Shown here piece after piece: positions 1 through 33,955 of a stretch of 33,955 nt of DNA. The DNA comes from Endomicrobiia bacterium (lineage in GTDB: Bacteria; Elusimicrobiota; Endomicrobiia; Endomicrobiales; Endomicrobiaceae): NCBI GenBank assembly GCA_009776745.1, contig WRNH01000003.1:30202-64156 (forward strand). The letters are read 5' to 3'. The position numbers and the translations under genes were made by a program. Every line of letters begins with the position of its first letter. Positions within the stretch are counted from its first letter, which is position 1. The notes beneath the pieces are model-generated. The model was not told the origin of the DNA. It worked only from the letters and a program-made list of their open reading frames with translations, and did not search any database.

Positions 1-221
1 GCCCAGGCTTTGTCTGAAATAAAATAAGCAAGCAGCGGAAAAGTAAAATTGCTTATCCAGTTAAAAAGAATGGTCACTACAAAAAAAGTAAGCCAAAGAG
101 GTATAATAATAATCAACCCCGTGGCCAAATATTTTCTAAGAAGAATTCCTATTCTTACCTTAAAAGCCGTTTTCTGTTTAACTTCATTATGAAGCTGTTT
201 GATCTGTTTTTTATCTTCCAT
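1..221 (-). CDS. DUF502 family membrane protein (N-terminal part, runs off the window)
   Basis: An open frame starts with ATG at 219-221 and runs leftward out of the window, so only about 73 residues are visible. The first 20 residues are polar and charged. They are followed by an Arg-Lys-Tyr-Leu-Ala-Thr-Gly-Leu stretch leading into a hydrophobic segment with Pro-Leu-Trp-Leu-Thr, and then a second aromatic, hydrophobic stretch. This arrangement, a short basic tail and then a membrane helix opening with K-Y-x-x-T-G-L and containing I-P-L-W-x-T, is typical of DUF502 membrane proteins, whose function is unknown. The start codon overlaps the last 11 bases of the upstream phosphohexomutase gene, so translation is probably coupled. 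The C-terminal half cannot be judged. Confidence 0.75.
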   Translation of the reverse strand, partial: MEDKKQIKQLHNEVKQKTAFKVRIGILLRKYLATGLIIIIPLWLTFFVVTILFNWISNFTFPLLAYFISDKAW

Positions 222-1632
222 AAACCAGCACCTTCCCCACTTTAAGAAGCTTATTTAATTTTGTTTGATTATCGGATTCGACGTAAACTCTTACGACGGG
301 TTCAGTTCCCGAAAGCCGAAAACCTATCCATGTGTTATCGTCAAGAATAAATTTATCGCCGTCAAGCATAATTTTTTTCCGGACTTTCATGCCGGCAAAA
401 ACTTCCGGCGGATTTTCTTTAAGCGTATTTTTGAAAACGTCCATAGTATCTGCCGGAAGATGAAAATTTAATCTTGATGTTATAACTTCTCCCGTCATTT
501 TTTCTATGTCTTTGAGCATGGCTGTTACGGACTTCTTATTCATCGCCACCGCTTCCGCCATTAAAAGACATGCAAGAATACCGTCTTTTTCGGGGACATG
601 TCCTCTTATGGTAAGTCCTCCGGACTCTTCGCCGCCGATTATGAAACTGCCGGGATTATTTACCATTATTTCGCCGATGTATTTAAAACCCACGGGCGTT
701 TCCATGACATGTACGCCGATCTTTTCGGCAAGCCTGTCAATCATATGGCTTGTCATAACGCTTCTTGCGGCAATTCCTTTCCAGCCTCTTGTTTTATTCA
801 AATGATAAAGCAAAACCGGAAGCACCTGATTGGGCGTTATGAAATCGCCGTTAGAATCAATAATTCCGAATCTGTCCGCATCTCCGTCAGTCGCAAGTCC
901 GAGTTTATACGACTCTTTTTTTACCAGCTGAAAAAGCTCTCCGATATTTTTATCATTAGGTTCCGGCGCTCCGTTCGGAGTAAACATCGCGTCTCTGTTT
1001 TTGTTTATCGTTTTATGTTTAATGCCCGCGTCGTCAAGAAGAGCATCAAGATAATCGTTCCCTGTGCCGTGCAGAACGTCAATCGCGACTTTCAAACCGG
1101 CTTTTTTGAGCGCTTTAAAATCCACAAGCTCTTTTATTTTCTTCATATAAGCCGCGCGGGGATTATGCATTTCGATAATTTTATTTTTGACGCCCTGTTC
1201 AAGCGGCATTATTTTTACGTCTTTGACGCTCAGCGACATACAATATTTTTCAATTTTTTTTGTGGTCTCCGGAAGAGCCGGACCGCCCCATGACGGCGAA
1301 TACTTTATGCCGTTGTATTTGTAAGGATTATGGCTTGCCGTAAAATTAATGCCGCCCGCAAGCTTTGAATTGATTATCTCAAAAGCAATAACCGGCGTAG
1401 GCGTATCTCTTTTGCAAAGCAAAACTTTTATTCCGTTGCCTGCCAGCACTTCCGCGCAGGTTTTCGCAAAATCTTCAGACATAAATCTTGTGTCATAGCC
1501 TATAATCACCGAAGCTTTTTTTGTTTCTTCGTTTATAAGCTTCGCTATTGCCTGGGTAACGATCCTCACATTTTCATAAGTAAACTCCTCGGCAATAATC
1601 CCTCTCCATCCGGACGTCCCAAATTTGATCAT
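211..1632 (-). CDS. Phosphohexomutase (phosphoglucomutase/phosphomannomutase)
   Basis: This 473-residue alpha-D-phosphohexomutase interconverts sugar 1- and 6-phosphates in the cytoplasm. All four hallmark loops are intact: the phosphoserine loop TASHNP with Ser100, the magnesium loop DGDADR at 249-254, the sugar-specificity loop GGEESGG at 333-339, and the phosphate-binding loop RLSGTEP at 439-445. The N-terminal KFGTSGWRG is also typical. Length is normal for the family. An AGGAG Shine-Dalgarno lies 9 bases before the ATG. It lies downstream of the nucleotidyltransferase fusion gene on the same strand, separated by a repeat-filled spacer of about 230 bp, and overlaps the following DUF502 gene. 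Whether glucose or mannose is preferred cannot be read from the sequence. The neighbouring sugar-1-phosphate nucleotidyltransferase suggests the pair feeds nucleotide-sugar synthesis for surface glycans. Confidence 0.93.
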   Translation of the reverse strand: MIKFGTSGWRGIIAEEFTYENVRIVTQAIAKLINEETKKASVIIGYDTRFMSEDFAKTCAEVLAGNGIKVLLCKRDTPTPVIAFEIINSKLAGGINFTASHNPYKYNGIKYSPSWGGPALPETTKKIEKYCMSLSVKDVKIMPLEQGVKNKIIEMHNPRAAYMKKIKELVDFKALKKAGLKVAIDVLHGTGNDYLDALLDDAGIKHKTINKNRDAMFTPNGAPEPNDKNIGELFQLVKKESYKLGLATDGDADRFGIIDSNGDFITPNQVLPVLLYHLNKTRGWKGIAARSVMTSHMIDRLAEKIGVHVMETPVGFKYIGEIMVNNPGSFIIGGEESGGLTIRGHVPEKDGILACLLMAEAVAMNKKSVTAMLKDIEKMTGEVITSRLNFHLPADTMDVFKNTLKENPPEVFAGMKVRKKIMLDGDKFILDDNTWIGFRLSGTEPVVRVYVESDNQTKLNKLLKVGKVLVYGR

Positions 1633-1653
1633 ACAGTTAAACTCCTGAAAAGA

Positions 1654-1860
1654 CAGGTAAAAGATAATAGGTAAAAGGTAAAAAACAACAGTGACTTTTT
1701 ACTTATTACGGGTACCCTTGTTTGTCATTCCCGAATGCCTCTATCGGGAATCCACGTTGCTTTTTTCTCGACGACTATGGCAAACATGGATTCCCGTTTT
1801 CACGGGACATGATGTAGACATGGTTTTTAGAGAGACCTATTACCTGTTACCTTTTACCTG
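1654..1860. repeat. Inverted repeat built of heptamers, enclosing a palindromic pair
   Basis: The 26 bases at 1654-1679 and the reverse complement of 1835-1860 match at 23 of 26 positions. Both arms read in 7-base steps: AGGTAAA, AGATAAT, AGGTAAA, AGGTAAA on the left, and CCTATTA, CCTGTTA, CCTTTTA on the right. A further heptad-phased stretch, TTTTTAC then TTATTAC, lies at 1696-1709. The whole could fold into a long cruciform or RNA hairpin between the two sugar-phosphate genes. A related heptad tract lies at 25544-25578. Confidence 0.7.
1725..1812. repeat. REP-like palindromic pair in inverted orientation
   Basis: Two hairpins lie head to head. The first pairs ATTCCCGA (1727-1734) with TCGGGAAT (1744-1751). 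The second has TGGATTCCCG (1787-1796) and CGGGACATGA (1803-1812). The outer sequences TCATTCCCG and CGGGAATCCA recur in inverse order, so the two units are copies of one element. Repeats of the TCATTCCCG...CGGGAATCCA type are widespread in bacterial intergenic DNA. The element is followed by a 13-base string, GGTTTTTAGAGAG (1822-1834), which recurs next to a different palindrome at 33852-33864 on the other strand. Confidence 0.7.
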
Positions 1861-1865
1861 CCGTT

Positions 1866-4364
1866 CTATTCCTGCCAAGACTTGATTTTTTCCGTATACA
1901 TCTCAATAAAACCCGCTGCGGTCGACTTATCTTTTGCTTCGGTCCAGATATGGAAGAAAGCTTCGTCGGGGTCAGGCACCAAAAGAACCCAGCCGTTGTT
2001 AAAATATATTTTTACGCCGTCTATAAGTTCGGACTTTTTGCCTTTGGCGTCTTCTATGGCTTTACGCATGGCCTGCCCTTTTTTATCCCACGTGCAGGGA
2101 ACGGCCTTATGCAAAACTTCAAAAGACGGTATCTCGCGGCTTATTGCACTAAGAGACAGATTTTCCTCGGAAAGCATTTCGATCACTTTTCCTATGGCGT
2201 ACATAGCGTCAAAAGCGTGCTGAAATTCCGGAAAAATAAATCCGCCCATGCAGTCGCCTATAAAAGCGACGTCTTTGTCATTGGACGCGTTCATAATATT
2301 TCTCGGGCTTGTCGCGGTTCTTTTTACTTTCGCGCCGAATTTTGCGGCAAGTTCCTCAATAACCGAAGACGCATTTACGGGAACGGCTATAGTAGCGTTT
2401 TTATGAGTTTTCATCACAAGATAAGCAAATATAAGCATCGCCAAATCATCCGGAACTATTTTTCCTTTCTCGTCAACCAAGAAAAGTTTTTCGGCGCCGG
2501 TATCAATTAAAAATCCCGCGTTTGATTTTAAGGTCGTTACAATGTCGGAAAGCTGGCTCAGCGAATTATTGAATTCTTCCGGCGATTTTGTAATTTTTGA
2601 AGAATTGGTAAACGCGTTAAGCGCGACAACGTCAATGTTTAATTCTCCGAGTATTGCCGGAAATATCATCGACGCCGAAGAATACGCATAGTCTATGATT
2701 ATTTTTAGTTTGGATTTTTGGATCTTGTCTTTTTTGATCGTATTTAAATAGCCGGTCTTATAATACTCGACCGCTCTCGGAGGCACCGTAATTTCGCCGA
2801 CATCGTTCATATTTGAGCGTTTAAAATCTTCCCTGAAAAAAAGCTGTTCAATGGCTTTTTCCTGATTTATGGAAATATCGCCGCCTTTTGCGTCAAAAAA
2901 TTTTATATCCACAAGACGCGGATCATAAGGAGACTGCCTGATATGGATCCCGCCGGCCTCGCCTTCATTGCCTATTTCATATCTGACTATCGGGATCGGC
3001 GAACTTCTTAAATCGCCGACTTTAACCCCTGCGGAAAGAAGCCCGGAAATTATGCCTCTTTTTATCATTCTTGTGGCGCGGTGATCGTCTCTCGAAGTTA
3101 TAATATAAGCCCCGTTTCCGATGAAAGCCCCGTAAGCCGAACCTATCTTTGCGGCAAATTCCGGAGTTATCTCTATATTGCCCAGCCCCGTTATGCCGTA
3201 AGCGTTGAACAAAGCTTTATTCCACTTTTCGCCCCAGACAAGGCTGCTTGAAAGTATGGCTCCGGCTTCAATTATTTTGTGGGGCCATATTCTCAAATTT
3301 GTTCTTATTACGGCGTCGGCGCCTATGCTGCATTCGTCGGCGACAATAGTTCCGACCTGAATAACGGCCCTGTCGCCTATTTTAGTGCCGTTTCCGATCA
3401 CGTCTTCTTTAAGCCTTGCTTCCGTGCCGATCGAAACATTATCCCAAAGGATCGATCCCAAAACTTCCGCGCCCGCCCCGATTTTTGTATTTGAACCTAT
3501 GACTGAACGCGAAATTCTAGCGCCGTTTTCAATGACGACATTATCTCCCAGAAGCACCTGCCCGTCAACCTCGACATTTGCGCCGATTGAAACGTTTTTT
3601 CCGGCAATGATCTCTTTTTCGCCGACGCTGACTTTTTTTCCGTCAAGATTTATCTTTACCTTGCCGTCCAAAATATCGTACTGCGCAAGCCTGTACTCGT
3701 CGTGATTGCCTATGTCTTTCCAGTATCCTTCGGCGATATAACCGAATAAAGCTTTTCCTTCCCTGAGAAGAAGCGGATACAAATCTTTAGAAAAATCGAA
3801 TGATTTGTCTTCGGGGATATAATCGAAAACTTCCGGTTCCAAAATGTAAATACCGGTATTGATCGTGTCAGAAAAAACTTCTCCCCAAGACGGCTTTTCC
3901 AAAAATCTTTCAACTCTACCGTCTTTATCGGTAATAACGACGCCGAACTGCAAGGGGTTGCTCACTCTCGTAAGCACCATTGTGGCCGCGGCTTTTTTCT
4001 TTTTATGGTATTCTACGGCTTTAGTGAGATCAAAATCCGTTAAAACGTCTCCGGAAATGACTATGAAAGTATCGTCAATATTTTTTTGCGCGTATTTTAC
4101 GCTTCCGGCGGTTCCCAAATCGGATTCCGGACGCAAATATTTTATATCGACGTTAAATTTCTTTCCGTCGCCGAAATAAGATGTGATTATTTCCGGCTGG
4201 TAATACAGCATCATCGTCATATCTTTAAAGTTATGTTTTTTAAGAAGGTCAATAATATGACAAAGCATCGGCTTATTTGCCATTGGCGCCATAGGTTTTG
4301 GAATACTGCATGTGATCGGCCTTAATCTTGTACCGAACCCGCCCGCCATAATAACAGCCTGCAT
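1866..4364 (-). CDS. Sugar-1-phosphate nucleotidyltransferase / left-handed beta-helix / degenerate phosphomannomutase fusion
   Basis: This 832-residue protein has three parts. Residues 1-235 form a nucleotidyltransferase domain opening with MAGGFGTRLRP, followed by the P-K-P motif and the LGTAG and SGDVLTD motifs; it should make an NDP-sugar, probably GDP-mannose. Residues about 250-375 contain hexapeptide repeats of the left-handed beta-helix type. Residues about 385-832 have a phosphohexomutase fold. In this last domain the catalytic loop reads RQSPYDP (Ser478 present, neighbouring His lost), the magnesium loop reads DTGAEK (621-626, two of three Asp missing), and the sugar and phosphate loops are also eroded. 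The mutase part is therefore probably inactive or regulatory, as in related fusions. The start is supported by GAGAGGTG four bases upstream of the ATG. The intact mutase lies immediately downstream. Confidence 0.88.
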   Translation of the reverse strand: MQAVIMAGGFGTRLRPITCSIPKPMAPMANKPMLCHIIDLLKKHNFKDMTMMLYYQPEIITSYFGDGKKFNVDIKYLRPESDLGTAGSVKYAQKNIDDTFIVISGDVLTDFDLTKAVEYHKKKKAAATMVLTRVSNPLQFGVVITDKDGRVERFLEKPSWGEVFSDTINTGIYILEPEVFDYIPEDKSFDFSKDLYPLLLREGKALFGYIAEGYWKDIGNHDEYRLAQYDILDGKVKINLDGKKVSVGEKEIIAGKNVSIGANVEVDGQVLLGDNVVIENGARISRSVIGSNTKIGAGAEVLGSILWDNVSIGTEARLKEDVIGNGTKIGDRAVIQVGTIVADECSIGADAVIRTNLRIWPHKIIEAGAILSSSLVWGEKWNKALFNAYGITGLGNIEITPEFAAKIGSAYGAFIGNGAYIITSRDDHRATRMIKRGIISGLLSAGVKVGDLRSSPIPIVRYEIGNEGEAGGIHIRQSPYDPRLVDIKFFDAKGGDISINQEKAIEQLFFREDFKRSNMNDVGEITVPPRAVEYYKTGYLNTIKKDKIQKSKLKIIIDYAYSSASMIFPAILGELNIDVVALNAFTNSSKITKSPEEFNNSLSQLSDIVTTLKSNAGFLIDTGAEKLFLVDEKGKIVPDDLAMLIFAYLVMKTHKNATIAVPVNASSVIEELAAKFGAKVKRTATSPRNIMNASNDKDVAFIGDCMGGFIFPEFQHAFDAMYAIGKVIEMLSEENLSLSAISREIPSFEVLHKAVPCTWDKKGQAMRKAIEDAKGKKSELIDGVKIYFNNGWVLLVPDPDEAFFHIWTEAKDKSTAAGFIEMYTEKIKSWQE

Positions 4365-4441
4365 AAAGCACCTCTCTATAATTATATTTATTAAAAATTG
4401 TTGAAATATAAGCGGATTTTACCAAATTTACTTCGCAAAAT

Positions 4442-4470
4442 CAAAAAAAAATTTACTTTGTGCGGCAAAG
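4442..4470 (-). terminator. Possible intrinsic terminator of the histidine kinase gene
   Basis: Read on the minus strand, CTTTG and CAAAG form a 5-bp stem around a 5-base loop, followed after a few bases by a run of nine T. It lies about 85 bp downstream of the kinase stop codon and upstream of the next gene. The stem is short, so this is a weak call. Confidence 0.35.
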
Positions 4471-4475
4471 CTCAG

Positions 4476-4489
4476 ATGCATATATGCAT
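4476..4489. repeat. Perfect 14-bp palindrome
   Basis: ATGCATATATGCAT is perfectly self-complementary. It lies in the 190-bp spacer between the kinase and the nucleotidyltransferase fusion gene, well upstream of the latter's start. It could be an operator or chance in AT-rich DNA. The remainder of this spacer shows no other clear signal. Confidence 0.4.
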
Positions 4490-4554
4490 AGATATACGGC
4501 AACGGCAAAGACATAATTATTACTATCCATAACTTTATCAAAATCTAAGATTTG

Positions 4555-6660
4555 TTATGCCAGGTGTGTCAGCGGCAAATATTTACGCATTATTGACAGC
4601 ACTTCATCGATGTTTATAGGTTTGCCGACATGGGCGTTCATTCCGGAAGCTAAACTTTTTTCTATGTCTTCCTTAAATACGTTTGCCGTCATGGCGATAA
4701 TAGGCACGGTTTTGGCTTTGGGGTTTGCAATCGCGCGGATTTGTTTTGAAGCGTCATATCCGTCCATTTCCGGCATTTGAACGTCCATAAAAATCATATC
4801 GTATTTTTCAGGCGCAATATAAAATTTTTCAACAGCTTCTTTGCCGTTAACGGCAATATCAATTTTAATTCCCGTAGGTTTTAGCAAGGCAAAAACTATC
4901 TCTCTGTTGATATCCACGTCTTCGGCAAGCAGTATCTGAAGGCCGGTAAAATCGTTTTGACAGTCAGCTTCGTCCGAGCGCTGAAAAACTACTTCATTAT
5001 TTTGCAGATATTCCATTATCAAATCCAAAATCATAGAAGGAAAAACAGGTTTCTGTAAAATTTTTTCCACGCTGAGGGTTTTTGCTTCCTTTTCAATGTC
5101 ACTCCAGTCAACCGAAGATATCATCGCCGCCACATATGAAATCCCAAAACGTTCTTTTATATTCTTTGTGAGTTCAATGCCGTTCATTTTCGGCATGCTC
5201 CAGTCTATAAAATAAATGTCGTAAGCCCCGTTTTTTTCAATAATTTTAAGCGCTTCCTGCCCGCTGTCTGCAATATCAAAAGTCAAACCGGTTCTGGTTA
5301 TTAAAGTTGAAAGCTGTTCTCTTGTCTTTGCGTCGCCGTCTACGATCAATATTTTTACGTTTTTCAATTTTATCGCCGCTTCGGAAGATTTTTGCGCTTT
5401 ATCGCTTGATTTAAGCCAGACATTAAAAATAAAAGATGCCCCCTTTCCGTATTCCGACTCAATCCAAATTTTTCCGCCCATCATTTCAACAATGCGTTTT
5501 GAAATAGCCAGCCCCAATCCCGTTCCGCCGAACTTGCGCGCAGTGCCGCGTTCGGCTTGCTCAAAAGACGAAAACAATCTTGCCTGCTGCTCTTTATTTA
5601 TGCCGATGCCGTTATCGGTAACTTTTACCTGTATGCCGTGGCGGCTGTTTTGTTCGCCCAGATATTGAACGTTAAGATTTATCTCTCCTCCGGCATGAGT
5701 AAATTTAACCGCGTTTGAAAGAAGGTTTGTTATAACCTGTTCTAATCTTTGGTCGTCGCCAAGCAGTATATCCGGAATATCCGGATCGATCTCCGCCCGC
5801 AATATTTGTTTTTTTTCATCCACGCGGAAATTTATAATATTGACCGTTTTTTGCAGCATCTTTTCAAAACTGAAATCAACGGCGTAAAGCTCAAATTTGT
5901 TAGCTTCTATCTTAGACATATCCAAAATGTCGTTTATAACTCCGAGAAGATGAGAAGACGCGTCTTTGATTTTCCCAAAAGCATAATTTTTTCTGTCGAT
6001 ATCTTCGGCGGATGCCCCGATAGAAGTCATTCCTATAATAGCGTTCATAGGCGTGCGTATTTCGTGGCTCATATTTGCCAAAAAGTCGGATTTTGCGCGT
6101 GAAGCATGTTCCGCCTGTTCTCTTGCCAGTTCAATGTCCGTTATGTCATTGAATAAAATCAAAATTCCTTCCATATCGTTATCGTCGTTAAGCATGGGTA
6201 TAAAAGAAACATTATATCTTGCTGGGTTTCCTTTGCCCGCAAAATCTATGCTGCATGAATGGGCTTGGTTTTGTTTGGATGCGATAATTTCGTCGATAAT
6301 GACGGAAAAGTTTTTTGCCCAGCAGGCATTTTTAAATACTTCCTGCAATAAATATCCGCCTATTGCTATCATTTTCTCAAGGCCGGTGAGGGTCAAAAAA
6401 TTGTTGGTGCTGAAAATAATGCGTTTTTGTTTATCTAAAAAAAGCATTATATTGGTGCTGTTTGCAAGCATAAGGCGCAAATACCTTTCACGTTCAAGCT
6501 GAGCCATAGTTTGCGCCGCAAATTGATTAATTTTGACTTGAGAGATAAGTTTTTCCTGCGCCAAAAGGCGCTGCAAATGAAGAATTTCACGCCTCAAATT
6601 TTTTTCGAGGTTTTCCGGTTTCGCATTATCCTTAAGCAAATCTTTAAAATCACCGCTCAT
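4555..6660 (-). CDS. Cytoplasmic hybrid histidine kinase with two receiver domains
   Basis: This 701-residue signalling kinase starts with a probable coiled coil (about 15-60) and a PAS-like domain (about 60-180). The HisKA domain follows with the phospho-accepting His199 in [12 protein letters not shown]. The HATPase domain has the N box NLLSNAVKF (312-320), the G1 box DNGIGI (349-354) and the G2 box [10 protein letters not shown] (378-387). Two receiver domains complete it: the first has Asp486 in FIDWSMP, the second Asp626 in FMDVQMP. No membrane segment is visible, so it should sense a cytoplasmic signal or a partner. It has no DNA-binding output domain; phosphate presumably passes to an unseen Hpt or regulator. 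The first receiver's acidic pocket reads VDGDA rather than the usual paired acidic residues, so it may be less active. AAGGAATTC precedes the ATG. It lies 99 bp downstream of the FIST gene, its likely sensory partner. Confidence 0.93.
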
Positions 6661-6759
6661 TTGAATTCCTTAGCTGCCCCGCTTTTATAGTATATAACCT
6701 TGTTTCAGCAGCAGGGTAACACAAACGTGGTTCTTAGAAAACTCCATTTGTATCTGCCG

Positions 6760-7917
6760 TTAAAAAACTACGGACGAATAACTGTAATTATGAAACTTGT
6801 TGCGCAATTTGCCGTTATTGTCGAAAACAGGACATATTTCTCCGCCGGAATATGCAAGAACGTACGGAATTCCTTTTTCCGCAAGCAAAGCGGCCGCAAG
6901 TTTAAGTTCTCCGTTTTGGTCCGGCGCCTGCATAATAAAACGCGTCACGCACGGAAACATAAATACTCCGTTCTTTTTTCCCGACGCAAGAATTTTTTCA
7001 ACGCTTTTTTGCGCAGTTTCAAGTATGCCTTTGGTGTCAATTTGGCTTAAAACCAATTTTGTTCCGACGGGCAGATGCGTTCCAAAAAGCGCACTGCTAT
7101 CGTCATAAATTCTGTAAATTCCGATGGACACGGGTTCGCTTGTTCCTTCCGTGTAGACCATGAAAGGAAGCGTAGTGCAGTTTTCATTGTTAATTTCAAT
7201 GTTAATTTGTTTTAAATATTCCATAAACGGCATGTCGTTTATTTTTTTCAAAACACATCCTTCGGATTCCGTAACGACAACGCCGCTGTCTCTCATATTT
7301 TTTTCCGGTATAGACGTAAAAATAAATTCAGGCTCGATATTTCCGTAAAATAAAATCAAAGCCATGGAATATTGTTCTATTTGATCTTGGAACAAAGTCC
7401 TGCATTCTTCATATACCATTCCTATTCCGCTTGCGAGGCTTCCCCAGCACGGTATGCCTCCGGCGGCAGCGTCTAATGCTACGGTCATATCGGCGCCGGA
7501 CAAATTCGGCATATAAGGGGCAAAAGTCATAACAAATTTAGGATCTTCATTGAACTTGGCGCGGGCTTTGTTATAAACATCCGAGACGGCTTCTTTATAA
7601 TTTTCCGGAGTCAAAGAAACGGATATGGCGGCTGAAAACTCAACGTCGTCGCTTGTTAAAACCGTTAAAAAAAGCGAATAAGTTCCGAAATGTCCCGACG
7701 TATGCGCTCCCGCCATAGTCGTCATGCCTATAATTTCAAACGGCAGTTTTTTTCTGATTTCTTCTATGATTCCGGACTTTGCAAAGTCATAATGAAACGT
7801 AATAATGCCGATGGAATTTTTTTGAAGTTTTGAGAGGTCAATCTGTTTTGTCAGCTCGTCTACGGCCAATTGTTGATTATCCGCTTCCTGAGTGTGCGCA
7901 GTGTACATTTTTAGCAT
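6760..7917 (-). CDS. FIST-domain small-ligand sensor protein
   Basis: This protein of about 385 residues matches the FIST_N plus FIST_C layout. An N-terminal half of alternating strands contains the conserved G-M-T-T region (SGHFGTYSLFL nearby). A C-terminal half contains the C-V-L-K-K-I-N-D-M-P and GTHLPVG-like motifs and ends with a FMFPCVTR to YSGGEICP stretch. FIST domains are cytoplasmic sensors thought to bind small ligands, perhaps amino acids, and are usually encoded with signalling proteins. A frame-consistent ATG exists four codons upstream (7927-7929), but the sequence ATGGAGGG there is itself the Shine-Dalgarno for the ATG at 7915-7917, which is therefore preferred. The hybrid kinase gene follows on the same strand, suggesting that the FIST protein modulates the kinase. 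No signal peptide or membrane helix is visible. Confidence 0.85.
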   Translation of the reverse strand: MLKMYTAHTQEADNQQLAVDELTKQIDLSKLQKNSIGIITFHYDFAKSGIIEEIRKKLPFEIIGMTTMAGAHTSGHFGTYSLFLTVLTSDDVEFSAAISVSLTPENYKEAVSDVYNKARAKFNEDPKFVMTFAPYMPNLSGADMTVALDAAAGGIPCWGSLASGIGMVYEECRTLFQDQIEQYSMALILFYGNIEPEFIFTSIPEKNMRDSGVVVTESEGCVLKKINDMPFMEYLKQINIEINNENCTTLPFMVYTEGTSEPVSIGIYRIYDDSSALFGTHLPVGTKLVLSQIDTKGILETAQKSVEKILASGKKNGVFMFPCVTRFIMQAPDQNGELKLAAALLAEKGIPYVLAYSGGEICPVFDNNGKLRNKFHNYSYSSVVF

Positions 7918-8032
7918 GATACCCTCCATATCTGTCTTTTTTATTTCGGCGGCTGCGGTTATTTTAGCAAATTAATTAAACTTTGTGTTTTTGTATCTAT
8001 TTCCGGTTCTATAATGTGTTCTTTGTCTGCAG

Positions 8033-8064
8033 CGCTCTAATCTGCGAACAAATCTTTTAGAGCG
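8033..8064. repeat. Intergenic hairpin downstream of the PBP1C gene
   Basis: CGCTCTAA (8033-8040) pairs perfectly with TTAGAGCG (8057-8064) around a 16-base loop. It lies about 50 bp past the PBP1C stop and could mark the end of that transcript, but no T run follows on either strand. A second GC-rich quasi-palindrome around GCAGCTGC lies at about 8076-8090. Nothing else is seen in the 195-bp spacer. Confidence 0.35.
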
Positions 8065-8112
8065 AAATTATCCCCGCAGCTGCCGCAGCCCTTCCGGGTC
8101 AGACGACACACC

Positions 8113-10452
8113 CTAATTTTCAAGCGTCACGGTTATGTATGAATATGCGTGGCGTCCCAAGTCGTCCGACACCTGGATTTTGTGATTTCCCTGCGGTATT
8201 TGAACAAATAAACTTTCGCCGTTTTTTGCGCTGCCCGCAAAAATGCCGTCTATAAACCAATACAGGCTGCGCGCATCCGCGTCGGCGCTTGCTTTAAGCG
8301 CTATTTTGCGCGAAGGATCAGCGGCGTCCACATAATAAATTACGTCTTTTACGGGCAAAATGATCTCCGGCGCAAAACCGCTGAGCGCGATCTCTTCAAT
8401 GTCGATTCCCGGCATGTAACGCGGAATAGATTGTTTTTTTATGCCGGCCTGCTCAAATAACAGCAAAATTTCTTTAGGCCAGAACTCATAAACTTTGTAA
8501 TACGTTTCGCCCTCTTTATACCTGCTTGCGCGAAGCCCTGTTTTTTTATCTATGATCACCTGCCTGTACACGTCGGAGGTTTTTATAGGAGACACGCCGG
8601 GAATAAAAAGATCCTTGACCGTTTTAGGGCTAAACCTGCCCGGCAGATCGCCTGTTGTCGCGCATACTTCCACCTCTTTTACATTAAGCCCTTCTGATGA
8701 CATCGGTAAAAAAATTTCTTCGGGTTTATTTCTGACCGTAATGCCGGCAAGCTCAAAAAATAATTCTCCGGCGGCAGTCCTGCCCCAGAAATGCGGGTTG
8801 CCTTGCCCTGAGAAATTTCCCACCCACACTACAAGCACATAATCGCCGAAGATCCCGGCGGACCACGCGTCTTTGAAGGAATATGAAGTGCCGGTTTTCC
8901 ATGCTATTTTTACCAAGGTTGAGTAACTGTCATATATTTTGAGGGAAGGCTTGGGCGGCGGGTTTGATGAGAGCATATCAAAAAGTATAAAAGACGCCTC
9001 CGGCGTAAGTATCCGCTCGCCTGAAGATGCAGAAGGCTCTCTTGTAAAACTTATCTCTCTGAGAGTTCCATAGTTTGCAACGGCGGCGTATAAACGCGCG
9101 CATTCAAGCGGCGTTATGTCAAGACTGCCGACGGCAGCGCTTATGCCGTAATAGTCGGCGGTTTTTAGCCGGCTTACGCCGCCCCGACGCAAAAAATCCA
9201 AAAATTCGTCAAGGCCTATCTGCAGCGCAAGCGCCATGGCGGGAATATTGCGGCTATTCACAAGGGCGTCTTTTGCAAACACTGGGCCTGAAAACTGTCT
9301 GTCGGAATTTTCAGGCGCGAAAATTCCGAAATACTGCGGAGTGTCTTTCATAAGCGTCATCGGGTGTATGAGCCCTTTGTCAAGAGCTATGGCATAGATA
9401 AAACTTTTAAGCACCGAGCCTGCCATTCTTTTAGACGTAATGCCGTTGATCTGCCCTGAAATATCCTCATTATTAAAATCGGCCGAGCCCACTAAAACGC
9501 GCGCCTGCATAGTTTCCGTATTAAGCAGCACTGCAGCGGCATTATTTATGCCTTTTGAGGCATTGCGGTTTAAATATTCGGCTATTTTTTCTTCATAAAG
9601 TTTTTGCAGCGGCAGGTCTATTGAAGAAAACACTTCGCTTGAATTGCTTCTGAAATCAAGATAATTTACAAGGTGCGGCGTGTAAAAAGGTCTGTGCTGC
9701 GGACCGTACGCTTCAAGCGGCATTGTTATAAAATGTTCCTTGTCTTTATCTTCGGGATGTTTTTTTAACCACTCTTTGTAAAGCGCGTTGCGCGGACCTT
9801 TCATATTTTCGTAACCGTCTTGCGTGTCGGGACGCCTTTGATTGGGGTTTTGCGGTATCACGGCCAGCGTTAAAGCCTGCACTATATTTATATCCGCTAT
9901 GCGTTTTTTAAAATAAGTAAGCGCGGCCGCAGGCGCGCCTTCTATATTGTAACCGTAAGGCGCAAGGTTAAGATAGGCTTCCAAAATATCTTTTTTAGAG
10001 TAACGCATTTCAAGCCAGAAGCTTAAAAAAATCTGTTTAAGTTTGCCGGTCAAAGTTTTGGTGTTTAAATCATAAATGATCCGTGCCGTCTGCATTGTTA
10101 TCGTAGAAGCGCCCTGCCTGCGGCCTTTTTTTATGAACGTTTCTCTAAACCCTTTGATAAGCGCAAAGGGGTTTACTCCCGGGTGATAATAAAAATATCT
10201 GTCTTCGTAAAGCAAAACCGCGTCTTGAAAAATCTGCGGTATTTCTTTAAGCGCAATAAACGTTCTGTACTTGTCGTCGTGCGAAACATTAAAACGCAGC
10301 AGTTCCCCATTGCTTGCAAAAAAAGATTTTGAAAAAGAATATTTGTAAAGCAGGCTCGTGCGCGGCCAAAAACGAACCGCGGCAAAAATAAGACATACCG
10401 CCAAAAGCATGGCGGCAAGCCTTAAATATTTTTTGCCCGAAAGTTTGAGCAT
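8113..10452 (-). CDS. pbpC: Penicillin-binding protein 1C (bifunctional class A PBP)
   Basis: This 779-residue protein has a membrane anchor at residues 11-28. The GT51 glycosyltransferase domain carries the catalytic Glu83 in YEDRYFYYHPGVN and the RQGASTITMQ motif (112-121). The transpeptidase domain carries S346-x-x-K349 in AGSVLKS, SRN at 400-402 and KTG at 519-521. The C-terminal 90 residues fit the BiPBP_C domain that marks the 1C subfamily. It polymerises and crosslinks peptidoglycan at the outer face of the inner membrane. The start codon lies two bases past the stop of the alpha-2-macroglobulin gene and has only a weak ribosome-binding site, so translation is probably coupled. PBP1C beside alpha-2-macroglobulin is a well-known pairing, thought to repair the wall after protease attack and envelope damage. 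Confidence 0.95.
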   Translation of the reverse strand: MLKLSGKKYLRLAAMLLAVCLIFAAVRFWPRTSLLYKYSFSKSFFASNGELLRFNVSHDDKYRTFIALKEIPQIFQDAVLLYEDRYFYYHPGVNPFALIKGFRETFIKKGRRQGASTITMQTARIIYDLNTKTLTGKLKQIFLSFWLEMRYSKKDILEAYLNLAPYGYNIEGAPAAALTYFKKRIADINIVQALTLAVIPQNPNQRRPDTQDGYENMKGPRNALYKEWLKKHPEDKDKEHFITMPLEAYGPQHRPFYTPHLVNYLDFRSNSSEVFSSIDLPLQKLYEEKIAEYLNRNASKGINNAAAVLLNTETMQARVLVGSADFNNEDISGQINGITSKRMAGSVLKSFIYAIALDKGLIHPMTLMKDTPQYFGIFAPENSDRQFSGPVFAKDALVNSRNIPAMALALQIGLDEFLDFLRRGGVSRLKTADYYGISAAVGSLDITPLECARLYAAVANYGTLREISFTREPSASSGERILTPEASFILFDMLSSNPPPKPSLKIYDSYSTLVKIAWKTGTSYSFKDAWSAGIFGDYVLVVWVGNFSGQGNPHFWGRTAAGELFFELAGITVRNKPEEIFLPMSSEGLNVKEVEVCATTGDLPGRFSPKTVKDLFIPGVSPIKTSDVYRQVIIDKKTGLRASRYKEGETYYKVYEFWPKEILLLFEQAGIKKQSIPRYMPGIDIEEIALSGFAPEIILPVKDVIYYVDAADPSRKIALKASADADARSLYWFIDGIFAGSAKNGESLFVQIPQGNHKIQVSDDLGRHAYSYITVTLEN

Positions 10453-10454
10453 TT

Positions 10455-13400
10455 TTAATTTCTGCCTTCTATCGTGAAGGTAGATTCCGCGCCGGACGCG
10501 TTTATCGACGTGTCATATAACGGCGTAGCAGTTACGGCCGGGACTTTGAATGTCCCTTCGGAGGTAAATTTAACTCTATAGCTAAACTGTCCGCCTGAAG
10601 AATACACGGAGCCGTATAACAAAAGTCTGTCTTCCCTTATGTCATAGTAGTCAAGCGTGACGCCGCCGGAGGAATTTATTGAATCCGGCACGATGGTAAA
10701 ACCGCCCGGTAAAATATCCGTAATAGCCACGTTGGTTATTGTTTCGCCTAAAGAACGCGTTTCTATGGTAATCTCCATCTCATCGCCAAGTATGCCTTTG
10801 TCTTTGTCTTTCTTTGGCGGAGAAGTACGCCCCAGCGCTGTCTGCATATCGTCGCTCAGTATGTACGAATCAGCACGCGATATCCGCATGCCGTTTGCTG
10901 ACGGTTTTACTTCGCCTTTGTCAAAGCCCTGCTGCGTGATGACGTAATAGATGTTAGCGGAACTATCCTTTAATTTCACTTCAAACTCTTTAACTCCGTG
11001 CCCAAACGGAGCCTCAAGCATGCCAAGGCTGTTTTTGGCTAAGGTCAACTTTTGTCCGTTCGCGCGCACTTCAATGTCGCCGTCTTTGACGGTGTCAGTT
11101 TTTGAATAAGCGTAAAGCGCAAGCATGCCCGACGCCGATGTCATCGTATTATAACGCTTGGCGCTAATGTCTTCAAGCAGGCTTTTTATTATGTCGGACG
11201 CTTTCCGTTCTTTCATAAGTTCCGGAAAATATAAGCCTGCAATATAAATGTATTTGGCGTTTCTTGAAAAACTGGAGTCATAATCGTAATAATATCTGTA
11301 AGCTGAAGTTTCGGCATTATACTCTTTTATTATGCTTAAAGCCTTTGCGTCATTTTTAAGAAGTTTGTAAGCCGCGGCCATGTAAACCCCGGTCACGCTG
11401 CTTTTCCATTTGAGGTCATCTTTATTCAGCCAGTCTTCAAAGTTCATAAGAGCATTAGTCATAACAACGCCGTTTTTGGCTATCAGATAATGCGCATAAG
11501 CCGTGTTGCTTATGTCTCGCCCGTTGAAAGAACTGCGGTCTACATATTCCTTAGCCCATGACAAAGCTTTGGCTTTCATGTCTTTGGGAACATTGTAGCC
11601 CATTTCATCCGCTTCGGTAAGCATGTGGAAGGCGTATAGAGAAGGATATTCGCTGACCTCGCTTCCGCCGTCCCATAGCGAAAATCCTCCGCTTGCCAGT
11701 TGTCTGAATTTAAGCTTTTCAACCACGCGCTCGAAAGCTTCTTTCGCGCCGCCTTCGTTGCCGGATACTTTGTAGAAAACTATAGTAGGAAATATCTGGC
11801 TTGTGATCTGCTCCGTGCAGCCGTGCGGGAATTTTTCAAGAAACGCTCCCAGCCCTCCGGCCACCACAAGCGGGTTGGCGGAGAGAGCTATCGTATTTTT
11901 TGAAAACTGGTCATAGAGTTCTCTTGAGTCAAATTTTTTTATTTTTGCGCTGCCTTTTATTGAACCGTTATTTATCGTCACGCGCATCGCGCTTGCGGGA
12001 CGCACGCTGAGAGTGATTTTACGGGAAGCGGTTTCTTTGGGATTTGCAAGCTCGGCATCAAAAGATATTGTCGCATTGCCAAGCGTATTTCCGGCCTGCA
12101 CTTTAAAATACACGGTTTTTTCCTGGCCGTAAGGCACGTTCACGCTTTGCTTTTTTGCGCCTATCACCGACAGATTGTCGGACACGTTTATATTAACGCT
12201 GACATTGCCGTCTTTAGTGCCCTCTTTATTGTTTGATACTCTTAAACCGATGTTAAACGTGTCGCCCGGCGCGGCTGCTACAGGCCCACCTGCCGACAGT
12301 ATTAAAGGCGCGCGCACCAATACCTCTCTGTCTGCGCTTGAAACCGCGCTTTGCGACGCCGCAACAGCCATAACGCGGATCTGCCCGTTAAAATAATCAG
12401 GTACATCGTAAGAGTAAACGCCCGCATTCTGCGAAGCATCCAAAATACCGGACCAAAAGACTACGGGTTTTTCAGTTTTTCTTGCAAACGGGTTCAAGCC
12501 GGCTTCCAAAAGCGCGATCGCGGCTTCATAGTCTCCGCCTATGCCGTAAACTTCTTTTATAAGTCTGTTATCGGGCATAATAAGATCCCACATCCGGTAT
12601 GTTATTACGCCTAAGGCGGTTTTTCTAAAAAAATAGGATATGGGGCTGGGCAGCTTATATTTTGCCACCTGCAAAATGCCTTCGTTAACGCCGTAAATTA
12701 TAATTTTTGACGGAGCTGACGTTTTGTAAGAAATATCAAGCCTGTCGCCGGGTTTGACAAGTTCCGGCGTTCCAAGCGTGATCGCTGATATATGTTTTAC
12801 CGGCTTTATATTAAAGTGAGCTACCGCGTAGCTGTGTGGATTTGCGAGAAGTTCTTTGGAATCCATGCTTCTTAAAAACGAAACATTGACATATGCGCCG
12901 CCGGTAAGCTCTTCCGGCACTTTTATACTTTGCTCGGCGCTGTTGGTTGTTGTTTTAAACCATTTGTATGCGTATACTTTGTCTTTTTCTATGGTTATAA
13001 GTCCGGTGCCGGTAAAAGGCGCGGTTATGTTAAGTTTCAATACGCCGCCCTGTTCAATGGTGTCTTTTTCAAGGTTAAGTTTAAGTTCGACATTGCGTTC
13101 AAGGTCATAAGCTATGTTGGCATTGCCTGAGACAAAAAATTCAAGACGCATAACAACTTCGTCTTCTTTATTTACCATTTCAAGCGCGTACTGCCCGGGA
13201 TTTTTGGTGGGCAAATTATAAACGGAACCGTCTTTTTTAATATCAAAATCTTCAACGCTGAAAAGAGACTCGTTTAATACGGACTGATAACGGAAAGAAT
13301 TTCCGTACCTGTCTCTGACCGGCACCGACACATACTGCTGGCTAAGAATTCTTATCTTAAACTGGCCGGGTTCTATTTCGTTAAGCTCCGGATCTATGGC

Positions 13401-16160
13401 TATGAAGTTTACTGTCTTTTTGGAATTATACGGCATATAACTTAAATCCGCGTCCGTTTTATACCCCACAATATATTTGTTGGGCGAGACAAGCCTTGTA
13501 GACATCGCCGTAACGCTGTGTCCGCTTTCCTGCTCAAAAGCTTCCGCCCAGAAAGTAAGGCTGTATGTCCCCTTTTCAAAACTGCTTAAGTCTAATTCTT
13601 TTGTAACCGTACCTTCTTCGGAGGTAGTTTCGTCTTCAAACGTATCCTCTACGGAACGCAAGGCGGCTTTACTGCGTATAACGTCAGAAAACGAATAATC
13701 TTTATACTGCCCGAACCGAAAGTTTGTCGGCCGCAGCTGCATTTTTATATTTACCTTATTTCCGGTTGCAGGCGTACCGAACAGGTTTTTAACAGTTACT
13801 TTGCCCGTAAGACCCGTGAGCGGCTGCCAGCCTTTTCTTGAAGCGCCTTCTATACTCGTATTTATTTTAAGCTTGTCTTCTTTAAATTCTTCAACTTTAA
13901 ACGTTTCGCCGGAAATATATTGATTGCCTTCGTCGTAAACGCTGATTTTGTATTCGCCGGTCGGCGAAGAAGCCGTTGTCTCTAGGCTGAAATCTTTAAA
14001 TCCTTCCGCGGTCAAAGAAACCGTTTGTCTAAACACGTTTTTGTCGCGCGCGTCGTTTACCGTAACTTTTACCGGAAGTCCTGCAGTAGATGTCCAGTTT
14101 CTGTTTTTTGCTATAAGCGCAAAATTGACCGGATCGCCCGGGCGGTATATGCCGCGGTCAGTAAAAATAAAAGCGTCCAGTCCGTCCTTTTGGGCGTAGC
14201 CCGCGCCGGAGGTGTCAAAGCGCGAGTAGCTTACTTCCCTCTCGTTTTTGTCAACCGGCATAAACGCGTAGTCTGAACCTTTGCTTACCACAAAAGCGAC
14301 AGGTTTTCTTTCAGCGCCCAAAGACGAAGGCACTTCAAAAACCGCGATGCCGTCGCTGCCCGTATACTCGGTTTTAAGCACTGTGCCGTTGCGCGATATA
14401 AGTTCGGCTTTTGCGCCGGAAAGCGGCTGCTGGTCAACTATGGAAAGCGCAAACAGTTTAAGTTTTCCATCCGTTTCCTTTTTATACATAAGCCCGATGT
14501 CTGTTATGGTAATCAATCTTTTTTGGCTTACGCCTTCTGAAGAAGACGCGTCCACCAAAAATATTCCCAAATCGCCGCGTTTAAAATATTCTTTTAAATC
14601 AAGCGTAAAAAAGTTAGGCTTTAAACCCGTATCGGTAAGAGAGATCTTTTTGCTGAAAATACTTGCAATGTCGTTTTCATTAAACGGGCTGCCGGTGTAA
14701 TAATATTCATCTTCCGAAGAATCTTCATAATCGTAATCATAATAATTTCTTCTGCTTCTGGAACCGAAATACGGATCTTTGATATCGCCGCTGGTTTGCG
14801 CCACAAGATGGTTAACGCTTCCCGGCAAAATTCTGGATACTTTTATGTTTACGGAACTTAAACCCTGAGAAACAAAATTAAGTACATGTTCCGAACTTAA
14901 AGGTATTATAGAGCCTGAGCCCAGTATCTGCAGTCTTTTGGGCATCCTGCCAACAGGCGTCACAAATTCTTTTTTATCGTCGGTTAAGAAACCGCCTTCA
15001 GATTCCATGCCAGGATTAAACAGAACATATATGTAATAGGAGCGGCTGGCGGTATTCATATCGTCGGCTATTTTGAAGAAGGGATTTGTCGTATTGCCGG
15101 TCACTGCTTCAAGGTTAAGCGCTTTAGCGTCTTTAAGCGCGGCGCGCACGTCTTCCATTTTTTCATTTTGCCAGTTTTGGCCGCCTTCGTAGGGCAAAAC
15201 CCATGCTTTGATTTTGCTGTTGCTTAAAAGAGTTTCCGTGTTAAGAATGTCGGTGGATTCAACGCTTAAGCTGTAGTTTGCGCCTATTTCCGACGGAGAG
15301 ATAACTTCAACTCTTCTTATATTAAAAAAATTATCTACGGAATCTATCTGCATAGATCTTTGCGCATTCATGGAGTCAAATTTTACGCCGAGATCCACGT
15401 TCTGCATTTTTGACGTAAGCACGACAGGCTCGTAATTGAGAAACATTATTCTGTTGTACTGGTCAAAACTGATCTTTGGGGAAATGGTTTTTTTATCTAC
15501 GGTAAGATTCACGCCTTTTTGTGCGGCGTCACGGTCGACCGGAAAGTTAAAACGCACGCGCGCATTAAGCGCCAGCTGCCGTTTTTGTCCTACGGGGACA
15601 ACCGCAAGGCTGTCTATAAAAGCTTCGTTGGACGCGGTAGCAAATTCAAGGCCATATTTGTCTATTACTATGTTCGGATTGAATAGCGCTTTATCCAGTT
15701 TTATTTTGTATTTTTGCGCAGCCATCCATTCTTTCTCGGGAGTAAAATATAAAGTGTTGCCGCGAGCGCTCCACTTGCCTCTCAGTTCAGGCGTAATGTT
15801 GATAAGGGCGTCCAGTTTATCAGGATAAGCGGCATATTCTTCATTTATCGGAGAGGGAACGCCATAGTATAAACTTTTGAACTGAATCGTCACATTATCG
15901 GGTTTTTCAACTGATGTATTGCCGTCTTCGTTTACAGATACCTTTGAAGGAGAGGGAGCTCTGACAACAGCGTTAAAGGAATAGGTTTCCTGCGCGTCCG
16001 GTTTCGGCGCAGAGCCTGAGGGAGTTTTTTTAGAGAGATAAAAAATCGCCGCTGCAAAAAGTATGACGGCTGCAGAAGAACACAAAATTATAAGACGCGT
16101 CCTAGAAAGTTTTGGCGCAGGGGATGCGCTTTCAGTCTGTTTTTCAGGCATTTTTTCCAT
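10455..16160 (-). CDS. Bacterial alpha-2-macroglobulin with thioester domain
   Basis: This 1901-residue periplasmic protease trap is longer than E. coli YfhM (about 1650). A basic N-terminus and a hydrophobic helix (about 23-42) anchor it to the inner membrane; there is no lipobox, unlike YfhM. A long series of macroglobulin-like beta domains follows, including the conserved F-x-T-D-R-G-I-Y-R-P-G-D-P-V motif near residue 660. The thioester motif CTEQ is intact at Cys1448-Gln1451, in HGCTEQ, at the start of an alpha-helical thioester-containing domain, so covalent trapping is expected. A Tyr/Asp/Glu-rich stretch near 468-490 is unusual and may be an exposed loop. GAGGAGC precedes the ATG. The promoter at 16204-16232 drives this gene and PBP1C. 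The bait region cannot be assigned by eye. Confidence 0.93.
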   Translation of the reverse strand: MEKMPEKQTESASPAPKLSRTRLIILCSSAAVILFAAAIFYLSKKTPSGSAPKPDAQETYSFNAVVRAPSPSKVSVNEDGNTSVEKPDNVTIQFKSLYYGVPSPINEEYAAYPDKLDALINITPELRGKWSARGNTLYFTPEKEWMAAQKYKIKLDKALFNPNIVIDKYGLEFATASNEAFIDSLAVVPVGQKRQLALNARVRFNFPVDRDAAQKGVNLTVDKKTISPKISFDQYNRIMFLNYEPVVLTSKMQNVDLGVKFDSMNAQRSMQIDSVDNFFNIRRVEVISPSEIGANYSLSVESTDILNTETLLSNSKIKAWVLPYEGGQNWQNEKMEDVRAALKDAKALNLEAVTGNTTNPFFKIADDMNTASRSYYIYVLFNPGMESEGGFLTDDKKEFVTPVGRMPKRLQILGSGSIIPLSSEHVLNFVSQGLSSVNIKVSRILPGSVNHLVAQTSGDIKDPYFGSRSRRNYYDYDYEDSSEDEYYYTGSPFNENDIASIFSKKISLTDTGLKPNFFTLDLKEYFKRGDLGIFLVDASSSEGVSQKRLITITDIGLMYKKETDGKLKLFALSIVDQQPLSGAKAELISRNGTVLKTEYTGSDGIAVFEVPSSLGAERKPVAFVVSKGSDYAFMPVDKNEREVSYSRFDTSGAGYAQKDGLDAFIFTDRGIYRPGDPVNFALIAKNRNWTSTAGLPVKVTVNDARDKNVFRQTVSLTAEGFKDFSLETTASSPTGEYKISVYDEGNQYISGETFKVEEFKEDKLKINTSIEGASRKGWQPLTGLTGKVTVKNLFGTPATGNKVNIKMQLRPTNFRFGQYKDYSFSDVIRSKAALRSVEDTFEDETTSEEGTVTKELDLSSFEKGTYSLTFWAEAFEQESGHSVTAMSTRLVSPNKYIVGYKTDADLSYMPYNSKKTVNFIAIDPELNEIEPGQFKIRILSQQYVSVPVRDRYGNSFRYQSVLNESLFSVEDFDIKKDGSVYNLPTKNPGQYALEMVNKEDEVVMRLEFFVSGNANIAYDLERNVELKLNLEKDTIEQGGVLKLNITAPFTGTGLITIEKDKVYAYKWFKTTTNSAEQSIKVPEELTGGAYVNVSFLRSMDSKELLANPHSYAVAHFNIKPVKHISAITLGTPELVKPGDRLDISYKTSAPSKIIIYGVNEGILQVAKYKLPSPISYFFRKTALGVITYRMWDLIMPDNRLIKEVYGIGGDYEAAIALLEAGLNPFARKTEKPVVFWSGILDASQNAGVYSYDVPDYFNGQIRVMAVAASQSAVSSADREVLVRAPLILSAGGPVAAAPGDTFNIGLRVSNNKEGTKDGNVSVNINVSDNLSVIGAKKQSVNVPYGQEKTVYFKVQAGNTLGNATISFDAELANPKETASRKITLSVRPASAMRVTINNGSIKGSAKIKKFDSRELYDQFSKNTIALSANPLVVAGGLGAFLEKFPHGCTEQITSQIFPTIVFYKVSGNEGGAKEAFERVVEKLKFRQLASGGFSLWDGGSEVSEYPSLYAFHMLTEADEMGYNVPKDMKAKALSWAKEYVDRSSFNGRDISNTAYAHYLIAKNGVVMTNALMNFEDWLNKDDLKWKSSVTGVYMAAAYKLLKNDAKALSIIKEYNAETSAYRYYYDYDSSFSRNAKYIYIAGLYFPELMKERKASDIIKSLLEDISAKRYNTMTSASGMLALYAYSKTDTVKDGDIEVRANGQKLTLAKNSLGMLEAPFGHGVKEFEVKLKDSSANIYYVITQQGFDKGEVKPSANGMRISRADSYILSDDMQTALGRTSPPKKDKDKGILGDEMEITIETRSLGETITNVAITDILPGGFTIVPDSINSSGGVTLDYYDIREDRLLLYGSVYSSGGQFSYRVKFTSEGTFKVPAVTATPLYDTSINASGAESTFTIEGRN

Positions 16161-16203
16161 AAAAGCTCCTCATTTATATATTAGACCAACCAAATAATAT
16201 GAG

Positions 16204-16232
16204 ATTGTAGGAATTACAACATTGATTGTCAA
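16204..16232 (-). promoter_or_regulatory. Sigma70-type promoter for the alpha-2-macroglobulin/PBP1C operon
   Basis: On the minus strand a consensus TTGACA (16227-16232) is followed, after exactly 17 bases, by TACAAT (16204-16209). Transcription should begin near 16197, giving a leader of about 37 bases before the alpha-2-macroglobulin start. Confidence 0.82.
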
Positions 16233-16235
16233 ATC

Positions 16236-16274
16236 AAAAAGGCAGTTAGCAGTCACTCTGCTCACTGCCTTTTT
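16236..16274. promoter_or_regulatory. Hairpin between two divergent promoters
   Basis: AAAAAGGCAG (16236-16245) pairs perfectly with CTGCCTTTTT (16265-16274), and inner AGCAG/CTGCT extends the fold. It has the shape of a bidirectional terminator but lies between two divergent promoters, filling the gap between their -35 boxes; its last two T are the first two bases of the rightward TTGACA. The centre can be read as heptamers (GCAGTTA, GCAGTCA). Possible roles are an operator, an insulator that stops stray transcripts, or an inserted repeat. Confidence 0.7.
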
Positions 16275-16301
16275 GACACTTTCTTCAATTTAAAATATAA
16301 T
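16273..16301 (+). promoter_or_regulatory. Consensus sigma70 promoter for PBP1A
   Basis: TTGACA (16273-16278), a 17-base spacer, and TATAAT (16296-16301) give a perfect consensus promoter. Initiation near 16308 would leave a short leader of about 28 bases containing the GGAG ribosome-binding site. Strong constitutive expression is expected unless the adjoining hairpin binds a regulator. Confidence 0.9.
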
Positions 16302-16335
16302 CATTCCTATACATTATTTCTAACCGGAGATTTAA

Positions 16336-18453
16336 ATGAGTGCAAAAATTTCGTTAAAAAAATTGATTTTTCTATTTTTCCTGATAGCCGTGCCTTTGTG
16401 CATAATTATCGGCGCGAGAATTTTAAAAAAAATGACGGAAGACTTGCCTTCAATAAGCCAGCTTGAAAATTATACGCCGAACCTTTCGACAAAAATCTAC
16501 GACAAAGACAATAACTTAATCGCCGAATTGTTTACGGAAAGAAGGATGCTTGTTCCCATAAACGAAATACCCATAGACCTGCAGAACGCTTTTATATCCA
16601 TTGAAGACAATGACTTTTTTTATCATTGGGGCGTTTCGACTAAAGGCATAGTGCGCGCGGTTTCCAGAATAGCGCTCAGAAGAAAAGTCGCGGAGGGCGG
16701 ATCGACGATAACGCAGCAGCTTGCCAAGACGATATTTTTAACTCCCGAAAAAACATTGAAACGCAAAATAAAAGAACTTCTGCTTACCACCCAGCTTGAA
16801 AAAGATTATTCAAAAGATGAAATCCTCCAATTTTATATTAATCAGATTTATTTCGGAAGCGGCGCGTACGGAGCCCAGTCGGCCTCAAAAGTTTATTTTA
16901 ATAAAAATGTTGAAGATATAAACCTTGCGGAATGCGCAATGCTTGCCGCGATACCGAAATCGCCGAATTATTATAATCCTTTTAAAAATACACAAGCCGC
17001 CCAAACAAGAAGAAACCTTGTTCTGGCTAAAATGAGGCAGCTCGGATACATAACTTCGGAACAGGAACAGGAAGCTGCGGCAATCCCCCTCCCAGTAAAA
17101 GAAGAAACGCCGAAACGCGAATCCGGACATTACTTTGTCGAATTTTTGAGAATAATGCTTGAACCGAAATACGGGACAAACGTTTTGCTTAGAGGAGGAT
17201 TGTCGATTTACACGACTCTTGATATGCAGGTGCAGACAGCCGCGGAAAAAGCGCTTGAGGAAGAGTTGGAAAAATTCGACGCGAACAGGATCAAAGCATT
17301 TGAAAAATCCGGCAAGGAGCCCGTCAAAGTTCAAGGTTCCATCATAGCCATTGATATAAAAACCGGAGCAATAAGAGCGATGGTCGGCGGAAGAGATTTT
17401 AAAGAAACCCAGTTCAACCGCGCAACGCAGGCAAAACGCCAGCCGGGCTCGTCTTTTAAACCTTTTGTTTATCTTGCAGCGCTTGAAGCGGGTCTCAATG
17501 CCGCGACATTGCTTGACGACGAACCGATGGTTTTCGTTTATAACGGCGCCGCATGGGATTTGGTTTCAAGAGATATCAGGGCTTTGGAAGACATAGCCGA
17601 AGAAATGTCCGAAACGGATCTTACGGATACTCAAAAAATATGGACTCCCGTCAACTACGGAGGAAAATACAGAGGACCGGTAACTTTAAGAACGGCTCTG
17701 GCATTATCCATAAACACATGCGCCATACAGACGATCATGCAGGTCACTCCGCGCAAAGTCATTCAGGCGGCAAGAAATCTCGGCATTTCAACTCCGCTTA
17801 CAAGCTCTCTTTCTTTGGCATTGGGCTCAAGCGACGTTACATTGCAGGAGATGGTTTCGGCATATTCGACATTTGCTTCCGGCGGCGTAAAAACGACTCC
17901 TTACGTAATAACAAAAATCACCGATAAAGACGGACGTATTTTAGAACAAAATCTTCCGCAGCAAAAAGAAGTTTTATCTCCCCAAACGTGTTACGTTATG
18001 ACTAATATGCTTAAATCTGTAGTTGAAAGAGGAAGCGGATGGCACGCGAAAAATCTCGGCAGGCCGTGCGCCGGAAAAACCGGAACCACAAACGAAGGCG
18101 GCGACGTCTGGTTTATAGGATATACTCCGCAGCTTGCGGCTGGCGTGTGGATAGGATATGACGACCGTTCAATATCTTTGGGAGACAAAGTTACCGGCGG
18201 TTCATTAGCCTGCCCGATATGGACAAAATTTATGAAAGAAGCTTTAGCCGGAAAACCTATAGTTGATTTTAGCCAGCCTGACAATATCGACTGGGCTCTG
18301 GTAGACCCCCAGACAGGATTGCTCGCATTAAGCAAAACCCCGGGAGCATTTTTGGAAGCCTTTATAAAAGGGACAGCCCCTAAACAATATTACGATCAGG
18401 CCATTCCCGACTCAAAAAGAATAGATCTTACAATCGAGGAAGAAGGGTTTTAA
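16336..18453 (+). CDS. Penicillin-binding protein 1A (bifunctional class A PBP)
   Basis: This 705-residue protein has an N-terminal membrane anchor (9-27). The GT51 domain has Glu90 in SIEDNDFFYHWGV and the GGSTITQQLAK motif (121-131). The transpeptidase domain has S372-x-x-K375 in PGSSFKP, SIN at 458-460 and KTG at 581-583. It builds and crosslinks peptidoglycan at the outer face of the inner membrane. The length is typical of Gram-negative PBP1A-like enzymes. A CCGGAG site precedes the ATG and a perfect consensus promoter lies just upstream. It is transcribed divergently from the alpha-2-macroglobulin/PBP1C operon, so the main synthase and the putative repair synthase share a regulatory spacer. 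Assignment to the 1A branch rather than another class A branch rests on overall layout. Confidence 0.93.
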   Translation: MSAKISLKKLIFLFFLIAVPLCIIIGARILKKMTEDLPSISQLENYTPNLSTKIYDKDNNLIAELFTERRMLVPINEIPIDLQNAFISIEDNDFFYHWGVSTKGIVRAVSRIALRRKVAEGGSTITQQLAKTIFLTPEKTLKRKIKELLLTTQLEKDYSKDEILQFYINQIYFGSGAYGAQSASKVYFNKNVEDINLAECAMLAAIPKSPNYYNPFKNTQAAQTRRNLVLAKMRQLGYITSEQEQEAAAIPLPVKEETPKRESGHYFVEFLRIMLEPKYGTNVLLRGGLSIYTTLDMQVQTAAEKALEEELEKFDANRIKAFEKSGKEPVKVQGSIIAIDIKTGAIRAMVGGRDFKETQFNRATQAKRQPGSSFKPFVYLAALEAGLNAATLLDDEPMVFVYNGAAWDLVSRDIRALEDIAEEMSETDLTDTQKIWTPVNYGGKYRGPVTLRTALALSINTCAIQTIMQVTPRKVIQAARNLGISTPLTSSLSLALGSSDVTLQEMVSAYSTFASGGVKTTPYVITKITDKDGRILEQNLPQQKEVLSPQTCYVMTNMLKSVVERGSGWHAKNLGRPCAGKTGTTNEGGDVWFIGYTPQLAAGVWIGYDDRSISLGDKVTGGSLACPIWTKFMKEALAGKPIVDFSQPDNIDWALVDPQTGLLALSKTPGAFLEAFIKGTAPKQYYDQAIPDSKRIDLTIEEEGF

Positions 18454-18458
18454 CGGCA

Positions 18459-18490
18459 ATTACGAATTACGGGAACTTCGTTCCGATTAC
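18459..18490. repeat. Short heptad-phased tract and small hairpin
   Basis: AATTACG is repeated twice in tandem (about 18460-18473), followed by GGAAC-TTC-GTTCC, a 5-bp stem (18472-18484), between the convergent ends of the PBP1A gene and the pilin-like gene. It lacks a T run and is a weak terminator candidate. Confidence 0.4.
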
Positions 18491-18912
18491 GAAACGGGAA
18501 AAAACAGCCGTGTAAAAGGGATTTTAGTTTTTTCTCTTATTTCGTATTCCGTCATGCCGTCGCGTTTATTGTATTTTGCATAAAGTTCGGTGCCTTTAAA
18601 AAATCCTTTTGTGCATCTTGCATGTAAAATGACCGTATCTTCAATTACTTCAATGCGCATCAAAGTAAAATATTTATTTTTTTCCAAACTGATTTGAAGA
18701 GCCTCGCTTTTCGGAAGTTCTTCCAAAGCAATAAATTCCCCGTATGCATTAAAATACGTCTGTTCTCTGTTTATCACCGTTCCGGCGACAAGTCCGGCTT
18801 CGGATGTCATTTCAATCCTAAGCTGTTTTAAATAAACAAAAATCGCGGCCGCAGAAAAAAACGCCATAGCCGCCGCAATAATTAAACTTTGTTTTTTATT
18901 TAAATTTTTCAT
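18487..18912 (-). CDS. Small membrane-anchored protein, possibly pilin-like
   Basis: The family is not firmly recognised. The 141-residue product has a basic N-terminus, one hydrophobic helix (about 9-28) and a soluble remainder. Residues about 50-85 resemble the start of the globular part of type IV pilins: a Q-x-Y-F-x-A-Y-G-E-F stretch, a Leu-rich segment, and then N-K-Y-F. However, the usual prepilin-peptidase site (Gly before Phe-Thr-Leu-x-Glu) is absent, so it would not be processed as a normal pilin. It could be an anchored minor pseudopilin-like protein or an unrelated lookalike. Its ATG overlaps the stop of the HD-domain gene by four bases (ATGA), so the two are translationally coupled. 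Confidence 0.6.
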   Translation of the reverse strand: MKNLNKKQSLIIAAAMAFFSAAAIFVYLKQLRIEMTSEAGLVAGTVINREQTYFNAYGEFIALEELPKSEALQISLEKNKYFTLMRIEVIEDTVILHARCTKGFFKGTELYAKYNKRDGMTEYEIREKTKIPFTRLFFPVS

Positions 18913-20087
18913 TTAAAATAATCAAAAAGCTGTTTAAAGTCTAATTTATTTTTATCTGTAACCGCGTATTTATCGTATAAATCCTGTTTAGATTTCATTA
19001 AAGTATCCGACTTAATTCCGTACTCCAAAGCCATTGAAGCCTCTATGTACGCGCAAAGCTTATCGCATGAAGCCGTAAGCGTGCCGTCGACGGCATTATA
19101 CTGGTCATAATTATATTTGGAAGCGTTTTTAACCTCTTTTACTTCTCCGTTTTCAATTATTTTGTCGGCAAATTCGTCGCGGATAAAATATACCATTTCC
19201 CTGTGCCAGCTGTCGGGGATCAACGGAAGAATCCTTTCTCTTACCTGCTTTTCTTCATAAACTTTTATTATGTCTTCCAATCCGCTTATCGAAGATTTTA
19301 TCGGACGGATAATATCCTTCGTAAGAATTTCCGGCAAATCGTGAAACAAAGCCGAATAAAAATTATTATACATCCTGCTTCTGCACGCGTTCATCTCGTT
19401 TGAAAACAAATAGGAAAAAATCGCCACGGTCAGCATATGCCCCAAAACCGTAGTTTTTGGAATTCTGTACGCCTGCGCCCATCTCTGCTGAAAACGAAGC
19501 TGTCCGCACAAATCAAGAAAGCCGTAATATTTTTTATTTATCATCACTTTTCTTATTCCGGACAGATCGTCGAAAGCGGCAATGGCTTCATCTATTTCCT
19601 GCTTTGTTTTTTCTATACCATAGAGCATCGCGTTCCACGGATAAATTATGCCGAACTCCCATTTTGTGGAAAGGCTGTGCGCAGAACTTAAAATTCTTTT
19701 TTCTTGCTGCGCGTAATCCGGATCGGAAAAATATTCCGAAAACCTCTCCTTTATTCCGTGCCGCAAGGCATTTAAATCATTTTCAAGGTTTTCCATGACC
19801 CACTTGTTCAGCTCTTTTTCTTTTTTGGACATAAGTTCGTGGAAAACTTCCGGTTTTAAATCCGTAAGCATTATTCTCTGGAAAAACTCAAATATTCCGC
19901 CTTCAATAAGTTTTATCCAGTCAATTTTTTTTCCTTCCTCTTCCTCAAATTTCGCGACGATATAGGCGATTATCATTTTATGAGCCTGCTTATCCAGTTC
20001 AAAAAAATCAAACGGTCTTATGTGGTCGTTCCACCTTAAAATGTTCGCCGCCGAAAAAATTCTTAAAATCAATTCTTTTGTTATCAT
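18909..20087 (-). CDS. HD-domain metal-dependent phosphohydrolase (YfbR/HD_3-like)
   Basis: In this 392-residue cytoplasmic protein, His217 (in TVLGHMLTVA) and the His249-Asp250 pair (in ALFHDLPEILTKD) are the metal ligands of an HD domain. The H-D-L-P-E-x-L-T-x-D-I-x-x-P string is typical of the YfbR/HD_3 group, whose characterised members are 5'-deoxynucleotidases. The N-terminal half (about 20-85) has a similar pattern ending in T-D-L-K-P, but with F-E-F-F where the His-Asp pair would be, so the protein may contain two HD-like repeats with the first inactive. AAGGAGT precedes the ATG. The substrate is unknown. It shares its strand with the Smr and holin-like genes upstream and overlaps the pilin-like gene. 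Confidence 0.82.
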   Translation of the reverse strand: MITKELILRIFSAANILRWNDHIRPFDFFELDKQAHKMIIAYIVAKFEEEEGKKIDWIKLIEGGIFEFFQRIMLTDLKPEVFHELMSKKEKELNKWVMENLENDLNALRHGIKERFSEYFSDPDYAQQEKRILSSAHSLSTKWEFGIIYPWNAMLYGIEKTKQEIDEAIAAFDDLSGIRKVMINKKYYGFLDLCGQLRFQQRWAQAYRIPKTTVLGHMLTVAIFSYLFSNEMNACRSRMYNNFYSALFHDLPEILTKDIIRPIKSSISGLEDIIKVYEEKQVRERILPLIPDSWHREMVYFIRDEFADKIIENGEVKEVKNASKYNYDQYNAVDGTLTASCDKLCAYIEASMALEYGIKSDTLMKSKQDLYDKYAVTDKNKLDFKQLFDYFK

Positions 20088-20150
20088 TTTTTACTCCTTG
20101 TAAAGACAATTACACATTACGAATATTATACTTCTCCGCAATCGCAATAT

Positions 20151-20522
20151 TCAAATATTTTCTCCGTTATCTCTGCGCTTCCGGCTTTTGTTGCCGCCGA
20201 TAAACATATTTAAAAATATGCTTACTATGCTAAATATCAACGCGCCCCAAAAAGCGCTCCAAAAATCCTCGACATGGAATCCGTTCACAAGCTTTGACGC
20301 AAGATACATCATAAACGCGTTTATAAACAGCATAAACAATCCGAGCGTAAGAATATTTATCGGAAGAGTGATCACGATAAGAACGGGTTTTAGAATCGCG
20401 TTCAATAAACTTATGACTATCACGACCGCTATCAAAATTTCCCAAGACGGAATACTGATCCCCCGAACCACATTTACGGCAACAAGAATAGCGGCTGCGT
20501 TTATGACCAGCCTTGCAAGCAT
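20151..20522 (-). CDS. YvlD / phage holin 4_2 family membrane protein
   Basis: The 123-residue product is almost entirely hydrophobic, with four predicted helices (about 3-20, 28-45, 52-75 and 88-112) and a basic tail. The N-A-I-L-K-P-V-L segment between helices 2 and 3 and the G-F-x-V-x-x-F-W-x-A-x-x-G-A segment before helix 4 are characteristic of this family. Despite the name it is a common chromosomal membrane protein and does not indicate a prophage. It starts five bases after the Smr-like gene, with AAAGGT as its ribosome-binding site inside the end of that gene. Function unknown. Confidence 0.85.
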   Translation of the reverse strand: MLARLVINAAAILVAVNVVRGISIPSWEILIAVVIVISLLNAILKPVLIVITLPINILTLGLFMLFINAFMMYLASKLVNGFHVEDFWSAFWGALIFSIVSIFLNMFIGGNKSRKRRDNGENI

Positions 20523-20527
20523 AATAT

Positions 20528-20797
20528 TTACCTTTTGAGTTTGTTCCAGTTAAAATATACGAATATTCTTCCGAAATTTTTATTATCGACATCAAGACGC
20601 GAATATTTCCGCCTTATATCTTTTTGATTAAAAAATCTCAGAACTCTCTCTTTTAACTGCCCCGATCCTTTGCCGGGTATAATTTCTATAAAGTCCAGTT
20701 TTTTAGTCCATGCGGCGTTTAAAATCCTATTCAATTCTCCGTCTATCTGTCCGCCTTTATTAAAAATCGGATGAAGATCAAGTTTTTCAAAAGACAT
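20528..20797 (-). CDS. Stand-alone Smr-domain protein
   Basis: This 89-residue protein matches a single Smr domain. It has the L-D-L-H motif near the N-terminus, the I-I-P-G-K-G-S-G loop (the family's GxG turn), and a C-terminal N-F-G-R-I-F-V-x-F strand. Smr domains bind or nick nucleic acids; they occur in MutS2 and as short free proteins such as this. The second half (V-L-R-F-F-N-Q-K-D-I) also fits. It lies between the 57-residue membrane peptide and the holin-like gene, all on the minus strand with short gaps. The ribosome-binding site, GGGGACAT, is weak. Confidence 0.8.
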   Translation of the reverse strand: MSFEKLDLHPIFNKGGQIDGELNRILNAAWTKKLDFIEIIPGKGSGQLKERVLRFFNQKDIRRKYSRLDVDNKNFGRIFVYFNWNKLKR

Positions 20798-20842
20798 TTT
20801 ATGTCCCCATATAATACAGACAATTTTTCGGTTCCGCCGTTT

Positions 20843-21016
20843 TTATATATTTACAAATTTACCCAAAAGCAAAGTAAGAATGAAATACATTATGGCAGTG
20901 AAGAAAAATACCGATGTAAAAGTAACTTTTAAAGCTCTGCTTTTATGAAGAAACAAAAAAAGCAAAGTATAAAAAATCCCGAAAATTACCGAATAAACAG
21001 CCAGATTTAAATACAT
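20843..21016 (-). CDS. 57-residue membrane protein
   Basis: This small gene begins with ATG at 21014-21016, preceded by a strong AAAAGGAG site seven bases upstream, and ends with TAA at 20843-20845. The product has two hydrophobic helices (about 5-24 and 32-53) joined by a short basic loop around His-Lys-Ser-Arg. No family is recognised. The good ribosome-binding site, a promoter upstream and a conserved leader hairpin support expression. It lies 45 bp ahead of the Smr-like gene and probably heads that operon. Confidence 0.65.
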   Translation of the reverse strand: MYLNLAVYSVIFGIFYTLLFLFLHKSRALKVTFTSVFFFTAIMYFILTLLLGKFVNI

Positions 21017-21028
21017 GCCATCTCCTTT

Positions 21029-21145
21029 TAACGACGACGGGATGGTGAGATGATCGGAGGATGAGCAAAGGCAAAAGTAAAGCCGTTACCCATCCTCTCA
21101 TCATATCACTCTCTCATCTTCTTTTATTATAACATCTGTCGTTAT
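21029..21145. repeat. Leader hairpin element, copy A
   Basis: The element is flanked by TAACGAC at one end and GTCGTTA at the other. It contains heptad-like GATGAGA/GGATGGT units and an inverted repeat in which ATGATGAGAGGATG pairs with CATCCTCCGATCAT (12 of 14). Long stretches are shared with the element at 23225-23314, including a common block of about 25 bases around GCCGTTACCCATCCTCTCAT. It forms most of the leader between the promoter at 21126-21134 and the 57-residue protein. Confidence 0.75.
21126..21134 (-). promoter_or_regulatory. Extended -10 promoter for the 57-residue protein operon
   Basis: On the minus strand the sequence reads TGTTATAAT, a perfect extended -10 (TGnTATAAT); no good -35 is seen. 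Initiation near 21119 gives a leader of about 103 bases that includes the hairpin element. The identical nonamer stands upstream of the HdeD-family gene. Confidence 0.6.
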
Positions 21146-21243
21146 TGTAATTTTACTAAATTTGACATAAAAATACATTCGCAACCTGAATGCGCTAAAG
21201 AATTGATATTCTTTTCCATAAATGAGAAAATATACGGACTGTT

Positions 21244-22584
21244 ATGAAAAAGATTATTATATCCTTATTATGTTTACTTTTATATTCGTCCGGTTTTTCA
21301 CAGGATAATGCAGGGTTTAACGGAAAAACCGTTAAAAACATAAACATTAAAACATCGCGCATTGATTCTGAAACAGTAAGAAAAAAATTTCTCATGCGCG
21401 AAGGCGACGTGTTTTTTGAGGAAAATTACGACGAAGCCAGACAAGCCCTGCACGATATGAGAGTTTTTAAGTCTATAGATTTTAATATCGCCGGCAATGA
21501 CGATGACACCGTAGACATAGACATAGACGCAAAGGACGGATTTTATATTTTCCCGATGATTTTTGGAACAAGCGGCAAAAAAAGCACATTCGCTGCGGCA
21601 TTAATAGAAGCAAATTTATTTAAAGCCGGCGAAACCGTCATTTTATTCGGGGCAGGCAACAGCGACGGATTTTCAACTATGGCGGGATTTGGAATTAGAA
21701 ATGATTTCATAAGTTTCGGTTTAAGCGACATGGAGTTTACCGAATACGAATACAAGAACGGTTCATACAATACTTCCGGATTGTTTACTTCGGAACCGGA
21801 CAAAGGCCGGCTTGGACAGCCAATCAAAAAATATAAAGTTACGGACAATTCCCTCGGTGTTTCCTGGAGCAGATCTTTTTACGAAAAAGCAGGTTTCACA
21901 TTGGGATTTCGCACGTCGGACATTGATTATTCGGGAAACGATATGCCGGATGACAAAGGAAAACACAACAGATTAAGCGCCGGAATAAGAAGTTATAAAA
22001 ATATGAGACCGGGGGGCGGAGGCGCGGGTTTCGGGTCTATATTTGGAATCGGCCTTTCGGACATAGCGGACAAACTTGCCGGACTTCCTAAAGAGAAATT
22101 CGGTTATTTTGCCGGTTTAACTTACGAAAGCGGCGGAGATCATACCGGCTCTGATTTCGGAATATCAAAAGCCTCTTTGAAACTTTCCGGCAATGTCGAG
22201 TTTAAATCAAGAAATGTTTTCTTTATGGATATTGCCGCCGCGAAAGATTTTGAATCTTCATTTTACGATAAAATAAAATCAAAGGATGTTTTAAGCGGCA
22301 AGGGAATTTATTCCAGCGAGTTTAGAGGCGACGAGGCGATCGGAGCGGGAATGTCATTCGTATGGCGTCCGGTAAAAAATAAAACAGGCGTTTTATCAGT
22401 CGTGCCTTTCATTGAAAACGCCGTTTTATGGAATAAAAACGGGCCGCCCCAAAACCAAGGAGGCGCCGGAATAATCGTATCATATCATCTGTGGAGGATC
22501 CCGTTTCCCATAGGACTTAATTACACGCAAAACTTAAACGACGGCAGCAGCGACGTTTCCTTCCTTTTCGGCGGCGGATTTTAA
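21244..22584 (+). CDS. Single-POTRA outer-membrane beta-barrel protein (Omp85-like)
   Basis: This 446-residue protein begins with a signal peptide (about 1-19). Residues about 27-95 form one POTRA-like domain: V-K-N-I-N-I, then a R-K-K-F-L-M-R-E-G-D-V-F segment, then A-R-Q-A-L-H-D-M-R-V-F-K-S-I-D, then an acidic strand. The remainder is rich in alternating hydrophobic and Gly residues and ends in Phe, as outer-membrane barrels do. BamA has five POTRA domains and TamA three, so this is a reduced member of unknown role, perhaps in surface-protein assembly or secretion. No strong ribosome-binding site is visible. It stands alone on the plus strand between leftward genes and converges with the HdeD-family gene. 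Confidence 0.75.
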   Translation: MKKIIISLLCLLLYSSGFSQDNAGFNGKTVKNINIKTSRIDSETVRKKFLMREGDVFFEENYDEARQALHDMRVFKSIDFNIAGNDDDTVDIDIDAKDGFYIFPMIFGTSGKKSTFAAALIEANLFKAGETVILFGAGNSDGFSTMAGFGIRNDFISFGLSDMEFTEYEYKNGSYNTSGLFTSEPDKGRLGQPIKKYKVTDNSLGVSWSRSFYEKAGFTLGFRTSDIDYSGNDMPDDKGKHNRLSAGIRSYKNMRPGGGGAGFGSIFGIGLSDIADKLAGLPKEKFGYFAGLTYESGGDHTGSDFGISKASLKLSGNVEFKSRNVFFMDIAAAKDFESSFYDKIKSKDVLSGKGIYSSEFRGDEAIGAGMSFVWRPVKNKTGVLSVVPFIENAVLWNKNGPPQNQGGAGIIVSYHLWRIPFPIGLNYTQNLNDGSSDVSFLFGGGF

Positions 22585-22597
22585 TTATCCCGCCGTC

Positions 22598-22634
22598 AAA
22601 AAAAACAGCAAGGCATAAATATCAGCCTTGCTGT
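22598..22634 (-). terminator. Intrinsic terminator of the HdeD-family gene
   Basis: ACAGCAAGGC (22605-22614) pairs perfectly with GCCTTGCTGT (22625-22634) around a 10-base loop. On the minus strand it is followed by eight T, as expected of a rho-independent terminator for the leftward HdeD-family gene. In the plus direction it lies just past the end of the barrel gene but has no T run. Confidence 0.85.
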
Positions 22635-22663
22635 CAATGTAAAGAATTCTCAATTACAACGCG

Positions 22664-23215
22664 TCACTTCATCAAATCTTTCAAATCCTGAATTTTTACG
22701 GTAGCGGACTCGGCACAAATCAATATTCCGCAAATCATCAAATACATACCGGCCAAAACCGTCAGAAAACCTGTTCCGAAGAATGGAAAAAACATTATTA
22801 TGCAAGAAGTAAAAATACCCAGCAAACCGTTTACTAAAACCAGCCACCATTTATCCGCGCCGAATCTTTTTAAACTGAAAGACGCGGCAAATTTTGAAAT
22901 CCCGCTGAACATCATCCAAAAAGCAATTACATATAATACGCCGACTATTCTCGGCCCCAAATTCCAAAGAAGGAAAAACCCGAAAAATATATTAAGTATT
23001 CCTTCAATTAAAACCCAATTTGGATTTTGAAGAATTTCTTTTTCCGAAACAAAAGACATCAAACAAAAAATACCGGCAACAACAAAGCCGCCTCCTAATA
23101 TTAAAGCAAACGCCGCCAAAGTAATTTTTGAAAACGTCAGAGCAACCAAACCCAGAATAAACATTAGCACGCCCATAACGCAAAGCATAATTTTTGATGT
23201 CTTAAAACTTTCCAT
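22664..23215 (-). CDS. HdeD / DUF308 family membrane protein
   Basis: This 183-residue integral membrane protein has six predicted helices arranged as three pairs, with repeated G-x-x-x-x-x-x-G segments (GVLMFILGLVAL, EGILNIFFGFFLLW, NGLLGIFTSCIIMF), typical of the HdeD/DUF308 family. In E. coli HdeD is linked to acid resistance; the general function is unknown. An upstream in-frame ATG exists at 23284, but it falls in the leader hairpin. The ATG at 23213-23215 has a perfect AAAGGAGG site and is preferred. An extended -10 promoter, a leader hairpin and a strong terminator make it a single-gene unit. Confidence 0.87.
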   Translation of the reverse strand: MESFKTSKIMLCVMGVLMFILGLVALTFSKITLAAFALILGGGFVVAGIFCLMSFVSEKEILQNPNWVLIEGILNIFFGFFLLWNLGPRIVGVLYVIAFWMMFSGISKFAASFSLKRFGADKWWLVLVNGLLGIFTSCIIMFFPFFGTGFLTVLAGMYLMICGILICAESATVKIQDLKDLMK

Positions 23216-23224
23216 GCTGCCTCC

Positions 23225-23314
23225 TTTTAACGACAGATGATGGGATGGTGAGAAAAATAAAGCCGTTACCCATCCTCTCATCATCTCACCCTCTCATCTT
23301 CTTTTATTATAACA
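23225..23314. repeat. Leader hairpin element, copy B
   Basis: This element is closely related to the one at 21029-21145. On the minus strand GATGATG pairs with CATCATC and, beyond a three-base bulge, GGATGG pairs with CCATCC. The loop differs in sequence and length from copy A while the stem is kept. It lies in the leader of the HdeD-family gene. The rest of the spacer to 23506 shows no further signal. Confidence 0.75.
23306..23314 (-). promoter_or_regulatory. Extended -10 promoter for the HdeD-family gene
   Basis: TGTTATAAT on the minus strand, the same extended -10 nonamer as at 21126-21134. Initiation near 23299 gives a leader of about 85 bases containing the hairpin. No convincing -35 is seen. 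Confidence 0.6.
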
Positions 23315-23506
23315 TCTCCTTTAAAAACAATTAACAATAATAAAAATTTAAAAATGTCCGTGCTCCGGCGATGCCGTAACTTATTTTAGGTTTTCGCGCC
23401 GTGAAAATTTATAAATTCTTCATTGCCATTGCATTTTCTTTACTGTTTAATGCGTATTATAGCTTATTATGCGTTTTAATGTAAGATTAAAAGCTTGGCC
23501 TGCTTT

Positions 23507-25486
23507 TTATTTGTACTTTCTCCACAAATCCCTATACATGAAATAAGATTTTCTGAGCTGCCTTTTGAATTGACTGTCCGCGCCATCACCAAGACTGCAT
23601 AATCCAAACCATTCTTCATATGCACGCCCGTCAAGAAAAGCTCCGCCCATCTGTGAGTGTGTCGCATGTATAAACGGGTCTGAATCTCCTCCCGCTTTCC
23701 ACCATTCGTCGCTCCATTCAAAAATTACGCCGCCTAAAGCATTTCCTACGCCGCCTGCGACTCCCGCCAGATTATCTTCAATATCTTCCCAATTTCCTTT
23801 ATGATAAGAAGCCTGTCCTTCTTCTGCGCGCGCCATAGACCATCCCGCCGCATACGCGGGACATCCGTATTCCGTGATTACGACAGGCTTGCCGAAATTA
23901 TTCATAATGTCTTTCCATATATTGCCAAAACCCGCTTCTCCTCTGTAGGCGTTTGTCCCGAAAATATCCAGATCCGGAGCATATTTAACGCAGTAATCAA
24001 GAAAAGCCAAATCGCCGTTAGATATTGCCACAGGCCTGTTTTGCAAGTCAAGCGATTTTATAAGCAGTACGCATTCATTGACGAGCGTGTAATACTCTTC
24101 CGGTTTTTGGTCGGCATTGGTGGAACCCGCATCGCCGTAATTATTCTCATTGCCCAAAACCCACATAAGCACATAAGGCTCTTCTTTAAATATTTCTACC
24201 GTTGTTTTAACGCTTTCAAGTATTTTTTTTCTGTGTTCGGGATTAGAATAATCCGTGCCTTCTTCCCACGTTGCACCAGTATCGGCAACATACATCCCCG
24301 CCAAATTGCCGACCATATACATAAATCCGTATTTTTCATATCCTTCGTTCAAAAGTTCTTTGTTAAGCACATGCGCGTGATAAAGCCTTAAAGTGTTTAT
24401 GCCCATCTCTTCCATAAGAGCAAAATCGCCTACGGGTTTTTCGTCGGGATCTTGCATATCGTTTCTGTTGGCGTCGACCCATGCGTCAAACGGGCCGTCA
24501 ATGCGTCCGTTATTATTTATATCTTCAAAAGAAAAATCTTTTATATTGTTAAATTCGCCTACGGGTCTTACGCCGACCCTGTTCGGATTATAAGTCATTG
24601 CTCTTACGACATAAGGTTTGCCGTCGACCGTAAGCTGAAAATGATTATTCTCGTACTGCACAAGTTTCACTTTTCCGGTTCCGGTTGTTTTTTTGACTGG
24701 AATATTTTTTAAATCGATATGCTGTCTTTCAAAGTCTTTCGCGTCCGCCGGAACAAGTTTGCCCGGATTTATTTCGTAAACGTCATTTCTTATATCATTA
24801 TCAAAAGCATTGTGTACGGTTATATCCGCGCCTTCAAGTTTTATGCCGAGCTCGGGATGTTTTTTCGTAAGAAATTTAATTTTCGATATGCAGACAGGAG
24901 CAATATACCACGGCGTTTTCCATTCTGTCCAGCCGACGGCTTTAGGAAAAAATACAAGGCAGGCATAGTAAGCTTTTATTGCGTGTTTGATATTGCCGGA
25001 TCTTTCAAGAGCAAGCGCCGTAAAATAAAGTTTTACGCCGGGATCTTCCCTTGTAGTCGCCCATTTGTAAAAATTTGCCTGAAAATCGTCCGTATTTACA
25101 AAATTCCAGTGCAGACCGTCAAGTTTATTTTCTTCAGCCAGTTTTTTATATTCGGGAGATTCGTAAACGCTTTGCGTATTGGGAAAGATGCCTTCTCCCG
25201 ATGCCGCTCTTAAAGCCTCGGAATCTTTAACGGCATATCTGTATTTGTCTGTGCCGATATTTTGAAATTCGCCGTATTTTTCATAATCTACCCATTCATC
25301 CGTGCCGGGATCATAAATTGTAAAAGGTTCCGCAGGAATATAAACCATGGTTTTATTATGATCTTCCGCCGCCTTTAAAATAGCCGTAAGGTATTCATCC
25401 TCGACCGGCTCTTTAGTATTTTTCGTACCCGAGCACGAAAAAAGACACACTGCCGCCGCAATCAACAACATAAACTTAATTTTCAT
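23507..25486 (-). CDS. Lipoprotein with clan-A glycosidase-like TIM barrel (paralog 1)
   Basis: This 659-residue lipoprotein has a lipobox ending at Cys18 (LFSC). Residues about 30-270 are a helical region of unknown family with a TPR-like A-L-x-x-S-G-N-x-K-H-A-I-K-A-Y-Y stretch (159-174). From about 280 a domain like glycoside hydrolase clan A begins (F-Q-L-T-V-D-G-K-P-Y-V-V-R). The probable acid/base is Glu447 in WVLGNEN and the nucleophile Glu539 in VITEYGCP. Two calcium-loop-like insertions follow one another: D-I-N-N-N-G-R-I-D (322-330) and D-A-N-R-N-D (338-343). It may cut or transfer a glycan at the cell surface; the substrate is unknown. AGAGGGG precedes the ATG. The paralog lies 104 bp upstream on the same strand. 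Confidence 0.78.
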   Translation of the reverse strand: MKIKFMLLIAAAVCLFSCSGTKNTKEPVEDEYLTAILKAAEDHNKTMVYIPAEPFTIYDPGTDEWVDYEKYGEFQNIGTDKYRYAVKDSEALRAASGEGIFPNTQSVYESPEYKKLAEENKLDGLHWNFVNTDDFQANFYKWATTREDPGVKLYFTALALERSGNIKHAIKAYYACLVFFPKAVGWTEWKTPWYIAPVCISKIKFLTKKHPELGIKLEGADITVHNAFDNDIRNDVYEINPGKLVPADAKDFERQHIDLKNIPVKKTTGTGKVKLVQYENNHFQLTVDGKPYVVRAMTYNPNRVGVRPVGEFNNIKDFSFEDINNNGRIDGPFDAWVDANRNDMQDPDEKPVGDFALMEEMGINTLRLYHAHVLNKELLNEGYEKYGFMYMVGNLAGMYVADTGATWEEGTDYSNPEHRKKILESVKTTVEIFKEEPYVLMWVLGNENNYGDAGSTNADQKPEEYYTLVNECVLLIKSLDLQNRPVAISNGDLAFLDYCVKYAPDLDIFGTNAYRGEAGFGNIWKDIMNNFGKPVVITEYGCPAYAAGWSMARAEEGQASYHKGNWEDIEDNLAGVAGGVGNALGGVIFEWSDEWWKAGGDSDPFIHATHSQMGGAFLDGRAYEEWFGLCSLGDGADSQFKRQLRKSYFMYRDLWRKYK

Positions 25487-25543
25487 TATTTCCCCTCTGG
25501 CAAAGATATATATTCATATTATTTTTATGCGGATACGGCTTTC

Positions 25544-25578
25544 CTTTACCTTTTACTTATTACCTGTTACTTATTCTC
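25544..25578. repeat. Five-unit heptamer tract between the paralogs
   Basis: The tract reads CTTTACC, TTTTACT, TATTACC, TGTTACT, TATTCTC in consecutive 7-base steps. It belongs to the same sequence type as the arms at 1654-1684 and 1835-1860. It lies in the spacer between the two tandem lipoprotein genes, without an obvious partner arm. Confidence 0.65.
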
Positions 25579-25590
25579 TTTTATTTACAT

Positions 25591-27627
25591 CTATTTGTAT
25601 TTTTTCCATAAATCTCTGTACGTAAAATACGCTTTTCTCAGCTGTCTTTTAAACGTCGAATCTTTTCCGTCTCCGAGGCCGACGATCCCGAACCATTCTT
25701 CATACCCGTAACCGTCCATAAAAGGCATTTCGGCATTACTTACTTCATCATGTTTAAACGGATCTGAGTCGCCCTCATTTTTCCACCATTCATCGCACCA
25801 TTCAAAAATCACTCCGCCCAAAGCGTTTCCCGCTCCGCCTTCCGCGCCTGCCATATTTTCTTCTATGTCGATCCAATTCCCCCTGTGATAAGAAGCCTGA
25901 CCTTCTTCCCGCCTTGCGGTCGTCCAGTCTTTAGCGTAGGAGGGGCATCCGTATTCGGTTATCAAAGCCGGCTTGCTGCTTTGTCTTGCGACTTCATTCC
26001 AGAAACTTCCGAAACCTGCTTCGCCTCTGTAAATATTAGCTCCGAAAATATCTATATCGGGACAATATTTTGCAAAATAATCAATAAACATAGTTTCGCC
26101 GTTAGAGATGATCACCGGCCTTTTTTGCGGGTCTAAAGATTTAATAAGTTTCGCGCAGTCATTAGCGAATTTATAATAAACTTCCGGATTGCCGTGAACA
26201 TTGTTTGAGCCCAGCCAGCTGAAATTATTTTCATTGCCCAGCACCCATGCCAGCACATAAGGCTCGTCTTTAAAATCTTTCATCATCTGCTCTATGCTTT
26301 CGATCATGGCTTTTTGACATACGGGATCGGAATAATCCGTTCCCGCCTCCCATCCGACTCCGTTATCTATCGCATACATCCCTATAAGATTTCCCATAAG
26401 ATACATAAATCCGTATTTTTCATAACCCGCTTTCAGCGCGTCTTTATTTAATCCTTTCGAATGATATATCCTTAAAGTATTTACGCCCATCTCTTTCATC
26501 AAAGCGAAATCGCCTACATTTTTTTCGTTCTTGCCCTGCTTCTCATTTCTGTTGGCGTCAACCCACGCTTCAAACGGAGCGTCTTGCAAACCGTTTTTAT
26601 TATAGTCGTCCCAAGTCCAAGCGCTGGTAACATTTACGTCTCCGGGTTCCGGGGAAAAACCGGAACTGTCAGGCCCGAAAGTCATTTTCATTATTTTTTC
26701 AGGCGTAAGGCCTACAAGATTCACAGCGTATGTTATTCCTCTTACAACATAAGGTTTATCGTCAAGCATAAGCTGGAAGTGATTGTTATTATACTCAACA
26801 AGTTTTATTCTTCCCTGCCCTGAAATTTTCTTGATCCCTGTTTTCGATAGATCGATATGCTTCCTTTCAAAATCCTTTGCCGTGTTCGGCACAAGTTTTC
26901 CGGGATTTACATAAAAGACGTCATTTCTGACATCAGCGTCATATATGTTTTCCGCGATTAGTTCTTCACCGACAAGTTTAACGCCTATCTCCGGATGTTC
27001 TCTCGTGAGATATTTGATTCTTGAAATGCATACCGGCGCTATATACCACGGGGTTTTATACTTGGTGTATCCGTATGAAGAAGGAAAGAAAACCAAACAG
27101 GCATAATAAGCTTTTACGGCATGTTTGTAATTTCCGGCCTTGTCCAAAGCATAAGCGGCAAAGTACAGTTTTACCGCAGGAGCTTCGGCGGCAATACACC
27201 ATTTATAAAAATCGAGCTGATAGTTGTCCGTATTAACAAAATTCCAGTGCGAGCCGTCAAGCTTATTTTCACTTTTAAATTTTTTGTAATCAGGCGAATT
27301 TTGGGCGCTGGTATTGTTGGGATAAACGCCTTCGCCTGAAGCCGTTCTCAAACCTTTGATATCTTTGACAGCATATTTGTAATCTTTTGTTCCTAAATTC
27401 TGAAACTCTCCGTATTTTTCGTAGTCAACCCATTCTTCCGTTCCGGCATCATAAATCGGAAAAGGTTTCGGATGAACATATATCATAGAATTATTATATT
27501 TTTCGGCTGCCGCAAGCATTTTTTGCAAATCACCCGTTTCTGCGCTGTTATTGTTTGCAATTTTTGCTCCGGAACACGAAGAAAGACATACTGCCGCCGC
27601 AAACAACAATGTAAATTTAATTTTCAC
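25591..27627 (-). CDS. Lipoprotein with clan-A glycosidase-like TIM barrel (paralog 2)
   Basis: This 678-residue paralog of the downstream gene has the same layout throughout: lipobox to Cys18 (LSSC), a helical region, then the barrel with Glu466 in WVLGNEN and Glu558 in LITEYGCP as likely catalytic residues. It has about 20 extra residues (near 305-335) before the calcium-loop-like string D-Y-N-K-N-G-L-Q-D (341-349), followed by D-A-N-R-N-E. Both catalytic acids and the Tyr-Arg-Gly-Glu-Ala-Gly-Phe-Gly motif are kept, so both copies are probably active, perhaps on different substrates. Translation starts at GTG (27625-27627), supported by an AGGGGGAT site. The gene begins 21 bp after the membrane protein gene, indicating one operon. 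Confidence 0.78.
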   Translation of the reverse strand: MKIKFTLLFAAAVCLSSCSGAKIANNNSAETGDLQKMLAAAEKYNNSMIYVHPKPFPIYDAGTEEWVDYEKYGEFQNLGTKDYKYAVKDIKGLRTASGEGVYPNNTSAQNSPDYKKFKSENKLDGSHWNFVNTDNYQLDFYKWCIAAEAPAVKLYFAAYALDKAGNYKHAVKAYYACLVFFPSSYGYTKYKTPWYIAPVCISRIKYLTREHPEIGVKLVGEELIAENIYDADVRNDVFYVNPGKLVPNTAKDFERKHIDLSKTGIKKISGQGRIKLVEYNNNHFQLMLDDKPYVVRGITYAVNLVGLTPEKIMKMTFGPDSSGFSPEPGDVNVTSAWTWDDYNKNGLQDAPFEAWVDANRNEKQGKNEKNVGDFALMKEMGVNTLRIYHSKGLNKDALKAGYEKYGFMYLMGNLIGMYAIDNGVGWEAGTDYSDPVCQKAMIESIEQMMKDFKDEPYVLAWVLGNENNFSWLGSNNVHGNPEVYYKFANDCAKLIKSLDPQKRPVIISNGETMFIDYFAKYCPDIDIFGANIYRGEAGFGSFWNEVARQSSKPALITEYGCPSYAKDWTTARREEGQASYHRGNWIDIEENMAGAEGGAGNALGGVIFEWCDEWWKNEGDSDPFKHDEVSNAEMPFMDGYGYEEWFGIVGLGDGKDSTFKRQLRKAYFTYRDLWKKYK

Positions 27628-27648
27628 AGCAATCCCCCTATTTCAAAA

Positions 27649-28311
27649 TTAACGAATAATATACAGCAGCAAAACCTGCGCTGCCAGATTTACTGCATAT
27701 AAAGCAAAAACCGTTTTTAAATTATTCGACGGAAAAAGTTTGTTTACTGCATAATCGTTCATCTGAACGTATACGCATTCGCTTATTGCGCGGATGTCTT
27801 TTTTGTTTATTCCGGGCGACATATTTTTTAAAAAATCCACAAACGGAAGGCGGTTTATAAAAAAACTGACTGCCTTTTTTACCGGCCACGGAGCATTTTT
27901 GTCATAAATAACGCCGGCATCAGCCCCTATGTCAAAAGCCTTATTTATTTTTTCCTGAAAATTGTCGTCAGCAGCATACCGTTCGGCTATTACAAAACAA
28001 ACCGTTTTAAAAAACGGAGTCATTTTTTTATATCCGGCTTTTGTAACGGCAATAATTACGTATTTTTGTATGAAAAAAAATATCGCTGCCGGAAACAATG
28101 CCGCAAAAATAAGCAGCAATACAAAAAACAAAATATTATACGCGCCGTAAATATCAATGCGTACAAATCTGATTATTCCCAAAACGGCAAAAATCATGTT
28201 TGTAAAAATAACCGCAAGCGCAAATGCCATACACTTTCCTATTTTAGGTCCCAGTTCAGGCGCTTCTTCTTTGGAAAGTTTAAAATTAAGGTTGACGTTA
28301 AAAGCGTTCAT
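27649..28311 (-). CDS. Unrecognised integral membrane protein
   Basis: This 220-residue protein matches no family I recognise. Two long hydrophobic helices lie at about 27-50 and 58-87 and a third at about 199-218. Between them is a soluble region (about 88-195) rich in Lys, Asp and Asn. It heads an apparent operon with the two glycosidase-like lipoproteins and may help place or regulate them, but this is inferred from position alone. AAAGGG precedes the ATG. The promoter at 28396-28424 and a leader hairpin lie upstream. Confidence 0.75.
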   Translation of the reverse strand: MNAFNVNLNFKLSKEEAPELGPKIGKCMAFALAVIFTNMIFAVLGIIRFVRIDIYGAYNILFFVLLLIFAALFPAAIFFFIQKYVIIAVTKAGYKKMTPFFKTVCFVIAERYAADDNFQEKINKAFDIGADAGVIYDKNAPWPVKKAVSFFINRLPFVDFLKNMSPGINKKDIRAISECVYVQMNDYAVNKLFPSNNLKTVFALYAVNLAAQVLLLYIIR

Positions 28312-28337
28312 TCAATACCCTTTAACTGCAGCGTGGA

Positions 28338-28374
28338 GTTTGGAGTGCAAAGAGCTGAGTAAAGCTCTCCAAAC
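28338..28374. repeat. Leader hairpin of the lipoprotein operon
   Basis: GTTTGG (28338-28343) pairs with CCAAAC (28369-28374), and AGAGCT (28351-28356) pairs with AGCTCT (28363-28368) around a six-base loop, with a one-sided bulge. It lies in the transcribed leader between the promoter and the membrane protein start. Confidence 0.6.
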
Positions 28375-28395
28375 TTCTCTTTTCACTTTGTCTTT

Positions 28396-28424
28396 ATTAT
28401 AAGTTTTATTGACTGAAAAAGCAA
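28396..28424 (-). promoter_or_regulatory. Sigma70-type promoter for the lipoprotein operon
   Basis: On the minus strand TTGCTT (28419-28424) is separated by exactly 17 bases from a perfect TATAAT (28396-28401). Initiation near 28389 gives a leader of about 78 bases containing the hairpin at 28338-28374. Confidence 0.7.
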
Positions 28425-28432
28425 AGAAGACG

Positions 28433-28517
28433 ACAGATAATAGAGAAGAGAGAATAGATACGACAAAGACCGCCCTTTTTTTTCTCTATTCTCTATTCTC
28501 TATTATTTATTATCTGT
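28433..28517. repeat. Long hairpin built of heptamers
   Basis: The right arm is five consecutive heptamers, TTCTCTA three times, then TTATTTA and TTATCTG (28482-28516). The left arm (28433-28460) is the approximate reverse complement, in units such as AGATAAT, AGAGAAG, AGAGAAT. A T-rich loop separates them. It lies between the divergent promoters of the lipoprotein operon and the radical SAM gene. Confidence 0.75.
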
Positions 28518-28600
28518 ATTTAAAAATACTTCTTGCAAAACCAGTAAAAATATAATACATTTGTATTCTAAAAACAAATATATGCTTTTAAGGAATAAAA

Positions 28601-29941
28601 ATGGAAATTTTTGATAAATTACAAATTTTGGCGGACTCTGCTAAATATGACGCAGCCTGCACTTCAAGCGGAGTAGCAAACAATTCTGCTGCAAGCAGCG
28701 GCATGGGGAGCACATGCCTTGCCGGAGTATGCCACAGTTTTGCCGCTGACGGGCGCTGCATATCCCTTTTAAAAGTCCTTCAGACAAATATATGTATATA
28801 TGACTGCAAGTACTGTTTAAACAGAAAATCAAATGCCGAAATAAAAAGAGCTGTTTTCAAACCAGAAGAGCTTGCGGATTTGACCATACAATTTTATAAA
28901 CGCAATTATATAGAAGGCCTGTTTTTAAGTTCCGGCGTAATAAAAAATCCGGATTACACTTGCGAGCTTATGATCCGCACTTTAATGATTTTACGCAATG
29001 AATATAATTTTAACGGCTATATTCACGCTAAAGCAATTCCCGGAGCTGACAATAAACTTTTACAGCAGCTCGGCATGCTTGCCGACAGAATGAGCGTAAA
29101 TATAGAAATGCCTTCTCAAAGCAGCCTTGCTCTTTTAGCGCCCGACAAAAGTAAAAACTCCATACTGGCGCCGATGAATTTCATAAAAGAAAGCATTTCT
29201 GAAAATTGCAGGGATTTAACCGTATATAAAAAGGCTCCAAAATTCGTCCCTGCCGGACAAAGCACGCAGATGATCATAGGCGCTTCGCCGGAAACCGACA
29301 GTCATATTTTAAAACTTACGGAAAGCCTTTATAAAAAATATAAACTCAAAAGAGTTTTCTTTTCAGCTTATATTCCTGTGTCTGACGACGCTATGCTGCC
29401 GTCATTGGATACCAGTCCGCCTTTGCTCAGGGAACACCGCCTTTATCAGGCTGACTGGCTTATGAGATTTTACAAGTTTGGCGCAAGTGAAATTTTAGAC
29501 GATAATTCGCCGAATTTTAATCCGTTCATGGATCCCAAATGCAATTGGGCGGTAAATCACCCGGATTTTTTTCCTGTGGAAGTAAACAGGGCATCGTATG
29601 AAGAACTCCTTCGCGTGCCCGGCATAGGCGTGAGAAGCGCTCAAAGAATAATAGTTGCCAGACGCTGCAACACTTTGGATTTTTTGTCATTAAAAAAATT
29701 GGGTGTTGTCTTAAAACGCGCGCAGTATTTTGTCACATGCAAAGGCAAAAAAAATGACGGTTTGATAATAAAACACGATAATATTTTAAGATCTTTGATG
29801 TCGAAAAAAGAGTTTGACATGTACAAAGACATGAATTACCCGAAACAGCTGGATTTTATTGAAGCTGAAAAACTTTTAAACGGAGGACATATCAAGGGGA
29901 CGGAGGAAATGACATTAATGTCACTTCCTCCGTCCCCTTGA
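28601..29941 (+). CDS. Putative DNA modification/repair radical SAM protein (TIGR03916-like)
   Basis: This 446-residue cytoplasmic protein carries a C-x3-C-x2-C cluster motif (Cys65, Cys69, Cys72) that binds the radical SAM [4Fe-4S] cluster, with extra Cys at 39, 44 and 53. A C-terminal helix-hairpin-helix (about 328-355, VNRASYEELL then VPGIGVRSAQRI) suggests DNA binding. This layout and the following partner gene match a radical SAM family known to co-occur, and sometimes to be linked, with uracil-DNA-glycosylase-like proteins; its reaction is unknown. The last 16-17 residues (430-446) are encoded by the 56-bp palindrome and are probably not ancestral. AAGGA precedes the ATG; TTGCAA (28533) with TACATT (28556) at 17 bases is a possible promoter. 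The partner gene starts 10 bases later. Confidence 0.88.
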   Translation: MEIFDKLQILADSAKYDAACTSSGVANNSAASSGMGSTCLAGVCHSFAADGRCISLLKVLQTNICIYDCKYCLNRKSNAEIKRAVFKPEELADLTIQFYKRNYIEGLFLSSGVIKNPDYTCELMIRTLMILRNEYNFNGYIHAKAIPGADNKLLQQLGMLADRMSVNIEMPSQSSLALLAPDKSKNSILAPMNFIKESISENCRDLTVYKKAPKFVPAGQSTQMIIGASPETDSHILKLTESLYKKYKLKRVFFSAYIPVSDDAMLPSLDTSPPLLREHRLYQADWLMRFYKFGASEILDDNSPNFNPFMDPKCNWAVNHPDFFPVEVNRASYEELLRVPGIGVRSAQRIIVARRCNTLDFLSLKKLGVVLKRAQYFVTCKGKKNDGLIIKHDNILRSLMSKKEFDMYKDMNYPKQLDFIEAEKLLNGGHIKGTEEMTLMSLPPSP

Positions 29942-29944
29942 TAT
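29889..29944. repeat. 56-bp near-perfect palindrome at the radical SAM 3' end
   Basis: The sequence is self-complementary about the 29916/29917 boundary, with one mismatch (29909/29924) in 28 pairs. The arm contains AAGGGGACGGAGGAA. It supplies the last codons and the TGA stop (29939-29941) of the radical SAM gene and ends seven bases before the next start codon. Palindromes with a GGGGACGGAGG core are known as dispersed REP-like repeats in various bacteria. Confidence 0.92.
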
Positions 29945-29951
29945 AGCAGCA

Positions 29952-30704
29952 ATGGCAAATTTTATTAATCGCAATATAATCTATTATTACGACGGAACTT
30001 TTGACGGATTTTTATGCTGTGTATTTGAAAGTTTCACGCGCAAAGAAAAACCTGCGGATATCGTAAGCGAAAAAAATATTCAGCCCGGTCTGCTTGAGCG
30101 ATACCGCATAATGACGGATGCAGAAAAAGCCGGACGCGTGAGGAAATCCATACCGAAAGAAATGGGAAGCGAAGCGCTGCCTTTTTTGGAAAGCGCTCTG
30201 ATGACATGCCTTGAACATAAAGAAATGCATATGCTTGATTTTATGCGGCTGGGATATAAAACCGGACCGAAAGTTATGAATATGCTTGCAAACGATACGG
30301 TGCTGACTCTCACAAAAGCCGTAAAACAAATGACGCACGAAGCGCATAAATTTACGGGATTTGTCCGTTTTTCGGTTTACGAAGGTTTGCTGGTTTCAAA
30401 AATAAAACCGAAGAACTTCGTTCTTCATATTCTTGCGCGGCATTTCGCCGAAAGAATGCCGGACGAAAAGTTTGTGATTTATGATGAAACCAACAAATTT
30501 ATCTGCGCTTATGCCAAAGGCAGATACGTTATTTCAGAATCTGACGAAGTGAATATTCCGAAAGCTGACGCCGAAGAGCAGGCTTACAGGGATTTATGGA
30601 AGATGTTTTATGACACAATCGCCGTTAAAGGACGCGAAAATCCAAAATGCCGCATGACGCTCATGCCTAAAAGATATTGGAGCAATATGACGGAATTTCA
30701 GTAA
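29952..30704 (+). CDS. Putative DNA metabolism protein, radical SAM partner (TIGR03915-like)
   Basis: This 250-residue protein opens with Y-Y-Y-D-G-T-F-D-G-F-L-C-C-V-F-E, the typical start of the TIGR03915/DUF4130 family, and contains the F-V-R-F-S-V-Y-E-G region and a C-terminal A-E-E-Q-A-Y-R-D-L-W-K-M-F-Y stretch that also fit. Members are almost always encoded next to the radical SAM gene seen here and may be fused to a uracil-DNA-glycosylase-like domain; this copy is not fused. Its function is unknown but probably concerns DNA. No Shine-Dalgarno precedes the ATG: the palindrome occupies that place, so translation may depend on ribosomes finishing the upstream gene. Confidence 0.85.
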   Translation: MANFINRNIIYYYDGTFDGFLCCVFESFTRKEKPADIVSEKNIQPGLLERYRIMTDAEKAGRVRKSIPKEMGSEALPFLESALMTCLEHKEMHMLDFMRLGYKTGPKVMNMLANDTVLTLTKAVKQMTHEAHKFTGFVRFSVYEGLLVSKIKPKNFVLHILARHFAERMPDEKFVIYDETNKFICAYAKGRYVISESDEVNIPKADAEEQAYRDLWKMFYDTIAVKGRENPKCRMTLMPKRYWSNMTEFQ

Positions 30705-30802
30705 CGGCAGAGAGCGGTTTGGGAGCGGCAAAGCCGCAATATCCGGCTGCTCGCAAAGCGCGCTAAATAATTCGCCCGCTATTTACAATGCTATTTTTTT
30801 AC

Positions 30803-30938
30803 TATAGCAGACTAACTTAATATAGTCTCGTTTATCAGAAATGATTTTCGAGGAAATTTTAATTTTTTTATGACGCGCATACCCGAAGAAATTAAAATTT
30901 AACTGAGAAATGGGACTATATTAAGTTAGTTTGCTATA
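30803..30938. mobile_element. MITE-like element with 36-bp terminal inverted repeats
   Basis: The ends 30803-30838 and 30903-30938 are inverted repeats matching at 32 of 36 positions (core ACTAACTTAATATAGTC). The outermost TA at each end could be a TA target duplication, as made by IS630/Tc1-mariner transposases. The inner AAATTTTAATTT/AAATTAAAATTT lengthens the fold. There is no coding capacity. It lies between the convergent DNA-metabolism and diaminopimelate dehydrogenase genes and may also act as a terminator. The preceding 98 bp hold only a small GCGGC-AAA-GCCGC hairpin (30725-30737). Confidence 0.75.
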
Positions 30939-30976
30939 AAATCAACATCCCTGCGGATTGAAAGATAACTTCAGGC

Positions 30977-31873
30977 TTATACTAACTTTCTTATTAATTC
31001 TTCTTTATCTCCGTAAAGCATGTCTATCATCGGTATTTCTATCATAGTATAACATCCGGGCTGCTGTTTCATTGAGGCCCTTGCGGCCGCGACAAGAATC
31101 TGTGCGGTAAGAGCCGGATTATTTATTTTCATTTTAAATTCAAATATCTGGTTATGCGTTTTTCCTGAAACGCCCTTTCTTACCATATGTACGCCGTGTC
31201 CGGTGTCTTTCAAAGCGTCGACATCGTCAACTTTTATCACATGCGTTTCATCGTGAACAAAATACTCGTCGGATTTTATCTTTTTTGCTATTTCGTCAAA
31301 ATTATAACCGTCTTCAATTTCAATATAAACCATTCTGCGGTGCACGGATGCGCCTGACGGTATAGTCATTGACAAAGAGTTTTTTACGCCCTTTATCGCT
31401 TTAACGGCTGCGGAATGCCCCATAGACATTCCCGGACCAAAATTTGTATATGTTATTCCTTTAGGAGCTGCGATTTCAATAAGAGCGCGCACAACCGAAT
31501 CCGATCCGGGATCCCAGCCTGCTGAAAGTATGCTGACTTTACCGGACTCTTTTGCCGCTTTATCAAGTTTTTCGCGCACCGCAGCAATATTTTGATGTAT
31601 ATCAAACGAATCTACGGTGTTTAGTCCGCTTTTAAGACACTCTTCGGCAATCTCCGGTATATCGCGCGAAGGTCTGCAAAGAATAGCGACATCAGGTTTT
31701 ATTTTAAGTCCGGAAAGTTTTTTTACAATCTGTATGCCGGCTAATTCTGCATTGTTTTTTGAGTCGGCATGTTCGCTTATTACTCCCGCAATCTCAAAAT
31801 CTTTCGCGCAAATCAAAGCTTCAAAAACATATTTTCCAATATTGCCGTATCCTGCTATTGCCGCTTTAATCAT
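30977..31873 (-). CDS. ddh: meso-Diaminopimelate dehydrogenase
   Basis: This 298-residue NADPH-dependent enzyme makes meso-diaminopimelate from tetrahydrodipicolinate in one step, feeding lysine and peptidoglycan synthesis. The Rossmann motif GYGNIGK lies at 8-14. The family strings S-A-G-W-D-P-G-S-D-S-V, F-G-P-G-M-S-M-G-H-S, H-R-R-M-V-Y-I-E and N-P-A-L-T-A-Q-I-L-V-A-A-A-R-A are all present, and the length is typical. GAAGGAG lies 11 bases before the ATG, a slightly long spacing. It is 119 bp downstream of the hydrolase gene on the same strand. Together with the PBP genes it supports a DAP-type cell wall. Confidence 0.94.
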   Translation of the reverse strand: MIKAAIAGYGNIGKYVFEALICAKDFEIAGVISEHADSKNNAELAGIQIVKKLSGLKIKPDVAILCRPSRDIPEIAEECLKSGLNTVDSFDIHQNIAAVREKLDKAAKESGKVSILSAGWDPGSDSVVRALIEIAAPKGITYTNFGPGMSMGHSAAVKAIKGVKNSLSMTIPSGASVHRRMVYIEIEDGYNFDEIAKKIKSDEYFVHDETHVIKVDDVDALKDTGHGVHMVRKGVSGKTHNQIFEFKMKINNPALTAQILVAAARASMKQQPGCYTMIEIPMIDMLYGDKEELIRKLV

Positions 31874-31964
31874 TGTTAAACACGCTCCTTCTTTATAATT
31901 TACTTTAATGCCGCGTCCTTAAAACAGTTGTCATTACAGCAACCGGCGCTTGCCGTTTGCAGCT

Positions 31965-31992
31965 GCCGTTCTCCATTCGCTATTCTCCGCCG
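31965..31992. repeat. Short heptamer tract
   Basis: Four 7-base units, GCCGTTC, TCCATTC, GCTATTC and TCCGCCG, run up to the stop codon of the hydrolase gene. They belong to the heptad-phased class seen in other spacers of this window. Confidence 0.45.
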
Positions 31993-32862
31993 TTATTTCT
32001 CTGTCGTATAACTATATCCTTTTCCGGCCTTTTTCACTTTTGCCGCGCCGGGAAAAGGAAGGTGCGTGCCGGCTATCAAAAGTTTTTCTTTGGAGGCTTT
32101 TTCAAGAAATTGTTTTCTGGTTTTTGCTGATTTCTCGGCGTCAATGTCAAAACGTCCGCTTATATCCGGCCTCGGAAACTGCAAGTCGGCGCAATGAATT
32201 AAATCCGCGATAAATAACAATTTATTTTCACCGGACTCAAGTAAAAAAACCGCTTGGCCCGGAGTATGCCCGCTCGCATCTAACGCTTTTATGTTTGAAG
32301 TTACCATATCATCATAATTAAAAATTTTTACGGAATCGCCGTATGCCGAAACGGTCTGCTTTGCCATATCAAAATTTTCCTGCCTTGACGGAAACTCTTC
32401 CGCCGATTTGTCGGAAAGCCAGAAATCATATTCGTTTTTTCCGATTTTCACCGCGGCATTAGGAAAAACGATTTTATCATCTTTGACAAGACCGCCGATA
32501 TGATCTCTGTGCATATGCGTAATAAGCACAATCGTTATGTCTTCCGGTTTTACATTAAGTTTTTCCAATCCTTCCATAAGCCCTTTTCCAAAACCTGTGT
32601 CGATAAGAACCGTTTCTTCGCCGTCTTTTATCAAATATGTCATAACGGCCGTCGGGGCTTTTCCGGAAGGAACGTATTTTTTCAAAATCTTTTCATCGGC
32701 GCCTTCAAAAACAGAAAGATCGCGTTCGCCGACAGAATCGGCAATTGCCCAAACTTCGACATTGCCTATTTTATAGAGTTTCGGTTCATTTGCCTGCTGG
32801 GCAAAAACCGCTCCAAAACAAAACATTATGACGCAGCATACTGCTAAACTTTTCTTTATCAT
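31993..32862 (-). CDS. Secreted metallo-beta-lactamase-fold hydrolase
   Basis: This 289-residue protein has a signal peptide cleaved about after residue 21 (AVFA before QQ), so it is periplasmic. The metal-binding motif H-x-H-x-D-H is at His116-His121 (THMHRDHIGG); His199 (ASGHTPG), Asp220 and His267 complete a two-metal site. The fold is shared by class B3-like beta-lactamases, quorum-quenching lactonases and other hydrolases; the substrate cannot be told from these motifs. AAAAGGAG precedes the ATG. It lies 35 bp downstream of metA on the same strand and is probably cotranscribed with it. Confidence 0.85.
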   Translation of the reverse strand: MIKKSLAVCCVIMFCFGAVFAQQANEPKLYKIGNVEVWAIADSVGERDLSVFEGADEKILKKYVPSGKAPTAVMTYLIKDGEETVLIDTGFGKGLMEGLEKLNVKPEDITIVLITHMHRDHIGGLVKDDKIVFPNAAVKIGKNEYDFWLSDKSAEEFPSRQENFDMAKQTVSAYGDSVKIFNYDDMVTSNIKALDASGHTPGQAVFLLESGENKLLFIADLIHCADLQFPRPDISGRFDIDAEKSAKTRKQFLEKASKEKLLIAGTHLPFPGAAKVKKAGKGYSYTTEK

Positions 32863-32897
32863 GCTTTTCTCCTTTTAACTCTTCACTCTGATATTAG

Positions 32898-33812
32898 CTA
32901 TCTTTCAACATAATCATACGGAGTTCTTTGGTACACAAAATAATTAAGCCAGTTATAAAACAGAAGATTGGCGTGCGCTTTCCACGTTATAACGGGTTTA
33001 TTATCAGCATTATTTTCGGGAAAATAATTTACAGGTTTTTCTATGGCAAGCCCTTTATCCAAATCCCGGAAATATTCATTCGCGAGAGTATTTCTGTCGT
33101 ATTCGGAATGTCCTGTTATGAAAAAATTTTTTGAATCTTTGTCGCACGCCATATATATGCCGGCATCTTTTGAACGGCTGAGAATAAGAAGCCCGTCATT
33201 GCGCTCCACCGCATTTTCGTCCAGACCCGTATGTCTTGAATGAGGAGCGTAAAAAATATCGTCAAATCCGTCAAGAAGCAGATGCCCCCGTACCGTTTTT
33301 TTATGCTCAAAAACGCCGAACATCTTTTTATCCAATATATGCTTTTTAATTCCGTAATGATAGTACAAAGCCGCCTGCGCACCCCAGCAAATATGGAAAG
33401 TCGAAAAAACATTCGTTTTCGACCATTCCATAACGGCGCACAGTTCCCGCCAATAATCCACTTCTTCAAATTCCAGCATTTCCACGGGAGCGCCCGTTAT
33501 GATCAATCCGTCAAAATGTTTGTCTTTGACGTCTTCAAACGTTTTGTAAAATTTAAGAAGATGTTCGGCCGGAGTATTTTTTGATGTATGGCTTGCAGTT
33601 TGAAGAAGTTCGACGTCAACCTGTAAAGGCGTATTTCCTATGAGACGCAAAATTTGCGTTTCCGTCTCAATCTTTTTAGGCATCAAATTAAGTATGGCTA
33701 TTTTCAGCGGACGGATATCCTGCATCATGGCGCGATTTTCGTCCATAATAAATATATTTTCTTCGTTTAAAATTTTGTGCGCCGGTAAATCTTTCGATAC
33801 TTTGATCGGCAT
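32898..33812 (-). CDS. metA: Homoserine O-acyltransferase MetA (probably O-acetyltransferase)
   Basis: This 304-residue enzyme acylates homoserine in methionine synthesis. The catalytic residues align exactly with E. coli numbering: Cys142 in FHICWGA, His235 and Glu237 in GHSEYD. Residue 111 is Glu (GAPVE), the residue reported to favour acetyl-CoA, whereas succinyl-CoA enzymes such as E. coli MetA have Gly. The product is therefore probably O-acetylhomoserine despite the usual annotation as succinyltransferase. The frame extends eight codons upstream to a TTG, but the ATG at 33810-33812 has AAAGGAG before it and matches the family start MPIK. The hydrolase gene follows after 35 bp. No SAM-riboswitch pattern is visible in the 143 bases upstream. 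Confidence 0.93.
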
Positions 33813-33872
33813 AATTACAAACTCCTTTAAAGACAATTAATAAATACGGGGCTCTCTAAAAACCCTACTTTT

Positions 33873-33938
33873 GTCATTGCGGGCTTGACCCGCAATCTAT
33901 GCTTCACGACGAGATTGCGGCTCGGAGGCCGCAATGAC
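33873..33938. repeat. REP-like inverted pair, second type
   Basis: GTCATTGCGGG-type sequence (33873-33898) and its inverted relative (33912-33938) face each other around a short centre with CACGACGAG. Each unit is itself a small hairpin (GCGGG...CCCGC and GCGGC...GCCGC). Adjacent, on the outer side, CTCTCTAAAAACC (33852-33864) is the exact reverse complement of the 13 bases at 1822-1834. It lies upstream of metA, outside any gene seen here. Confidence 0.7.
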
Positions 33939-33955
33939 GACACTGAAAATACAGG

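Follow-up and report, generated by a model that had tools for sequence, protein, structure and literature searches.

Two adjacent genes of an Endomicrobiia bacterium, WA and WB, encode predicted secreted, lipid-anchored retaining glycoside hydrolases of clan GH-A which, judging from sequence, are probably endo-beta-1,3-glucanases whose products would feed a GH161 phosphorylase; we put the probability of this reading at roughly 0.6. Beta-1,3-glucan is a polymer of fungal walls and callose. The reading rests mainly on two observations: the nearest solved families, GH158 and GH157, are both endo-beta-1,3-glucanases, and a GH161 gene is co-inherited with the enzymes, often in an operon-like arrangement. 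Coordinates below refer to the window, the whole 33,955-nucleotide stretch of DNA that was analysed.

Two related predicted lipoproteins

WA (23507..25486, minus strand) encodes a predicted lipoprotein of 659 residues, and WB (25591..27627, minus strand), which has a GTG start, its paralogue of 678 residues; an open reading frame check of the window reproduced the positions of both genes from the preliminary description exactly. Each protein consists of an N-terminal domain (N-domain), a pair of calcium-type loops and a GH-A barrel, and the two align end to end at 60% identity. Both begin with a signal peptide followed by a cysteine at position 18, in the context LFSC in WA and LSSC in WB, and the earlier account of two related lipoproteins in tandem is thus borne out. 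By the lipobox pattern as applied to these proteins, WB meets the strict form and WA only the loose form. Among the full-length family members, the strict pattern is met by 4 of 36 and the loose pattern by 7 of 36, so lipidation is no trait of the family.

In the phylogenetic tree WA groups with the copy from genome G002 (support 100/99), with WB standing apart inside the same clade of five. Since the G002 copy is closer to WA than WB is, WA and WB are not recent sister duplicates, and a recent tandem duplication at the window was rejected. The further proposal that the duplication reflects divided substrates finds no support in these results. The source genome, 2.29 Mb in 130 contigs, has Endomicrobium and further Elusimicrobiota MAGs as its closest relatives with names. 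It encodes two full-length copies and one short copy of the enzyme on contig C34, in addition to WA and WB. An apparent second copy of WB on contig C79 was rejected: positions 1-7941 of C79 are 100% identical to window positions 26015-33955, and contig C3 ends where the window ends, which together indicate an assembly overlap and no extra copy.

GH-A barrel, calcium-type loops and N-terminal domain

The TIM-barrel region comprises residues 270-659 of WA (23510..24679, minus strand), as delimited by Pfam, profile searches and the structural model, and 25594..26820 (minus strand) in WB, as delimited by Pfam and a PDB match. The Pfam model Glyco_hydro_2_C matches both proteins; a score of 43 bits compares with a cut-off of 21. 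An AlphaFold2 model of WA (mean pLDDT 84.3, pTM 0.88) has the barrel as its last domain, with nothing C-terminal of it. The predicted acid/base of WA is E447 (24146..24148, minus strand), aligned with E137 of BuGH158, and the predicted nucleophile is E539 (23870..23872, minus strand), aligned with E220 of BuGH158 and E224 of a solved GH157; by alignment, the corresponding residues in WB are E466 (26230..26232, minus strand) and E558 (25954..25956, minus strand). Conservation was scored over 70 of 75 sequences (36 full-length members and 34 other relatives, five fragments or duplicates having been dropped). In WA numbering, N446, E447 and E539 are each kept in 36 of 36 full-length members, and in 33, 34 and 34, respectively, of the 34 others. 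A glycosidase-like barrel that retains both glutamates, as first described, is therefore upheld, with the Asn-Glu pair and the second Glu present in 69-70 of 70 sequences.

The barrel is interrupted between strand beta1 and helix alpha1 by two consecutive elements of the form D-x-N-x-N-G-x-x-D and then D-x-N-x-N-x-x-x-D-x-x-E. All lie on the minus strand. In WA, loop 1 is DINNNGRID (residues 322-330, 24497..24523) and loop 2 is DANRNDMQDPDE (residues 338-349, 24440..24475), both located in the conservation alignment; in WB, the alignment places loop 1, DYNKNGLQD, at residues 341-349 (26581..26607) and loop 2 at residues 357-368 (26524..26559), where a glycine at position 9 means that one predicted ligand is missing. 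Ligands in D-x-[DN]-x-[DN], with D at position 9 and E at position 12, make up an EF-hand-like pattern. No EF-hand Pfam model matches WA or WB. Among the 36 full-length members, loop 1 keeps D1 in 35, N/D3 in 36, N/D5 in 35 and D9 in 35, and loop 2 keeps D1 in 36, N/D3 in 36, N5 in 34, D9 in 31 and E12 in 34; position 12 of loop 1 is Tyr, Phe or Leu, in contrast to the Glu of loop 2. Among the 34 other relatives, loop 1 is present in 16 and falls in a gap in 18, which marks the insertion as specific to the WA/WB lineage and its short paralogues. The calcium-binding-like strings of the preliminary description are thus real conserved loops, at 31 to 36 of 36 per ligand position, but they are not scattered through the barrel; the two sit side by side in a single insertion.

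The N-domain, of about 240 residues, spans residues 29-268 of WA (24683..25402, minus strand; alignment A2 and model) and 26824..27546 (minus strand; alignment A2) in WB. Modelled alone it reaches a mean pLDDT of 89.1, with helices mixed with strands. Pfam assigns no family to it in WA, and in WB only MIT, far below its cut-off; a PDB sequence search with the domain gave a best E-value of 0.011, and fold searches returned nothing at E<=0.001. The best Foldseek match had an E-value of 1.2, many Foldseek matches being TPR proteins, and the best VIA match had a Z-score of 7.1, within the range that VIA itself calls uninformative; on these two values, the idea that it is a binding domain or repeat of a known type was rejected. 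The model may possibly contain a TPR-like helix pair at about residues 95-200. The original view that this region falls outside known families accordingly stands, in that Pfam has no family for it and the PDB no confident match by sequence or by fold. Across the relatives' set, 60 genomes with the source genome included, the domain occurs in 29, always in open frames of at least 343 residues, and judged by that frame length no N-domain protein without a barrel is evident in these 60. Shorter frames occur in the larger phylum sample of 198 genomes, one of 224 residues in G115 and broken copies in G123 and G152.

Placement among glycoside hydrolase families

Sequence searches of the PDB consistently led to GH158. 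The best matches to WB were GH158 structures (3.4e-10, spanning 145 residues, and 3.1e-9), as were those to profile A1, built from 16 sequences (1.5e-18 and 4e-15). Profile A3, built from the barrels of 23 sequences, matched GH158 (1.9e-25 and 5.2e-21), GH157 (2.3e-18) and GH2 (3.8e-17); the first of these matches covers 188 profile positions, and the GH157 match covers positions 40-357 of 390. Structural comparison with the WA model drew the same families together. Foldseek ranked GH158 best (2.0e-11), followed by a GH2 glucuronidase (2.3e-11), and VIA ranked GH157 best (Z 28.0, rmsd 2.7, 301 residues, 23% identity), tied within one unit of Z with the GH2 human beta-glucuronidase (27.8).

BuGH158 is described as a retaining endo-laminarinase in which N136, E137 and E220 are essential (PMC7157763), and these three residues align with N446, E447 and E539 of WA. 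WA and WB share with GH158 (BuGH158, 6pal, and GH158(Pro), 9oro) the clan GH-A barrel, with the Asn-Glu pair after beta4 and the Glu after beta7 in register, but identity in fold alignments is only 15-20%, the C-terminal Ig-like domain described for BuGH158 (PMC7157763) is absent from WA and WB, and the N-domain and paired calcium-type loops of WA and WB fall outside the part that aligns. The beta8 region also differs, reading FLW in BuGH158 and FEW-x-DEWWK in WA and WB. GH157 (LaGH157, PDB 9fz9 and 9g4n) has D-x-WWK ... EEW after the nucleophile in common with WA and WB; its E224, mutated in 9g4n, is the residue aligned with the predicted nucleophile E539. A GH157 is reported to act on linear beta-1,3-glucan (PMC10229575). 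The aligned part of GH157 is without the N-domain and the paired loops. GH2 beta-glucuronidases and beta-galactosidases share the Glyco_hydro_2_C barrel model and a similar VIA Z-score, but Pfam did not find the sugar-binding and Ig domains that precede the barrel in GH2, the barrel being the only GH2 model to match WA and WB.

Compared with Pfam and with solved structures, WA and WB appear to form a lineage of their own, remotely related to GH157 and GH158 and assignable to neither with confidence; because the matches are remote, we call the proteins GH157/GH158-like and file them in neither family. The order of N-domain, calcium-type loops and barrel is unlike that of solved GH157 and GH158 enzymes, in agreement with the initial impression of a nonstandard architecture. 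The PDB title of 6d8g, a calcium-binding mutant of Bacteroides uniformis beta-glucuronidase 2, indicates that calcium on a GH2-type enzyme is not unheard of; a literature search on calcium in the B. uniformis glucuronidase gave nothing useful among the matches listed.

Gene neighborhoods and co-occurrence with GH161

The window locus has no glycan-degradation gene, GH161 or transporter beside WA and WB, and a phosphoglucomutase gene at 211-1632 is distant from them. On contig C34 of the source genome, in genome G014 and in others, paralogues of WA and WB stand in an operon-like row made up of a GH161 gene, two or three N-domain enzymes, a short barrel-only enzyme and an OmpA-family protein of about 940 residues. 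The row in G014, which is almost certainly the culturable Endomicrobium proavitum and carries the full operon, also includes a DUF5683 protein and small secreted proteins that give weak matches to CBM_4_9 or jelly-roll domains. Its 1075-residue gene product matches a solved GH161 phosphorylase at 1.2e-226 over residues 18-1064. At locus L053, genes for a sugar-type ABC binding protein and for two permeases separate the GH161 gene from that of the enzyme, and a GH5 cellulase-type gene follows; in the Omnitrophota genome L010, GH94, GH116 and an MFS sugar transporter are encoded alongside. The linkage to glycan genes raised in the preliminary description therefore exists in relatives and on C34 (GH161, OmpA-family and CBM-like proteins), though not at the window locus itself.

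The linked gene of about 1070 residues resembles those of GH161 systems of the PapP type, which it matches over its full length. Bacterial GH161 genes are described as accompanying glucosidases and ABC transporters, the latter as seen here in L053, and the characterised GH161 requires oligosaccharides of DP at least 3, its phosphorolysis freeing a sugar 1-phosphate (PMC6484121). The partners of GH161 differ here, being an N-domain enzyme, an OmpA-family protein and CBM-like proteins. A literature search did not find GH161 together with GH158, or Elusimicrobi- together with GH161; Elusimicrobi- does co-occur with "glucan phosphorylase" and with laminarin.

Among the 60 relatives' genomes, 29 have a strong match to the N-domain enzyme (two more have a weak one), 29 have GH161 and 27 have both. 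Of the 27 genomes with both, 13 have GH161 on the same strand at no more than 5 kb from the enzyme gene, and in 10 the distance is at most 300 bp; in the other 14, the two genes are far apart or on separate contigs. In a phylum sample of 198 Elusimicrobiota genomes of at least 80% completeness, the N-domain is found in 42, GH161 in 34, both in 33 and neither in 155, leaving nine genomes with the N-domain but no GH161 and a single genome with the reverse. Counted by genus (n=69), the figures are 20, 15 and 14 for N-domain, GH161 and both. Fisher values for the co-occurrence, 3.4e-28 and 3.4e-9, ignore shared descent; such descent, and the loss of both genes together where genomes were reduced, inflate the association. 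The 18 genomes reached through named loci include 11 with GH161, one of these by a weak match (2.6e-6). Both Omnitrophota with the N-domain (L010 and L012) have GH161; outside Elusimicrobiota and Omnitrophota, most divergent barrel-only relatives are without it.

Reduced genomes are exemplified by group g8, which we infer from its genome sizes of 0.6-1.3 Mb to be the endosymbiont genus Endomicrobiellum. Most g8 members listed lack the N-domain. Four have it, two of them (G123 and G152) in a form interrupted by stop codons, and GH161 is absent from every g8 genome in the phylum sample.

Proposed function and alternatives

In the proposed system, WA and WB would cut beta-1,3-glucan outside the cytoplasm, with the paired loops holding calcium and giving shape or rigidity to the cleft on its beta1-alpha1 side, and the N-domain perhaps helping to hold substrate or a partner. 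An ABC-type sugar transporter would then import the oligosaccharides, and cytosolic GH161 would phosphorolyse them to glucose 1-phosphate. As phosphorolysis frees a sugar 1-phosphate, such a route would save ATP for a fermenter. Several observations count against the beta-1,3-glucanase reading: the window locus is without GH161 or a transporter, GH161 is remote or on another contig in 14 of 27 genomes and absent from 9 of the 42 N-domain genomes of the phylum sample, GH2 glucuronidases are almost as close structurally, and most divergent barrel-only relatives outside Elusimicrobiota and Omnitrophota lack GH161. Moreover, GH-A barrels switch specificity easily.

One alternative is that these enzymes are catabolic GH-A hydrolases with another target, such as beta-1,4- or mixed-linkage glucan, mannan or a uronide, and that the tie to GH161 reflects shared regulation only. 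The GH5 cellulase-type gene of L053 and the GH94 and GH116 genes of L010 would fit such a role, as would the presence of GH2 glucuronidases and a GH5 mannanase among the close structures found by VIA; we nevertheless regard it as unlikely, given that beta-1,3-glucanases make up the top two families for profile A3 and also the best VIA match, and that GH161 is the most frequent linked enzyme in the loci examined.

In another reading, a GH72-like transglycosylase would remodel a beta-1,3-glucan of the cell's own envelope together with the OmpA-family and CBM-like proteins of the operon, GH161 being synthetic or recycling. The GH72 glucanosyltransferase model PF03198 (cut-off 25.9) is indeed passed by WA, at 27.3, and by the divergent relative L020, at 31.6; the operon includes an OmpA-family protein and secreted CBM-like proteins, and Endomicrobiaceae have no obvious degradative set beyond the N-domain/barrel enzymes and GH161. 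However, WB has no GH72 match at E<=1, the short paralogue P0005 stays under the cut-off at 24.0, and the genes at L053 (an ABC transporter and GH5) and in L010 (GH94, MFS and GH116) point to catabolism. GH72 is also missing from the best 60 PDB matches of profile A3 and from the VIA matches listed for the WA model, absences that exclude nothing. We consider envelope remodelling improbable. A role as non-catalytic glucan-binding or scaffold proteins, with the barrel kept as a binding site, would suit the several copies per genome and the extra N-domain but is very improbable indeed, as a non-catalytic protein would have no need of the Asn-Glu pair and Glu kept in 69-70 of 70 sequences.

Returning to the beta-1,3-glucanase reading, a more far-reaching version of it can be stated, which we offer as a speculation with less than an even chance: WA and WB would found a previously undescribed GH-A family lying between GH157 and GH158, in which an N-domain with a new fold delivers beta-1,3-glucan to a cleft braced by calcium, and which together with GH161, the OmpA-family protein and the CBM-like proteins would make up an Elusimicrobiota glucan-utilisation system, supplying a fermentable substrate to free-living Endomicrobia and lost when they became endosymbiotic in gut flagellates.

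Biological significance

Endomicrobiaceae are described as sugar fermenters in a 2024 comparative genomics study (PMC11257099), in whose text a word search found neither "glycoside hydrolase" nor "glucan". If the beta-1,3-glucanase reading is true, free-living members of the family own a dedicated beta-1,3-glucan system, mostly lost from reduced genomes, and the lineage would have had a defined source of energy in beta-1,3-glucan before turning to sugar phosphates of the host. With the N-domain and a barrel lying between GH157 and GH158, one more enzyme lineage would be gained, and with it a domain still to be explained. Since E. proavitum is culturable and carries the operon, growth and enzyme tests are feasible.

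The upstream membrane protein

WM, a 220-residue membrane protein (27649..28311, minus strand, from the list of open reading frames), lies 21 bp upstream of WB, and its position suggests that the two are possibly co-transcribed. Scans for promoters and terminators gave promoter-like sites at chance level and ten terminator-like sites against 5.2 expected, and were given no weight. Homologues of WM are found in G003 and G004 only, two of the four other genomes of the same genus; a match in G055 is weak and interrupted. The 16-kb stretches around the WM homologues contain no glycosidase. In G004, the radical-SAM and DUF4130 genes that accompany WM in the window are again beside it, and the 16-kb stretch there is free of WA and WB. 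A part for WM in the glycosidase system was rejected on these grounds, and with it the idea that a membrane protein heads the operon: WM belongs to the neighboring radical-SAM locus.

Possible loss of the enzyme and variation among relatives

In two small genomes of group g8, copies of the approximately 240-residue N-terminal domain (N-domain) are interrupted by in-frame stops, on contig C16 of G123 and contig C39 of G152. The rest of the group mostly lacks the N-domain enzyme, and these broken copies look as if the enzyme were undergoing loss.

The Omnitrophota members carry an additional N-terminal part, fused to the enzyme at locus L010 (4513-7140) and seemingly encoded as a gene of its own at locus L012 (833-1441; 203 aa, with a weak TPR match). 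At locus L048 of the related genome G014 (130-3693), an OmpA-family gene is followed by four paralogous small proteins, secreted or membrane-anchored, for three of which matches are weak or absent (CBM_4_9, 3-keto-disaccharide hydrolase, choice-of-anchor J); a DUF5683 protein is also encoded among these 3' genes.

Gene neighborhood and contig end

A radical-SAM and DUF4130 gene pair (28601-30704) is 87-93% identical to the corresponding pair in the related genome G004 that adjoins a homolog of the 220-aa membrane protein, WM. Inverted repeats occur upstream of WM (28433-28517) and where the radical-SAM gene ends (29852-29981).

Positions 1-7941 of contig C79 from the genome that holds the window match window positions 26015-33955 with 100% identity over 7,941 bases. 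Duplication was rejected in favor of an assembly overlap: contig C3 terminates where the window ends, and C79 is therefore its continuation.

Elsewhere in the window (8113-18453), a bacterial alpha-2-macroglobulin gene (1901 aa) is flanked by two penicillin-binding proteins.
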